Assembly: GCA_039714315.1 (NCBI GenBank)
Contig: JBDLJM010000005.1
Span: forward strand, 1-58,610
Source of the DNA: Bacteroidota bacterium
GTDB lineage: Bacteria > Bacteroidota > Bacteroidia > Flavobacteriales > JADGDT01
DNA length: 58,610 nucleotides
Direction: 5' to 3'
Shown here: piece after piece, positions 1-58,610 of the stretch
How positions within the stretch are numbered: the first letter of the stretch is position 1
Layout: every line of letters begins with the position of its first letter
Made by a program: the position numbers and the translations under genes
Notes under the pieces: generated by a model
Database searches by the model: none
The model's input: only the letters and a program-made list of their open reading frames with translations
Told to the model about the DNA's origin: nothing

Positions 1-97
1 GATTCACAAACATTTTATATAAAAAAGCTGCCGTTTTTATCCGGGGCGTTTAGATCCCGCTATTCTGTAGTATATTATTTTAATACTTTACGAAGTA

Positions 98-258
98 ATA
101 CCATTTACACTTTAAATTTACTGCAAAATAAAGTAGGAGATTTTTGCCTTAGTTGAAAAAGAAAATTTCAGCATAGCAGCGCTACGGTTAAATTTTCTTT
201 TGATGAATAAGGTAAAAATATTCGTTTTATTGCGGTAGATTTAACTTGTAGATGGTAT
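98..258. repeat. Palindromic MITE-like element, family A, copy 1
   Basis: This 161-base AT-rich segment has ends ATACCATTTAC and GTAGATGGTAT that are inverted copies of each other. The two arms stay largely complementary up to a centre near AGCAGCGCT (about 175-183). The same ends and internal blocks recur at 33652-33812 (also 161 bases) and at 9544-9878. It carries no coding potential. It lies just downstream of the Wzi-like gene (minus strand), so the RNA hairpin could also act as its transcript end. Bases 1-97 hold no recognisable gene. Confidence 0.75.
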
Positions 259-284
259 AATGTACATGGTAATACAGGTATTTA

Positions 285-1910
285 TTAAAAATCGTAATAC
301 GTATTAAATAAATCTGTTCTTAGCCCAAACGAAATAATTGACCCTTTACTGTTTTGTAAAAATTCTGTTTCATTCAAAACATTAAAATCCCGATAAGTAA
401 AATCAATAAAAAGTTTAAGGTTTGTTGCCGGATTAACAATGTAGCCACTTTTTAAATTAGCGAAAAATAAAGTACCGGTGTTCCCCTGGGCGATTTCATT
501 TCCATAGTATTGTTCCTTATCACCATAAGGGTTGTAAATATCTCCTCCCCAATTTGAGTCGGGAGTGTCATATCCTTTTTTGCCATAAATTAATTTCACA
601 TCAGCAAATAACCTTTTATATCTGTATCTGATGATTGAAACAGATTCCCAAAAATTAGCTCCCCAGGGATGTCCTATGGGTTGATTGAAATGCCCGTAGT
701 TTTGAAGGGGTATTCTGTGCGAAAAAGTATATGGCCTTGCCCAGTTGACCTCAGATTTTATTTGTAGGTTTTTAATGCCAAATGCATTGTAATAGTTTAT
801 TCCGGTTTGAAAAGCGAATTTATTTGCCCAGTAACCTTCACTGTCTTTTACTTCGGCAAGTGTGAATTCGTCTAATACTGCCTGACCATATAATTGTATG
901 GAATTAGTTAGTTTTATTTTAGTGCTAAATCCTAAGAGGGCATTTCCTCCTGCCGAACCCAGGCTAAATTCTATAGGTCGGTAAAATATCACCGGATTTA
1001 AATAATTTATATCAAACCCTCTGTTGCCGGTAGAATCTGCCCAGACAATTGCCTCGAAGAAACCAACATTAATTCTGTCGGTTATATTCCAGCTAAGGTG
1101 ATGTACAGTAACAAATTTTTGTTGATGTACATCGTTTATGGCAGTTTCGGGTCTGATATCCTGCATAAACATCCAGTAGTTTGTGTACTTTATATTCCAA
1201 AAGCTTGTGTTTATTTTGAAGTAAGGATAATTAAATCCGGCATCACTTAAAAACATCGACCTGTAGCCGTCGCCTATGAAGTTCTTTCCCGTGCCGAACT
1301 GGAGGTTGAAAAATTTACTGGGAGTGAAGGATATATTAGCCTCAGCCATTGGATAATCATATCCGCCGGTTTTAAAATTTTGTGCCAATCCCTGACCGGG
1401 GACAATTCCGTCGATTCCGCCTCCTGTATTTTTTTCATGTTCACTAATCCAATTAGTAACATAATCAGGGAATCTTGCCTGAGACTCATAGAAAGCCGAT
1501 TGAAACGAAAATTTAGATCCAAGCTCACCCTGTATATAAAAACCTCTTGTATTAACATAGGTATAATCATGGTCAGAATTAAGATCTTTTCCAATTTGAA
1601 GATTCATAACTGGATCTACTGAAAACCAGAAGTCTTCTTTTTCAACCTTTACAAAGTTTTCATCAAACAATTTACGACCCCACCAATTCTTGTATTTGTA
1701 ACTCAATGTACTGTCATAATCGTTAAGACTATAATATTGGTTTACCTCTCTCTGAATAAAAGGTTTGCTGGCAGTGTGCGAATTGTTTCCTATTTGGTTA
1801 TATCCATTTTCAATTTCAGCATATCTGAATTTTGAATATTTAATATTCTGATCTTGTGAATAAGCTTCTGAGAACAGTAGTACAGTTATTAATAGTAAGA
1901 GTCTGTGCAT
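285..1910 (-). CDS. Wzi/RemB-like outer-membrane beta-barrel protein
   Basis: A 541-residue protein with a signal peptide (hydrophobic core in residues 3-12, likely cleavage after the SEAYSQ region). The rest is rich in aromatic, alternating strands typical of an outer-membrane barrel. The overall pattern (short periplasmic lead, then repeated strands with W/Y/F girdles and a C-terminal strand ending in F) resembles Bacteroidota capsule-assembly Wzi-like and gliding-motility RemB-like proteins. That family assignment is from memory of the sequence style, not from a catalytic motif. The start codon lies one base past the stop of the upstream acyltransferase, so the two are almost certainly cotranscribed. 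A role in surface polysaccharide or adhesin display is inferred. It could be another class of barrel protein. Confidence 0.6.
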   Translation of the reverse strand: MHRLLLLITVLLFSEAYSQDQNIKYSKFRYAEIENGYNQIGNNSHTASKPFIQREVNQYYSLNDYDSTLSYKYKNWWGRKLFDENFVKVEKEDFWFSVDPVMNLQIGKDLNSDHDYTYVNTRGFYIQGELGSKFSFQSAFYESQARFPDYVTNWISEHEKNTGGGIDGIVPGQGLAQNFKTGGYDYPMAEANISFTPSKFFNLQFGTGKNFIGDGYRSMFLSDAGFNYPYFKINTSFWNIKYTNYWMFMQDIRPETAINDVHQQKFVTVHHLSWNITDRINVGFFEAIVWADSTGNRGFDINYLNPVIFYRPIEFSLGSAGGNALLGFSTKIKLTNSIQLYGQAVLDEFTLAEVKDSEGYWANKFAFQTGINYYNAFGIKNLQIKSEVNWARPYTFSHRIPLQNYGHFNQPIGHPWGANFWESVSIIRYRYKRLFADVKLIYGKKGYDTPDSNWGGDIYNPYGDKEQYYGNEIAQGNTGTLFFANLKSGYIVNPATNLKLFIDFTYRDFNVLNETEFLQNSKGSIISFGLRTDLFNTYYDF

Positions 1911-1911
1911 A

Positions 1912-2487
1912 TTATACTTTAGTTACTTTACCGTCTTTTAGTAAATAATCATCACCACTTTCGGGGCAAGTAGCAAATCCTTCTTTATTGAATATTAATT
2001 TATGGCCATATTCGCTCATCCATCCTATTTGTTTAGAAGGATTTCCAATAACCAATGCATAGGGTTTTATATTCTTTGTTACTACTGCACCCGCTCCAAT
2101 AAAAGCATATTCTCCAATATCATGTCCGCAGACAATTGTAGCGTTTGCCCCGATAGAAGCTCCTTTTCCCACATGAGTTTTAGTGTATTGCCCTCTTCTG
2201 TTTATTGCGCTTCTCGGATTTGTTACATTAGTGAATACCATTGAAGGACCCAGGAAAACATCGTCGTCGCATGTAACACCGGTATATATTGATACATTGT
2301 TTTGTACTTTGACGTTTTTACCTAAAATAACTTCGGGAGATATTACAACATTCTGACCAATGTTGCAGTTTTCTCCCAGTGTACAATTGCTCATTATATG
2401 GCTGAAATGCCAAATTTTAACACCTTTTGAAATATTGCACCCGTCATCAACTACAGCAGTTTCGTGTGCAAAGTATTCTTTTCCCAT
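1912..2487 (-). CDS. Hexapeptide-repeat N-acyltransferase, WbpD-like
   Basis: A left-handed beta-helix acyltransferase of about 191 residues. The imperfect hexapeptide pattern (I/V-G-x-x-x-x) runs through nearly the whole protein, for example IGQNVVI and IGANATIVCG. It most resembles the WbpD family, which acetylates the 3-amino group of UDP-2-acetamido-3-amino-2,3-dideoxy-glucuronate for surface polysaccharide synthesis. I chose the ATG at 2487 (MGKEYFAHE) because the longer frame begins only with a TTG and adds a poorly conserved octapeptide. It is followed with 1 base spacing by the Wzi-like outer-membrane gene and lies 63 bases after the hydrogenase protease gene. It may be read through from the hox operon but is functionally distinct. 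Confidence 0.75.
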   Translation of the reverse strand: MGKEYFAHETAVVDDGCNISKGVKIWHFSHIMSNCTLGENCNIGQNVVISPEVILGKNVKVQNNVSIYTGVTCDDDVFLGPSMVFTNVTNPRSAINRRGQYTKTHVGKGASIGANATIVCGHDIGEYAFIGAGAVVTKNIKPYALVIGNPSKQIGWMSEYGHKLIFNKEGFATCPESGDDYLLKDGKVTKV

Positions 2488-2550
2488 TTTCGATATGTTA
2501 GATTGTAACAAACATACGAAATTTAAATACTAATAAAACCTGCGATTGTG

Positions 2551-3048
2551 TTATACCCCAAGTTTGTGACAGATGTCTTTTTTGAATATTGAATCTCTTA
2601 ATACTGAACGAAGAAACAGTTCTGCCTTGTCTAAATTCATGCTTGCTTCTTTCGATAATCCTTCTGTAATGTGGTAGCTCAATCCTTTTATCGACAGTAA
2701 ATAGCTTTCGGGTTTTTCCCCGAAAAGTTTATCGCAAAGGTAAAGCAGGTATGATGGCGAGACAGCATGCATTGTGAATTCTATGGTTTTTTGAGCAGGG
2801 TTTAATTTTTCAAGTTTACATGTTTTAATCTCTTCTTTCGAAGCATCGACAAAAATAACCCTTTGATAAGAACTTATTTTTTCGGCATCTTCTATATTTA
2901 ACTGGTAATTGCTCTCAAGGTCAACATCCATTATATAATTATCTTTAAGCCATGACTCCAGGCGAAGAATCATGACATTTCCTATACCATCGTCTTGTCT
3001 GCCGGGATTTCCAAATCCGTAAACCAGAGTTTTAATTTTATTTTTCAT
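2551..3048 (-). CDS. hoxW: [NiFe] hydrogenase maturation protease (HoxW/HycI family)
   Basis: A 165-residue endopeptidase that removes the C-terminal tail of the large subunit after Ni insertion. The family motif GFGNPGRQDDG is at residues 11-21. The likely nickel-sensing ligands, by analogy to Glu16, Asp62 and His93 of HybD, are D19, D68 (FVDAS) and H94 (TMHAVSP). It lies 125 bases downstream of hoxH, whose product carries a 24-residue extension after the DPCxxCxxH motif, so enzyme and substrate are encoded side by side. Its 5' leader (about 3049-3080) matches leaders found in front of a GH172 and a GH3 gene in this window. The gene symbol is by position and family. Confidence 0.85.
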   Translation of the reverse strand: MKNKIKTLVYGFGNPGRQDDGIGNVMILRLESWLKDNYIMDVDLESNYQLNIEDAEKISSYQRVIFVDASKEEIKTCKLEKLNPAQKTIEFTMHAVSPSYLLYLCDKLFGEKPESYLLSIKGLSYHITEGLSKEASMNLDKAELFLRSVLRDSIFKKDICHKLGV

Positions 3049-3173
3049 GTGTCGATAATTTTATGTTTTGGTCATCACTCTTAAGCGCGACAGGTATGTT
3101 ATCCCCAAAATATTCATCCCGTTTGGTGTACGCTCGTCATTTATGGCCATTTCATGTGTGAAAATATTATGGT

Positions 3174-4613
3174 TTATGTTCTCAGTCGGTCAATTTCTTT
3201 CCCATTGTTATCTAATACTGCAATGTCTAATGGCATTTGTCCCATTGCGTGTGTGGCACAGCTCAAGCAGGGGTCGTATGCTCTTATAGCAGTTTCAACT
3301 GCATTCAACATTCCTTCACTTATTTTTTCCTGACCATTAAGGTATGATTTTGCTACATTTTCTACCGACAGGTTCATTGCTGTATTATTGTGAGTGGTTG
3401 AAACAATAAGGTTAGCCATAGTAATTTGGTCGTTTTTATCTATTTTATAGTGATGGAAGAGTGTTCCCCTCGGAGCCTCGATCGCTCCTACACCCTCAAA
3501 TTTTTTAGCTCCCTTTTTTATTAAATCCATATTCTGCAAATCGGGATCTTTAAGCAAATCTCTGATTACCTCTGCCGAATGAAGAATTTCTATCAATCGT
3601 GCCCAATGAGTGTGGAGACAACTTGAGTTAGGCTTACCACCCGTATAAGTTTTGAATATTTCGAATTCTTTTTGAGCTAAGGGGGTAGGAATAAAATTAA
3701 CCGTGTTTAATCGGGCCAGGGGACCTACTCTGTACCAACCATTTTCTTTGCCAAGAAATTTCAGATAAGGAAATTTCATGTACGACCAGTTTTTTACTTC
3801 TTCCTCAATGTATTTATGGTACTCTTCATAATTTATATCATCAATGACTTTATTTCCTGATTTATCTACTACTCTTAGTTTTCCGTGATATAAATCCATT
3901 GCTCCATCTTCGCGAACCAAACTCATAGATGATGAAGGGAATACTGAGAAGTTATCTATAAAGTCTTTATTGTGTTTATGGTATATCTTAAAAAAGTCTA
4001 ATGCCTCTTGTGCCCAGTCGACCATCATTTCGGCATTTAGATCCGGATTCTTAAGCAGAGCGTCTCTTTCATCAATGCTTAATTTTTTATTTATTCCACC
4101 CGGAATAGCTCCTGTTCCATGAATTTTTTTACCGGCTGTGAATTCAATTATCTGCTGTCCGAATTTACGCATCATCACACCTTTTATAGCCAAATCGCGG
4201 TGCTCATCTATAACACCAAATACGTTTCTGGTTGTAGGATTACCATCAACTCCAAATAATAAGTCGGGAGAGCTTAGATGGAAAAAGTGCAATGAGTGAG
4301 ATTGAAAAATCTGGCCATAATGCATTAAACGGCGCATTTTTTCGCCAACAGCAGTTAGCTTATCTACTCCCACAATTGTATCAAGTGCTTTGGCAGCAGC
4401 TAAATGATGACTTACCGGACAGATACCACACAAGCGCTGAACCAAGACCGGAGCTTCCCAATATGGACGGCCTTGTATAAATTTCTCAAAACCTCTGAAT
4501 TCTACAATGTGTAAACGCGATTGTTTTACCTGTTTATTTTCATCCATCAGGATGGTCACTTTTCCGTGTCCCTCTACTCTGGTTACAGGTTCTATGGTTA
4601 TCTTTTTGTCCAT
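3174..4613 (-). CDS. hoxH: NAD-linked [NiFe] hydrogenase large subunit HoxH
   Basis: The catalytic subunit (479 residues from ATG 4613; a longer TTG-started frame is less likely). It carries the N-terminal active-site motif RVEGHGKV and LCGICPVSHH with C62 and C65, and the C-terminal DPCLSCATH motif with C449 and C452; these four cysteines bind the Ni-Fe(CN)2CO centre. A 24-residue tail follows H455 and should be cleaved by the neighbouring protease. Subunit context (hoxF, hoxU and hoxY upstream on the same strand) and motif details place it in group 3d, the cytoplasmic bidirectional NAD(P)-reducing hydrogenases. It would couple H2 oxidation to NAD+ reduction, or dispose of reductant as H2. 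The gap to hoxY is 53 bases. Confidence 0.93.
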   Translation of the reverse strand: MDKKITIEPVTRVEGHGKVTILMDENKQVKQSRLHIVEFRGFEKFIQGRPYWEAPVLVQRLCGICPVSHHLAAAKALDTIVGVDKLTAVGEKMRRLMHYGQIFQSHSLHFFHLSSPDLLFGVDGNPTTRNVFGVIDEHRDLAIKGVMMRKFGQQIIEFTAGKKIHGTGAIPGGINKKLSIDERDALLKNPDLNAEMMVDWAQEALDFFKIYHKHNKDFIDNFSVFPSSSMSLVREDGAMDLYHGKLRVVDKSGNKVIDDINYEEYHKYIEEEVKNWSYMKFPYLKFLGKENGWYRVGPLARLNTVNFIPTPLAQKEFEIFKTYTGGKPNSSCLHTHWARLIEILHSAEVIRDLLKDPDLQNMDLIKKGAKKFEGVGAIEAPRGTLFHHYKIDKNDQITMANLIVSTTHNNTAMNLSVENVAKSYLNGQEKISEGMLNAVETAIRAYDPCLSCATHAMGQMPLDIAVLDNNGKEIDRLRT

Positions 4614-4666
4614 TGTTTCTCTTTTTAAGGTCAAATAATTACATTTTGGAACAGTAACAAATTATT

Positions 4667-5212
4667 TCAGTCGAATTTCAATGATTCGTAGCTTGGTTCT
4701 ATTTCTCTTCCCTGCAGAAGTGCTGTTAGGGCTTCCCAGATCAGATCTGCTCTTGGTGGACATCCCGGTAGGAAATAATCTATTTCCACAATCTCGTTGC
4801 AGGAGTAAACACGTGGTAAAATTTTTGGTAATTCCGGGTCGTCCGGAACTATTTTTTCATGGTTAAGTTTTACGGTAGGCCCCGACAGATATGCTTCATC
4901 AAAACACTCTTCAATTTCTATTCCGTTGCGCATAGCCGGAACACCTCCCATCAGTGCACACTCTCCAACAGCCACAAGTATTTTGCAGTTTTTTCTGAAC
5001 TCCTTCAAGGTTTCAATGTTTTCTGAATTGCAGCATCCACCTTCTATAAGTCCAATGTCTATAGGACGTGTGAATTTTTTTATGTCGGTTATTGGTGATT
5101 TGTCGAACTCTACAAGATCAGCAAGATCCAGTATTTTTTCGTCAATATCTAAAATCGACATATGGCAACCGAAGCAGCCTGCTAATGAAGTTGTCGCTAT
5201 TTTTGGTTTCAT
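4667..5212 (-). CDS. hoxY: NAD-linked [NiFe] hydrogenase small subunit HoxY
   Basis: A 181-residue short-type small subunit with the single proximal [4Fe-4S] site. Ligands are C13 and C16 (AGCFGCHMS), C85 (VGEC) and C151 (LPGCPPR). There is no Tat signal and no medial or distal cluster domain, as expected for cytoplasmic group 3d enzymes rather than membrane-bound uptake hydrogenases. It passes electrons from HoxH to the HoxFU diaphorase. It lies 145 bases after hoxU, a gap that contains a small inverted-repeat element, and 53 bases before hoxH. Confidence 0.92.
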   Translation of the reverse strand: MKPKIATTSLAGCFGCHMSILDIDEKILDLADLVEFDKSPITDIKKFTRPIDIGLIEGGCCNSENIETLKEFRKNCKILVAVGECALMGGVPAMRNGIEIEECFDEAYLSGPTVKLNHEKIVPDDPELPKILPRVYSCNEIVEIDYFLPGCPPRADLIWEALTALLQGREIEPSYESLKFD

Positions 5213-5221
5213 CTGTTTAAA

Positions 5222-5341
5222 ATTGCCGCGAATTCGCGAATTATTTGCGCCGCCTACCGGTCGGCTTTGTTTTTAATCGGTCTGATGGTACATTCATGTA
5301 TTATCATTTTTCTGAGTGATAACGATAGTACTCATGAATGT
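5222..5341. repeat. Intergenic palindromes between hoxU and hoxY
   Basis: Two structures are visible. A REP-like block at about 5226-5271 contains CCGCGAATTCGCGAATTA followed by CGCCTACCGGTCGGC. A closely related block occurs at about 26795-26838, between the two GH172 genes. A separate inverted repeat has arms ACATTCATG (5290-5298) and CATGAATGT (5333-5341). Both lie inside the hox transcript, where they could act as processing or stability hairpins; that is inference. Confidence 0.55.
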
Positions 5342-5357
5342 TTCATTTGCCTACATT

Positions 5358-6056
5358 TTATTTTTTGTTACTTTCTATCGGGACTTTATCAAACTGACGT
5401 AGTCCTATTGGTGTTTGGAATCCGTTTGCTTCTTTTATCAATATGCAACCTACGGGACATTGTTTTACAGCATCTCTTGCTTTTTCCATTGTGAATTTGT
5501 CGTTCATATCTTTGTCGAATATAACTTCAAGAGCATTGCTTCGTCCCTGAAGAACGAAAAATGGTTTTCCATTATCGTCTTTTATTGCCTGGATACAGCG
5601 CTGACATAGGATGCACCTGTTCTTTTCCATCATTATTTTATCAGAAGATGATGTGTCGATACCTTTTTTAGGATAAAGATGTTCGAATCTCGAGAATAGT
5701 AACTTGTAGTGATATCCTATTGCCTGTAGTTCGCAATCACCACTTTTTTGGCATATCGGACAAATGTGATTTCCTGTAGAAAACAGGAGTTCTGTAATGT
5801 ATTTTCTCATTTCTTCCAAATCGTCTGAATCACTGATTACATTCATTCCGTCTTTGGCTATAGTAGAGCATGAGGGATAGTGATAGCCATCTATCTTAAT
5901 TGTACAGATTCTACAGTTACTGTGGTCAAGCTTATCTTTTAGGAAACAAAGGGTAGGAATGAATATTCCGTTTTCACGGGCAATTTCTAAAACAGTTTTA
6001 GGGTACCCGGATTTAACCTTTTTACCATTTATTGTTAGTGATATATTGTTTTGCAT
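5358..6056 (-). CDS. hoxU: Hydrogenase diaphorase subunit HoxU
   Basis: A 232-residue iron-sulfur subunit homologous to the N-terminal part of NuoG. A plant-type [2Fe-2S] domain has C37, C48, C51 and C63. A His-Cys3 [4Fe-4S] site follows (H97, C99, C102, C108, in GNHICPICQKSGDCELQ). A second [4Fe-4S] module has the RCILCQRC and CPVGC motifs in the last third. The short H-x-C spacing matches my memory of Ralstonia-type soluble hydrogenase HoxU. It relays electrons between HoxY and HoxF. The gap after hoxF is 39 bases. Confidence 0.92.
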   Translation of the reverse strand: MQNNISLTINGKKVKSGYPKTVLEIARENGIFIPTLCFLKDKLDHSNCRICTIKIDGYHYPSCSTIAKDGMNVISDSDDLEEMRKYITELLFSTGNHICPICQKSGDCELQAIGYHYKLLFSRFEHLYPKKGIDTSSSDKIMMEKNRCILCQRCIQAIKDDNGKPFFVLQGRSNALEVIFDKDMNDKFTMEKARDAVKQCPVGCILIKEANGFQTPIGLRQFDKVPIESNKK

Positions 6057-6095
6057 AATCTTTTTATTTCAGTTGTTATTATTTGTGAAATTTTC

Positions 6096-7826
6096 TTAAT
6101 TAACACTCAAAAAATTATCCTCAATACTATCCTCAATCTCATAATCGTCGGTAAACTTTCTGATAAATCCTATCAGTAAGCTTGAAACGCTTTTACCCAA
6201 TCCGCAGCGACTTATGCTCAAAAGCTTACTCCATTCTTCTATCCTCAGAAGGTCTTTTTCCGATAGTTTTTTGTGTTCCATATATCTTGCAATTTCTCTA
6301 AGATATCCCGGTACATTTCTACATGTTGAACATGAACCACATGATTCATCAATGAAGAAATCAAGAGCCGGTAATACGACATCTTTTAATAGATTTCGGT
6401 TGTTGTTTAGTATCATAAATGCTCCTCCCGTTGCAAGGTCGGAGTAGCAAATTTTTCTATCGAATTCTTCGGGAGGAATTAATTTACCTGACATTCCCCC
6501 AACTATTACCGCTTTAGAGTTTTTGGCGTAGCTGAGTTTTAAAATTGTATCTACTGTTATCCCCCAAGGAAGTTCATAAATACCTGGTTTAGCACAGTCG
6601 CCCGCTATACTCAATACTTTTGTACCTGCCGAGAATTTTGTTCCATAGGCTTTGTACCATTCAGCTCCGTTTTTAATGATTGAAGGAACAATTGCAAAAG
6701 TTTCAACGTTATTTACGATAGTTGGTTTTCCAAGATATCCAAACTCTGTAGGTTGCATGTATTTTTCTCTGGGTTCGCCCCGTTTACCTTCCATCGACTC
6801 GAGTAGGGCAGAAGCCTCACCACAAACATATGCACCGGCACCAATTTGTATCCGCATTTCGAAATTATAGCTGTTGTCACGTCCCAGTATACCTTTATCT
6901 CTCATCTGCTGAAGTACATTTTCGAGATAGGGTTTCATGTATTCATACTCTTTTCTTAAATACAGAATTCCTTTGTGTGCTCCGATTGCATAAGCACAAA
7001 TTAACATTCCCTCAAATATTTTTTCCGGTTTTTCAGTTAAAAGAACCCTGTCCTTAAATGTTCCCGGTTCACCCTCATCAGCATTACAGATCACATATTT
7101 TTTTTCACTTTTTACTTTTGCTGCCGCTTTCCACTTTCTACCTGCAGGGAATCCTGCTCCACCTCTTCCCTGTAGTCCTGAATCGGAAATGATGCCTAAA
7201 ATATCTGAAGGAGAATTCCTGGTATTTAGCAGTTCTACCGCAGAAAAATTGCTGTAATCATTATCGAGAAGCGGCCCTCTTATATAAGTTTTAGTCTTGT
7301 TTACGGACGACTGCCCTATGAGCAGTTTGTATTTATCTGTTTCGTATTTGTTAAAAAGCTGTTTTAGTTCTACTCCTTCTTTTAAATCGGAAATTATGTT
7401 TTTAGTTTTCTCAGGAGTTAGGTCGGTGAATGGTAGCCCGTTAATAAGTATGGCCGGTTCCTGATCGCTCATTCCTATGCATGATGTATTCCAGAGACCA
7501 AATTTTGCAGATTCAGAAAGTGATTCAAGTTTGCAGTTACATTCCTCTTCCAGTGTTTTAACAACTTCGGCATAACCACTAATCAGGGCGACAACGCTTC
7601 TGTTAATGTGAATTGTGTATTCTCCCATGTTTTTATCATATAAATAATGATAAAAGCTGATTACCTGTTTTATCTGACTTGGTGAAATATCCATATCAGT
7701 AGAAAGTTCATCTATAATATCCTCTGATATGAATTTATATTCCGACTGCAGCTTGTGAAGTATGTCTAATAGCCTGTATCTGGCATTTCCTGTACTATTG
7801 ATTATTGAAGAAATTGTTGTTTTCAT
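6096..7826 (-). CDS. hoxF: Hydrogenase diaphorase subunit HoxF with fused HoxE-like domain
   Basis: A 576-residue flavoprotein from ATG 7826; an upstream TTG frame is rejected. Residues about 1-150 are a NuoE/HoxE-like thioredoxin-fold domain. Residues about 180-460 are the NuoF-type FMN/NADH domain, with GRGGAGF at 220-226 and CNADEGEPGTFKDR just after. The [4Fe-4S] site is C496, C499, C502 and C541. In the N-terminal domain the usual four [2Fe-2S] cysteines are not in place: the first pair region reads HINRSVV, and of the second pair only C116 remains (TSCIGMSDQEP). As I recall it, Ralstonia-type HoxF is also degenerate here. It is first in the operon and divergent from pgk. It oxidises or reduces NAD(H) for the hydrogenase. 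Confidence 0.92.
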   Translation of the reverse strand: MKTTISSIINSTGNARYRLLDILHKLQSEYKFISEDIIDELSTDMDISPSQIKQVISFYHYLYDKNMGEYTIHINRSVVALISGYAEVVKTLEEECNCKLESLSESAKFGLWNTSCIGMSDQEPAILINGLPFTDLTPEKTKNIISDLKEGVELKQLFNKYETDKYKLLIGQSSVNKTKTYIRGPLLDNDYSNFSAVELLNTRNSPSDILGIISDSGLQGRGGAGFPAGRKWKAAAKVKSEKKYVICNADEGEPGTFKDRVLLTEKPEKIFEGMLICAYAIGAHKGILYLRKEYEYMKPYLENVLQQMRDKGILGRDNSYNFEMRIQIGAGAYVCGEASALLESMEGKRGEPREKYMQPTEFGYLGKPTIVNNVETFAIVPSIIKNGAEWYKAYGTKFSAGTKVLSIAGDCAKPGIYELPWGITVDTILKLSYAKNSKAVIVGGMSGKLIPPEEFDRKICYSDLATGGAFMILNNNRNLLKDVVLPALDFFIDESCGSCSTCRNVPGYLREIARYMEHKKLSEKDLLRIEEWSKLLSISRCGLGKSVSSLLIGFIRKFTDDYEIEDSIEDNFLSVN

Positions 7827-8223
7827 TGTAAACTTTTTAAAAATTACAATCATTACATATAAATGTATCAAATGTTACATAGTAATAACATGATTTTTCT
7901 CTAAAATGGAAATGCTAATTAGCATATGTTTAAATAATGCATATATTTATGGTAGGTAAATGTGTATTTACCAGACTTAAATTAAATATACCCTCTATTC
8001 CTGTCTAAGCTTTTTAATGCTATTGTTTTACTGTATTATATTGTGGTTTGGATTAAGCATACTTTTTTCTTAAATCAGGTATAAATGAAAATTATAAATT
8101 TTCAGGAAATAAAAGTGTAAAAAATACACTTATTGTTTTCTTTTAAGTGGAAGAAAGTTTAAATTTGTTGCTTAAATCATATGTAAATAAGTGCTTTAAT
8201 AGCATGTTTAATTTATAGAAAGA
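7827..8223. promoter_or_regulatory. Divergent hoxF/pgk control region with palindromes
   Basis: This 397-base AT-rich gap separates two divergent genes. It contains a perfect 14-base palindrome ATGCTAATTAGCAT (7912-7925), an inverted repeat GGTAAAT/ATTTACC with a 4-base loop (7955-7972), and an imperfect dyad ATGTA-N8-TACAT (7863-7880) nearer the hoxF start. Any of these could bind a regulator of the hydrogenase; none matches a motif I can name with confidence. No gene is visible here. Confidence 0.4.
8133..8167 (+). promoter_or_regulatory. Probable pgk promoter (Bacteroidota type)
   Basis: A TAAATTTG box at 8160-8167 fits the Bacteroidota -7 consensus TAnnTTTG. A TTG at 8133-8135 lies at the expected distance for the -33 element. 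The box ends 56 bases before the pgk start codon. Confidence 0.5.
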
Positions 8224-9411
8224 ATGAAAACACTCGATCAGTTAAATTTTGCGGGTAAAAGGGCAGTAATCAGAGTAGATTTCAACGTGCCTTTAGATGA
8301 AAATTATAATATTACTGACGACACAAGAATTCTTGGTGCAGCACCAACAGTGAAGAAAATTCTTGCTGACGGTGGATGTGCAGTTTTGATGTCGCATTTA
8401 GGTCGTCCAAAAGGTGTGGAGGAGAAATTCTCATTAAAACACATTGTAAAGCGAGTTGAAGAAGTAATGGGAGCTGAAGTTATTTTTGCTGATGATTGTA
8501 TTGGCGAAAGTGTTGTGGCTAAAGCTGAAGCTCTGAAGCCGGGACAAATTCTATTGGTTGAGAACTTACGTTTTCATAAAGAAGAAAAGGCAGGTGATGT
8601 TGAGTTTTCGAAAGAACTGACAAAACTTGGTGATATTTACGTTAACGACGCATTTGGTACGGCTCACCGTGCGCACGCTTCAACTACTGTTATGGCGCAG
8701 TTTTTCCCTGAAGATAAATGTTTCGGAGCTTTATTGGCCAAAGAAATTGAGAGTATCAATAAAGTATTGAAAGAAGGAGAAAGACCGGTTACTGCAATTT
8801 TGGGAGGAGCAAAAGTTTCTTCAAAAATTACTATTATTGAAAAAATGCTTGATACTGTTGATAATATTATTATCGGCGGAGGAATGGTATTTACATTTGC
8901 CAAAGCACAAGGTGGAAACATTGGTTCTTCTTTGGTAGAAGATGATAAATTAGAATTAGCTATAGATATTCTTAAGAAGGCTGAAGCCAAAGGGGTAAAA
9001 ATTATTTTACCTTCTGATGCTGTTGTTGCTGATGCATTTTCTAACGATGCAGCAATAAAGGTAACTGCTACAGGCGAAGTTCCTGAAGGATGGATGGGAC
9101 TTGATGCAGGACCTGAAGCTCTTAAGGAAATAAGAGAAGTTGTATTGGCTTCAAAAACTATTCTTTGGAATGGTCCATTGGGAGTTTTCGAAATGGATAA
9201 CTTCGCTAACGGAACTAAGAAATTAGGCGATTTTATTGCTGAGGCAACTGAGAATGGAACATTTTCGCTTGTAGGTGGAGGTGATTCAGTTGCAGCAGTT
9301 AAAAAATTCGGATATGCCGATAAGGTGAGTTATGTATCTACAGGTGGTGGTGCAATGCTTGAATCTTTAGAAGGTAAAACCCTTCCCGGTATTGCTGCAA
9401 TTTTGGAATAG
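8224..9411 (+). CDS. pgk: Phosphoglycerate kinase
   Basis: A 395-residue monomeric glycolytic enzyme transferring phosphate between 1,3-bisphosphoglycerate and ADP. It shows the N-terminal signature [15 protein letters not shown], the substrate-site SHLGRPKG, the hinge [10 protein letters not shown], and the nucleotide-binding C-terminal [11 protein letters not shown] with [13 protein letters not shown]. Length is typical (about 390-400). It is a single gene with its own promoter and terminator and is not linked to other glycolytic genes here. Codon use looks more regular than in its neighbours, as expected for a highly expressed gene. Confidence 0.98.
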
Positions 9412-9433
9412 CAGTAAATTAAAATAATATCAG

Positions 9434-9480
9434 TCCGTGAAACTATGGTGAAAATATTGCTGTGGATTCACGGATTTTTT
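9434..9480 (+). terminator. Rho-independent terminator of pgk
   Basis: Stem arms TCCGTGAA (9434-9441) and TTCACGGA (9467-9474) are followed by a run of T to 9480, 22 bases after the pgk stop. Confidence 0.8.
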
Positions 9481-9543
9481 ATTGCTATTTAGTAACGAGA
9501 TGTTTTCATGAATTTATCTGTCAATTCATGCTTTTTTCATCTA

Positions 9544-9878
9544 ATACCATCTACGCATTTAATATACTGTGATAAAACGAATGTTTTCACCTTATACCAA
9601 TTACGATTCAAAGTGATTGATAAGTAAATTGAATTATATTTTTCTTAATCGAGGCAAAAAATCTTTGCATCTAGGCTAAGCCTAGACGGAACTATTTTTT
9701 AACGAAGAATAAGGAAAAGAGAAACAATTTATGTCGGTCAGTTTGATTCGTAATTGGTATTACTCTTCAAAATAAAATTTAACCGTCTAGGCTGAGCCAA
9801 AATGCTGAAATTTTCTTTCTCAAATAAGGTGAAAATCTTCTACTTTATTTCACAGTAAAATTAAAACGTAAATGGTAT
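9544..9878. repeat. Family A palindromic element interrupted by a second element
   Basis: The outer ends ATACCATCTAC (9544) and GTAAATGGTAT (to 9878) and blocks such as AAATTTAACCGT and TGCTGAAATTTTCTTT match the element at 98-258 read in reverse complement. The match stops at the CACCTTAT block near 9594 and resumes after about 9763. Between these points lies a different palindromic element (9594-9760). Without the insert the host copy is about 168 bases, close to the 161 bases of the other copies. Confidence 0.7.
9594..9760. repeat. Palindromic MITE-like element, family B (inserted)
   Basis: A 167-base element with exact terminal inverted repeats ATACCAATTACGA / TCGTAATTGGTAT and a central palindrome TAGGCTAAGCCTA. 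It sits inside a family A copy. A lone end resembling it, ATACCAATTACAA, is found at 22881. No target-site duplication is obvious and no protein is encoded. Confidence 0.7.
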
Positions 9879-10063
9879 AATAGAAATTTTCCATCCTAAA
9901 CTTAGTTCTCCAAAATCAGCCGATAGATATATTTTTTCGCAGTTTTCTATCATTATTACTATATGGTATTATACCAAAATCTAAGATTATTATTAATAAT
10001 GCTTTGGGGCTTGTTTACTTAGGCTAAATGCATAGTTTACCTCTGGAAACAAATATTCTTTGA

Positions 10064-10207
10064 TCAAAGGTTCTTTATATATGTATACTTGTCCGGTTTG
10101 GAATCAACAAACGAAATATCCTTGCAATATTGGTGTTTCAGAATGAAGTTTGTTCTAATTTTTTTCAACTGATCCGGCCCACCTATCAGATTATCTACTG
10201 TTGTGAT
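10064..10207 (-). pseudogene. Short coding-like relic of unknown origin
   Basis: In the 540-base stretch between the nested repeats and the propeller gene, one minus-strand frame reads 47 codons with protein-like composition (for example VDNLIGGPDQLKKIR and CKDISFVDSKPDKY) to a TGA at 10064. An in-frame stop lies just upstream and there is no good start. I do not recognise the family. It may be the tail of a deleted gene or chance. I see nothing else between 9879 and 10417 apart from the presumed promoter of the next gene. Confidence 0.25.
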
Positions 10208-10417
10208 TTACAACAGAATTTATTTATAATTCCAGACAATCAATTGCAAAATATTCATTCAATCTTGATGTATAGGTTCTAACGGTTTGAAAATCAACGT
10301 TTTATTTGTATATTTAGTGTTGTGGTGAATACTCTTAGTAATAGAACATAAATATTACCCTTTTGTTCACTCAAAATCAGATATCAATAATTATTTCTAC
10401 TATTAAAATTATTTTTT

Positions 10418-13400
10418 ATGAACAAAGTAAACTACTTTTTGATCGTTGTATTGTCCCTTTTTACAATGACAATAACTGCACAAGAGGAATGGAATCAGGT
10501 AGGTTCTTCTATTTTGGGAGCAGACTCGGGAGATGAATTAGGACATTCGGTGAGCTTAAGTTCCGATGGTTCTGTAATGGCTGTAGCGGCACCTAATAAC
10601 GGAGACAATAACGGGCAGGTAATAATTTACCAAAATACAATCGGTAGCTGGGAGCAAATAGGTTCGCCTATTTCCGGTGAAAGTGGTGACCGTTCCGGTT
10701 ATTCGGTAAGTTTAAATTCTGAAGGTTCAATAGTTGCAATCGGATCTCCCACGCATGGAGAAAACAGTCCGGGTTGCGTAAGAATTTACCAAAATATTGA
10801 TGGTGTCTGGACTCAGATAGGAGATAAAATAGACGGAAAGATTATAGATAATCAGTTTGGAAGGTCGGTAAGTTTAAGTTCTGACGGTTTAACCTTAGCA
10901 GCAGGAGCAGTAGAAAACGGCACAACAGAAGCCGGGCACGTTGGAGTTTACAAACTAATTGATGGATCCTGGCAGCAGATGGGATTAGATATAACAGGGG
11001 AATCCGGAGGCGACCAGTTTGGAAGCGCAGTAAGTATAAGTTCGGATGGTTCAGCAGTAGCTGTCGGAGCACCGTATAATACTATTGGAGGTACTTTAGT
11101 TGATGTGGGACATGTTAGAGTTTACATGTATAGCAATAACGAATGGATACAGACAGGGTTAGATATTGACGGAGAAACTGCGGGCGATAAATTTGGTAGT
11201 TCTGTAAGTTTAAGTAATGATGGTTCATTATTAGCAATAGGTGCTCCTGATCATGACGATAGTAATTTCGGACATGTAAAAATTTATCAGAATAACAATA
11301 ACGAATGGGAACAGGTAGGAGAAACTATCGAAGGAAAGTTATCGCATAATTATGCCGGTACTTCTGTAAGTTTAAGTTCAGACGGTTCTATGGTAGCAAT
11401 AGGCGGAGTAGAGGATAATGATCTCAATAGGTCTCCCGGTTATGTTATGGTTTATAGAAATAATGGAGGAGCCTGGCAACAGGCAGGTCCGGATATACAA
11501 GGAGCCACAGATGGAGACAAATTCGGTAAATCGGTAAGTTTGAGTTCTGATGGTAAAATAGTAGCAATAGGAATACCAGGTTTTGGACCTGATCAGGGTA
11601 GTACTGAAGTATATGAACTTAGTGGAGAAGTAGTTGAACCACCAACAATTGATGAAGAATGGGTACAGGTAGGTTCTTCTATTTTGGGAGCAGATTCGGG
11701 AGATGAGTTAGGACATTCAGTGAGCTTAAGTTCCGATGGTTCTGTAATGGCTGTAGCAGCACCTTATAACGGAGATAATAACGGACTAGTAATAATTTAT
11801 CAAAATATTGCCGGTAGCTGGGAGCAAATAGGTTTGTCTATTTCCGGTGAAAGCGGTGATCGTTCCGGTTATTCGGTAAGTTTAAATTCTGAAGGTTCAA
11901 TAGTTGCAATCGGATCTCCAACACATGGAGAAAACAGTCCGGGTTGCGTAAGAATTTACCAAAATATTGATGGTGTCTGGACTCAGATAGGAGATAAAAT
12001 AGACGGAAAGATTATAGGTAATCAGTTTGGAAGGTCGGTAAGTTTAAGTTCTGACGGTTTAACCTTAGCAGCAGGAGCAGTAGAAAACGGCACAACAGAA
12101 GCCGGGCACGTTGGAGTTTACAAACTAATTGATGGATCCTGGCAGCAGATGGGATTAGATATAACAGGGGAATCCGGAGGCGACCAGTTTGGAAGCGCAG
12201 TAAGTATAAGTTCGGATGGTTCAGCAGTAGCTGTCGGAGCACCGTATAATACTATTGGAGGTACTTTAGTTGATGTGGGACATGTTAGAGTTTACATGTA
12301 TAGCAATAACGAATGGATACAGACAGGGTTAGATATTGACGGAGAAACTGCGGGCGATAAATTTGGTAGTTCTGTAAGTTTAAGTAATGATGGTTCATTA
12401 TTAGCAATAGGTGCTCCTGATCATGACGATAGTAATTTCGGACATGTAAAAATTTATCAGAATAACAATAACGAATGGGAACAGGTAGGAGAAACTATCG
12501 AAGGAAAGTTATCGCATAATTATGCCGGTACTTCTGTAAGTTTAAGTTCAGACGGTTCTATGGTAGCAATAGGCGGAGTAGAGGATAATGATCTCAATAG
12601 GTCTCCCGGTTATGTTATGGTTTATAGAAATAATGGAGGAGCCTGGCAACAGGCAGGTCCGGATATACAAGGAGCCACAGATGGAGATAAATTCGGTAAA
12701 TCGGTAAGTTTGAGTTCTGATGGTAAAATAGTAGCAATAGGAATACCAGGTTTTGGACCTGATCAGGGTAGTGCTGAAGTATATGAACTTGTAGAGACTC
12801 CGATTGAACCACCTATGTTTGAGGATGATTGGGTGCAAATAGGATTAGATATGGTAGGAGAAGCTTCAGGAGATGAATTTGGACACTCGGTGAGTATGAG
12901 TTATAGCGGATCAATTGTGGCAATTGGAGCTCCTGATTATGAACAAAATAAAGGACAAGTAAGAATTTACAAAGACATCTCTAATAGTTGGAAACAACTG
13001 GGGTTGTCTATCATAGGTGAATCCTGGGATCATTCCGGTTCCTCAGTAAGCTTAAATTCGGATGGATCGATAGTAGCAATCGGATCTCCCACACATGGAG
13101 AAAACAGTCTGGGTTGCGTTAGAATTTACCAAAATATAGATGGTGCCTGGACCCAGATGGGGGATAAAATAGACGGGAAGGTTCTTTTTAACCAATTTGG
13201 AAGATCGGTAAGTTTAAGTTTTGATGGTTTAACAGTTGCAGTTGGAGCCGTAGAAAATGTTATAACAGAGGCCGGGCATGTAGGAGTTTACCAATTTATT
13301 GATGGTGCATGGCAACAGTTAGGATTAGATATAACAGGAGAAGAAGTAGGTGATCAGTTTGGAAGGACAGTAAGTTTAAGTTCCGATGGATCGACTGTGG

Positions 13401-14233
13401 CTGTTGGAGCTCCTTATAACACAATAGGGTGGGCTTTTGTTGATGTAGGTCATGTAAGAGTTTATAGGTTTAATAATAATGAATGGATACAGATAGGATC
13501 AGATATTGACGGAGAAGCTGCGGGCGACAAATTTGGAAGTTCTGTAAGTTTAAGTATTGATGCTTCAATTTTAGCCATTGGTGCTCCTGATTATGACGAT
13601 AGTAATTACGGACACGTAAAAGTTTATCAAAATAATAACAACGAGTGGGAACAGGTAGGAGAAACTATCGAAGGAAAGTTGTCGCATAATTACGCAGGCA
13701 CTTCGGTAAGTTTAAGTTCAGATGGTTCTACTGTAGCTATCGGCGGAGCTGAAGATAATGATTTAAACAGATCTCCGGGATATGTGATGGTTTATAAAAA
13801 TGTAGAAGGTACCTGGCATCAGATGGGTGTAAATATTTTAGGAGCTGAAAATGGAGATAAATTTGGAAAGTCGGTAAGTATAAATTCTGATGGAACAAAA
13901 GTTGCAGTAGGAGCTCCGGGATTTGGACCGGATCAGGGTTTGGCAGGAGTATATAATTACGGAGAACTTGATCCTCCACTAAGTAATTTTGATATTTCTT
14001 CAGAAAAAGTAATGGTATATCCAAATCCTACATCAGGTAATGTGATTATTAACAATATTAATAAAGAAAGATTATCTGTAAGATTATTTACTATCAATGG
14101 GGTGTTGGTTGTTGAATCAATGTCTGAAGAAGAGAAAGTCAGAATAGATCTCGGGAATTATCAGGCCGGTATGTATATTATGCATATTGAAAATGGTAAT
14201 GATAAGGAGATAATAAAAGTTATTAAATACTAG
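10418..14233 (+). CDS. Giant T9SS surface protein with three beta-propeller repeats
   Basis: A 1271-residue secreted protein. It has a signal peptide (residues 1-21, ending ITAQ) followed by three 390-residue repeats that start exactly 1170 bases apart (10490, 11660, 12830). Each repeat holds about seven FG-GAP-like units of the form FGxSVSLSSDGSxVAIGAP, so each probably folds as a seven-bladed integrin-alpha-like propeller. The tail (about residues 1195-1271) is a T9SS type A sorting domain with VMVYPNPTSG and a GMYIMHI strand. Repeats 1 and 2 are almost identical in DNA, including silent sites, while repeat 3 is diverged, which points to a recent internal duplication or gene conversion. The likely role is adhesion or surface binding. 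No catalytic motif was seen. Confidence 0.85.
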   Translation: MNKVNYFLIVVLSLFTMTITAQEEWNQVGSSILGADSGDELGHSVSLSSDGSVMAVAAPNNGDNNGQVIIYQNTIGSWEQIGSPISGESGDRSGYSVSLNSEGSIVAIGSPTHGENSPGCVRIYQNIDGVWTQIGDKIDGKIIDNQFGRSVSLSSDGLTLAAGAVENGTTEAGHVGVYKLIDGSWQQMGLDITGESGGDQFGSAVSISSDGSAVAVGAPYNTIGGTLVDVGHVRVYMYSNNEWIQTGLDIDGETAGDKFGSSVSLSNDGSLLAIGAPDHDDSNFGHVKIYQNNNNEWEQVGETIEGKLSHNYAGTSVSLSSDGSMVAIGGVEDNDLNRSPGYVMVYRNNGGAWQQAGPDIQGATDGDKFGKSVSLSSDGKIVAIGIPGFGPDQGSTEVYELSGEVVEPPTIDEEWVQVGSSILGADSGDELGHSVSLSSDGSVMAVAAPYNGDNNGLVIIYQNIAGSWEQIGLSISGESGDRSGYSVSLNSEGSIVAIGSPTHGENSPGCVRIYQNIDGVWTQIGDKIDGKIIGNQFGRSVSLSSDGLTLAAGAVENGTTEAGHVGVYKLIDGSWQQMGLDITGESGGDQFGSAVSISSDGSAVAVGAPYNTIGGTLVDVGHVRVYMYSNNEWIQTGLDIDGETAGDKFGSSVSLSNDGSLLAIGAPDHDDSNFGHVKIYQNNNNEWEQVGETIEGKLSHNYAGTSVSLSSDGSMVAIGGVEDNDLNRSPGYVMVYRNNGGAWQQAGPDIQGATDGDKFGKSVSLSSDGKIVAIGIPGFGPDQGSAEVYELVETPIEPPMFEDDWVQIGLDMVGEASGDEFGHSVSMSYSGSIVAIGAPDYEQNKGQVRIYKDISNSWKQLGLSIIGESWDHSGSSVSLNSDGSIVAIGSPTHGENSLGCVRIYQNIDGAWTQMGDKIDGKVLFNQFGRSVSLSFDGLTVAVGAVENVITEAGHVGVYQFIDGAWQQLGLDITGEEVGDQFGRTVSLSSDGSTVAVGAPYNTIGWAFVDVGHVRVYRFNNNEWIQIGSDIDGEAAGDKFGSSVSLSIDASILAIGAPDYDDSNYGHVKVYQNNNNEWEQVGETIEGKLSHNYAGTSVSLSSDGSTVAIGGAEDNDLNRSPGYVMVYKNVEGTWHQMGVNILGAENGDKFGKSVSINSDGTKVAVGAPGFGPDQGLAGVYNYGELDPPLSNFDISSEKVMVYPNPTSGNVIINNINKERLSVRLFTINGVLVVESMSEEEKVRIDLGNYQAGMYIMHIENGNDKEIIKVIKY
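10490..13999 (+). repeat. Three tandem 1170-base coding repeats
   Basis: Units begin at 10490, 11660 and 12830. The first two differ at only scattered positions; long tracts such as 10990-11520 and 12160-12690 look identical. The third matches mainly at the protein level. Confidence 0.9.
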
Positions 14234-14261
14234 AGATAATAAATTGTTCGGCTATTTAAAC

Positions 14262-14300
14262 CGCTCTTTCACCGGCTTTGTGAAAGAGCGTTTTTTTTTG
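14262..14300 (+). terminator. Strong terminator after the propeller gene
   Basis: Perfect 11-base stem CGCTCTTTCAC (14262-14272) / GTGAAAGAGCG (14280-14290), followed by nine T residues. Confidence 0.9.
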
Positions 14301-14304
14301 ATAA

Positions 14305-14692
14305 TTTAGACACTATCCCATAAAGTATTGAAGGGTCTTCCTTTCTTCGATGTTTATTTGGTATAATCATCCACTGGATGCCAAATTTATCAGTTAACAT
14401 TCCAAATAGGGATTCCCAAAACTGTTTTTCGAAGTGTATAATAACATTTCCGCCTTCAGATAAACTCGTAAAAAAGAATTATACTTTAAAACTAACAGCG
14501 CATTCCATAATTCAATTGGTATATTAGGGAAGAATGCATTATTTTACTTTTCGTTACGTCGTCTATCTCCATTGGACTTTCTTCAAAGGTCATTAACTCC
14601 AGTTTTACACCCAAAATGGAATTGTAATGTTCCATTGCTTCTTTACAGTTTCCGTTGAAGGTGAGATAAGGACTTATTTTACTTTGTTTCAT
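14305..14692 (-). pseudogene. Decayed PhnB/VOC-family gene
   Basis: The N-terminal half (14692 down to about 14520) reads MKQSKISPYLTFNGNCKEAM and continues with LGVKLELMTFEESPM, the start of a PhnB-like glyoxalase-fold protein. It then runs into a stop at 14492 through nonhomologous residues. A second frame (about 14480-14305) encodes the C-terminal part, SLSEGGNVIIHFEKQFW followed by FGMLTDKFGIQWMI. The intervening 30 or so residues expected in the family are missing and the frame changes, so the gene is broken. The original biochemical role is unknown. Confidence 0.75.
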
Positions 14693-14852
14693 TTTTTAGA
14701 TATTTAGTTGTTTTGATATAAAAACACTCAAATCACCTCATTTATAGTGTTTTAGTTAAGATTATAATCCATCAGGTAGAATTTTGTTTGCTGTGTTGGG
14801 ATATTGTTTGTACATTGATTATCAAATAACTAACCTTTAAATAAAAGTATTC

Positions 14853-16313
14853 ATGTCAAAAGTTTTAATTCTCGGTGCAGGAATATCCGGGCACACTGCT
14901 GCACTTGTAGCCAGACGCAAACTCTCAAAAGATCATGAAGTAACGGTAGTAAGTCCAAATTCTAATTATCAGTGGGTTCCGTCAAATATATGGGTAGGAG
15001 TAGGGCTGATGAAAGCAAAACAGGTAACTTTTCCACTGGCTCCGGTATATGAGAAGAAGAATATTAACTATATTCAGGCTAAGGCTGTTTCAATTCACCC
15101 TGAGGGTAGTAAAGGATCTGCAAAAGCTTTTGTTAAGGCAGAGTATGTAGTAGGAGATAATAAGGGGATAGTAGAAAATATAGAGTACGATTACCTTATA
15201 AATGCTACCGGACCCAAATTAAATTTTAATGCAACCGAGGGTTTGGGGCCTGATAAGTTCTCACAATCAGTTTGTACTTACGGACATGCCGAACATGCAT
15301 GGAAGAATCTGGATGCAGCCATGAAAAAGTTGGAAAATGGCGAGAAACAAACCTTCCTGATCGGAACCGGACATGCTATGGCCACATGTCAGGGCGCAGC
15401 ATTTGAGTATGCTTTGAACATTGCTTTTGAGATAAATAAGCGAAAACTAGACCATTTAGCGGAGATAATATGGATATCGAACGAGTATGAGCTCGGCGAT
15501 TTTGGAATGGGAGGAGCTTATGTGAAACGTGGAGGGTATATTACTCAAACAAAAATATTCACAGAGTCTATTCTTAAAGAGTATGGGATAAAATGGATAA
15601 AAAGGGCAGGAGTTTTTAAACTGGAAGAAGGGAAAGCACATTACGAACTTTTGGATGGTACTTATAACGTACAGGAGTTTGATTTTGCCATGCTGATACC
15701 CGGATTTGCAGGAGCAGGAATAAAAGCTTTTAATCATAAGGATGAAGATATAACATTAGATGTTTTTGCCGCCAATGGTTTCATGAAGGTAGATGCTGAT
15801 TATACTCCCAAACCGTATGAGGAGTGGAAAGCGTCTGACTGGCCGAGTATATATCAAAGTGTAGGATACAAAAACATGTATGCTGCAGGAATAGCATTTG
15901 CTCCACCGCACACAATGTCGAAACCTATGGAGAGTCCGAACGGAACAAAAATATTCCCTACACCTCCGAGAACGGGGATGCCATCGGGGGTAATAGGAAA
16001 GATTATTGCCGAAAATGTGGCACACCAGATGAAAACGGGGAAAACAGATGAGCATCCGCATAAGGCATCGATGGCAAAGATGGGGGCAGCCTGTATAGTT
16101 TCGGCCGGATATGGTTTGAGAAACGGTGCTGCAGCTACTATGACCGTATTTCCTATTGTTCAGGATTGGGAGAAATATCCAAAATGGGGTAGAGATATAA
16201 CCTATACTGTTGGTGAAGCAGGATTGGCAGGCCACTGGATTAAGCTTATATTACATTACATGTTTATTTATAAGGCAAAAGCGCTGCCGTTTTGGTGGTT
16301 GATTCCTGAGTAG
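14853..16313 (+). CDS. Sulfide:quinone oxidoreductase-like FAD flavoprotein
   Basis: A 486-residue pyridine-nucleotide-disulfide-type flavoprotein. The N-terminal FAD-binding GxGxxG appears as ILGAGISGHTAAL (residues 6-18), and further motifs of the sulfide:quinone oxidoreductase group follow. These include NATGPKLNF, a GTGHAMATCQGAAFEY segment with a conserved Cys, FGMGGAYVKRGGY, and the late LIPGFAGAG/YAAGIAFAPPHTM quinone- and FAD-contact region. Cysteines in SVCTYGHAEHAW, ATCQGA and GAACIVSAG are candidates for the sulfide-reactive pair. The C-terminal HWIKLILHYMFIYKAKALPF is amphipathic/hydrophobic and could bind the membrane. The expected reaction is sulfide (or a related thiol) to polysulfide with electrons to quinone. 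The subtype cannot be decided without an alignment. Confidence 0.78.
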   Translation: MSKVLILGAGISGHTAALVARRKLSKDHEVTVVSPNSNYQWVPSNIWVGVGLMKAKQVTFPLAPVYEKKNINYIQAKAVSIHPEGSKGSAKAFVKAEYVVGDNKGIVENIEYDYLINATGPKLNFNATEGLGPDKFSQSVCTYGHAEHAWKNLDAAMKKLENGEKQTFLIGTGHAMATCQGAAFEYALNIAFEINKRKLDHLAEIIWISNEYELGDFGMGGAYVKRGGYITQTKIFTESILKEYGIKWIKRAGVFKLEEGKAHYELLDGTYNVQEFDFAMLIPGFAGAGIKAFNHKDEDITLDVFAANGFMKVDADYTPKPYEEWKASDWPSIYQSVGYKNMYAAGIAFAPPHTMSKPMESPNGTKIFPTPPRTGMPSGVIGKIIAENVAHQMKTGKTDEHPHKASMAKMGAACIVSAGYGLRNGAAATMTVFPIVQDWEKYPKWGRDITYTVGEAGLAGHWIKLILHYMFIYKAKALPFWWLIPE

Positions 16314-16371
16314 ATAAGTCCAAAGTCCAAAGTCTAAGGGCCAAAGTTTAATAATTAAATAAATCAGAGAT

Positions 16372-16542
16372 ATGAATCCATATAATGAAGATAAGAGAAC
16401 AGAACCTTACACATACACATCGTATTCAACAATACCTACGAGAACTACACGTTTTTTCAGGAAGTGTATTTGCTGGCAGATATGGAGGTTTTTTGTTTTG
16501 AATTTGAAGATAATGAGGATAATTGTTGGGGGGCATTCTTAA
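16372..16542 (+). CDS. Small 56-residue protein downstream of the SQR-like gene
   Basis: This ORF starts at ATG 16372, 58 bases after the SQR-like stop, and ends with TAA at 16542, just before a terminator. It is basic and polar at the N-terminus (MNPYNEDKRTEPYTYTSYS), then has a TRTTRFFRKCICW segment with a CxC pair, then a hydrophobic stretch (IWRFFVLNLKIMRIIVGGHS) long enough to sit in or on a membrane. The clean frame, the position before a terminator and the non-random sequence argue that it is a real cotranscribed gene. A role as membrane anchor or partner of the flavoprotein is inference. Confidence 0.65.
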   Translation: MNPYNEDKRTEPYTYTSYSTIPTRTTRFFRKCICWQIWRFFVLNLKIMRIIVGGHS

Positions 16543-16550
16543 ACAATATT

Positions 16551-16587
16551 AGTCACGGCGTCACTTTTAGTGACACCGTGGCTTTTA
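16551..16587 (+). terminator. Terminator after the SQR-like/small ORF unit
   Basis: Long stem AGTCACGGCGTCACT (16551-16565) / AGTGACACCGTGGCT (16569-16583) with one mismatch, followed by a short TTTT run. It lies between two convergent genes. Confidence 0.75.
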
Positions 16588-16609
16588 AATCGTGATAGAG
16601 ATTCTCGTT

Positions 16610-17641
16610 TTATTCCCAACTAAGAATAACTTTTCCGCAATTTCCTTCTTCCATTACATCAAAACCTTTTTGGAAATCGTCAATTGAAAAGCGGTGAGTG
16701 ATCATTGGTGATAAATCCAAGCCCGAAAGTAACATCTGTTCCATGTGGTACCACGTTTCGAACATCTCTCTTCCGTAAATTCCTTTCATGGTAAGTCCCT
16801 TAAATATTATCCTGTTCCAATCTACCTGAGTAGAAGAGGGAAGAATTCCAAGTAAGGATATCTTTCCTGAATTATACATGTTATCTACAAGCTGATTAAA
16901 AGCTACAGGCGATCCTGAACACTCCAAACCTATATCGAAGCCAATCATGCCAAGTTCATTCATAACTTCTTTGAGGTCTTCTTTCATTGGATTTACAACA
17001 TGAGTTGCACCCATTTTTTTTGCCAGCTCTGCTCTATATGGGCTTGTTTCCGTCGCAACAACATAGCGGGCTCCTGCAAATTTTGCAACTGCTATTGCCA
17101 TACTTCCAATTAATCCTGCCCCGGTTATCAACACATCTTCACCAATCAAAGGAAAAGAAAGAGCAGTGTGTGTTGCATTACCAAAAGGATCCATTATTGC
17201 CAGAATTTCGTCCGGGATTTTGGGATTTATCTTCATCACATTAGACGAAGGTACCTTAACATATTCGGCAAAAGCTCCATCTATATTTACTCCTATCCCT
17301 AATGTGGTTTCGCAAATATGCTGACGCCCTCTACGACAATTTCTACAATGTCCACATGCTATATGCCCTTCTCCTGTTACTCTGTCTCCTTCTTTAAACT
17401 CAAAAACCTCACTACCAACTTTCGAGACATGTCCAACATATTCATGCCCTATAGTCATTCCAATAGGAATAGTATTTTGGGCCCATTCATCCCACTTGTA
17501 AATATGCAGATCTGTTCCGCATATTGCAGTTTTAGTAACTTTTATTAAAACATCATTAGGTCCAACCTCAGGAATATCTACTTCCTGCATCCAAATACCC
17601 TTTTCAGCTTTTGCTTTAACCAGAGCTTTCATCTTAGCCAT
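16610..17641 (-). CDS. tdh: L-threonine 3-dehydrogenase
   Basis: A 343-residue zinc-dependent medium-chain dehydrogenase oxidising L-threonine to 2-amino-3-ketobutyrate with NAD+. It is collinear with E. coli Tdh as I remember it. The catalytic-zinc region reads [17 protein letters not shown] and IGHEYVGHV, with the structural-zinc cysteines in [15 protein letters not shown]. The [14 protein letters not shown] signature, the Rossmann motif GAGLIGSMA, and the near-invariant [11 protein letters not shown] with [14 protein letters not shown] are all present. MAKMK or MKALVK could be the start; both are in frame and three codons apart. Its partner kbl is not in this window. Confidence 0.95.
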
Positions 17642-17684
17642 GACTTGTTTGCTATTTTATAATATTAGTACTCTATTTGAATAT

Positions 17685-17692
17685 CAAATTTA
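17685..17692 (-). promoter_or_regulatory. Possible -7 box for tdh
   Basis: On the minus strand the sequence TAAATTTG fits TAnnTTTG, 43 bases upstream of the tdh start. No convincing -33 TTG was found at the ideal spacing. Confidence 0.35.
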
Positions 17693-17930
17693 GCTAAATA
17701 AATAGTATTATGTTAATACGAAAGTAGATTTAATATTTTATTGCTGAGTAAAAATATTTAAATATTCTTTCCATCTATATCAAATAATATCTCGATAGTA
17801 TTCAATAATCAAAACACCGTTACCATTAACATTTCCGGGAACAAATCATATATATATATACGCTGTCAATATCTCTAATACTTGTACTATTCCATGTTGA
17901 AAAAAATTAGCCGTAGATATGACAAGAGAG

Positions 17931-18155
17931 TTACTTAACAACAAGTTGTTTTATAACATTATCAGTTCCTTTATTGAACTTTACAAAGTATAAGCCTTTA
18001 GCATAAGAAGAAATATTTACCTCGATACTCTTCTCTGCTTTAAGTGTATATAACCAATTACTACAACGTCGTCTAATACTTTAGAATCGGGCTGTAGATT
18101 CACAGTTATTGTAGAAGTATTATTTATCACTATAGCTTTTTTCAGAAAAGTAGTA
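17931..18155 (-). pseudogene. Fused relics of a SusC-like gene and a T9SS sorting domain
   Basis: Minus-strand translation of about 18155-18060 gives NTSTITVNLQPDSKVLDDVV followed by VIG. This is the end of the SusC carboxypeptidase-like domain and the start of the plug; compare LQPDAAVLDDVVVIGYG in the intact SusC here. Directly after it, in a shifted frame, 18052-17931 reads LYTLKAEKSIEVNISSYAKG then LYFVKFNKGTDNV and ends LVVK-stop, a typical T9SS C-terminal domain end. Two unrelated gene ends are thus joined with a frameshift. This is a deletion scar, not a functional gene. Bases 17693-17930 show nothing recognisable. Confidence 0.75.
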
Positions 18156-18186
18156 AACAACAAATAAGTTGCGAAATTGGAAAATT

Positions 18187-18220
18187 AAAAAAGCTGCAAT
18201 TCATTATCATAAATTGCAGC
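18187..18220 (-). terminator. Terminator of the GH120 gene
   Basis: Stem GCTGCAATT (18193-18201) / AATTGCAGC (18212-18220). On the minus strand it is followed by a T run (18192-18187). It lies 57 bases past the GH120 stop. Confidence 0.75.
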
Positions 18221-18277
18221 CCTTCCTATTTATTCAAGAAACAATACTTACTTCACAATAAGATGTTTAGAAATATA

Positions 18278-20191
18278 TTATCTGTTTGTTAATTTAAATT
18301 TATTTTTTCCTTTTCTAAGTTTTGCGAAGGGACCGGGAATTGGGCTATTCTTTTTTATTTGATTTTTTTGGATATCATTATTTATAACGATAGGGCTTCC
18401 ATCCGGATCTTCATATAGTGCTTCAGAAGTAATTGTTGCTCCCAAAGTTTCAGTAGTAACAAGTGATGTTTTATAATTTTTCGGGAGCTTATCTAGCTTT
18501 ATCTCCAAATACATTCCATCTTTCTCTTCCAATAAATTTATTTCAGGCTTTTGGTCTGGCAGTTCAATGAAATTGCTTTCACTTTTATATGTTTTAGATC
18601 CGTTATAATGAATATTACCTTCTGCAGCATTTTCAAATTTTGCTATATCATACCCATTTAATCCATAAAACCACCCCTTACTGTTTTCCAACTTTTCCTC
18701 ACGTTTTTCTGTATTGATAAAAATATTATTGTAATATCGGTTGTCACCAAGTTGAGAATCTCTAAGTCCGGCAACTTTTGTAGAATGAGGCAAATTATAT
18801 GGTGTAAAACGTCCGCCAACTTTATTTATATGAGTTTGTCCGGCTATAAGATTGTGAACAAATGCAGCTCCTTCTGACCATTCGTTTATAGCAATATCAG
18901 AAAGCATTACATTATTATCTACCAAATATGGTCCGTGATTAACTTCAGAAAACAGGTCATCCATTGTATTGTCATAAAACAAATTACGGCTAATACGTGT
19001 ACCCTGCGCCATCCAGTCTATCCATACACCATGACCGGCATTATGAATATGATTATCTGCTATTAGCATATCAATTGCTCCATGAATCTTTATCCCAGCT
19101 ATTTCAAATCCAAAGAATGCTCGTTTTTTCCATATATCATGAATATGATTATTTGATATTTCACTAAATACTGCTCCAAGACTTCCAACAATACCGGCTT
19201 GCTCACAATTAGATATATCGTTGTTACGTACTATATGAGAACCAATATTATCTTTATTCCATCCTATTTCCAGAGCTCTAAATATTACTTCATTATAATG
19301 TGTAGCACCGTCTTTTCTGCGGTTAGCACTAGCAACATTATGTCCGGTAGATCTGTCTTTACCTAGTGTAATACCAACGCATTTTGAATTAGAAACAGTA
19401 TTGTTTTCAATAATCCATCCTTTGCTCCAATGAGTACCTATTAATCCAACTTGTTCTGCTGTAGGAGCTGCCCACTGAGTTGCTGCCATATCCATTACAA
19501 AACCTCTTACTGTTATGAAGTCAACTCCAGGTTTTTCAGGGTAAAAACAAGTAGGCCTTACATTAATTTCAATTGTGTTTTTGTTTGGGTTTTCTCCCTG
19601 AAAGTTTGCCCATATAGTTGTATTATCCCCATCAACTTCACTATACCACGTATAAAGTGACTCCTTTTTGTTTCTAGAATCAGGATACTCTTTTGGAGTT
19701 ACTACTTTATACAAAGAATCTTGTTCATAAAGAGAGCGTCCGTTTATATACACTTCACCTGTATGGTGTTTCATTTCCTTTTTTATAAACCAATCTCCTG
19801 CTATATAGTCAGAAAACGGGTTATAGTTTCCAAAAACTGCGTTTGGGACAACCGCTTTCCATACATTACCTTCCACTAATTTCCAGTTGCTTACAATTTC
19901 AGATCCTTTTATTACAACATTTTCTCCGTCGGCGGCTCGATATAGGATTCTTTGAATATCACTTTTACCCTCATTTACAGGAGATACACTTTCTCTGTAA
20001 ACTCCTTTATGAACAGTGACAGTATCTCCGGCTACCAAAATTTCTGCTGCTTTTGAAATTGTTTTAAACGGCTGAGCTTCAGTTCCGGGATTTTTATCAT
20101 CTCCATTTTTGGAGACATGGTATTCTTTTGCTAATAAATTTGCAGAAAGTGTACAAATAAATAGTACAAGGCTTAGTTTTAAAATTCTCAT
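18278..20191 (-). CDS. GH120 beta-xylosidase (parallel beta-helix)
   Basis: A 637-residue secreted protein (signal peptide about residues 1-21). It closely follows, block by block, the Thermoanaerobacterium GH120 beta-xylosidase that I recall. Shared blocks include EYHVSKNGDDKNPGT, GDTVTVHKGVYRE, YRAADGENVVIKGSE, EINVRPTCFYPEKPGVDFIT, LIGTHWSKGWIIENN and NHGPYLVDNN. The aspartate and glutamate corresponding to that family's catalytic pair are present as D392 (VWIDWMAQGTR) and E416 (FSEVNHGPYLVD). It should release D-xylose from xylo-oligosaccharide ends in the periplasm or outside the cell. The last 60 or so residues form a basic extension of unknown role. It lies 83 bases downstream of the URO-D-family gene and is probably cotranscribed with it. 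Confidence 0.88.
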   Translation of the reverse strand: MRILKLSLVLFICTLSANLLAKEYHVSKNGDDKNPGTEAQPFKTISKAAEILVAGDTVTVHKGVYRESVSPVNEGKSDIQRILYRAADGENVVIKGSEIVSNWKLVEGNVWKAVVPNAVFGNYNPFSDYIAGDWFIKKEMKHHTGEVYINGRSLYEQDSLYKVVTPKEYPDSRNKKESLYTWYSEVDGDNTTIWANFQGENPNKNTIEINVRPTCFYPEKPGVDFITVRGFVMDMAATQWAAPTAEQVGLIGTHWSKGWIIENNTVSNSKCVGITLGKDRSTGHNVASANRRKDGATHYNEVIFRALEIGWNKDNIGSHIVRNNDISNCEQAGIVGSLGAVFSEISNNHIHDIWKKRAFFGFEIAGIKIHGAIDMLIADNHIHNAGHGVWIDWMAQGTRISRNLFYDNTMDDLFSEVNHGPYLVDNNVMLSDIAINEWSEGAAFVHNLIAGQTHINKVGGRFTPYNLPHSTKVAGLRDSQLGDNRYYNNIFINTEKREEKLENSKGWFYGLNGYDIAKFENAAEGNIHYNGSKTYKSESNFIELPDQKPEINLLEEKDGMYLEIKLDKLPKNYKTSLVTTETLGATITSEALYEDPDGSPIVINNDIQKNQIKKNSPIPGPFAKLRKGKNKFKLTNR

Positions 20192-20274
20192 TTTATATTT
20201 CTTTTTAATAAAGAAAGGGGCAAATTCATAGTTCTAAAACCTAAATGGAAAAGCTACAAAACAGCCCCCTTAAA

Positions 20275-21549
20275 TCATTTTAATGCTCCAACACCCACTC
20301 CGTTGAAGACTTCTATTCCTTTTAACATTGCTAATACATTCTCAAAAGGCACATTTGCCTGAACATTATGTATTGAGTTGAATACAAAACCTCCATCTTT
20401 ACCTAGTATTTCACATTGTTTTACCACTTGTTGTTCCACTTCATTAGGTGTACCAAACGGCAATACATTTTGTGTATCAACACCACCTCCCCAAAAAACA
20501 AGATCTTTTCCATATTCCTTCTTCAGGTGATTTGGTTCCATCCCTGCTGCACTAATCTGCACAGGATTGATTATATCAAATCCTGACTCTATAAAATGAG
20601 GCATAAAATTCTCGACTGCACCACATGAATGTTTAAAAGATTTCCATGTTGTATTTTGGTGAATCCAATCGTTAATCCTTTTGTAATAAGGGTGCCATAA
20701 TTCATCGTATTGTTCAGGTGCACAGAACGATGAATCCTGTGTTCCGAAGTCGGTTCCGCAAATAAACAGGGCATCAATATTATTTCCAACAACACCATAG
20801 AATTTCTCCATGTTTTTGATAGCTATTTCTGTCTGTTTTTCGAAGATTCCGTGTAAATAATCGGTACGCATTACGGTTGACATATACCACTCGGTAATAT
20901 CTCTTATTCCCTTTGGATCGGTTAAAAACGGAGCGGGAACCAGTGCAATATCTCCAAGAGCGGTACCTCCCATATTTGCAATAATTGCTTTGTCGCTGTC
21001 TTTGTTTTTATCGATCATTTTCTTCCAGTACGCCAAATCATCATCGCTCAAATAATCGAATTCTTCAAGATTATCTTCAACATCTAATTTATCTTCATCT
21101 ATTGGGTGCTGACGAACAATTGTATCAAAAAAGTATCCCGATTTTGGCATTTTACCACTAGGCTGAGCACTAGTGTCTCCCTTTGGGTAAATTAATAAAT
21201 CACCATTATCATCCTTTATTGTTTTGAAATCATCAGAAACCAAAAGATTCTGCCCCCAAAAAGTCTCGATCTCTTTCCAGTTTTTATTTTCAAATCCAAA
21301 TATTGTATTGCGCGGATCTAAACCTATAACATCAACACCCATGGCCTCACGCAGTTCATTATCTACCTCTCCAAGCATTTGATAGGGCTCCACTACCTTT
21401 ACAGGTCTTTTTTCAAGTCCAAAGTGATTGCGCAATTGTTCAACAATTTTTACATGTATCCCGGATACAGGAGTCGATCCAAAATCAACTGCTACTTTAT
21501 CCGATTGTTTATGATTTAAACTTTGTATTACTCGTTCTTTTGAATTCAT
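20275..21549 (-). CDS. Uroporphyrinogen decarboxylase-family protein (not HemE)
   Basis: A 424-residue TIM-barrel protein of the URO-D superfamily. It opens with MNSKERVIQSLNHKQSDKVA, a hallmark of the MtaA/MtbA-like and sugar-locus branch. It contains FKHSCGAVENFMPHFIESGF and INPVQISAAGM, and ends with FVFNSIHNVQANVPFENVLAM. The HxCG element is the place where methyltransferase members bind zinc. It is longer than HemE (about 350) and its gene context (GH120, AraC regulator) is saccharolytic rather than tetrapyrrole. Members of this branch are common in Bacteroidota glycan loci, where their substrate is unknown. A methyl-transfer or demethylation role on a methylated sugar is speculative. 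Confidence 0.75.
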   Translation of the reverse strand: MNSKERVIQSLNHKQSDKVAVDFGSTPVSGIHVKIVEQLRNHFGLEKRPVKVVEPYQMLGEVDNELREAMGVDVIGLDPRNTIFGFENKNWKEIETFWGQNLLVSDDFKTIKDDNGDLLIYPKGDTSAQPSGKMPKSGYFFDTIVRQHPIDEDKLDVEDNLEEFDYLSDDDLAYWKKMIDKNKDSDKAIIANMGGTALGDIALVPAPFLTDPKGIRDITEWYMSTVMRTDYLHGIFEKQTEIAIKNMEKFYGVVGNNIDALFICGTDFGTQDSSFCAPEQYDELWHPYYKRINDWIHQNTTWKSFKHSCGAVENFMPHFIESGFDIINPVQISAAGMEPNHLKKEYGKDLVFWGGGVDTQNVLPFGTPNEVEQQVVKQCEILGKDGGFVFNSIHNVQANVPFENVLAMLKGIEVFNGVGVGALK

Positions 21550-21569
21550 TTTGGTTAGTTTATTTCCAA

Positions 21570-21635
21570 TTAATTAACTCCTACAATTTCACTAGCTCTT
21601 TGAATAGCTCCTTGAGGATCGGGACTAAAAAAATC
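21570..21635 (-). pseudogene. Possible 3' relic of a gene upstream of the URO-D gene
   Basis: In the 372-base gap before the divergent AraC gene, one minus-strand frame reads ADFFSPDPQGAIQRASEIVG then VN-stop, preceded immediately by an in-frame TGA. The amphipathic, Asp-Pro-containing ending looks like the C-terminus of a TIM-barrel enzyme, but 22 residues are too few to name it. The rest of the gap (21640-21921) is AT-rich and holds the AraC promoter; I see no other feature there. Confidence 0.3.
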
Positions 21636-21921
21636 TGCTCAATCCTGGCCTCTCATTGTTAGTGGATATGGAGATTTTTTATTTATTTTTCCATACTCTA
21701 CAGTATGGGCAATCTTTTCCAATATTTCCATTATCAATAAATCTTATTTCATTCAACTATTCTGTGCTATTCTTCTGTGATCTTTACACTGTAAAGAAAA
21801 AAAATCAAACTTTATATTTTATTACATGCATATTCACAAATATTAACTATTTTACCACAATTAACTTTAAATAGTCATTTTTAAGAATAATTAGACAAGT
21901 CAAAACTGATATATTAACCCA

Positions 21922-22788
21922 ATGAAAATATTATTTCAGCATCTCGAATCATCGGAAGATGAAACTTTTTTAACATATCACCTAAAAAAGAAATATTACG
22001 ATGTGCCCTTACATTATCATCCGGAAATAGAAATAATGTATGTAATAAAAGGCCAAGGCATGAGAATAGTTGGCAACAGTATCCAAAACTTTAAAGAAAA
22101 CGACCTTGTTATAGTAGGTTCCGGAGTATCACATGTATGGAAAAGTGATAAATCATATCATTTAGACAATGATTTGGAAACTGAATATATTGTTCTGTTT
22201 ATTAATGAAGAACTTGTAAACAAATCATTATATACCCTACCCGAATTCATTTCAATAAGGAATATGCTACTCAATTCTGATAAAGGAATTTCATTTGATA
22301 AAGAAAAATCTAAAAAACTAAAAGATTCTTTCATAGAAATAGCACAAAGTACCGGAATAAACAAACTGCACAAAACAACAAAGCTATTATCTAAACTTTC
22401 TGAAATAAAAGAAATCAAATATTTATCAGAAAGAAATCTGGCAGAAAACGATAATAACAACGACTCTGACCGTTTAAACAAATGTATAGACTACATTACT
22501 GATAATTTTCAAAATAAGATAGAACTAAAAAAGGTTGCAGATCTTGCAAGTCTTACACCTAATTCGTTTTGCAGATACTTTAAAATTAGAACTACCAAAA
22601 CCTTTTCGCAATATGTATCAGAATTAAGGACAAGCAAAGCATGCAATCTACTGATAGAAACTGATTCTACAATCGAAAATATTGCTTTCGAATGTGGATT
22701 TAACACAATGCCAAACTTTTATAAGCAGTTTAAAAATAAGTTCCATATTTTACCGAAAGAATATAGAGAAAAGTACAGGGTAGAATAA
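21922..22788 (+). CDS. AraC-family transcriptional regulator
   Basis: A 288-residue regulator. The N-terminal cupin-type sensor has the HYHPEIEIMYVIKGQGMRIV pattern, a sugar-pocket motif seen in many Bacteroidota AraC proteins. The C-terminal double helix-turn-helix spans about residues 180-288, with KKVADLASLTPNSFCRYFK as the first HTH and IAFECGFNTMPNFYKQFK as the second, ending GKxPxxYR-like (HILPKEYREKYR). It is divergent from the URO-D/GH120 unit, its likely target. The inducer is probably a pentose or oligosaccharide; this is inferred from context. Confidence 0.85.
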   Translation: MKILFQHLESSEDETFLTYHLKKKYYDVPLHYHPEIEIMYVIKGQGMRIVGNSIQNFKENDLVIVGSGVSHVWKSDKSYHLDNDLETEYIVLFINEELVNKSLYTLPEFISIRNMLLNSDKGISFDKEKSKKLKDSFIEIAQSTGINKLHKTTKLLSKLSEIKEIKYLSERNLAENDNNNDSDRLNKCIDYITDNFQNKIELKKVADLASLTPNSFCRYFKIRTTKTFSQYVSELRTSKACNLLIETDSTIENIAFECGFNTMPNFYKQFKNKFHILPKEYREKYRVE

Positions 22789-22893
22789 CGAACTTTTCTC
22801 TATATCCCTATTGTATATCGTTGATTATTGGATTTCATAATAGTTACAGAAAACAACCCCATTTAGGTTTTATTCCAATTATACCAATTACAA

Positions 22894-23454
22894 CTATTTA
22901 CCCTTTATTTCTACTCTAACTCTATACATATAATCATGGTCGTGATTATCCATTTTCTTTCTTGGGAAATAGATATAAAAATCTCCATCCACTACATGAC
23001 AATCATTAGTTGGCCCATCGAAATCTACAAAACTTGAATATGGCTGCATTTCGGTTGGTCCGGTTGCCACATCTATCACTGCTTCTTTTGTCCACTCTAA
23101 ACCATCTTCTGATGTATAAAGCAATAGTTTATTGAACTCGTGTGTTTGTACAGTCAGCAAATATTTTCCAAGAGCAGTACTATAGGCAGCATCTGCGTGA
23201 AGATTTTCTCTTCCTAATTCTACTTCGAATATTGGATCGCCCGGAATACCTGATAACCCCGGAGTTTTCCAGTTTCCATCTTTGTACTTAAACCATTCGC
23301 TTACTTTTCCTTTTTTAGCTTCTTTCAACACCTTTTTTAGTTTTGAACGAATAACAACAGGACGACGTGGCTCAGGAGTTTCTTTTTCAGAATCGTTGTA
23401 GTATAACATCATATAATCATCTTTAATTATATATGCACCACCTCCAACATTTGT
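22894..23454 (-). pseudogene. 5'-truncated glycosidase-like beta-propeller gene
   Basis: The frame from about 23454 to 22894 encodes the C-terminal 180 or so residues of a secreted beta-propeller-type hydrolase. It begins abruptly inside YITNVGGGAYIIKDDYMMLY, directly after an in-frame TAG, with no signal peptide. It ends with FDGPTNDCHVVDGDFYIYFP and RVRVEIKGK. Strand motifs such as YTSEDGLEW and SGIPGDPIFEVELG suit GH43/GH62- or DUF4185-like five-bladed propellers, but I cannot assign a family. An internal ATG at 23412 gives 172 residues, but the missing blades make an active enzyme unlikely. It abuts another truncated gene at 23457. Confidence 0.6.
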
Positions 23455-23456
23455 AA

Positions 23457-23783
23457 TATACTATTGATTTTTATTCGATGGAAGGAAAAGAATACAATCC
23501 ACTTTCTGTCGATGAAAATATTCAATTTGCTTCGATCAAAAAAGAGAGTGCAGTTAATATTTATACAAAATATAAAAATATTGTTATTAGTTCTGAGAAA
23601 TCTCTAAACGGTGCTACTGTATTTGTTTACGACCTCAATGGGCGATTACTTAAAACTAAAACAATCAATAGTCAGAGTAAAGATGTAGAGATAGAAACAG
23701 GCTTACCTAAAGGAGTATATGCTGTCAGGTTAATTTCTGTATTCTCTAAAGCATCGAAAATGGTAATTATAAAGGGAGACTAA
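23457..23783 (+). pseudogene. Truncated T9SS protein: sorting domain only
   Basis: The open frame from 23457 (ATG at 23478) encodes about 108 residues without signal peptide. It begins inside YTIDFYSMEGKEYNPL. Residues from about AVNIYTKYKNIVISSE onward form a T9SS type A C-terminal domain (ATVFVYDLNGRLL, GLPKGVYAVRLI, KMVIIKGD-stop). On its own it cannot be exported, so it is the 3' remnant of a larger secreted protein. Its 5' end is lost at the same point where the opposite-strand hydrolase is truncated. It ends 6 bases before the MFS gene, which suggests that the lost gene was once cotranscribed with that transporter. Confidence 0.7.
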
Positions 23784-23789
23784 TAAGCT

Positions 23790-25241
23790 ATGGGAAACAA
23801 ATATTTATTAAAAACAACAATAATAGCAACCTTGGGAGGTTTATTATTCGGATATGATACTGCTGTTATTTCGGGTACTGTATCTGCTTTGAAAGATTTC
23901 TTTATTATACCTCAGGGAATAGGAGAGCTTGAAGCTAATTCGCTACTTGGCTTTGTAGTTTCCAGTGCTTTGATAGGAAGTATTATTGGAGCTTTCAGCG
24001 GTGGAATTATTTCGAAAAAGTTCGGACGAAAAAAAGGATTGATTATTGCCGCGACTTTGTTCTTGATATCAGCATTAGGTTCTTCGATGCCGGAATTAGG
24101 CTTTGCTCCGATTGGAGAAGGAAGTTATATTCATTTGTATCAATTTGTGTTTTATAGAATAATCGGTGGGGTAGGAATTGGTTTAGCATCGATGTTATCG
24201 CCTATGTATATTGCCGAAATTGCACCTTCCGATAAGCGAGGAGCTTTAGTTAGCTTTAATCAGTTTGCAATAGTATCGGGTATATTAGTTGTGTATTTTG
24301 TTAACTATTCTATAGCTTCACAAGGAGATGATTCCTGGATAAATGCAATTGGCTGGCGTTATATGTTTGCTTCCGAGGCAGTTCCTGCAATAGTATTTTT
24401 AGTATTGTTATTGTTGGTTCCCGAAAGTCCAAGATGGCTTATACTTAACAACAGAGAAGAAGAAGGAACAGATATCTTGACTAAGATAAATGGAGAAGAG
24501 AAGGCAAAGATAATATTGGAAGAGATAAAAGCTTCTTCGGGGCATCACACTTCTTTATCAATGTTTTCGTACGGTTCATTAATCCTTGTTATTGGAGTTA
24601 TGCTAGCTGCATTTCAACAGTTCTCGGGAATTAATGCAGTATTGTATTACGCTCCCGAAATATTCAAGAGTATGGGATATGGTACCGATTCGGCCTTAAT
24701 GCAAACAATTATTGTAGGGGTTATCAATGTGATATTTACTATAGTTGCAATTAAAACAGTCGACAAATATGGAAGAAAACCTTTAATGATATGGGGTTCA
24801 GTATCGATGGGGTTAAGCATGATTTCCTTAGGCTTAACTTTCTATTTTGATAACGTAGGAATATTGGCATTGATTTTTATGCTGATGTTTATTACATCAT
24901 TTGCCCTATCATCGGGACCGGTAACATGGGTGTTATTAACCGAATTATTCCCAAATAAAATCAGAGGAAAAGCAATGTCGCTTGTTGTTGCTACAACATG
25001 GATTACAAACTATATTGTTTCGTGGTCTTTCCCTGTAATGAACGATTCGAGTTATTTAACTGACAGATATAACCACGGTTTTGCGTACTGGGTTTACGGA
25101 ATAATATCAATAGTCTCGGCGGTATTTGTTTGGAAGTTGGTTATGGAAACAAAAGGAAAAAGTCTCGAAGAGATTGAGGCTGCCTGGAAAACAGGGCAAA
25201 AGTATTTATTCACCAATTTTTATTTTTTAAGGAGTTCATGA
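23790..25241 (+). CDS. MFS sugar porter, XylE-type D-xylose:H+ symporter (paralog 1)
   Basis: A 483-residue 12-helix sugar porter. Family signatures are GGLLFGYDTAVISGT in helix 1, GRKKGLIIAATLF (loop 2-3), RIIGGVGIGLASMLSPMYIA, VPESPRWLI, QQFSGINAVLYYAPEIF, DKYGRKPLM, and ETKGKSLEEIE at the C-terminus. It is a close paralog of the transporter at 32168-33586. It differs at the very end: where the paralog stops shortly after the EIEA segment, this one continues with 15 or so unrelated residues (TGQKYLFTNFYFLRSS), as if the original stop had been lost. It lies 6 bases after a truncated T9SS gene. The substrate, D-xylose or another pentose, is inferred. Confidence 0.88.
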   Translation: MGNKYLLKTTIIATLGGLLFGYDTAVISGTVSALKDFFIIPQGIGELEANSLLGFVVSSALIGSIIGAFSGGIISKKFGRKKGLIIAATLFLISALGSSMPELGFAPIGEGSYIHLYQFVFYRIIGGVGIGLASMLSPMYIAEIAPSDKRGALVSFNQFAIVSGILVVYFVNYSIASQGDDSWINAIGWRYMFASEAVPAIVFLVLLLLVPESPRWLILNNREEEGTDILTKINGEEKAKIILEEIKASSGHHTSLSMFSYGSLILVIGVMLAAFQQFSGINAVLYYAPEIFKSMGYGTDSALMQTIIVGVINVIFTIVAIKTVDKYGRKPLMIWGSVSMGLSMISLGLTFYFDNVGILALIFMLMFITSFALSSGPVTWVLLTELFPNKIRGKAMSLVVATTWITNYIVSWSFPVMNDSSYLTDRYNHGFAYWVYGIISIVSAVFVWKLVMETKGKSLEEIEAAWKTGQKYLFTNFYFLRSS

Positions 25242-25254
25242 TTACTTCGTAATT

Positions 25255-25482
25255 AAAATAAATTCGCACATAAATCTCTCGCAAAGGCGCTAAGCCGCAA
25301 AGATTTTATAAATTTTCTTAGCGTCGTTGCGCCTTTATTATGATAATATCTATTTTTATAGTACTTCATGATTGCTTACGCAGTTGCGAGATAAAATGAA
25401 AGAAAAAAAGTTAAATGTTTTGCATTGAAGGTAAATACTGTTAATGGGGTTAAGAAGTTATAACATGTAACCTTTTAACCCC
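25255..25482. repeat. Intergenic small hairpin repeats
   Basis: The 267-base gap contains the inverted segments GCAAAGGCGCTAAG and CTTAGCGTCGTTGCGCC (about 25277-25337). A near-direct repeat TTCATGATT-C-TTACG-like segment occurs at about 25236 and 25366. A hairpin with arms GGGGTTAA and TTAACCCC lies at about 25445-25482. No gene is visible. It separates the + strand MFS gene from the convergent GH172 gene. Confidence 0.4.
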
Positions 25483-25508
25483 ATAACCTTTTAATCTTCT
25501 AACCTTTT

Positions 25509-26789
25509 TTAAAGTCCTATCTCCTGATCAGTCTGCTCAATTTTCTTATTTCCTTCCAAATTCTCTGTTCTTTTCTCAACTTCCGCCAATACAGGTAAAT
25601 TACTTTCAGGCTTGTCTAAATAGAAGTATGCAGTAGCCGAATAATCGTCTCTTCTATAGAAGTTTGCCCATCCTGCTCTAAGGTCTTTATCTGTTATATC
25701 CGCTAGTTTTAATTCGGGGTTATCCAACATACTAGCAAACTTGTTTGCCGCTTCCAGATCTTTTTGAACAGATACAATTTTTAATTCAGCACCTTTATCA
25801 ATAAACGACTGAACTCTATCGGGAGGAAAACCGCCTAAAGCCTGAATAGTAGCTTTAAAATCGCTATAGAAATAAATAGGATCTTTGATGTGGTAGCGGT
25901 AAAACGACCATCTTCCTTCTTCCGGTTCGCCTATTAAACAACCTTGATAACGGTGATTGTATCTTCCTTGACCCCAAGCAGTGCCTATGTAATCTTCGGT
26001 TCCCGAACCTACCATTGTTGGGGTTTCTCCATCGCCATCCAAATACATTTTAACTTCACCTTCGCCCCACCACGAGTCTTCGTAATCGGGATTTGTAATA
26101 ACGCCAATGTGACTTCCTATAAAACGACCTGTACCTTCTACTTTTGGTAAAATCTCAAAATCTTTCCCTATTTCTGTTCTGTGAACTCTGTTCCAGTGCG
26201 TGTGGAAGTAAAGTATTTTATCAAAAGGTTTTGGCGAAATTGTATAATCGATATCATAAAATATCATTCTCTGCTCTTTCTTTGTTTCGTTTGTTACAAC
26301 AATCTTTGCCGATTTATTAAAAGGCATTGGTATTGATGCGTTGAACGAACGTGCCTCCGGGTCTGAGAAAAATACTTCCTCGTGTGCAACCTGTTTACCC
26401 AAATCTATTCCAAAGAAATCACCAAATGGTGCCGATACAGCAGGTTTCTCCGCCCCATCCCAATACATGTCGATTCTCATTCCGCGCAACATTTCGGGGC
26501 TGCGATCCATAATTGTAAACCACATACGGTGAATAGTTCCGGGACCTTTTACATCGAACATCACCTTCGATTCTCCTGCTTCTATCCTGTCGAAAGCATG
26601 TCCTTTTCCTCCCTTGTTTTCGAGTCCGCCCTTACCCTTTTCGCCATATTGGTTTTCGAAACTTACCCAGCGCGATTGTGTTCCGTCGGGATATGAGAAT
26701 AGCTCTCCTTTAACCTCGTTACTTTCCTGTTTACATGCCGATATTGCAACTATGGCAAGTGCTCCTATGATTAGTTTTTTTAGGTTCAT
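25509..26789 (-). CDS. GH172 (DUF2961) lipoprotein, single-module
   Basis: A 426-residue lipoprotein; the lipobox is AISACKQ with C19. The body is the two-jelly-roll DUF2961 fold now classified as GH172. The family includes alpha-D-fructofuranosidase/difructose-anhydride enzymes and exo-alpha-D-arabinofuranosidases. The catalytic-glutamate regions are visible: WWGEGEVKMYLDGDGE (E243/E245) and GSGTEDYIGT (E265). Further family blocks are GPGTIHRMWFTI, FGDFFGID and IPMPFNKSAKIVVTN. It follows the large GH172 gene by 52 bases on the same strand. It should act on furanosides of D-arabinose or D-fructose; the exact substrate cannot be read from sequence. Confidence 0.85.
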   Translation of the reverse strand: MNLKKLIIGALAIVAISACKQESNEVKGELFSYPDGTQSRWVSFENQYGEKGKGGLENKGGKGHAFDRIEAGESKVMFDVKGPGTIHRMWFTIMDRSPEMLRGMRIDMYWDGAEKPAVSAPFGDFFGIDLGKQVAHEEVFFSDPEARSFNASIPMPFNKSAKIVVTNETKKEQRMIFYDIDYTISPKPFDKILYFHTHWNRVHRTEIGKDFEILPKVEGTGRFIGSHIGVITNPDYEDSWWGEGEVKMYLDGDGETPTMVGSGTEDYIGTAWGQGRYNHRYQGCLIGEPEEGRWSFYRYHIKDPIYFYSDFKATIQALGGFPPDRVQSFIDKGAELKIVSVQKDLEAANKFASMLDNPELKLADITDKDLRAGWANFYRRDDYSATAYFYLDKPESNLPVLAEVEKRTENLEGNKKIEQTDQEIGL

Positions 26790-26841
26790 TTTTTTAGCCG
26801 CGAATGCGCGAATTATATTGTCGCCTACCGGCGACAGTTAT

Positions 26842-29800
26842 CTATTCTTTAATTATTTTCTTCGTAAAATATCCAGTTTCAGTATTCACTTTTATTAAGT
26901 AAACTCCATTGTTTAATCCCGAGATATTAATGTACTCAGACGAATTAGATATAAACACCTCTCTTCCTCCAAGATCGAATATTTGAATGTTATTTACTTT
27001 ACCTTCTAAACCTTTAACCGAAATGTAATCGTTTGCCGGATTTGGATATACCGAAATCTTTGAAGTTAATTTAACATGATCATTGTCTAACATTGTACCT
27101 TTTTCTACTGAATAAATCCAATAGCGAAATTCTGACCAGTTGAATTCACTGTCTGACGCTACAAACTTCAATGTAATTTCTGCTTTTCCTTCGGTGAATG
27201 ATGCAGGGATGTAGAAGAATTCTTCTCTCCAACGTTTAAATTCGTTCATGTAAACCGAGTACCATGTTCCAACTTTTACATTATCAACATAAACATCAGC
27301 CTGTTGATCCTGCATTCCGTAATCGAACATACGTTTTATTTTTACAGCTTTACCGGGAGTTACCGCAACTGTAAATTGAGTACTTCCCTTTATGTAGTTC
27401 CCCGATTCAACTACTGCCACATCATCATCATCTCCTTCAAAATAATAGCTTTTGTTTAATTGTTCTTGTTTTTCGCCGGTTACTGTATAATTGTGATTGC
27501 TTTCTGAAGTAGCATCTCCAATATTTATTTCGTCAGTCAATTCATTTTTGGCTGTAGCATTATGATAATAATATGCCAAAGTATGATAATCGGCAAACTG
27601 GTCGTTATGTGGTCCGTGTTCCATTCCGAATTTAGCCCCGTTAGTAAAGTGGATAGGATCGGTTATATGGAAGCGATATAAGCTTCTGTCATAATCCTTA
27701 AAAGCATTAAATCCGTGCTGGGCAAGATTGAAAGGTCCGTGACCAAAATACCATGCTCCATTGAAATAATCTTCAAGACCTGTACCTTGTAACTGTGGCG
27801 TGCGACTTCCATCGATATAAAATCTCTCATCACCCTCAAGCCAAAATGCATTTGGAGCATCTCTAACTTCAAATACTACACCAACATATTTTCCCGAACC
27901 ATTTTCGTCTAAAATCATATGGTCTTTTCCCGCAACAGGAGGATTTGCATTGTTGTATTGTGTTTTTAAATATCCGCAGTTTGCAAAATCTTCGTTAAAA
28001 TCGGCGTAGTTCACACTTACATTTACACCATTCAATGCTTTACCGTAATTATTTACAAGTTTTACCTCATACGAGTTTTCAAATGGCATTGGCAGGTAGC
28101 AGTACATGGTTCTTTCTCCTTCAATTATACCTACCGGTAGCGATTGAAAAGCAACTTTCTCGAAAGTCCCTGTTCCGAAGAATAAACCAAGCGGTGCATC
28201 AATAGCCGGAGTAGATTCTCCGTTGTAGAATATCTGAATATTTACTTTTTCCAGTATTTCAACAGTTCCGTCTTCGACCGGTGGAGGTGTTTGTCCCGGA
28301 TATTCAAAGGAAACAGTACCCGACCAACCACCCGTAGCACTATAACTATGTGCTGTTTCACTTGCTGTATTAGCCACATCCAACTCATCGCTAAGCTCTC
28401 CATCGCTGTACATCCAGTAACGGAATTCGTTCCAATCTACATCGGCACTTATGTAATCTATTTTTATAGTTAACTGTGATTTAGCACCAACTAAATCGGA
28501 AGAAATATAGAACTCAGAATCTTTCCACGAATCACCAACTTCGGCTCTTCCTTCATCAAACCAGACACCTGCCGAAACACCATCAACAAAAACTTCTGCT
28601 TTTTGATTTCCTATTCCGAAGTTTAGCCTTCTTACTAATTTGTATTCAGCAGCATTAGGTGTTACTGTTAATGTAAATTGACTATTATCTGTGTGTGCTC
28701 TTCCATCGTCGGTAATCAAAAATCCATATCCATAAGTATATGTCCTTTCTCCCGACCATCCACCTGAAGTTGTGTAGTTGTGAGCTGTTTCGCTTGTTGC
28801 ATTATTTACATCCAACTCGTCGGTTTGTTCTCCATCGCATATTGTCCAATATCGGAATTCATTCCAGTCAAATTCAGCTGATACATATTTTACTTCAATG
28901 GTGATTTTGGTTTTTGTTCCAACTAAAGATCTTGGAATTTCAAAATCAATATCACGCCAACGGTCGATACTATCATAACCTTCCGATTTCATTGTTCCGG
29001 CTTTAACACCATCGATGTAGATATCTGCAATCTGATGGTTGCCACTACCATAATCGAATCGTCTTCTAAGAATAATTTTTGCCGCATTTGGGTCGACATC
29101 CATCTCAAACTGACTGAAATCGGTATGTGCTCTACCTGCATCAGTAATTGCTCCTGAAAAATCCAAATCAGGAATTTCAACAAATAAACCGGTAATATTT
29201 TTATTGCTTTCATTTATTGCAATAGCTGTTTTGCTTTCTCCAATAGCTAAATCAATAATATTGTTTTGTGTTTCATACGTTTGATCCGAACGAGGGTCTG
29301 ATCCTTTATTTGCCAGAATATTATTTTCCTCAGTTAAACCGTCATATCCGTTCCAACTTGTAATATCGGCATCTGCAGGATACATTTCGTACTGTACATT
29401 GTTGAAATAGTTGGTAGCATCAGGAGCATAATCATCGGCATTGGTTGTGATAATTATCTCGTTTTCGAAAGGAAAAGGGATGTATGATATCGATCCCATG
29501 CTCGATTCCCAGTAACCTGCTATAAGGTTAGGATAATAATCAGCAGACCTGTTACTTTTATCAAAAAAGTCAACTACTCTTTCATCAATACGAGGAAGCT
29601 CTTCTCCATCGAAATAAATTTTTATTCTTTGAGTCCAATCACAACATACACCTGATGTTCCATCAAAACCTGTAAGCCATATACGCTTCACAATACCTTT
29701 TCCTTTTACACGAAGCATAATGTTTTCTCCATTATAATGCCCGTAAAAATTATTTTGTGCAGGTTCTCCGTTTTCGGCTTTAAAGCCATCTTTATTACCT

Positions 29801-29955
29801 CCTTCGGGGTCGTGACTGGAATTTTGCATAGTTATTACAGCTGTATTTAAAACAGGTAATTTATCTATGTCTGTCAGTTGTTCAAGTCCAATATTTTGAC
29901 CATTTATTCCTATAGAAATAAATAAAACAACGAGTAATGAAATTATATTTTTCAT
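26842..29955 (-). CDS. Large multidomain GH172 protein with T9SS sorting domain
   Basis: A 1037-residue secreted protein. The order is: signal peptide (1-19); a complete first DUF2961 jelly roll (about 80-195, ending IPFPFENEIIITTN then FNNVQYEMYP); two related beta-sandwich modules (about 253-375 and 405-515); a second, repeated jelly-roll segment plus the catalytic half of DUF2961 (about 565-800); a third beta-sandwich (about 855-945); and a T9SS sorting domain (about 965-1037). The GH172 glutamates are E707 (FWLEGDERFYIDG) and E728 (GTGLEDYF), 21 residues apart as I recall for the family's fructofuranosidase prototype. The beta-sandwich copies share DWNEFRYW/NWSEFRYW endings and are probably carbohydrate-binding. 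It is exported to the cell surface by T9SS. Confidence 0.82.
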   Translation of the reverse strand: MKNIISLLVVLFISIGINGQNIGLEQLTDIDKLPVLNTAVITMQNSSHDPEGGNKDGFKAENGEPAQNNFYGHYNGENIMLRVKGKGIVKRIWLTGFDGTSGVCCDWTQRIKIYFDGEELPRIDERVVDFFDKSNRSADYYPNLIAGYWESSMGSISYIPFPFENEIIITTNADDYAPDATNYFNNVQYEMYPADADITSWNGYDGLTEENNILANKGSDPRSDQTYETQNNIIDLAIGESKTAIAINESNKNITGLFVEIPDLDFSGAITDAGRAHTDFSQFEMDVDPNAAKIILRRRFDYGSGNHQIADIYIDGVKAGTMKSEGYDSIDRWRDIDFEIPRSLVGTKTKITIEVKYVSAEFDWNEFRYWTICDGEQTDELDVNNATSETAHNYTTSGGWSGERTYTYGYGFLITDDGRAHTDNSQFTLTVTPNAAEYKLVRRLNFGIGNQKAEVFVDGVSAGVWFDEGRAEVGDSWKDSEFYISSDLVGAKSQLTIKIDYISADVDWNEFRYWMYSDGELSDELDVANTASETAHSYSATGGWSGTVSFEYPGQTPPPVEDGTVEILEKVNIQIFYNGESTPAIDAPLGLFFGTGTFEKVAFQSLPVGIIEGERTMYCYLPMPFENSYEVKLVNNYGKALNGVNVSVNYADFNEDFANCGYLKTQYNNANPPVAGKDHMILDENGSGKYVGVVFEVRDAPNAFWLEGDERFYIDGSRTPQLQGTGLEDYFNGAWYFGHGPFNLAQHGFNAFKDYDRSLYRFHITDPIHFTNGAKFGMEHGPHNDQFADYHTLAYYYHNATAKNELTDEINIGDATSESNHNYTVTGEKQEQLNKSYYFEGDDDDVAVVESGNYIKGSTQFTVAVTPGKAVKIKRMFDYGMQDQQADVYVDNVKVGTWYSVYMNEFKRWREEFFYIPASFTEGKAEITLKFVASDSEFNWSEFRYWIYSVEKGTMLDNDHVKLTSKISVYPNPANDYISVKGLEGKVNNIQIFDLGGREVFISNSSEYINISGLNNGVYLIKVNTETGYFTKKIIKE

Positions 29956-30262
29956 CTGTTAATTATTTGTATGTTTAGGTCAGTGGTGTTCGCAAAACAA
30001 AATTTTAACATTCCCCTGTGGGTCAAAATTGTTAAAATTTTGTCATGCTCGTTTCATCTGTTAATAATTTTATGTTTTGGTCAGATGGAACCTCCTATTA
30101 TCATCCCCCTGTGTGAAGAAAGATTATACATATCGGTTTTATCTGCTAATAATTTTATGTTTCGGTCAGATGGTTTTCACCTGTTAATAATTTTAATAAA
30201 TCTATCAGATAGAACCTCCTGTTATCATCCCCCTGTGTGAAGAAAGATTATAAATGTCGGTT
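29950..30262. repeat. Array of degenerate leader repeats upstream of the large GH172 gene
   Basis: Four copies of a roughly 36-base unit of the type TTCATCTGTTAATAATTTTA followed by TGTTTTGGTCAGATGG lie at about 29950, 30052, 30138 and 30174. Two copies (30052 and 30174) are extended by a shared 50-base block containing TTATCATCCCCCTGTGTGAA. On the minus strand the first copy runs straight into the GH172 start codon. A hairpin CAAAATTTTAACA / TGTTAAAATTTTG lies at about 29997-30042. No gene was seen in this 319-base gap. Confidence 0.7.
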
Positions 30263-30274
30263 TCATAATGAAAT

Positions 30275-31942
30275 TTATTTTAACTCTTTATATTCAAAAT
30301 AATCAAATTCTGCTTTTATGCGCTGATATCTGTAATCTCCAACAAACATACCTGTGAAAGCTCCTGTAAAGTGCAACCCATTATAGTCATCGGATAAAAT
30401 TGTAGCATCTAAAACAGGTCCGATGTTATTCCAATTTTTTCCATCTAAAGAATAAGAGTATTGAAGTTTTCTATAATCTAAATTAACTCTTAAATGGACA
30501 GTTTTGTTACTTGGAATAGCAACTATATCTTCAAGATATTCGTTGTATTTACCTTTGTCGTTTTGTGAAATTCTAAGAATTTTCCCTTTTTCTTCGTCAT
30601 AGGTAATTGTTAATGCATAGTGACAATACTCATCGTAATACGCAACTAAACCGGCTAACTCCTGGAAATTTTTTGGTTCGAAATCAACAGCTGTAGTAGA
30701 TTGAGATTTAAAATGCTTAACTCTTCTTGCAATTAAACTTAAATCGTGATTGGATATAAGTGACTCTCTACCTCTGATAGTAAGTTTTCCTTTGTTCTCT
30801 TTTAACGAAGCCCATTCTTCGGTAATTGGCAGGCGTGGAGAGTTCATGTGAACACTCAATTTATCATCACTGAAATCTTCTTTAGGGTTTTCTTTTTTGA
30901 ACTTATGAGTCTTTAAACCTTTTGGAAGTTCTACAAATTGCTTAGGAGAATTTGAACCATCAGCCATACGTAACCAACCATCTTTTGTCCATACCATTTT
31001 CTGAATAGCAGTTTCTCTACCCAATGTACATCTGCGCTTTGGATCTTCATCAACAGTAATTGGACGGCCAACCAAATGGGCAACATAAGGTTCTCCTTTC
31101 TGTGTAATTACCAACGAACCATGACCTGCTTTTTGCAAGTAATTTTCCGGACGTTTGTCGGAAGTGATACACGGTCCCTGAGGATCTGTTTCGTAAGGTC
31201 CCCAAATATTTTTTGAACGAGCTAAAATTACTTTGTGCCACCATTCTGTACCACCTTCGGCAACCATTAAATAATAGTAATCACCGTGTTTATAGATGTG
31301 CGGTGCTTCTGTACCAAAATCCCCCGAACCTTTCCATACATTTTTAGCTTCTCCAACCAACATTTTTTTATTTTGGTCGTATTCCTGAAGCATTACACCT
31401 GAAAAACGTTCTTTGCCTTCGCGATAATCCCAAAGCATATTCATGAAATATTTTTTCCCATCGTCATCGTGAAATAAAGAAGGGTCGAAACCTGATGAAT
31501 TCATGTAAATTGGCTCACTCCATGGACCTTCAATATTATCGGCAGTAACCAGGTAATTGTGAGTATCGTTGTTTGTTCCAAATTTACCTGCACCTTCCCA
31601 AGATTTTACATTTGTATAAATTAAATGAAATTTATCGCCATCGTGTGTTAAACACGGTGCCCAAACGCCTTCCGATGTTCTTGCACCATCCATATTAAGT
31701 TGCGAACGGCGGGTTAGGGGGTGGGTTAATAACTTCCAATTTCGTAAATCTTTTGAATGATGAATCTGCACGCCCGGAAACCACATAAATGTAGATGTTG
31801 CTACGTAATAATTATCATCGACACGTAAAATTGATGGGTCGGGATTAAATCCTGTAAGAATAGGATTTTGTATCATCTTTTTTTGCTGGGCACAGGCAGT
31901 AAAAGAGACCAATATGGCGAGTAATAATATTTTTGTTTTCAT
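30275..31942 (-). CDS. GH43 lipoprotein, beta-xylosidase/arabinofuranosidase type
   Basis: A 555-residue lipoprotein (lipobox FTACAQQ, C17). Residues about 24-330 form the GH43 five-bladed propeller. The three acidic residues are D35 (GFNPDPSIL), D153 (SSGFDPSLF) and E212 (GTEAPHIYK). The C-terminal part (about 350-555) is the GH43-associated beta-sandwich, with the LVAYYDEYCHYALTI and LHFTGAFTGMFVGDY pattern of the xylosidase subgroups. The aromatic-rich substrate pocket and this accessory domain suggest exo-acting beta-xylosidase or alpha-L-arabinofuranosidase activity. It is encoded in line with xylE-xylA-xylB, so xylose release is plausible. Confidence 0.88.
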   Translation of the reverse strand: MKTKILLLAILVSFTACAQQKKMIQNPILTGFNPDPSILRVDDNYYVATSTFMWFPGVQIHHSKDLRNWKLLTHPLTRRSQLNMDGARTSEGVWAPCLTHDGDKFHLIYTNVKSWEGAGKFGTNNDTHNYLVTADNIEGPWSEPIYMNSSGFDPSLFHDDDGKKYFMNMLWDYREGKERFSGVMLQEYDQNKKMLVGEAKNVWKGSGDFGTEAPHIYKHGDYYYLMVAEGGTEWWHKVILARSKNIWGPYETDPQGPCITSDKRPENYLQKAGHGSLVITQKGEPYVAHLVGRPITVDEDPKRRCTLGRETAIQKMVWTKDGWLRMADGSNSPKQFVELPKGLKTHKFKKENPKEDFSDDKLSVHMNSPRLPITEEWASLKENKGKLTIRGRESLISNHDLSLIARRVKHFKSQSTTAVDFEPKNFQELAGLVAYYDEYCHYALTITYDEEKGKILRISQNDKGKYNEYLEDIVAIPSNKTVHLRVNLDYRKLQYSYSLDGKNWNNIGPVLDATILSDDYNGLHFTGAFTGMFVGDYRYQRIKAEFDYFEYKELK

Positions 31943-32013
31943 AATTATTATATTTTACGTTATTCTGAGGCTTAAGTTTTAAAGAAAAACTTCAATGAGG
32001 TAATGACAATGTT

Positions 32014-32160
32014 AACGTCACCCTGAGCGGAGCTTGCGGAGTCGAATGGGTCTATTTCGTAATAGATGTTTCGACTACATTCCGCAAGCTCCATTCCGCT
32101 CAACATGACGACTTTGTCATGGGTAGCGGAGCCTTTGCAAGCTCCGCTCAGGGTAACGTT
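32014..32160. repeat. Large imperfect palindromic REP-like element
   Basis: The outer arms read AACGTCACCCTGAGCGGAGC (32014 on) and, in reverse complement, AACGTTACCCTGAGCGGAGC (ending 32160). Inner inverted blocks carry GTCGAATGGGTCTATTTCG and CATTCCGCAAGCTCC. Fragments of the same family occur at about 42536-42624, 39629-39736, 47560-47665 and 55460-55527. It lies between GH43 and xylE on the minus strand and could form an mRNA hairpin. No protein is encoded. Confidence 0.65.
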
Positions 32161-32167
32161 TTTAATT

Positions 32168-33586
32168 TTATTTTTTTTCCCAAACGGCTTCTATCTCCTC
32201 AAGAGTTTTGCCTTTTGTTTCCGGAACAAACTTATAAACAAATATAGCTGCTAAAACTCCCATTGCGCCATAAACCCAATATGCAAATCCGTGATTGAAA
32301 TTTTCGGTTAAATAACTGGAATCATTCATCATTGGGAAAGTCCACGACACCAAATAGTTAGCTATCCATTGTGTTGCAACAGCAATCGCCAAGGCTGCAC
32401 CACGTATTTTGTTTGGAAATATTTCGGAAAGCAATACCCATGTAACAGGTCCCCACGAAAGTGCAAATGAAGCAACATAGGTAAGCATAAATATCAATGC
32501 TACTGTTCCAACATTATCTAAGAAAAATGCCATTCCCAGTGCAAACATACTTACTGCCATTCCTACTGCTCCAACAATTTGAAGTGGTTTTCGACCGTAT
32601 TTATCAACTGTTTTTATAGCTACAATTGTAAATGTAAGGTTAATAGCTCCAACAATAATTGTTTGGAACAAAGCTGCATCGGTACCCATTCCCATACTTT
32701 TGAAAATTTCGGGTGCATAATAAAGAACCACGTTTATACCAACAAATTGTTGGAATACCGACAATAGCATACCTACTACAATAATGAAATAACCAAAAGA
32801 GAAAACACTGGCAGATGCGTGGTGCTCCATAGATCCAACAATATCGTCGTAAACCAATTTAGCTTCTTCTTTACCATTTATAGTTTCTAAAATATGTAAT
32901 CCTTCTTCCTCCTTGTTGTTCAAAATCAACCAACGCGGACTTTCGGGAACGAAATTTAATAAGAATAAGAAAGTAATAGCCGGAATAGCTTCGGAAGCAA
33001 ACATCCAACGCCAACCAATTGTATTTAGCCATGCATCGTCTCCTTGTGTGGCGATTGAATAGTTTACAAAATAAACTATAAGCATACCGAAGATAATTGC
33101 AAACTGATTCCACGAAACCAGTCCTCCACGTTTTGAGGCAGGAGCCATTTCGGCAATGTACATAGGGGCAAGCATTGATGCTAAACCAACACCTATTCCT
33201 CCAATAATTCGGTAAATTATAAATTGTGTGATGTGAATATGGCTACCATCGCCAATAGGTGCAAATCCCATTTCAGGAATAGAAGAACCTATAGCGGAAA
33301 TAAGGAATAATGTGGCAGCAATAAGCATACCTTTTTTTCTTCCCAATTTTCGGGCTATCAAACCTCCCGATAATCCTCCGATTATACTACCTATTAATGC
33401 ACTCGAAACTACAAATCCCAACAACGAATTGGCATCAAACTCTTCTAGTCCCTTTGGTAGAATAAAAAAATCTTTTAAGGCACCTACTGTACCAGAAATA
33501 ACAGCTGTATCGTACCCAAACAACAGACCACCAAGGGTAGCAATCATTGTTATTTTGGTAATAAATGTTTTATTGTATTGACTCAT
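32168..33586 (-). CDS. xylE: MFS sugar porter, XylE-type D-xylose:H+ symporter (paralog 2)
   Basis: A 472-residue 12-helix sugar porter with GGLLFGYDTAVISGT, GRKKGMLIAATLF, RIIGGIGVGLASMLAPMYIA, VPESPRWLI, QQFVGINVVLYYAPEIF, DKYGRKPLQ and a PETKGKTLEEIEA C-terminus. It is encoded directly downstream of xylA/xylB and upstream of a GH43 gene, so D-xylose (or another pentose released by that locus) is the likely substrate, taken up with protons across the inner membrane. The 231-base gap to xylA contains two repeat elements but no terminator that I can recognise. Confidence 0.9.
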   Translation of the reverse strand: MSQYNKTFITKITMIATLGGLLFGYDTAVISGTVGALKDFFILPKGLEEFDANSLLGFVVSSALIGSIIGGLSGGLIARKLGRKKGMLIAATLFLISAIGSSIPEMGFAPIGDGSHIHITQFIIYRIIGGIGVGLASMLAPMYIAEMAPASKRGGLVSWNQFAIIFGMLIVYFVNYSIATQGDDAWLNTIGWRWMFASEAIPAITFLFLLNFVPESPRWLILNNKEEEGLHILETINGKEEAKLVYDDIVGSMEHHASASVFSFGYFIIVVGMLLSVFQQFVGINVVLYYAPEIFKSMGMGTDAALFQTIIVGAINLTFTIVAIKTVDKYGRKPLQIVGAVGMAVSMFALGMAFFLDNVGTVALIFMLTYVASFALSWGPVTWVLLSEIFPNKIRGAALAIAVATQWIANYLVSWTFPMMNDSSYLTENFNHGFAYWVYGAMGVLAAIFVYKFVPETKGKTLEEIEAVWEKK

Positions 33587-33592
33587 AGCACT

Positions 33593-33648
33593 GGTTATTG
33601 GTTACTGGTTACTGGTTGCTGATTACACACGTAACCAGCAGTCAGTAA
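33593..33648. repeat. Short GGTTACTGG/CCAG repeat cluster
   Basis: Tandem GGTTACT units (GGTTATTGGTTACTGGTTAC) are followed by inverted CCAGCAGTCAGTAAC-type units. A comparable cluster with GTTACTGGTTAC and ACCAGCAACCAGAAACCAGC lies at 58446-58512, between araB and fucI. Confidence 0.6.
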
Positions 33649-33651
33649 CTA

Positions 33652-33812
33652 ATACCATCTACAACTTAAAACTACTGTAATAAAATGAATCTTTTTCCTT
33701 TATATTTCAAAATAAAAACTCGCCGTAGCTCTGCTATGCCTCATTTTTCTTTTTTACCTAAAGCAAAAATATTCTATTTTCTTATCTAGTAATTTTAAAT
33801 AGTAAATGGTAT
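33652..33812. repeat. Palindromic MITE-like element, family A, copy 3
   Basis: 161 bases, the same length as the copy at 98-258. The ends are ATACCATCTACAACTTAAA and AGTAAATGGTAT, with a centre near GCCGTAGCTCTGCTATGCC. It lies between xylA and xylE. Confidence 0.7.
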
Positions 33813-33817
33813 AATTT

Positions 33818-35149
33818 TTAAATATAAAGATTTATCAATTGCTCAAACAACTCTTGCTTACCGCTAATTTGCTTTGGCTCACCATTTTCAAGAGCGTAAT
33901 CTCTTAAGTCTTCGAGCTTCAATAATCCTTTTTCGAAATCAGAACCTTTTCCACTATCGAAAGATGCATAACGATCTGATCTTAATTTTTTATAATCAGA
34001 ATTTGTAAGAATATCATCAGCAATAACTAACGAACGTGCAAATACATCCATTGCTGCAATGTGAGCTATAAATATATCATCAAGGTCGGTTGAATTTCTA
34101 CGAGTTTTAGCATCGAAGTTTATTCCTCCGTTTTTAAATCCACCACCTTCTAAAATTACAAGCATAGCTTCTACAGTCTCGCGAATATTGATTGGGAATT
34201 GATCTGTATCCCATCCGTTTTGATAATCACCACGGTTGGCATCGATACTTCCAAACACACCCATATCGTATGCCATTTGTAACTCGTGCTCGAAAGTATG
34301 ACCAGCCAATGTAGCGTGGTTTACCTCGATATTCATTTTAAAATCTTTGTCTAAACCGTACTCTTTAAGGAACCCAACTACTGTTTCGGTATCAAAATCA
34401 TACTGGTGCTTTGTAGGCTCCATTGGCTTTGGCTCTATAAGGAAATCTCCTTTAAAACCATTTGCACGACCATAGTCACGCGCCATTGTAAGGAACTGAG
34501 CCATGTGCTCTTTTTCTCGTTTTGTATTAGAGTTTAACAAAGACATATAACCTTCTCTACCTCCCCAGAACACGTAGTTCGATCCACCTAAAGCGATAGT
34601 TGCATCGATAGCATTCTTTACCTGAGTACCGGCATTTGCAACAGCTCCAAAATCAGGATTTGTCGATGCTCCGTTCATATAACGTGGATTAGAAAATACG
34701 TTTGCAGTACCCCAAAGTAATTGCACTCCCGATTCGTCTTGCTTTTTCTTTGCGTAGGCTACTATTTCTTTTAAATTTTCTTCTATTTCGGCAACACTTC
34801 CGTCACCTGCAATATCAGTATCGTGAAATGCCCAATATGGAACTCCTAATTTTGTAAAAAACTCGAATGCAGCATCCATACGATCTTTGTTTCGCTGAGT
34901 TTTATCTGCTGCTTCCTCCCAAGGAAATTCTTTAGTTCCCGGACCAAATGGATCTCCACCTGTACCGGTCATTGTATGCCAATATGCTACAGCATAGCGT
35001 AAATATTCCTTCATCGATTTTCCTGCTACAACTCTGTTTTCGTCGTACCATTTAAATGCCATAGGATTCTTTGAATCTTTACCTTCGAATTTAATTTTTT
35101 CTACTCCTTCGAAATATTCTTTTTCTCCAATTGTTACTTTAGTTTCCAT
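33818..35149 (-). CDS. xylA: D-xylose isomerase
   Basis: A 443-residue class II xylose isomerase (ATG 35149; a GTG ten codons upstream is less likely). It converts D-xylose to D-xylulose in the cytoplasm using divalent metals. Characteristic segments are [32 protein letters not shown] (active-site His and Asp), [69 protein letters not shown] (metal ligand E, catalytic-site H), [20 protein letters not shown], and [15 protein letters not shown]. It follows xylB by 51 bases, a gap with a small hairpin (ACGCAC/GTGCGT, 35174-35189). It is expected to be controlled by the GntR regulator two genes upstream. Confidence 0.97.
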
Positions 35150-35200
35150 TTTATTACTTTTTATATTGTTGATACGCACGTCAGTGCGTTCTTACGGTTA

Positions 35201-36685
35201 TTAACCAATGATTGTTTCTAATTTATTTTTCCAATTATTATATGCTTCTTCTAATCTTTCATCTTTTTTTGGTTCGATGGTTTTCAATTTCTCCATTTCT
35301 CCAAATGCATTATCTAGACTTTCGAAATACCCTCCTCCAAATCCGGCTGCTCTTGCTGCTCCCTGCGATCCGTCGGTATCGTACAATTCTATTTTTGCTC
35401 CTGATATATTAGATAATGTTTCGGCGAAAATAGGAGAGAGGAACATGTTGCTTAAGCCAGCTCTGATAACAGATGTATTGATGCCCACTTTTTCCATAAT
35501 CTCCATTCCGTATTTAAAACTGAATGCGATAGATTCCTGCGTTGCTCTGATTAAATGCCCCTGTGTATGAATATTGAAATTCAGATTATGAACACTTGCT
35601 CCGGGCTCGCTATTTTCGAAAATTCGTTCAGCCCCATTTCCATATGGAAAAACCATTAATCCATCACTTCCTGATGCCACTTTTGATGCCACTTCATTCA
35701 TTTCTTCATAGCTAAGATTTGCAGCAGTGTTTTTACGAATCCAGGCATTCATAATTCCTGTTCCATTTATGTTTAATAAAACTCCTAAACGACGTTGATC
35801 CTGTCCGTCAGACAGGTGATTAACATGTGCAAAGGTGTTTACTCTCGATTTCTTATCGAATTTCAACTCGTCCGAAATACCATAAACAACTCCGGAGGTT
35901 CCTGCAGTTGCAGCTACCTCTCCACTTTTAAACACATTTAAACTCAATGCATTGTTTGGCTGGTCACCTGCACGATAACTAACCATTACATCTTCGCCTA
36001 ATTGTAATTCTTTTGCTATTTCTACACTTATTTTTCCCTGATTTGAAAAAGTATCTACTATTTCCGGAATCAGATTTTTATCAATTTGATAGTATGAAAG
36101 AAGATCTTCCGAAACTTCTTCCTTTTTGAAATCCCAGAAAATACCTTCCGAAAGTCCTGATTTTGTTGTAACAAACTCACCCGTTAACTTATAAGCTATA
36201 TAATCGCCCGGAAGCATTATTTTATAAATTTTAGCATAAAGCTCCGGCTCATTTTCCTGAACCCACTTAAGTTTTGATGCTGTAAAATTTCCGGGAGAAT
36301 TTAACAGTGACTCTATTCTTTCCTGACCTAAATCTATAGATGCTTTCTTACCTATTTCAACGGCACGACTATCGCACCAAATAATACTTGGACGCAGTAC
36401 ATTACCTTCTTTATCAACTGCAACCAATCCGTGCATTTGATATGATATACCAATGAATTTTATTTCTTTTGTATCTACTTTTGAAGAAGCAAATAGCTCT
36501 TTTAGAAGTATTTTTATGTTGTTCCACCAGGTATCAGGATGTTGTTCTGCCCAGCCTGCTTTGTGAGCGACAATTTCCATTTCCTGTTTTGGATAAAAAT
36601 CCGATGCAATTACTGCATTGTCTGATAAGTTAAGCAATGATGCCTTTATTGATGAGCTTCCTATGTCTATACCTAATGAATACAT
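35201..36685 (-). CDS. xylB: D-xylulose kinase
   Basis: A 494-residue FGGY-family kinase (ATG 36685, MYSLGIDIGSSSIK; the frame extends to a TTG at 36742 but that would cover the operator). It phosphorylates D-xylulose to D-xylulose 5-phosphate. Visible elements are the N-terminal phosphate loop GIDIGSSSIKASLL, YQMHGLVAVD, the W-C-D-S-R motif IIWCDSRA, AGDQPNNALSLN, ATAGTSGVVYG, and the C-terminal RAGLSNMFLSPIFAETLSN with the AARAAGFGGGY signature. It lies 75 bases downstream of the GntR gene with a candidate operator in the gap, and directly upstream of xylA. Confidence 0.95.
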   Translation of the reverse strand: MYSLGIDIGSSSIKASLLNLSDNAVIASDFYPKQEMEIVAHKAGWAEQHPDTWWNNIKILLKELFASSKVDTKEIKFIGISYQMHGLVAVDKEGNVLRPSIIWCDSRAVEIGKKASIDLGQERIESLLNSPGNFTASKLKWVQENEPELYAKIYKIMLPGDYIAYKLTGEFVTTKSGLSEGIFWDFKKEEVSEDLLSYYQIDKNLIPEIVDTFSNQGKISVEIAKELQLGEDVMVSYRAGDQPNNALSLNVFKSGEVAATAGTSGVVYGISDELKFDKKSRVNTFAHVNHLSDGQDQRRLGVLLNINGTGIMNAWIRKNTAANLSYEEMNEVASKVASGSDGLMVFPYGNGAERIFENSEPGASVHNLNFNIHTQGHLIRATQESIAFSFKYGMEIMEKVGINTSVIRAGLSNMFLSPIFAETLSNISGAKIELYDTDGSQGAARAAGFGGGYFESLDNAFGEMEKLKTIEPKKDERLEEAYNNWKNKLETIIG

Positions 36686-36698
36686 ATTGTATTGTTTC

Positions 36699-36709
36699 GT
36701 TCTGTTCTG
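36699..36709. promoter_or_regulatory. Candidate GntR/XylR operator before xylB
   Basis: GTTCTGTTCTG, 13 bases upstream of the xylB start. It is identical to the site in front of the regulator gene itself (37777-37787). Confidence 0.6.
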
Positions 36710-36760
36710 TGTGTAATTTAATGAAAAACTGTCTTTATACAAAAGACAGTTTGTACTTTG

Positions 36761-37756
36761 TTATAGCGATTTTCTAATTGTTAATTTCGTTGGCACACAA
36801 TAGTTCATTTCATCTTTGATTCTTACAAACTCCGCAGCTTTTTGTCCCAAAAGGCCAAAATCGGTTGATACCACTGTAATCCCGTTATAAATAAATTGTT
36901 TCATCGGCGTTTCGTTGTAGGATATAAAACCTACATCTTTACCTAATGTTAATTTTCTTTCTTTAATCTGTTCGAGCGATTTACCTAAAATCCTGTCCGA
37001 AACACTTATATAAACCTTTCCGGCTTTTATATTTAAATCTTCGCTATTGTATTCTACAGAATGTTTTATCTGATTGTCTTTACAAAATTTCTTAAAATAT
37101 TCGACAGATTCGTAAGGATGATTAGTGTATTCGGGATACAAAAACACAAATTCATCATATTTTTTGATCAAATTTATACCACTGTCTAAGCTATTATAAA
37201 GTGCTTCTCCAAAATCCTGATACAAATAATTCTTACAATTCGAATTATTTGTTTTCCAGTCCAGTATTAGCAGTTTGTCCTTCGGAATTTTCGACAAAAC
37301 ATCTTTCACTTCAGGATTGTCAAATGGCATTATAATATACTTCGAGAATTTACCAATTGAGTCCTGTACAAAGCGTTTAAATGCATCTATATCGTAATGG
37401 TGAAACTGTACAGTATGCGCATAATTTTCGGGTAAGCCTTTTTTAAAATCAGCATAAAGAACCTCTTTATACGCTTTTATTGTATCGAGTAGAAGGAATA
37501 CTTTTTTTACGCCTGTCGACACAAAATATCCTTTATTTGGAACTGAATCTACAATTCCTCTTTCCTTCAATTCGGAATATGCCTTAAAAACAGTATCGCG
37601 CGATAATTTAAAATCCTTAATAATCTGATTAACCGAAGGCAAACCGTCACCTACATTCAGTTGACCATTAGAAATAGCCTGAGATATAGAATCAACAATT
37701 TGAAGAAACTTTGGTTTATCACTTTTTGGATTAATAGATATAATTTGCATTGCCAT
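36761..37756 (-). CDS. GntR-type regulator with periplasmic-binding-like sensor (XylR-like)
   Basis: About 331 residues from ATG 37756 (MAMQIISINPK). An in-frame ATG at 37819 exists, but starting there would place the candidate operator inside the gene and add a non-conserved stretch, so the inner start is preferred. The N-terminal winged HTH of the GntR family reads QIVDSISQAISNGQLNVGDG then LPSVNQIIKDFKLSRDTVFK. The C-terminal 230 residues form a type-1 periplasmic-binding (LacI-like) effector domain, unlike the FadR or UTRA domains of most GntR proteins; in Bacteroidota this architecture typifies sugar regulators. It is first in the xylR-xylB-xylA unit, with operator-like repeats in front of it and of xylB, susC and the GH3 gene. 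Confidence 0.85.
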   Translation of the reverse strand: MAMQIISINPKSDKPKFLQIVDSISQAISNGQLNVGDGLPSVNQIIKDFKLSRDTVFKAYSELKERGIVDSVPNKGYFVSTGVKKVFLLLDTIKAYKEVLYADFKKGLPENYAHTVQFHHYDIDAFKRFVQDSIGKFSKYIIMPFDNPEVKDVLSKIPKDKLLILDWKTNNSNCKNYLYQDFGEALYNSLDSGINLIKKYDEFVFLYPEYTNHPYESVEYFKKFCKDNQIKHSVEYNSEDLNIKAGKVYISVSDRILGKSLEQIKERKLTLGKDVGFISYNETPMKQFIYNGITVVSTDFGLLGQKAAEFVRIKDEMNYCVPTKLTIRKSL

Positions 37757-37776
37757 ACTTATTTCTTCATTGTCGT

Positions 37777-37787
37777 GTTCTGTTCTG
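37777..37787. promoter_or_regulatory. Candidate autoregulatory operator of the GntR regulator
   Basis: GTTCTGTTCTG, 20 bases upstream of the preferred start codon. It is the same word as before xylB and supports the shorter start for the regulator. Confidence 0.6.
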
Positions 37788-37854
37788 CTAATATATGTAT
37801 TTGAAGTAATAAATGTCATAAAAAAAAGTAATCTTTAATTATTATATTGAAAAG

Positions 37855-37897
37855 AAACCGATTCTTAGTTCTATTTTGTGTTCAGAATCGGTTTTTT
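37855..37897 (-). terminator. Terminator of the susCD operon
   Basis: Stem with AACCGATTCT on one side (about 37856-37865) and AGAATCGGTT on the other (37884-37893), flanked by T/A runs. It lies 34 bases past the stop of the last gene in the susC-led unit, and before the regulator gene. Confidence 0.75.
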
Positions 37898-37930
37898 CTA
37901 TAAATACAAACTATAATATTTGCGCGTGTA

Positions 37931-39613
37931 TTATTGGTTAGCCAACCATTCGGCAAAAGGGTCATCATAACCTTGAATTGGAATTGCTATAAACTGCTGC
38001 CCTTCTAACAACCCGGCTTCTTCATCTATAGCTATCAATGATTTTCCATCACCAACGGCATTATTTTCAATTGTAAGAACCTTGTTAGGGAATTTCTTAT
38101 TGGTGATTTTATAATAATCATCGCTGATAGATTCTACAGTCCAAAGCTGATTATCTGTACCCAAATTATCCCAAAGATGAACATTTCTGTCATCTCCCGA
38201 AAGATCTACAACTTTATCGTAACCATATTTCTCGGCATGAACAGACTTAAGTAAAAAGTAGCCATCTCCATTATCTATAAGTTTCCACATTTTTGTAGTT
38301 GCTCCGGGAGCAAAAGACCAGGTATGTATATTAACGTTTTTTCCTACTTCAACATCCCATGGCAGGTCTATATCAACAACGTAATCATTAGTACTTTTAG
38401 GAAATAGATAGAATGGATATCCCAACGTAGCATCGTTTTCGGGTTGATTACCTATTTTGTAATTAACTCCTGAAGTTGCTAGGTAAATTAGTCCTTTTGA
38501 GCTTACAAAAACAGTATTCCACAGTTTTGCTTCGCCACCCCACATACGGTAAGCTGATGTCCAGGTAGATCCATTATCGTCGCTCATCACATAACCAAAT
38601 TGTGTGCTTTCAAAGGTTCCAAATTGGAATGTCACTATAAGTTTGCCATCAGGTAATACCGCAATATACGGTGCACCGGCTCCATAAGTTGAGCTTCCTG
38701 TTGGGTAATCGTAAACAGTTTTAATTTCACTCCAAGTTGCTCCATTATCATCAGAAGTAACCATTCCTATAGAGAAAGCATTATTGTATTTTTTACTTTG
38801 AGTTTCGAACACTACGATAAGTTGTCCTGAATTTGTACGAACTACACCATTCATTCCGGCAGAACCCAAAGCACCAAATTGTTCGATACCTGTTACTACT
38901 TCTTCTTCACCCCATGTAGCTCCATAATCTGTTGAGCGTTTCATTGTTAACAAAAGCGGATGCAAATCACGTCCATCGTTCTGACGAGAATAAAGACACC
39001 AAAGTTCTTCAAGTTCATCATTATAATACAAGAAAGGCTCCCAAGCTCCTTCACTTTGATCTGACTCTAAACCTTCATCTCCATTATATGGATTTCTTGG
39101 ATCATTAAGTGCACTACTTAAAAATTCGTAACTCAATCCTCCGTCTTTACTAACAACTAAATCAATATTCCACCATTTAACTCCATCCGGTTCCTGGTCA
39201 TATTTATCGATATCATTTAAATGACGGTATGCTACTACTATATCTTTGTTAGGTAAAACCAAAGGAAATACGTTTCCTTTTCCTTCGTTCTTTACTCCAC
39301 TGTTTGGTGCAGCAATTACTTCGCTTCCGAATGTTATTCCGTTATCATGACTTTCAAAAAGCTTTACTCCTTCACCTGTATCCATACCAAGTATCATACG
39401 AGGATTACTTGTAATAGTATCTTCTGCAAAACGTGGATATCCACCACCACCATGATGAAAATCTCCACTCCACATTATATTATTTACTGCATCAGGCTGT
39501 GGTACTACCGGTGTAGGTTTTGAGGGTGGAGTGAATTCGTACTCCTTATTACATGAACCAAGTATTGCTATAGTACTTAGCAAGGCTATACTTAATATAT
39601 TTTTTATTTTCAT
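37931..39613 (-). CDS. GH93-like sialidase-fold lipoprotein with RICIN domain
   Basis: About 560 residues from ATG 39613 (another ATG at 39634 adds seven residues). It is a lipoprotein (ILGSCNK). Residues about 50-370 form a six-bladed BNR/Asp-box propeller, with Asp-box-like turns ESHDNGITF, SKDGGLSY, STDYGATW and SDDNGSTW. Sequence blocks resemble exo-1,5-alpha-arabinanases of GH93: GNVFPLVLPNKDIVVAYRHL, AWEPFLYYN and STYGAGAPYIAVLPDGKLIV. Candidate catalytic glutamates are E192 (AWEPFL) and E270 (VVFETQS). The last 160 residues are a RICIN-type lectin domain (QLWTVESISDDYYKI). It is last in the susC-led operon. It most probably cleaves arabino-oligosaccharides at the cell surface. Confidence 0.68.
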   Translation of the reverse strand: MKIKNILSIALLSTIAILGSCNKEYEFTPPSKPTPVVPQPDAVNNIMWSGDFHHGGGGYPRFAEDTITSNPRMILGMDTGEGVKLFESHDNGITFGSEVIAAPNSGVKNEGKGNVFPLVLPNKDIVVAYRHLNDIDKYDQEPDGVKWWNIDLVVSKDGGLSYEFLSSALNDPRNPYNGDEGLESDQSEGAWEPFLYYNDELEELWCLYSRQNDGRDLHPLLLTMKRSTDYGATWGEEEVVTGIEQFGALGSAGMNGVVRTNSGQLIVVFETQSKKYNNAFSIGMVTSDDNGATWSEIKTVYDYPTGSSTYGAGAPYIAVLPDGKLIVTFQFGTFESTQFGYVMSDDNGSTWTSAYRMWGGEAKLWNTVFVSSKGLIYLATSGVNYKIGNQPENDATLGYPFYLFPKSTNDYVVDIDLPWDVEVGKNVNIHTWSFAPGATTKMWKLIDNGDGYFLLKSVHAEKYGYDKVVDLSGDDRNVHLWDNLGTDNQLWTVESISDDYYKITNKKFPNKVLTIENNAVGDGKSLIAIDEEAGLLEGQQFIAIPIQGYDDPFAEWLANQ

Positions 39614-39755
39614 TTTTGTCTTTATTTTCGTCATCCAAACTGAAGCTTTAGCGAAGAGAATAATTCGTTATTAGCAGTGCTAAATCTTTTTAATAAAAAG
39701 ACATTCTATTCCGCTAAAGCTACACTCAATATGACAAGTTAATTAAAACTCAATT

Positions 39756-41363
39756 TTACCAATCATTATCTTCATTTTCCTTTAAAAAATGCTCAAATGG
39801 TTTATAGTCAGGGTTTAATGATCTAGCCTGCCATAACTGTGCATCACTGCCAACATAGGGCATTGGTCTCAGTTCTGTATTAGGATTATCTCCATCTGCA
39901 TTTGCAAAAGGTTCACCACCATCTTTTCCAACAGCAGTAAGAACTAAGCCATTGGCTCTACAAACTATTCTATAGTATCCATCTTCAACTTCCACTACTG
40001 TCCATAGTTGTTCGCCTTTGCTCAGATCAATTTGTTGCTGCTTTACAACTTCTCCTTCATTAATAGACTCTACAGCAGTACCGGTACCTCCATTTCCGTT
40101 TATACCTGAAACAGATTGAAACCAAAAGTATCCGTCTTTATTATTATATAAAGACCATGTTTTTTGTACTGCTCCCTGCATATTATCATGTCCCCAGAAA
40201 TGAACAGGGTTTCCTGAACCTGTTGGCCAAGGGAAATTAGCATCAACACAGTAATCATCGTTTCCTTTTACGAATAGATAAAATGGTGATTTTATAATTG
40301 CATTAGGATCCATTGGAGCAAGATCAATACTAGTTCCGGATATAGCAACAAATAAATATGCATTATCGGTTACGTAAGCTGTAGTTCCATTTGCAACCTT
40401 ACCTTTGAACAGGTTAGTTGCAGTACTCCATGATTTTCCGTTATTATTACTTATTACATATCCGAAATCTCCACCACCATCTCCGGCCTGGAACGTTGCA
40501 ATAAGTCTTCCGTCTTTAGTTTTAGTAACAAAAGAATCTCCTGCACCGTAAACGTCAGGATTAACTCCGGGATATGAGTACGCTGTAGTTGGTTTAGACC
40601 ATGTTATTCCATCTATACTTTTACTGCAAAGAACAGATCTAGCCGTACCAAATACTAAATCTTTACCTTCAAAAACAGCAACAAATTCGTTATTTCTATC
40701 CATCACAAACGATGGTGAGTTTATAAAACCATCAGCCTCTAACACTTCCTCGTTCATCACTTTTACAGGTTCAGACCAAGATTCTCCATCATCGATAGAT
40801 TTTATTAGCATAAGATGGGTAAGCGGAATATCAGTTCCGGCTTTTTGCGAATAATAACAGTAAATACCATTATCAGTATTTAATAAAAATGGAGATGAAA
40901 TTGGTAGCTCATCAACAGCTACAACAATATCACTTTTAATTTCCCATTCTTCCCCGTACATAGTTCCTTTCAACAATCCGAATGACTTATCATTTTTATT
41001 ATAAACAATTAACGACTGACCTTCATTTTGTGCCAACATATGAGGTTCTTTTGGGTTTGTTGTAATTGAACTAATGGCTAAAACATCCATTTCAAAATCC
41101 CACTTTGAACCATATTGGGTTGATTTTGCAACATGAATACCTAAGTCATTTTTAGTTACTGCATATAACAAAGTTGTATCTGACGCCTGAGAAAAACGAG
41201 GACGTATACCTTGAGGTCCAGCGAAAGTCCCTGCCCATTGAATATCAGGGCCTTGCTCCAGTTTTGGAGGCTCCACATAATCAGCCACCGGGTCTTTTGC
41301 ACATGAAGCTAACATCAGTACTGATGCAGCGAATAGTGCTGATTTAATATTTTTTAGTATCAT
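39756..41363 (-). CDS. GH93-like sialidase-fold lipoprotein lacking one candidate catalytic Glu
   Basis: A 535-residue lipoprotein (MLASCAKDP, C21) related to its downstream neighbour: an Asp-box propeller (STQYGSKW, SIDDGESW, SNNNGKSW) followed by a RICIN-type region (from about residue 350; QLWTVVEVEDGYYRI, AQLWQARSL). Where the two paralogs read AWEPFL/VWEPFL, this protein reads ISSPFLL, so the first candidate glutamate is a serine (S157). The second is kept (E232, VFEGKD). It may therefore be a binding protein or have altered specificity. It lies 18 bases after the GH-A gene. No enzymatic claim is made. Confidence 0.6.
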   Translation of the reverse strand: MILKNIKSALFAASVLMLASCAKDPVADYVEPPKLEQGPDIQWAGTFAGPQGIRPRFSQASDTTLLYAVTKNDLGIHVAKSTQYGSKWDFEMDVLAISSITTNPKEPHMLAQNEGQSLIVYNKNDKSFGLLKGTMYGEEWEIKSDIVVAVDELPISSPFLLNTDNGIYCYYSQKAGTDIPLTHLMLIKSIDDGESWSEPVKVMNEEVLEADGFINSPSFVMDRNNEFVAVFEGKDLVFGTARSVLCSKSIDGITWSKPTTAYSYPGVNPDVYGAGDSFVTKTKDGRLIATFQAGDGGGDFGYVISNNNGKSWSTATNLFKGKVANGTTAYVTDNAYLFVAISGTSIDLAPMDPNAIIKSPFYLFVKGNDDYCVDANFPWPTGSGNPVHFWGHDNMQGAVQKTWSLYNNKDGYFWFQSVSGINGNGGTGTAVESINEGEVVKQQQIDLSKGEQLWTVVEVEDGYYRIVCRANGLVLTAVGKDGGEPFANADGDNPNTELRPMPYVGSDAQLWQARSLNPDYKPFEHFLKENEDNDW

Positions 41364-41381
41364 AATTAAGATTTTTTCAGA

Positions 41382-42518
41382 TTAAAATACACCGTCAACT
41401 TTCTTCTCTTTTGCAGGAGCTTTCTTTCCGGTCAATTCCATTATTAAATCAGTTTCGCGGGTACTGTATGGAGTACCATCTTTACGAAATACATCGTGCA
41501 ACCAAACTTTTGGCTCATCAGGATACTCGTTACTCCACGAATCCCAAGGAAAAATAGTTTGTGATTTACCATCAACCAATCCCCAATTATAAGCACTGAT
41601 ATTGTTTTCTTTCATATATGGCAAATGAGTTTCGAAGATCGACTTGTTTGTACGTCCCATATACTCTGTGCACATCATTGGTCTGTTGTATTTTTTTAAA
41701 GGCTCGGCTTTAGAAGCAAACTTCTCAATAGCATCATAATTGTGGAATGTGATTATATCAGAATTCTCTAACATAAATTTATTGAATTCAGATAATGTAT
41801 TTGAATCATTCCAATCGCAACACCATGCTGCCGATGTAATTGGTTGTGAGGGGTTAACCTCTCTTGCCCATTTGAAAGACGACTTTAATAATTTTAAAGA
41901 ATATGGTTGTTTACCATCGTCGTTGTAACAAAATCCATTATTATTTTCAGGCTCGTTATACAAATCCCAAACAATTACTCTTTCATCGTCTTTGAAACGC
42001 TCCATTATGCTTTTCACATAAGGTTTAAGTTCTTTATGACGAGCTTCGTTGGTAAGGATTTCGTATCCCGGACATTGTACCCAACCTGCGTTGTGTGTAC
42101 GTGGTTTTGGTGTTCCTTGATCTCCTAAATGAGAATAAGGATTCCAAACATCATCAAAAAATATAAACATTATCTTGATATGATGTGTACGGGCAATATT
42201 TAAGAAATGATCTATTCTTGAAATATATGCTTCAGGATTTTCCTGCCAAACTAAAAAGTTAAGAAAAACTCTCATTGAGTTCATCCCTATCTTTTCGGCA
42301 TATCCAAGTTCTCTGTTAATTGTAACAGGGTCGAAAGTTGATGCCTGCCACATTTCAATCGGGTTCTGAGCTGTTGACGGAACAAAGTTTGCTCCAACTA
42401 ACCAACCTGTTTCTTTGTACCAGTCATTGGCTTTTTGCTCGCTCCACTGCTTTTTTGATTGTGCATTTACTGAGAATGCTATAATTAAAGCGGCTAATAT
42501 TGATATTGTTTTTTTCAT
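41382..42518 (-). CDS. Clan GH-A glycoside hydrolase (GH5-like)
   Basis: A 378-residue secreted TIM-barrel hydrolase (signal peptide residues 1-19, FSVNAQ). Clan GH-A catalytic glutamates are E189 in WDLYNEPEN (acid/base, at the end of strand 4) and E285 in CTEYMGR (nucleophile, strand 7). GWLVGANFVPSTAQNPIEMW and MNSMRVFLNFLVWQ resemble GH5-like proteins often labelled beta-xylanase or cellulase in Bacteroidota. The subfamily and therefore the linkage cannot be fixed by eye. In the context of susCD and GH93-like genes, an endo- or exo-activity on a xylan/arabinan backbone is the best guess. The gap to susD is 112 bases and holds a REP-like palindrome. Confidence 0.75.
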   Translation of the reverse strand: MKKTISILAALIIAFSVNAQSKKQWSEQKANDWYKETGWLVGANFVPSTAQNPIEMWQASTFDPVTINRELGYAEKIGMNSMRVFLNFLVWQENPEAYISRIDHFLNIARTHHIKIMFIFFDDVWNPYSHLGDQGTPKPRTHNAGWVQCPGYEILTNEARHKELKPYVKSIMERFKDDERVIVWDLYNEPENNNGFCYNDDGKQPYSLKLLKSSFKWAREVNPSQPITSAAWCCDWNDSNTLSEFNKFMLENSDIITFHNYDAIEKFASKAEPLKKYNRPMMCTEYMGRTNKSIFETHLPYMKENNISAYNWGLVDGKSQTIFPWDSWSNEYPDEPKVWLHDVFRKDGTPYSTRETDLIMELTGKKAPAKEKKVDGVF

Positions 42519-42535
42519 AATTCTATTTTATAACC

Positions 42536-42624
42536 GTCATTTCGAGCGGAGTAGAGAAGTCTGTTGATGGTTTATGGAATACTATAACAAATTTCTCCAT
42601 GCGCTATCTCTTAGGCGGAATGAC
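42536..42624. repeat. REP-like palindrome between susD and the GH-A gene
   Basis: GTCATTTCGAGCGGAGTAGA at the left and TCTCTTAGGCGGAATGAC at the right form the arms. It belongs to the same family as 32014-32160. In the operon it could lower expression of downstream enzymes relative to susCD; that is inference. Confidence 0.5.
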
Positions 42625-42630
42625 ATTTAT

Positions 42631-44211
42631 TTAATAACCTATATTTTGTTCTAAATTAGGATTGTTAGCTACTTCTTCTAAAGCAATAGGTAACCTTTCA
42701 TTTTTACCGGGTACAAATCCATTAAAATCAGCATCTCTGAATTTAATTTCAGTTATATTTTCTTGTTTAAGATCATCCCAACGTTTAAGGTCGGACCAAC
42801 GCCATGTTTCGAAACATAACTCTAATGATCTTTCTAACTTTAAGTGTCTTTTAAATAGTGTAGAATTTGTGGCTGCATCCTTATAATCATAATCCATAAC
42901 AGCATTTTCCATTTGAGTTGATCTGGCATTACTCGCTTCAAGCGTTCCGAGTCCTGCTCTTTCTCTAACCATGTTAATGTATTTTACTGCATTAGCCGGG
43001 TTGCCTTCAACCTCATTTAACACCTCTGCATACATCAAAAGAATGTCAGCATATCTTATAAGTCGCAAATTGTTTTCTGAAAACAAATCTTCATCATTTC
43101 TATAGTAATCTCTCTGATGTTTTCTTACAAACACCTTGTCTCCCCATGCATTATCATCCCAATCATTTCCGTAAACTTGATAATCATCCGGAAAATCAAC
43201 GCCTTTTTCTTTATAGAATAATGTAGCTCTTAGACGTTTATCACCTGTTTCATTTCTGAAAGCATTTAATAACCATGGACGTGCAACACCGTTTCCAAAA
43301 CCTCCTACACTCCTTGGAGCAAATGACATTGCTCTACCAGATGCAAGGTTCGGTTTTAATACGTCGCCACTACCTCCACCTTTGTTAATATCTGAAAACT
43401 GAATTTCAAATATTGACTCGTTGTTGTTTTCTGAAGTGTGTTTGAAGTTGTTATAATAATCAGCAACCAACTCATATTTACCGGCTAATGTACCGCTAAT
43501 AAATATGTCCAGAGTAGTTTTTGCTTCTGACCATTTAGTTTCCATCCCATCGATCTGACCTGCTTGTTGCATTTGTACTTTAGCAAGCATTGCCAAGGCG
43601 GCACCTTTAGTAGGACGAGCTACATCAATACCCCAATCAATTGGTAAATCTTCGGCAGCCAAAGCAAATTCAGTTTCACAGAAAGCAAACATTTCTTCCA
43701 CAGTAGAAGAAGAGGGTTTGTCTGTTACAGACGAAACTTTAGTAACTATAGGCGCTGTTTCGAAAGCTATTGCAAGATTCCAGTGAGCAAGGGCTCTGAA
43801 AAATCTCGCCTGAGCCAAAATTAGTTTCTTTTGTTCTTCGTTGTCAAAATCAATTTCCGGCACTAATGTTAAAACCTGATTAGCTCTAAATATCATTTTA
43901 TACGACTCTGACCACAATCCTGAACCAATTCCGTAATTATAACGGAAAGCCACCGATTCATTAAGACCATAATCGCTTCCTCCTCCATAACCTTCGTCTG
44001 AAGTAAGATCGTTTTTAATGTATATGTCTCCCACGTACGGACCTCTGTAAAGCATATTGTATACAGATATAAGTCCTTTTTCAGCCTCTACAGGTGTATT
44101 CCAATAGGTGTCAACCGTAGGGTTGTTAGGGTTAGGAATATCCAGTAATGATTTATCACAACTTGTGAAAATCATTGATAAACCTACTATTGATAATATT
44201 ATTTTTTTCAT
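42631..44211 (-). CDS. susD: SusD-like glycan-binding lipoprotein
   Basis: A 526-residue outer-surface lipoprotein (IFTSCDKSLLDIPNP, C18). It has the N-terminal SusD signature, TPR-like helices (KKLILAQARFFRALAHWNLA) and the C-terminal RagB/SusD segment LRLIRYADILLMYAEVLNEV, with ERSLELCFETWRWSDLKRW near the end. It binds oligosaccharide and forms the lid of the SusC transporter. It directly follows susC (41 bases), a standard pair. The glycan is not readable from sequence, but neighbouring enzymes point to pentose-containing polymers. Confidence 0.93.
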   Translation of the reverse strand: MKKIILSIVGLSMIFTSCDKSLLDIPNPNNPTVDTYWNTPVEAEKGLISVYNMLYRGPYVGDIYIKNDLTSDEGYGGGSDYGLNESVAFRYNYGIGSGLWSESYKMIFRANQVLTLVPEIDFDNEEQKKLILAQARFFRALAHWNLAIAFETAPIVTKVSSVTDKPSSSTVEEMFAFCETEFALAAEDLPIDWGIDVARPTKGAALAMLAKVQMQQAGQIDGMETKWSEAKTTLDIFISGTLAGKYELVADYYNNFKHTSENNNESIFEIQFSDINKGGGSGDVLKPNLASGRAMSFAPRSVGGFGNGVARPWLLNAFRNETGDKRLRATLFYKEKGVDFPDDYQVYGNDWDDNAWGDKVFVRKHQRDYYRNDEDLFSENNLRLIRYADILLMYAEVLNEVEGNPANAVKYINMVRERAGLGTLEASNARSTQMENAVMDYDYKDAATNSTLFKRHLKLERSLELCFETWRWSDLKRWDDLKQENITEIKFRDADFNGFVPGKNERLPIALEEVANNPNLEQNIGY

Positions 44212-44252
44212 TTCTTTAAATCTTTGATGTTTTAATTCAACTCAAACCATTT

Positions 44253-47200
44253 CTAAAACGCCAACTGAACTCCTCCTGTAATTGTAAAAGGTGCAGCAAA
44301 TGCTCCGGGCTCCATTCCTCTTGCCCAAAAACTCTGTCCCATAAAATCCGGATCAAGTCCTGAATAGTTGGTTAATGTAATTAAATTTTGCCCTGTTATT
44401 GAAAATCTTAACTTGTCAAGTTTAAGTTTATTTGTCATTTCTTTTGGCAAAGTATAACCTGCAGTCATTGTTTTTACTCTAAAGAATGATCCGTCTTCCA
44501 TCCATCGGTCAATATGTCCCCATGATCCGTTTGGTGTATCACCCAAAACTGCTCTGGGAGTATGATTATTAGGATTCTCAGGTGTCCATGGAGTTAAGCC
44601 TTTAGCATAATTTGAATCGTCATTAATTTTCTCCATCTGCCATTTGTTTCCGTTTAGCACATCATTTCCAAACTGACCGTTACCCGATAACGAGAAATCA
44701 AAATCTTTATACGATGCACTGAACATTATTCCCATTTGCAAATCCGGCCATGGATTTCCTAAAAACTGACGATCATTTTCATCAATATTTCCACTACCAT
44801 CGTAATCAATAAATCTAATATCTCCAGGTTGAGGACGTTTTCCATCAATAGTAATAGCATTTCCATCATTTGTAAGGTATTCATCTACCTCTGCTTCTGA
44901 TTGGAATATTCCATTAGACTGTATAAGGTATAACATAGCTAATGGCTGTCCTTCAATAGTACGCGATAAGAAACCATCTATTTGACTGTTTCCGGCACCT
45001 AACGACGTTACCTCATTTTGCATTTTTGAAAGATTCAAATTTACAGAGTATGCGAAATCACCTTTGGTTTCTTTCCATCCTACGTTAAGTTCGACTCCCG
45101 AGTTTAACAAACTGGCAGCATTGGATATTGGAGGTGCTCCCTCATCACCTGACGTCATCAATAGAGGCACACCAACTAATACATTTTCTGATTCAGAATA
45201 ATAGTAATCAGCAGTAAGTGTTAATTTGTTTTGTAAAAAGGCAGCATCAATACCAATATTTCGTTGTATTGATGTTTCCCATATTAAATTGTCGTTAGTA
45301 ATATTTGTTTGTGAAATACCAAAACTACGTTCATCAGGATTTGAAGTCATTATTGCCTCAGGGTTAGTACTTAAAGTTGGCACATAGTCCCAATCACCAA
45401 TATTTACATTACCTAACTCACCATAACTTGCACGTAGTTTTAGTATAGATAACCATTCAATATCTTCCATAAAGCTCTCATTTGATATTTTCCATCCCAC
45501 AGATACTGAAGGGAATGTACCCCATCTGTTAGCTTCAGGCAATTGAGAGTTCCCATCCCTACGAACAGTTGCTCCTAAAAAGTACCTGTTGTCATAGTTG
45601 TAATTAAGTCGGGTAAAATACGATATCATAGCACTTGCACCAATACTACTCCCGGTACGCATATCTTGAGTACCTGCAAGCACCCAGAAATAATCATCTT
45701 CACCAACTTTATTTAGATCTTTTACTTCGCTCCACTGACTATCGTAATGTACTCTATAGTATTCAGAACCTGCGACAAAGTTGAAGCTGTGATCTCCTAA
45801 TTCTTTATTAATATTTAAAGTATTTGTCCAGGTTAACTTATTATAAGTACCTCTGCTCTGTGAGTACATCGAAGGCCAATATCCCTGATCCATATGCCAG
45901 TTACCCGGTTTACGTTTTAATGCCCATCTGTCTCTCGACATTTCGTAAGCCCCGCTGGAACGAACATTTAACCAATCGGTGAAATTTAACTGGGTATAAA
46001 TATTTCCTCGGATTCTATCATTTTCATTATGATTATTTTCCAAATCCATTATACCTCTAATATTGTTACCTCCTGTGTTGGCATGATATGGATCTCCATA
46101 GCCCCAACCTCCTGGATTATCTGAATTCTTAACCGGGATAGTTGGAACTAAACGTTGCATATTCCAAAACATACTGGAATTCCATCCTGCCTGTCCATTA
46201 GCTTGACTTAGAGATAATTGTATATTCTCTCCTATTTCGAAAATCCCTTTTTTAAGAGATGAATTAATCCTTAAACTGTAACGGGTAAAATCATTACCAT
46301 AAACAGTTCCACTATTGTTAAAGTAGTTTAACGAAACAAGATATACTCCATCTTTATTTCCTCCCGAAAACGTAAGGTTATGATCGTTTATAATCCCCGG
46401 TTTTGTGAAAACATCTTGCCAGTCAGTATTAGTACCTTCGAAACGAGTTCCATTAAAGTGTCCTTGAAGTGCAACCCCAGAGTTTTTATGCAACATATCA
46501 TTTAAGTAGATATACTCCTCTCTATTAGCTAAGTCAATTCTTGGCAGCCACTGTACACTGGTGTTTCCGGAGTATTCTATTTTAAGCTCTCCGGCTTTTC
46601 CTTTTTTGGTAGTAATTATGATTACACCATTGGCCGCTTTAGAACCGTAGATAGAAGCCGCCGCAGCATCTTTTAATATCTGAATAGATTCAATATCGTT
46701 GACGTTAAAGTCTCTACCTCCATCGGTTGGCATACCATCAATTATATATAGAGGATTACTATCCCCAAAAGTACCTACACCCCTAATCTCTATTGATGCT
46801 GCCCCATCAGGCGATCCGGTTGATTTTACAGAAACCCCCGGAGCACTACCCTGAATAGCATCTGCTATATTTGATGTAGCAACATTTTCTATATCTTTAG
46901 TTTCTATTACAGATATAGCACTGGTAAGGTCGGCTTTCTTTTGAGTACCGTACCCAATTACAACCACATCGTCAAGCACTGCGGCATCTGGCTGTAAAGA
47001 TATTGAGATATCTGTAGCTCCAGTAACATTATATGTTTGTGTTTTGTACCCAATAAAAGAGATACTTAATTTTGCACCTACTTCCACATCAATTTCAAAT
47101 CTACCGTCAAAATCGGTAGATGTTCCAGTAATAGTTCCTTCGACGATGACACTAACTCCCGGAAGAGCTTCGTTGTTTTCGTCAGTAATTGTTCCTGTTA

Positions 47201-47339
47201 TTTTGACAAGTTCTGATTGATCTTGAGAGATGGGTATCTCATTCACTAAATCAGTGCTATTTGCCAAAACCGTAGTTTGGATTCCAAATAATAACCCTAA
47301 ACTAAGAAAAGAATTTAGTAATAATCCTCGTAGTTTCAT
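44253..47339 (-). CDS. susC: SusC-like TonB-dependent transporter
   Basis: A 1028-residue outer-membrane importer (ATG 47339; a TTG-started frame to 47387 runs into the promoter and is rejected). A signal peptide (1-27) precedes a carboxypeptidase-like domain with KITGTITDENNEALPGVSVI. A TonB-box/plug segment follows, LDDVVVIGYGTQKKADLTSA, then YIIDGMPTDGGRDFNVNDIE, and a 22-strand barrel ends in FTITGGVQLAF. It imports oligosaccharides with energy from TonB/ExbBD. It is first in a five-gene unit (susC-susD-GH-A-two GH93-like). A GTTCTGTTCT motif lies 62 bases upstream, suggesting control by the GntR regulator. Confidence 0.95.
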   Translation of the reverse strand: MKLRGLLLNSFLSLGLLFGIQTTVLANSTDLVNEIPISQDQSELVKITGTITDENNEALPGVSVIVEGTITGTSTDFDGRFEIDVEVGAKLSISFIGYKTQTYNVTGATDISISLQPDAAVLDDVVVIGYGTQKKADLTSAISVIETKDIENVATSNIADAIQGSAPGVSVKSTGSPDGAASIEIRGVGTFGDSNPLYIIDGMPTDGGRDFNVNDIESIQILKDAAAASIYGSKAANGVIIITTKKGKAGELKIEYSGNTSVQWLPRIDLANREEYIYLNDMLHKNSGVALQGHFNGTRFEGTNTDWQDVFTKPGIINDHNLTFSGGNKDGVYLVSLNYFNNSGTVYGNDFTRYSLRINSSLKKGIFEIGENIQLSLSQANGQAGWNSSMFWNMQRLVPTIPVKNSDNPGGWGYGDPYHANTGGNNIRGIMDLENNHNENDRIRGNIYTQLNFTDWLNVRSSGAYEMSRDRWALKRKPGNWHMDQGYWPSMYSQSRGTYNKLTWTNTLNINKELGDHSFNFVAGSEYYRVHYDSQWSEVKDLNKVGEDDYFWVLAGTQDMRTGSSIGASAMISYFTRLNYNYDNRYFLGATVRRDGNSQLPEANRWGTFPSVSVGWKISNESFMEDIEWLSILKLRASYGELGNVNIGDWDYVPTLSTNPEAIMTSNPDERSFGISQTNITNDNLIWETSIQRNIGIDAAFLQNKLTLTADYYYSESENVLVGVPLLMTSGDEGAPPISNAASLLNSGVELNVGWKETKGDFAYSVNLNLSKMQNEVTSLGAGNSQIDGFLSRTIEGQPLAMLYLIQSNGIFQSEAEVDEYLTNDGNAITIDGKRPQPGDIRFIDYDGSGNIDENDRQFLGNPWPDLQMGIMFSASYKDFDFSLSGNGQFGNDVLNGNKWQMEKINDDSNYAKGLTPWTPENPNNHTPRAVLGDTPNGSWGHIDRWMEDGSFFRVKTMTAGYTLPKEMTNKLKLDKLRFSITGQNLITLTNYSGLDPDFMGQSFWARGMEPGAFAAPFTITGGVQLAF

Positions 47340-47400
47340 ATAGATTTTGTTTACAAATATTTTAGATTTGATTAGTTGAACAAACAAGCCATTCTGTAGT

Positions 47401-47410
47401 GTTCTGTTCT
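47401..47410. promoter_or_regulatory. Candidate GntR/XylR operator before susC
   Basis: GTTCTGTTCT followed by TTG, 61 bases upstream of the susC start. It differs by one base from the sites before xylB and the regulator gene. Confidence 0.5.
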
Positions 47411-47559
47411 TTGTGGTAAAATTAATTATAATATAGTATAATGCAAATTATTTTCCGGAAATATTTTTTTAATAAAACATATGTAACGATCTGTACAATA
47501 GGTAGATGAAGAATTAAATTAGTAAATACTTATTAATAGATGATTTATACTAATTAAAT

Positions 47560-47665
47560 TTGGGTCTAGTTCGTAATAGACCTTTCGACTCCGCAAGCTC
47601 CGCTCAAGGTGACGTGTGCTAATTTTAGAAAATTGAGAATACCTCAAACGACATAGACCCAAAAT
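47560..47665. repeat. Inverted repeat of the REP-like family upstream of susC
   Basis: The ends TTTGGGTCTAG and CATAGACCCAAAA are inverted copies. The internal block TTCGACTCCGCAAGCTCCGC matches the element at 32014-32160. It lies between the GH3 stop and the susC promoter. Confidence 0.5.
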
Positions 47666-47680
47666 TAATCGCATAGTAAT

Positions 47681-50371
47681 TTACTCAACAGTAATTACTT
47701 GTTTCAATCTAATATCCTCACTTGAGGCACCAACTTGAATTTCGAATTCCCCTTTCTCTACACAGTATTCTCTTTGCATTGCATTATAATACCTTAAATC
47801 TTCTTTTGAATTCAATATAAACTCAATTGATTTTGATTCTCCTTTTTTCAGATGAATACGCTTAAATTCTCGTAATTGTTTATTTGCTTGCCATGTCGAA
47901 GATTCAACATCTTTGATATAAAGTTGTACAACCTCATCTCCGTCAACATTTCCTGTATTTTTAACTTTTACAGAAATAGTAAACTCATCTTTTTCACCAA
48001 TTTTCTTTTTGTCAATTTTAAGTTTTGAATATTTAAACTTGGTGTAACTTAATCCATGACCGAAAGGATATAAAGGTTCTCCCTTGTAATATCTATACGT
48101 AAATCCTTTCCCGGCTCTCATATTATAATCAGTAAAATCGGCCAATTCGTCTGTAGATTTATAGAAAGTAACAGGTAAGCGTCCGGCAGGATTGTAATCT
48201 CCAAAAAGTACTTCAGCCACTGCATCGCCTCTTTGTCCGGGATACCAAGCTTGTAATATCGCTGGCATTTTGTCATCCAAACCTTCAAAGGCAATAGCAC
48301 TACCACTCATTAGAACAAACACTATAGGAGTTCCGGTTTTTATCATAGATTTAACTAATTCTTGTTGGGCTGCAGGCAACTCAATCCTTGTACGATCGCC
48401 ACCTCTAAATCCTTCAATATTATTTCTATTTGCCATTTCTTCGCCCTCCCAAGTAGCATCAAGTCCACCAACAAATATTGCCACATCAGCATCTTTTATT
48501 GATTTCAACTCTTCATTGTTTAGATGCATCGGGTCTTTATCAACAATTTTATTCTCACCGGGTATCTCCCAAATAAGTTTTACACCTGCAACTTTTGCGC
48601 CTTCAGCGTATTCAAGTTTTATATCGTAAATCTTATCTTTTTCGAATCTAAAAACATTCAAGAATGAACTCCAACCATGATCGTACCATTCGTCTATAAT
48701 CAATTTACCGTTTATCCATAATTTTGTGCCATCATCAGAAGCTGTACCTATTTTGTATTCACCTGTTTTAGGAACTATAAGTTTTCCGGTCCATCGAACT
48801 GAAAAATTATCTTCATTTATTATTTCATCATGATTTACTTGACCTTGTGCTGCTTCAGTTGCATTTGGCGAAGAATTACCCCAACCAAAATTAACTTGTT
48901 TATCATTTCTTATATAAATAGGAGTACCTTTCAAATCTTTTCCATTAAAATACTCACCTTTTAATCCTAATATTTTTTCACCCTTTTCATCAGTATGTGA
49001 TAAATATTCAGTACTAATAACCTCATACTCTTCTGATGTAGTTTCGTTTATTACCAATGGACAGCCTTTGTAGTATTCAACTTCAATATTTTTACCTGCT
49101 AATTTTTTTATACCATCAATTACTTTGATTGGTCTTGAAGATACACCATTGTAATTTCCATACAATGCACTTAAAGTATTAGCATTTGGGCCAACAACAA
49201 CAATTTTTTTGGTTTTACTTCTGTAAAGTGGAAGAATGCCATCATTTTTTAATAATGTCATAGATTCTCGTGCCATGTTTAATGCCAGCTCATTGTTTGT
49301 ATCGCTTTCGTTTACACTATATGGTATTTGAGCATATTCAACCTTGTCAGCAGGATCAAACATACCTAATTTCATACGAGCAAGCATCAATCTATAAACT
49401 GCAAGATCTACTTCCGACTCATCTATATAACCTTTTTTTACTGCTTCCATTGTCCATTGTTGATACACAGAGCCACAATTAAGGTCGCATCCTTTACGAA
49501 TTGCTATTGCAGCGGCTTCTTCGGGGGTAGGTACTGTTTTATGATTTTTATGAATATCAACAATTGCCCAACAATCAGAAACTACAAATCCATCGAATTT
49601 CCATTTATTCCTCAAAATATCTTCAAGAAGCAACCAACTTGCATTAGCCGGCTCGCCATCAACACGATTATATGCACCCATTATCGAGTAGGCTTTTGCT
49701 TTAACAATTAAGTCTTCGAAGGCAGGAAGATAGGTTTCCCATAAATCGCGCGTATTTGGTGTTACATTAAAACTATGCCTCTCAGGTTCAGGACCATTGT
49801 GTACTGCGTAGTGTTTTGGTGTAGCTACTAATTTATAGTATTTAGGGTCGTTTCCTTGCAATCCTTTTACAAACTCCATCCCTACTTGACCGGTTAAGTA
49901 TGGATCTTCTCCATAAGTTTCCTGTCCTCTACCCCATCTTGGATCTCTAAAAATATTTACGTTTGGCGACCAAAATGTAAGACCTCTCCAACGACCTAAA
50001 TCTCCTTGCCTTACAAATTTGTGATGTTTTGCTCTTCCTTCATCAGCAATAGCACTTGCAACGTTATACATTAAATCCGGATTAAAACTTGCTGCCATGG
50101 CAATAGCTTGAGGAAAGACTGTGGCTTTGCCTGCAAACCCAACACCGTGCAAACCTTCACTCCACCAATCGTATTCGGGTATACCTAATCTAGGTATGGC
50201 TTTAGATTGATTTCCTATTTGAGAAATTTTTTCTTCAAGTGTCATTTTTTCAACCAAATCTTTTGCGCGCTCTTCGAAACTAAGAGAAAGATTCTTGTAG
50301 TTTGGCTTGTTTGTTTGCGCATACCCTACAAAGTAAAAGTTGATTAGTAATAAAATAAGTATTTTCTTCAT
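47681..50371 (-). CDS. GH3 glycosidase with PA14 insertion (beta-xylosidase/beta-glucosidase type)
   Basis: An 896-residue secreted enzyme (signal peptide 1-18, VGYAQT). The N-terminal TIM barrel includes TFWSPNVNIFRDPRWGRGQE, ATPKHYAVHNGPE and the nucleophile D266 in GFVVSDCWAI. The alpha/beta sandwich is split by a PA14 domain (about residues 465-605; GEYFNGKDL, TASDDGTKLWINGKLIIDEW). It resumes with DVAIFVGGLDATWEGE, where the acid/base region lies, and ends with a fibronectin-III-like domain (FEIQVGASSEDIRL). The barrel motifs are those of the beta-xylosidase-leaning subgroup of GH3. It has its own leader, shared with GH172 and hoxW, and candidate operators in the divergent upstream region. 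Confidence 0.9.
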   Translation of the reverse strand: MKKILILLLINFYFVGYAQTNKPNYKNLSLSFEERAKDLVEKMTLEEKISQIGNQSKAIPRLGIPEYDWWSEGLHGVGFAGKATVFPQAIAMAASFNPDLMYNVASAIADEGRAKHHKFVRQGDLGRWRGLTFWSPNVNIFRDPRWGRGQETYGEDPYLTGQVGMEFVKGLQGNDPKYYKLVATPKHYAVHNGPEPERHSFNVTPNTRDLWETYLPAFEDLIVKAKAYSIMGAYNRVDGEPANASWLLLEDILRNKWKFDGFVVSDCWAIVDIHKNHKTVPTPEEAAAIAIRKGCDLNCGSVYQQWTMEAVKKGYIDESEVDLAVYRLMLARMKLGMFDPADKVEYAQIPYSVNESDTNNELALNMARESMTLLKNDGILPLYRSKTKKIVVVGPNANTLSALYGNYNGVSSRPIKVIDGIKKLAGKNIEVEYYKGCPLVINETTSEEYEVISTEYLSHTDEKGEKILGLKGEYFNGKDLKGTPIYIRNDKQVNFGWGNSSPNATEAAQGQVNHDEIINEDNFSVRWTGKLIVPKTGEYKIGTASDDGTKLWINGKLIIDEWYDHGWSSFLNVFRFEKDKIYDIKLEYAEGAKVAGVKLIWEIPGENKIVDKDPMHLNNEELKSIKDADVAIFVGGLDATWEGEEMANRNNIEGFRGGDRTRIELPAAQQELVKSMIKTGTPIVFVLMSGSAIAFEGLDDKMPAILQAWYPGQRGDAVAEVLFGDYNPAGRLPVTFYKSTDELADFTDYNMRAGKGFTYRYYKGEPLYPFGHGLSYTKFKYSKLKIDKKKIGEKDEFTISVKVKNTGNVDGDEVVQLYIKDVESSTWQANKQLREFKRIHLKKGESKSIEFILNSKEDLRYYNAMQREYCVEKGEFEIQVGASSEDIRLKQVITVE

Positions 50372-50396
50372 CTGTTAATCATTTTATGTTTTGATG
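50366..50396 (-). promoter_or_regulatory. Shared 5' leader before the GH3 start
   Basis: On the minus strand ATCAAAACATAAAATGATTA then ACAGATGAAG leads into the start codon. Nearly the same leader precedes the large GH172 gene (29950-29985) and hoxW (3046-3079). Confidence 0.55.
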
Positions 50397-50559
50397 ACTT
50401 AATGTGTTAATATAATTTGAAAAAAAGATCACAATTGTGAAACTATTTGGCTGTTTTCTTATTTTAATAATAAGGTAAAAAAGTATTTTTATTTAATAAG
50501 GTCAACTGTCAATAGCTATAATCATAATTTAGTAATAAACAATCTTTCTATTCTGTCTT

Positions 50560-50569
50560 GTTCTGTTTG
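50560..50569. promoter_or_regulatory. Candidate GntR/XylR operator, GH3 side
   Basis: GTTCTGTTTG, preceded by TTCTGTCTT, 189 bases upstream of the GH3 start in the 329-base divergent gap (50372-50700). The gap otherwise contains only AT-rich promoter sequence. Confidence 0.4.
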
Positions 50570-50647
50570 TAAAAGATCAAATTTAAATATTTTATTAAAT
50601 TAATTATACGAAAATCGAAAATAATTAGTACTTTTCCAAAGAAATTA

Positions 50648-50658
50648 CAGAACAGTAC
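50648..50658. promoter_or_regulatory. Candidate GntR/XylR operator before the RICIN/Ig T9SS gene
   Basis: CAGAACAGTAC (GTACTGTTCTG on the other strand), 42 bases upstream of the start at 50701. One base differs from the xylB site. Confidence 0.4.
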
Positions 50659-50700
50659 AGGATAGGAAATGATTATAAACTATAAATAAAATTAATACTT

Positions 50701-52686
50701 ATGAAAACAAAAATTTTTACTTTTTTAAGTGGGTTACTATTTATTACATCCGGATTGTTTGCCCAGGATTGGGTTTATCTACAATCAGGAAGTTCAGCCG
50801 GTTCAAATGTTGTTTTTGGACCGTGGTCGGGAGACGATGGAATATTTGGTACTGCCGATGATGATATTCATATTTGGGATGGTGATAATCCTGAGCGTGA
50901 AGTAATCATTACGGCAACAGGCGGTGCTGATGGTGTGAAAAAATATTTTACAATATCGGTGGCAGCAATGTGGACAGGTACTGCACAAAATTTCGCAATA
51001 GCTGTTAATGAAGATGCCACACCAACTACACAACCGGTTGAGGCATCTGCATATACAGGAACAGCTACTGATGCACAGCTATGGTATGTAAAACAAGAAA
51101 ACGGACACTATGTAATTTACAGTAAGTTAAACGATAAAGTATTTGCTGCCGGAGCAGGAAATGGTACTGATATTGAATTGCTTGATTATGATAAAGCAGA
51201 CGTAAAACAACACTGGACTTACTTTAAAGTTTCAACTGAAGGATTTGACCCATTTGCTGACCTTGCCGAAGTAATTACCTGTACTTTTGATGGAGGGCTT
51301 ATTAATAGTAGAATGGCAAGTGTTAATTGGGCAATTAATGTTTTTCCTACGGAATTAAAAAACTCAGTAACACCATGTAATGCAACAGGTACTATTAATT
51401 ATACATGGGAATATTCAAACGATGGTACTACTTATACAGTATTACCTTTAGCCGAAGAAGCAAATTATGAAGAATCTTATACTTTTATATCTAATTTAAC
51501 AGAGTTGGGTGCAACAATTGGTTCTTCAATATTCTTTAAAAGAATTGCAACTGACGATAATGGATCATTTGATTCAAATATTATAGAGTTACCGGTTGTG
51601 GAGGCAGTTGATTGGGTGAAGTTAACACCTAAATCGGCTGTTACCGTTCACGAAGGAGATGGTGTTCAGGCTTTGGATGTTAATGATGTTGATAAAACTC
51701 CAGCGAACTTTGACGAAGTACACCTTTGGGCACACAGATTTGGTAATGAAGGTCAACAAATGATGATTTTACCCGTTGAGGAAGCAGGTTATTTCGCAAT
51801 ACAGGCGATGAATCAATACGGAAGTAATTTTATATTTGATGGTTGGGATCCTGAGGTGAAAATTTGGGATGGCGGAGGAGCTCCGAATGATGAGAAAAAA
51901 TGGTATGTTACACGAGAAGGAGATGATAAACAATACGTAATTCACGTAAAGAGTACTTGGCAAAATGGCGATAGATGTATTACAGCTGACAGTGATGTTT
52001 TAGGAGCAGGTGTTAATTCACCAGCGTATGAGGCAGACAAAGCAGAGCAACAATGGAGTTACTTAGAATTATCTAAAGATAATTACGATCCTTTGGCAGC
52101 TTATATAGTTGGTGATTTAGACGAAGGAATTATTGCAGCAGTTGGTGATGTAATAACTGCAGCTCCCGAAGATAATATTCCAGTGTTTAACTCTAAACTA
52201 AATGCAGGTGGAGGAGATAATACTATCACTTATACATGGGAGTACTCTACAGATGGCGGGACAACTTACACCCCTGTTGATGGTATAGAAACTAATTTCA
52301 TGGATATGTCTGCTTTTACCTATTCTCAAATAGGACTTGTAGAAGGAGAAGGAGGTACTTTGGATGTACGTAGAATTGCTACAGATGGAACAGAGACTTC
52401 GGTAACTGCTCAGGCTGTACAAATAACAGTTGATGATGGTCTTTCGATTAATGATATTGATGCATCTTCAATAAAAATCTATCCAAACCCTGCTACATCT
52501 TCTGTTTCTGTTTCGGCAGAAAAATTCGATACTGTTGAGGTTTTAAATGCTCTGGGACAGTCAGTTCTTAAGCTTGAAGGAGGAAAAGATATTAAAGTAA
52601 ATACGGCTGGTTTTAAAGCAGGTATTTACATTGTAAAATTCTCTAATAATAATGGTTCTGTTGCAAAACGACTTGTAATAAAGTAA
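50701..52686 (+). CDS. T9SS surface protein with two RICIN-like/Ig-like repeats, no catalytic domain
   Basis: A 661-residue secreted protein (signal peptide 1-21, GLFAQDW). Two repeated halves each combine a RICIN-type lectin-like segment (ATDAQLWYVKQENGHYVIYS at about 123-142; KKWYVTREGDDKQYVIHVKS in the second) with an Ig-like module (TINYTWEYSNDGTTYTVLP; TITYTWEYSTDGGTTYTPVD). The tail, from about residue 580, is a T9SS sorting domain (IKIYPNPATSSVSVS, GIYIVKFSNNNG). No glycosidase active site is visible. The Ig-like module recurs near the C-terminus of the next gene product. It probably presents or holds glycan at the surface for the neighbouring enzymes. It has its own terminator and a candidate operator upstream. 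Confidence 0.75.
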   Translation: MKTKIFTFLSGLLFITSGLFAQDWVYLQSGSSAGSNVVFGPWSGDDGIFGTADDDIHIWDGDNPEREVIITATGGADGVKKYFTISVAAMWTGTAQNFAIAVNEDATPTTQPVEASAYTGTATDAQLWYVKQENGHYVIYSKLNDKVFAAGAGNGTDIELLDYDKADVKQHWTYFKVSTEGFDPFADLAEVITCTFDGGLINSRMASVNWAINVFPTELKNSVTPCNATGTINYTWEYSNDGTTYTVLPLAEEANYEESYTFISNLTELGATIGSSIFFKRIATDDNGSFDSNIIELPVVEAVDWVKLTPKSAVTVHEGDGVQALDVNDVDKTPANFDEVHLWAHRFGNEGQQMMILPVEEAGYFAIQAMNQYGSNFIFDGWDPEVKIWDGGGAPNDEKKWYVTREGDDKQYVIHVKSTWQNGDRCITADSDVLGAGVNSPAYEADKAEQQWSYLELSKDNYDPLAAYIVGDLDEGIIAAVGDVITAAPEDNIPVFNSKLNAGGGDNTITYTWEYSTDGGTTYTPVDGIETNFMDMSAFTYSQIGLVEGEGGTLDVRRIATDGTETSVTAQAVQITVDDGLSINDIDASSIKIYPNPATSSVSVSAEKFDTVEVLNALGQSVLKLEGGKDIKVNTAGFKAGIYIVKFSNNNGSVAKRLVIK

Positions 52687-52710
52687 ATTTATTGGACTAT
52701 TGTAAATCAA

Positions 52711-52750
52711 AGGTGTCATGGTATAAATTCTACCATGGCACCTTTTTTTT
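52711..52750 (+). terminator. Terminator of the RICIN/Ig T9SS gene
   Basis: Stem AGGTGTCATGGTA (52711-52723) / TACCATGGCACCT (52731-52743) with one wobble pair, then eight T residues. The next gene starts 24 bases further on. Confidence 0.85.
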
Positions 52751-52774
52751 AACCATAATAACAACACACCTAAT

Positions 52775-55423
52775 ATGAACAAATTATACTATCTATTATT
52801 CCTTTTAATCCTATCAATAAGTACAAATGCCCAATTAACGTGGACCGACGAAATTAAAACTCCAATAGGAGCAGGATACCCACGTATGGCACAGATGGCC
52901 GATGGTACACTATTACTTGGTGGAGATGCCGATGGACTTCCTCTTTATAAAAGTACAAATGGTGGTGCTACATGGTCGCCAACTACAAGCGATGGCTCAG
53001 CGGCAGTACCAAACCCCGAACCTGATAATAATAATCATTCGGTTGGTAATATTTTCCCCATAGGTATGCCAAATGGCGATATAGTTATTGCATACAGATA
53101 CCTTAACACTAACAATTATTACGATGATGAGAAGGGTGTAGAGGGTGATGCCGATAATATAAATTTTTACAACATAGATATACATCGTAGTACCGATGGT
53201 GGTAAAACATTTTCTTATGCAAGTAGTGTAATTAGCGATGCCACTGCTCCAACCGGCGATAATTCGGATGTAAACGAAGGTGTTTGGGAACCATTTTTGT
53301 ATAACGGTCCTGATGATAAACTTTGGTGTTTGTATTCTATTCAATACGATGTAAATGCTGATGGTACTTATAAACACCCACTACATTTGGCAATGAAAAA
53401 ATCGTCTGACGGAGGTCTTACATGGGGGGCACAGACATATATAATAGGGCCTGATAGCCATCCCGAAATGCATGATTATCATGCCGGAATGGCAGCAATA
53501 GTACAAGCTGATGATGGTAATTTGGTAGCAGTAATTGAAACCGCATATAATGCCGGAGGTAATGGAATGGGGATAAAAATGGTACGTACTTCTGATATAA
53601 CCGGTGAGAGTGGTTGGGGGGGATTAGAAAATGTGTACAATGCTCCCGATGGTACCGGCTATGGCGCTGGAGCTCCGTATATTGTAAAATTAAATGATGG
53701 TACATTGGTTGTGTCCTATCAGGTTGGTGGGACTCAACAACAATTTGGTTATGTAACAAGTACAAACAATGGAGGTACATGGAGTGCTAATACCAATTTA
53801 TTTCCGATAGAGTCGATGTGGCAAGGTATGTTTGTTGATGCTGATGGAACTCTATACGGTTTAACTTCAGGTATCAAATACAAAAAACATTTTCCCTCAG
53901 GTAGTGAACCAAGCTATAATGGCGAGGCTTTTTATCTAACATCGGCAAAAAGTGATAAAATTATTGGTGTATCAGAAACTAATCCTACAAATGGAAATTG
54001 GGTGAAACTATTTAGCAAAGAATCCATAACTTATAACAAGTGGACACTTGAAGATGCGGGAGATAATTTCTTTTACTTAAAACTAAATGGCAGCTCAAAT
54101 TTGTGCATGTCAACATTAAGCTCCGAAGCAAATTTCTCAGAAAATATTATTCTTTGGGATAAAAACGGAGGTGATAATCAAAAATGGTATGTAACCGAAG
54201 AATCAGGTTATTTCAAAATCATAAACAAAAAATCAGGTTTTGTGTTAGATGTTCTTGCAAACGAAACTTCTGAAAATACTAATATAGTTTTATGGGAAAA
54301 TTTAGGCAAAAAAAATCAACAATTCTATACATTAGTTGATGGCGGACTTCATGTAAATCCATTTTCGGGTTTCGAAAACAAACAGTACTACAAAATCAAA
54401 GGAAAACAATCAGGCAAAATCATAAATCTAGACTCAAAAGATGATGCAGGAAATGGAACAAATATTAATATCTATGGCGCTGATTTTAGCAACTTCTGGA
54501 TCAATCATAACTGGACAATAAAGAAATATGATGAAACATATTTTTGGCTCGAACCACAAAACAAACCCGGGTATTGCTTAAATGTAGATTACGATTTTGT
54601 TTCTGACGGAACAAATATTCATCTCTGGGAATACAGTGGTGGAGAGAATACTCTTTGGTCTGTGCAAGAAGATGCTCAAGGATACATTACTTTTATAAAT
54701 AAAGGAAGTGGAAAAGCTATGGAAGTTTCGGGTTTTGGTACAAGCGATGGAGATAATATTCAACAATGGTCTATTACAAACGCAGATAATCAAAAATGGC
54801 AATTTATAAAAACTGATGCCGATGTTGAACAAAACGCAGTATTTGCATATTTATTTCCAGAAAGAGTATCATTAAATCAAGGTATTATTGGCAATAGTCA
54901 GGAAATAGCAGAACATGATGACCCTGCAACATTTACTTCAGAAAAAGATGCAATAGGAAATGGTGTAATAACCTATAAATGGCAATGGACAGAAACTCCA
55001 AACAACCTGGATTCTTGGTCTGATATCGCAAATTCAAACTCTCCTACATACAAAAGTTCTAAATTAGATGGACTTGGTAAAACAGAAGATTTCGAATTTT
55101 TTGCACGAAGAGTAGCAAGCGATTTGTATTACGAGCAAATATCTAATTTGGTTTCTATCAGAGTTAAAATACAAGCTCTGGGAATAAATAAAATAGACCA
55201 ATCAAAAATTTCTGTTTACCCAAATCCGGCAACAGATAAACTGATTATTGATACAAAAAATGAAGTGTTAATTGAAATATTTAGCATTAAAGGATTAAAA
55301 TTAATAAGTAAAAATATTAGTTCTAAAACTAATATCGATGTTTCAAATTTTGAAACAGGAATATATATTATCAAATCTACTAATGAATACTCTATTTCCA
55401 CAATGAGGTTTATAAAGAACTAA
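52775..55423 (+). CDS. GH93-like sialidase-fold T9SS enzyme with RICIN array
   Basis: An 882-residue secreted protein (signal peptide 1-20, SISTNAQ). Residues about 22-370 form an Asp-box propeller (STNGGATW, STDGGKTF, SSDGGLTW, STNNGGTW) with the GH93-like blocks GYPRMAQMADGTLLLG, GNIFPIGMPNGDIVIAYRYL and GYGAGAPYIVKLNDGTLVV. Candidate catalytic glutamates are E172 (VWEPFLYNG) and E255 (AVIETAYN). RICIN-type repeats follow (about 385-690; NKWTLEDAGDNFFYLKL, NQKWYVTEESGYFKI, LWSVQEDAQGYITF). An Ig-like module shared with the preceding gene comes next (about 700-800), then a T9SS sorting domain (ISVYPNPATDKLIID to the end). It is likely an exo-arabinanase-type enzyme on the cell surface. Confidence 0.7.
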   Translation: MNKLYYLLFLLILSISTNAQLTWTDEIKTPIGAGYPRMAQMADGTLLLGGDADGLPLYKSTNGGATWSPTTSDGSAAVPNPEPDNNNHSVGNIFPIGMPNGDIVIAYRYLNTNNYYDDEKGVEGDADNINFYNIDIHRSTDGGKTFSYASSVISDATAPTGDNSDVNEGVWEPFLYNGPDDKLWCLYSIQYDVNADGTYKHPLHLAMKKSSDGGLTWGAQTYIIGPDSHPEMHDYHAGMAAIVQADDGNLVAVIETAYNAGGNGMGIKMVRTSDITGESGWGGLENVYNAPDGTGYGAGAPYIVKLNDGTLVVSYQVGGTQQQFGYVTSTNNGGTWSANTNLFPIESMWQGMFVDADGTLYGLTSGIKYKKHFPSGSEPSYNGEAFYLTSAKSDKIIGVSETNPTNGNWVKLFSKESITYNKWTLEDAGDNFFYLKLNGSSNLCMSTLSSEANFSENIILWDKNGGDNQKWYVTEESGYFKIINKKSGFVLDVLANETSENTNIVLWENLGKKNQQFYTLVDGGLHVNPFSGFENKQYYKIKGKQSGKIINLDSKDDAGNGTNINIYGADFSNFWINHNWTIKKYDETYFWLEPQNKPGYCLNVDYDFVSDGTNIHLWEYSGGENTLWSVQEDAQGYITFINKGSGKAMEVSGFGTSDGDNIQQWSITNADNQKWQFIKTDADVEQNAVFAYLFPERVSLNQGIIGNSQEIAEHDDPATFTSEKDAIGNGVITYKWQWTETPNNLDSWSDIANSNSPTYKSSKLDGLGKTEDFEFFARRVASDLYYEQISNLVSIRVKIQALGINKIDQSKISVYPNPATDKLIIDTKNEVLIEIFSIKGLKLISKNISSKTNIDVSNFETGIYIIKSTNEYSISTMRFIKN

Positions 55424-55569
55424 ATTTAATTAGGGCAAAAGCATTTAACTTTTTTTGTACGTCATCTCGACCCTGTCTGCCGATACAGGCAGGTTCGCAA
55501 AAGTTCCACTCGAAATGCAATTGACATAATTATAACATTTTAAAATAAAATTGTAAAAAACATTTGTAA

Positions 55570-55585
55570 GCTAAATCGTTTTAGC
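55570..55585. promoter_or_regulatory. LacI-type operator upstream of the lacI-family gene
   Basis: GCTAAATCGTTTTAGC, a 16-base near-palindrome with one mismatch to the perfect site before araB (56721-56736). It lies 82 bases upstream of the regulator start, which suggests autoregulation. Upstream, 55460-55527 is a REP-like fragment with a CTGCC/GGCAG hairpin. Confidence 0.7.
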
Positions 55586-55667
55586 TACTTTCGTCTTAAC
55601 TAAATGTGATAATTAGTTTTTGGGAATATATAAATAATATATTGTGTCAATTACTATTCGAAATGTT

Positions 55668-56675
55668 ATGATAAAAAAAGTAAAACTAAGTGATATAGCG
55701 ACAAAACTCAATGTTTCGGTTTCTCTTGTATCGTTTGTAATGTCAGGTAAATGGAAAGAGAAAAGAGTTAGTCCTGAACTTGCAAAACGAGTTATGCAGA
55801 CTGCCAAGAAAATGGGTTATCAGCCAAATTCTACTGCCCGTGCTTTAAGAACCGGTAAAACAGGAGTTATCGGATTGGTGGTCGCTGATATTTCCAATCC
55901 CTTTTATGGGAAAATAGCCCGTGAGATAGAAAATGAAGCATCAAAATTGGGGTTGCAGTTAATGTTCGCATCAAGTGATGAAAACCTGTTAAAGTTTAAA
56001 AAAATTGTGGATACTCTAATTGGTCGTCAGGTTGACGGTCTTATTGTAGTACCTGTTCTAGGGTCGGAAAAGTTTTTGTTACAGAAGAATAAGCATGGGG
56101 TTCCGATTGTGCAGATAGACAGGAATTTTAAAAATACCGGGTTACCTTTTGTTATTGATGATGGAATTTACGGCGGACAAAAACTAACAGAATTGCTGAT
56201 AAATAGGGGCTATAGTAATATTTCTACAGTGGTGTTTAAGAGTAAATTATCAAATTTAAAAGAGCGTGTAGAAGGATTTAAGAGAATAATTAAAACTGAT
56301 AATGACAGGCATATTATAGAGGTTCCCGTAAGAGGTTATGAAACAGTTTTGGAGGAGAAATTAATGGATAGTGTAAAAAAGGGAGTTGATGGATTTTTCT
56401 TCACTCAGAACAGGTTGGGTATAGCAGGTTTAAAAATCCTTAAAAGAAATAATGTTAGAATTCCCGGAGATGTTGTAATAGTAAGCTATGATAATCCGGA
56501 AATCTTTGAGTTGGGTTCTCCTTCTATATCCTGTTATCAACAGTCAATAATGGAAATGTCTAAAGCCTCTGTTGCTATAATTACTGATATAATAAACAAG
56601 GGCAATTCAGAAAAGGTTCATTATAGAATTAAAGGACAACTAATAGAAAGAGAATCGAGTAAATCGGTTAAATAA
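55668..56675 (+). CDS. LacI-family transcriptional regulator
   Basis: 335 residues from ATG 55668 (MIKKVKLSDIATKLN); a GTG at 55644 is in frame but would precede the conserved N-terminus by eight residues. The HTH is KLSDIATKLNVSVSLVSFVM and the hinge region follows at GYQPNSTARALRTGKTGVIG. The periplasmic-binding-like core has VIGLVVADISNPFYGKIARE and DGLIVVPV. It lies 87 bases before araB. Palindromic operators of the same type sit before both genes, so it probably represses itself and the araB-fucI unit until its sugar ligand is present. Confidence 0.9.
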   Translation: MIKKVKLSDIATKLNVSVSLVSFVMSGKWKEKRVSPELAKRVMQTAKKMGYQPNSTARALRTGKTGVIGLVVADISNPFYGKIAREIENEASKLGLQLMFASSDENLLKFKKIVDTLIGRQVDGLIVVPVLGSEKFLLQKNKHGVPIVQIDRNFKNTGLPFVIDDGIYGGQKLTELLINRGYSNISTVVFKSKLSNLKERVEGFKRIIKTDNDRHIIEVPVRGYETVLEEKLMDSVKKGVDGFFFTQNRLGIAGLKILKRNNVRIPGDVVIVSYDNPEIFELGSPSISCYQQSIMEMSKASVAIITDIINKGNSEKVHYRIKGQLIERESSKSVK

Positions 56676-56718
56676 TAGTATATCAAAAATTTTGTGAACG
56701 CATTTTTTTTTAATAAAA

Positions 56719-56738
56719 TTGCTAAAACGTTTTAGCAA
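56719..56738. promoter_or_regulatory. LacI-type operator before araB
   Basis: TTGCTAAAACGTTTTAGCAA, a perfect 20-base palindrome with the central CG typical of LacI-family sites, 24 bases before the araB start. Confidence 0.85.
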
Positions 56739-56762
56739 ATACAAAAACTAACTGTATCTTAA

Positions 56763-58445
56763 ATGAAAAATATTGTATTAGGGATTGATTTTGGTTCATC
56801 TGCAGTGAGGGTTCTCAGTATGGAGCTTGAAAGCGGGAAGGTGTTGAATTCTGTAGAACAATCATACTCAGAAGGAGATAATGGTGTTTTAACTTCCGAT
56901 AATATTCATCTGGCACGCCAAAGTGCTACAGACTACATAAAGTCGATGGAGATTGCTTTACAAAAAGCAAAAAAAGTAAATGAAAAATCAGGAATAGACA
57001 TGTTGTCAGTAGTTGGTATTGGTGTAGATGCAACCGGTTCAACTCCGCTTCCTGTAAAACGAGATATGACTCCCTTATCGGAAGTAAAAGAATTTAAAAG
57101 CAATCTTAATGCTTACTCATGGATGTGGAAAGACCATACTTCTCATCAGGAGGCAGATTTTATAACAAAAATAATTAGCGAAATTCGTCCCGAGTATTTA
57201 GCTACAATCGGAGGAGCATATTCATCGGAGTGGTTTTGGGCAAAAATTCTTCACTGTCGTAATATCGATAAAGATGTATTTGATGCAGCTGATACATGGG
57301 TTGAATTGTCAGATTTTATTCCCGGAGTATTAGTAGGAGTAAATGATATTTTAGATTTGAAACGCAATATTTGTGCTGCAGGTCATAAAGGTTTGTACAA
57401 CGCAAAATGGGGTGGTTTTCCGGATGCTGAATTTATTGAAGCACTTCATCCCGACTTGTTAAAAGTAGCAAAAACACTTCCAAAAGAAGCTTTTTCCATT
57501 GAGCATATAAGTGGAACATTATCGCAAGAATGGGCTGAAAAGATCGGAGTAAAAGCCGGAATTCCTGTTGCTATGGGAGTATTAGATGCTCATGCAGGAG
57601 CAATTGGTTCGGGAATTAAGGATGGAAGTTTGGTAAAGATTATTGGTACTTCAACTTGCGATTTAGTGCTTGGAGATTTAAATAATAAAAACACCGATAT
57701 CAAAGGTGTAGCCGGTGTAGCAACCGAATCAGTTCTTCCAAATTATTATGGAATAGAGGCAGGACAAAGTGCTGTTGGCGATATTTTGAACTGGTTTATA
57801 AATAGTTTACTTAATAAGGTTAAATCTCACGCAGAATTAACAAAGGCAGCCGAAAAACTTAAACCCGGAGAAAGCGGGTTACTTGGCTTAGACTGGAATA
57901 ACGGTAACAGGAATATTTTATCCGATCCGTTACTTTCGGGGTTGATTTTAGGACAGAGCCTTCAAACAAAAGATTTCGAAATATACAGAGCTTTGATAGA
58001 ATCTACTGCTTTTGGAGCTCGTAGAATTATCGAGGATATGGAAGATCAGGGAGTTGTTATAAACGAGGTAGTGAACTGTGGAGGTATTTCGCATAAAAAC
58101 CCTCTTTTTATGCAAATTTATGCTGATGTAATTAACAAGCCAATGAAAGTTGCGGCTATTGATGAAACGGTAGCTTTAGGTTCTGCATTAATGGGAGCTC
58201 ATGTAGCATTCAAAGCTGAAGGTAAGGATGTGAGCTATAACGAACTTCAGGATAAAAGTTGTGAAATATTAGATAAGGTTTACAATCCAAATCCGGAAGC
58301 AGTTGAGGTTTACGAAAAATTATATCAGATATTCCTTAAACTTCACGATTCGTTTGGAGTAGAAGGAACTCAAATTGAGATGTATTCTGTAATGAAGGAT
58401 TTACTTGGAATTAAAGAAAATATAGTAAAAGAAGAATTAGTATAA
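56763..58445 (+). CDS. araB: Ribulokinase (AraB type)
   Basis: A 560-residue FGGY kinase of the long ribulokinase branch (E. coli AraB is of similar length). It phosphorylates L- or D-ribulose. Hallmarks are GIDFGSSAVRVLSMELESGK, VGIGVDATGSTPLPV, SWMWKDHTSHQEAD, YSSEWFWAKILHC, CAAGHKGLYNAKWGGFP, IGTSTCDLVLGD, GIEAGQSAVGDILNWF, ESTAFGARRIIEDM and VNCGGISHKNPLFMQIYADV. It is downstream of a LacI regulator with a perfect operator in between, and 72 bases upstream of a fucI-type isomerase rather than araA. Ribulokinases accept several ribulose and related ketoses, so which pentose is used depends on the isomerase. Confidence 0.95.
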   Translation: MKNIVLGIDFGSSAVRVLSMELESGKVLNSVEQSYSEGDNGVLTSDNIHLARQSATDYIKSMEIALQKAKKVNEKSGIDMLSVVGIGVDATGSTPLPVKRDMTPLSEVKEFKSNLNAYSWMWKDHTSHQEADFITKIISEIRPEYLATIGGAYSSEWFWAKILHCRNIDKDVFDAADTWVELSDFIPGVLVGVNDILDLKRNICAAGHKGLYNAKWGGFPDAEFIEALHPDLLKVAKTLPKEAFSIEHISGTLSQEWAEKIGVKAGIPVAMGVLDAHAGAIGSGIKDGSLVKIIGTSTCDLVLGDLNNKNTDIKGVAGVATESVLPNYYGIEAGQSAVGDILNWFINSLLNKVKSHAELTKAAEKLKPGESGLLGLDWNNGNRNILSDPLLSGLILGQSLQTKDFEIYRALIESTAFGARRIIEDMEDQGVVINEVVNCGGISHKNPLFMQIYADVINKPMKVAAIDETVALGSALMGAHVAFKAEGKDVSYNELQDKSCEILDKVYNPNPEAVEVYEKLYQIFLKLHDSFGVEGTQIEMYSVMKDLLGIKENIVKEELV

Positions 58446-58512
58446 TTGTTACTGGTTACTTGTTGCTTGTTACTAGTTGAACCAGCAACCAGAAACCAGC
58501 AACCAGAAACAA
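58446..58512. repeat. Short GTTACTGG/CCAGAAACC repeat cluster
   Basis: GTTACTGGTTACTTGTTGC and then ACCAGCAACCAGAAACCAGC units, partly inverted. The same kind of cluster is at 33593-33648. It fills the gap between araB and fucI. Confidence 0.6.
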
Positions 58513-58517
58513 AAAAA

Positions 58518-58610
58518 ATGAACAGACTAATAGGAAACTTACCAAAAGTAGGAATTCGTCCGGTAATCGACGGACGCGAAAGAGGTGTTAGAGAATCTCT
58601 TGAAGAGCAA
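58518..58610 (+). CDS. fucI: L-fucose/D-arabinose isomerase-type protein, N-terminus (cut by window end)
   Basis: ATG 58518 opens a frame of 31 codons running off the window: [20 protein letters not shown] then [11 protein letters not shown]. The [11 protein letters not shown]...GVRESLEEQ pattern is the conserved start of FucI-type isomerases (E. coli FucI begins with a very similar [11 protein letters not shown] segment). These isomerise L-fucose to L-fuculose and D-arabinose to D-ribulose. L-arabinose isomerases (AraA) begin quite differently. Placement straight after araB suggests D-arabinose to D-ribulose to D-ribulose 5-phosphate, or a FucI-type enzyme with another aldose. The assignment rests on 31 residues. 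Confidence 0.75.

Follow-up and report, generated by a model that had tools for sequence, protein, structure and literature searches.

A kinship with the double jelly-roll capsid proteins has been proposed for the cellular family GH172, whose DUF2961 domain occurs fused to CBMs and other domains (PMC8812541). The active site of GH172 needs two subunits (PMC8605356). In aFFase1 it spans two protomers, with Trp267, Glu270, Glu291, Asp292 and Trp298 from one and Tyr187' from the other, and the +1 subsite includes Glu85' and Lys147'; Trp267 lines both subsites (PMC8605356). With pNP-Araf, the Y187F variant of aFFase1 keeps 90% of the activity and Y187A 0.7% (PMC8605356). The activities assayed in GH172 are on alpha-D-Araf and alpha-D-Fruf (PMC8605356, PMC10115798, PMC10509167).

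A variant of this domain plan is already in print. DgGH172b is reported to carry "1.5 DUF2961 domains" and to form a dimer in SEC-LS, which supplies three DUF2961 domains (PMC10115798). The passages of the GH172/DUF2961 literature covered here (PMC8812541, PMC8605356, PMC10115798, PMC10509167 and PMC11748540) describe neither a GH172 jelly roll that carries inserted modules nor a split of functions between copies of the first jelly roll (JR1).

Domain order of the window protein

The window (the whole stretch of DNA that was analysed, 58,610 bases) is an entire contig. The ORF at 26842-29955 on its minus strand was confirmed and encodes a GH172/DUF2961 protein of 1037 residues and 116.9 kDa. 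PF11175 matches it with 239.4 bits against a cut-off of 27, and the Pfam scan places DUF2961 in two stretches together with Por_Secre_tail. An AlphaFold2 model was built on the 22-row alignment A2 (mean pLDDT 82.3, pTM 0.71) and compared with known structures by VIA structural alignment, for which the best 50 entries are considered here and a family missing from them may still match. Within the limits of prediction and sequence, the architecture is secure: an extra first-type jelly roll (JR1a), a second one (JR1b) with two nested modules, the catalytic second jelly roll (JR2), the third sandwich and, last, the T9SS sorting domain. The features are as follows.

29899..29955, minus strand: putative signal peptide, probable, residues 1-19 (hydrophobic N-terminus by eye; pLDDT below 50 at 1-19)
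29356..29883, minus strand: JR1a, extra complete first-type jelly roll, residues ~25-200 (JR1 HMM, model strands)
29404..29406, minus strand: F184 in JR1a, equivalent of aFFase1 Tyr187' (alignment A2 and HMM reading)
29161..29331, minus strand: first part of JR1b, with the opening strands of the second jelly roll, residues 209-265 (VIA; module-less relatives)
28720..29160, minus strand: module 1, residues 266-412, nested in JR1b, core then strand-helix-strand (E-H-E) (core HMM 269-373, EHE HMM 376-410)
28282..28719, minus strand: module 2, residues 413-558, nested in JR1b, core then E-H-E (core HMM 413-517, EHE HMM 520-555)
27991..28272, minus strand: second part of JR1b, residues ~562-655 (JR1 HMM 566-652, within the VIA range)
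27553..27978, minus strand: JR2, catalytic second jelly roll, residues ~660-801 (Pfam DUF2961 568-797; VIA Z 30-31)
27835..27837, minus strand: E707, equivalent of the aFFase1 acid/base Glu270 (mapped onto aFFase1; role from PMC8605356)
27772..27774, minus strand: E728, equivalent of the aFFase1 nucleophile Glu291, with D729 equivalent to Asp292 (alignment)
27106..27546, minus strand: module 3, residues 804-950, appended after JR2, E-H-E then core (EHE 805-828, core 847-950)
26851..27051, minus strand: T9SS type A C-terminal sorting domain, residues 969-1035 (PF18962, TIGR04183)
25509..26789, minus strand: plain GH172 paralog next door, 426 aa (single PF11175 stretch, 101-390, E 8.2e-67)

The first-pass annotation had assigned the plain fold to the neighbouring paralog, and its single DUF2961 stretch in Pfam agrees with this.

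An interrupted second jelly roll and an extra first one

An HMM of JR1, made from the first jelly roll of 31 plain GH172s, matches the window protein twice, at 44-191 (E 6.7e-15) and at 566-652 (E 5.9e-17), the latter from HMM position 60 onward. The first-pass annotation had placed a complete first jelly roll near the N-terminus, followed by a second copy restarting at about 570. The completeness and the duplication are borne out by the two matches; the restart is ruled out by HMM and VIA, which find the first strands of the second copy at 209-265. The apparent restart arose because the best sequence matches to solved GH172s, those to four structures in the PDB, all begin at residue 570 or 573. 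In the structural alignment, the GH172 crystal entries 8ah3 and 4kq7 cover residues 209-800 of the model, 7v1v covers 209-801 and 8ic8 covers 221-800; all four are among the best 50 entries, with Z of 30.3-31.5 and rmsd of 2.1-2.4 over 274-278 residues. The predicted model has the double jelly-roll fold of the solved GH172 members, and residues 209-265 and ~562-801 therefore make up one ordinary GH172 double jelly roll.

The strands in the first part of JR1b lie at 228-236, 241-247 and 252-260 in the model, and sandwiches 1 and 2 occupy the loop between the strand at 252-260 and that at 571-577. Among the long proteins, those with modules resume their second JR1 match at HMM position 56-65. 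With the HMM of plain proteins, the relatives that have no insert (L023, L027, L030, L041 and L052) show two JR1 matches in tandem, the second unbroken. Since JR1b is uninterrupted in these relatives, sandwiches 1 and 2 are an insertion within JR1b and not a spacer between jelly rolls. The first-pass annotation had set one ordinary DUF2961 fold, interrupted by a single long insertion, against its idea of duplication. Such a fold is indeed present in the modelled 1037-residue protein, yet a further complete jelly roll precedes it.

The type of this further jelly roll was read from profile scores. JR1a of the window protein scores 51.2 bits as JR1 and 1.7 bits as JR2, and it reads as JR1 rather than JR2 in 29 of 30 long proteins (12-72 bits against at most 5.9); the thirtieth, L059, has a JR1a score too weak for a call (4.6 bits). 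A copy of JR2 is ruled out by these scores in the same 29 proteins. Within the window protein, the first copy aligns to the spliced second copy with E 7.6e-8 and 33% identity over 55 residues.

Nested and appended sandwich modules

The three homologous beta-sandwich modules that had been proposed from the sequence were found at 269-410, 413-555 and 805-950 by the model and by HMMs. Module 1 folded in isolation reaches a pLDDT of 92.5 and a pTM of 0.88. In the VIA comparison with the model, module 3 adopts a CBM35-like fold (4qb2, Z 13.5, rmsd 2.2, 121 residues aligned of a 129-residue target) and matches the GH146 C-terminal domain with Z 13.9. By their predicted fold the modules appear to be sugar-binding-like.

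The first-pass annotation had proposed a search of the modules against CBM families. The fold is CBM35-like as described, and no sequence match to a named CBM family was found: none is among the Pfam matches of 22 module sequences (alignment A3; E up to 1) or of the whole protein. At the curated cut-off Pfam gives no family for the modules, the best being DUF6805 with E 0.021 for module 1, and NCBIfam has no match to the window protein outside the T9SS tail. Searched against PDB sequences, the modules return only a galectin, at E 0.034. Membership in a known common family was rejected for lack of a match at cut-off in Pfam and of any in NCBIfam. That the modules are widespread CBMs is likewise not supported in Bacteroidota, as they occur in 1 of 296 sampled genomes, namely the source genome, where they are confined to two long GH172s.

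With separate HMMs for the core and the strand-helix-strand element (EHE), the nested modules are in the order core-EHE in 25 of 25 cases, from 21 proteins. The appended modules are in the order EHE-core in 17 of 22, no EHE being detected in L019, L020, L021, L025 and L030. The CBM35 structure 4qb1 aligns to module 3 by its residues 14-141 (model 807-950, Z 13.4) and to module 1 only by its residues 33-141 (model 5-111, Z 8.2), the shorter range being what a permutation predicts. On the basis of domain order and aligned ranges, the nested modules are circularly permuted relative to the appended one. Among the best 50 entries, 4yu6 (Z 9.5) and 4mgq (Z 8.6) match module 1 across almost its whole length, so the permuted topology may have precedents. 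The nested and appended arrangement was not found in the portions of the literature on permuted CBMs that were covered; in this protein the same domain would occur naturally in both permuted forms, nested and appended, within a single chain.

Relatives and distribution

A profile search of genome contigs with alignment A1 gave 20 loci, from three named strains (Isoptericola cucumis, Nakamurella lactea and Nocardia takedensis) and 17 MAGs, one of them unclassified. The relatives cover at least eight phyla: Bacteroidota, Fidelibacterota (Neomarinimicrobiota), Planctomycetota, Ignavibacteriota, Verrucomicrobiota, Actinomycetota, Bacillota and Myxococcota. The search of viral contigs gave one relative, L030. 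The source genome itself also encodes a second long GH172, of 874 aa with one nested module, and three plain GH172s.

In a tree of the JR1b-JR2 part with 27 long and 31 plain proteins, every long protein falls on one side of one branch with support 98/91; the tree omits the truncated long proteins L028 and L029, and its plain set was recovered with window-type queries and contains no crystal-structure sequence. L039, L046 and L059, classed as long despite a weak first jelly roll (E 1.7e-4, 2.9e-5 and 0.037), branch nearest the plain GH172s. In an even sample of the phylum, 30 of 395 genomes match A2 at E <=1e-40, with two candidates scored per genome, and most of these matches are plain GH172s; the long type is rare in this sample.

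Reciprocal conservation in the two JR1 copies

JR1 sites that are at least 80% conserved in plain proteins were compared between the two copies. Those retained only in JR1a are HMM positions 51, 53, 70, 85, 123 and 138, and those retained only in JR1b are 30, 35, 52, 82, 126 and 128, where JR1b is represented by 8-9 rows at positions below 60. In the strand at HMM 51-53 the JR1a-only and JR1b-only sites alternate, like the two faces of a beta strand. The window protein itself breaks the pattern at position 123 (I168). Restricted to 25 strict pairs, the comparison covers 52 JR1 sites that plain GH172s conserve, of which 4 are JR1a-only and 3 JR1b-only; in 2000 within-protein label shuffles, which ignore kinship, the total was at most 5 and never reached 7.

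Because the loss is reciprocal between the copies, it points to two faces that serve different functions. Judging from which residues are conserved, the copies seem to have shared out a single ancestral role, and this division of labour is well supported at the level of sequence, even as an ancient divergence of the copies would yield some of the same pattern.

Active-site residues and the lent aromatic

The equivalents of the catalytic residues of aFFase1, namely E707, E728 and D729, are conserved in all 20 rows of A2 that include JR2. W735 is conserved in 18 of the 20 long rows with JR2, and R711 is present in all 20, at a position that holds K, M or L in plain proteins. The position of Trp267 is W in 3 of 20 long proteins against 29 of 31 plain ones. 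As Trp267 is mostly missing in the long type, the activity on alpha-D-Araf or alpha-D-Fruf cannot be assumed.

The first-pass annotation had also considered a pure binding platform. This is disfavoured by the presence of both catalytic Glu residues and the Asp. A related explanation makes the protein a non-catalytic, lectin-like surface protein on a dead GH172 scaffold, in keeping with the CBM35-like modules and the lack of conservation of Trp267; we consider it highly improbable, given that E707, E728 and D729 are invariant (20/20) across at least eight phyla.

The residue that the partner subunit lends in aFFase1 behaves differently in the two copies. At the Tyr187 position, plain GH172s have Y or F in 31 of 31. 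In A2, JR1a has Y or F in 22 of 22 rows, and JR1b in 1 of 20 (3 of 20 are aromatic if Trp is counted). A reading by HMM, made apart from A2, gave Y or F in 25 of 25 for JR1a, with 30 long proteins searched and 5 giving no reading. For JR1b the same reading gave 2 of 18, namely Y in L016 and, at the edge of the match, F in L021, which is L in A2; L012 also gave a stray third match, which scored below zero and was discarded.

A proposed two-chain ring and its alternatives

A pseudo-sixfold ring of jelly rolls is normally built from three double-jelly-roll chains. In the reading that we prefer with modest confidence, the window protein is an exported furanosidase of three jelly rolls (JR1a-JR1b-JR2, "1.5 DUF2961"), and two such chains, head to tail, would close a six-jelly-roll ring in which the extra roll completes the active site of the partner. 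JR1a of one chain would sit against JR2 of the other and lend F184 to its active site, and JR1b would only maintain the JR1-JR2 contact inside its own chain. The ring would carry two active sites rather than three, with a third type of groove, between JR1a and JR1b, that would hold no active-site residues. With the order JR1a-JR1b-JR2 in a two-chain ring, the lent aromatic should be kept in JR1a and be free to drift in JR1b, which agrees with the data. Jointly with this ring, the protein is predicted, on balance, to be a catalytically competent retaining exo-alpha-furanosidase.

The module-bearing loop of JR1b corresponds to the stretch ~64-98 of aFFase1, which includes Glu85. This loop, which in aFFase1 carries Glu85' of the +1 subsite, would lie at the dead groove and would now bear the sugar-binding-like modules. 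Sequence and analogy are our grounds for inferring the ring, its partner chain, where JR1a lies relative to JR2, and where the modules lie. The suggestion of the first-pass annotation that the duplicated jelly roll bears on oligomerisation gains support from the dimeric 1.5-DUF2961 GH172 (PMC10115798) and from the confinement of the lent residue to JR1a.

The same residue conservation would follow if JR1a covered JR2 of its own chain and completed the active site there, in a monomer or another assembly. We regard this as unlikely, since DgGH172b with its 1.5 DUF2961 domains is dimeric in solution (PMC10115798) and a chain of three jelly rolls makes up half of the usual ring of six. JR1a could also be a decoration, a binding or spacer domain, with the usual trimer formed through JR1b-JR2, which by itself is a complete GH172 double jelly roll. 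That arrangement seems quite improbable: the interface-lent residue is lost in JR1b and kept in JR1a in the proportions given above, and Y187A abolishes the activity of aFFase1 (PMC8605356).

If the two-chain ring holds, three rolls per chain would mean that an active site shared between subunits can persist through changes in the number of jelly rolls and in the symmetry of the ring. A wider reading, which we offer tentatively and with somewhat less than even confidence, is that JR1 was duplicated and its faces divided, JR1a keeping the active-site face and JR1b the JR2-packing face, that two chains form the ring, and that the dead groove became an outlet for permuted sugar-binding modules, set into the loop that had formerly shaped the +1 subsite; as part of this joint and equally tentative reading, the long GH172s would be an old subfamily.

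Export and locus

Export by T9SS, as proposed in the first reading of the sequence, is supported by the C-terminal type A sorting domain, which TIGR04183 matches with 53.8 bits (cut-off 23) and PF18962 with 54.6 bits (cut-off 27; E 1.4e-14). The locus includes genes for a GH3 with PA14, SusC, SusD, two BNR/ricin proteins, a GntR regulator, XylB and XylA, and further for two XylE-type transporters, GH43, GH120, an AraC regulator and ribulokinase. The locus content points to an arabinoxylan-like polymer as the probable substrate of what may be a xylose/arabinose utilisation locus. Placed at the cell surface via T9SS, the protein would cut furanosyl side chains from a polymer rich in pentoses. 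The GH172s so far assayed come from outside xylose/arabinose loci, an observation that counts against the model. The locus presents a GH172 signature, LEGDER and, in the long type, mostly no Trp267, in a xylose/arabinose setting.

The corresponding locus of a sister genome, L010, encodes a hybrid two-component sensor, a long GH172, a GH62-like protein and a plain GH172. We also note that the next two ORFs, at 11434-14601 and 14614-16434, look SusC/SusD-like by size and position.

Comparison with known systems

The closest described protein is DgGH172b of Dysgonomonas gadei (HMPREF9455_02471), which by its published description shares with the window protein the 1.5-DUF2961 domain content, present here as JR1a, JR1b and JR2; that its jelly rolls follow the same order is a presumption. 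Its chain of ~73.3 kDa (half of 146,512; PMC10115798), against 116.9 kDa for the window protein, is too small for the three modules and the T9SS tail. The 395-genome sample is without Dysgonomonas gadei, and a module-less three-jelly-roll protein of 644 aa and 73.5 kDa, L079:4378-6312, close to DgGH172b in mass, was taken as its stand-in. A 255-residue piece of DgGH172c matched 2 of the 395 sampled genomes, with 68% and 65% identity, and the 644-aa protein lies near one of these matches. The L079 locus has GH92, GH26 and GH43/GH32-like genes, and DUF4185 was not found among the seven L079 proteins scanned.

aFFase1 (7v1v) resembles the window protein in its double jelly roll (Z 30.3, model 209-801) and in Glu270, Glu291 and Asp292, and differs in having one JR1, a D3 hexamer, no modules and Trp267. 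ExoMA1 (8ic8), DgGH172c (8ah3) and BACUNI_00161 (4kq7) have the catalytic double jelly roll in common with it (Z 31.3-31.5); in contrast, they contain a single JR1 and no inserted modules, and assemble as a trimer-based dodecamer or as hexamers. CBM35, CBM6, CBM36 and the GH146 C-terminal domain share the beta-sandwich fold of module 3, whereas the nested modules 1 and 2 differ from these in their circularly permuted order.

The double jelly roll and the trimer of GH172 resemble viral capsomers (PMC8812541). Among the double jelly-roll major capsid proteins, PRD1 P3 aligns to the window model with Z 12.3-12.4 and an rmsd of about 4 A. The window protein is not a capsid protein, and differs from these in having three jelly rolls.

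Active-site signature

The motif [YW]LEGDER, situated in JR2 (residues 704-711 of the window protein), is almost invariant in the long, three-jelly-roll GH172 subfamily. Trp267 (aFFase1 numbering) is present in 29 of the 31 plain GH172s but mostly absent from the long subfamily. Taken together, these sequence features hint that the long enzymes act on a substrate differing from that of the plain GH172s.

Neighbouring genes

The following features are observed in the window:

22894-23412, (-), 172-aa ORF whose GH43 match is weak, stays below cut-off and spans only profile positions 12-94 of 288
37931-41363, two further BNR/ricin proteins
50701-52686 and 52775-55423, (+), two proteins with a T9SS tail and ricin-type lectin domains

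The T9SS-tailed pair adjoins the locus, and one of the two carries BNR repeats. The 172-aa ORF, which adjoins a complete transporter gene, is possibly a gene remnant.

Related long GH172s

The window's genome encodes a second long GH172 of 874 aa (contig C75, L076:4793-7417), which has one nested module, in contrast to two in the window protein; a hybrid two-component sensor and a BNR_2 protein are encoded nearby. The relative L030 (IMGVR_UViG_3300010379_000051), on an IMG/VR contig with a putative viral classification, encodes a GH172 in which three jelly rolls and an appended module are present without nested modules; its 717 aa come from a reading frame that is open at the 5' end. In a Bacteroidia locus (L079:1943-18380), a three-jelly-roll GH172 without modules occurs together with a plain GH172 similar to DgGH172c, and the pair is adjoined by GH92, GH26 and a GH43/GH32-like gene.
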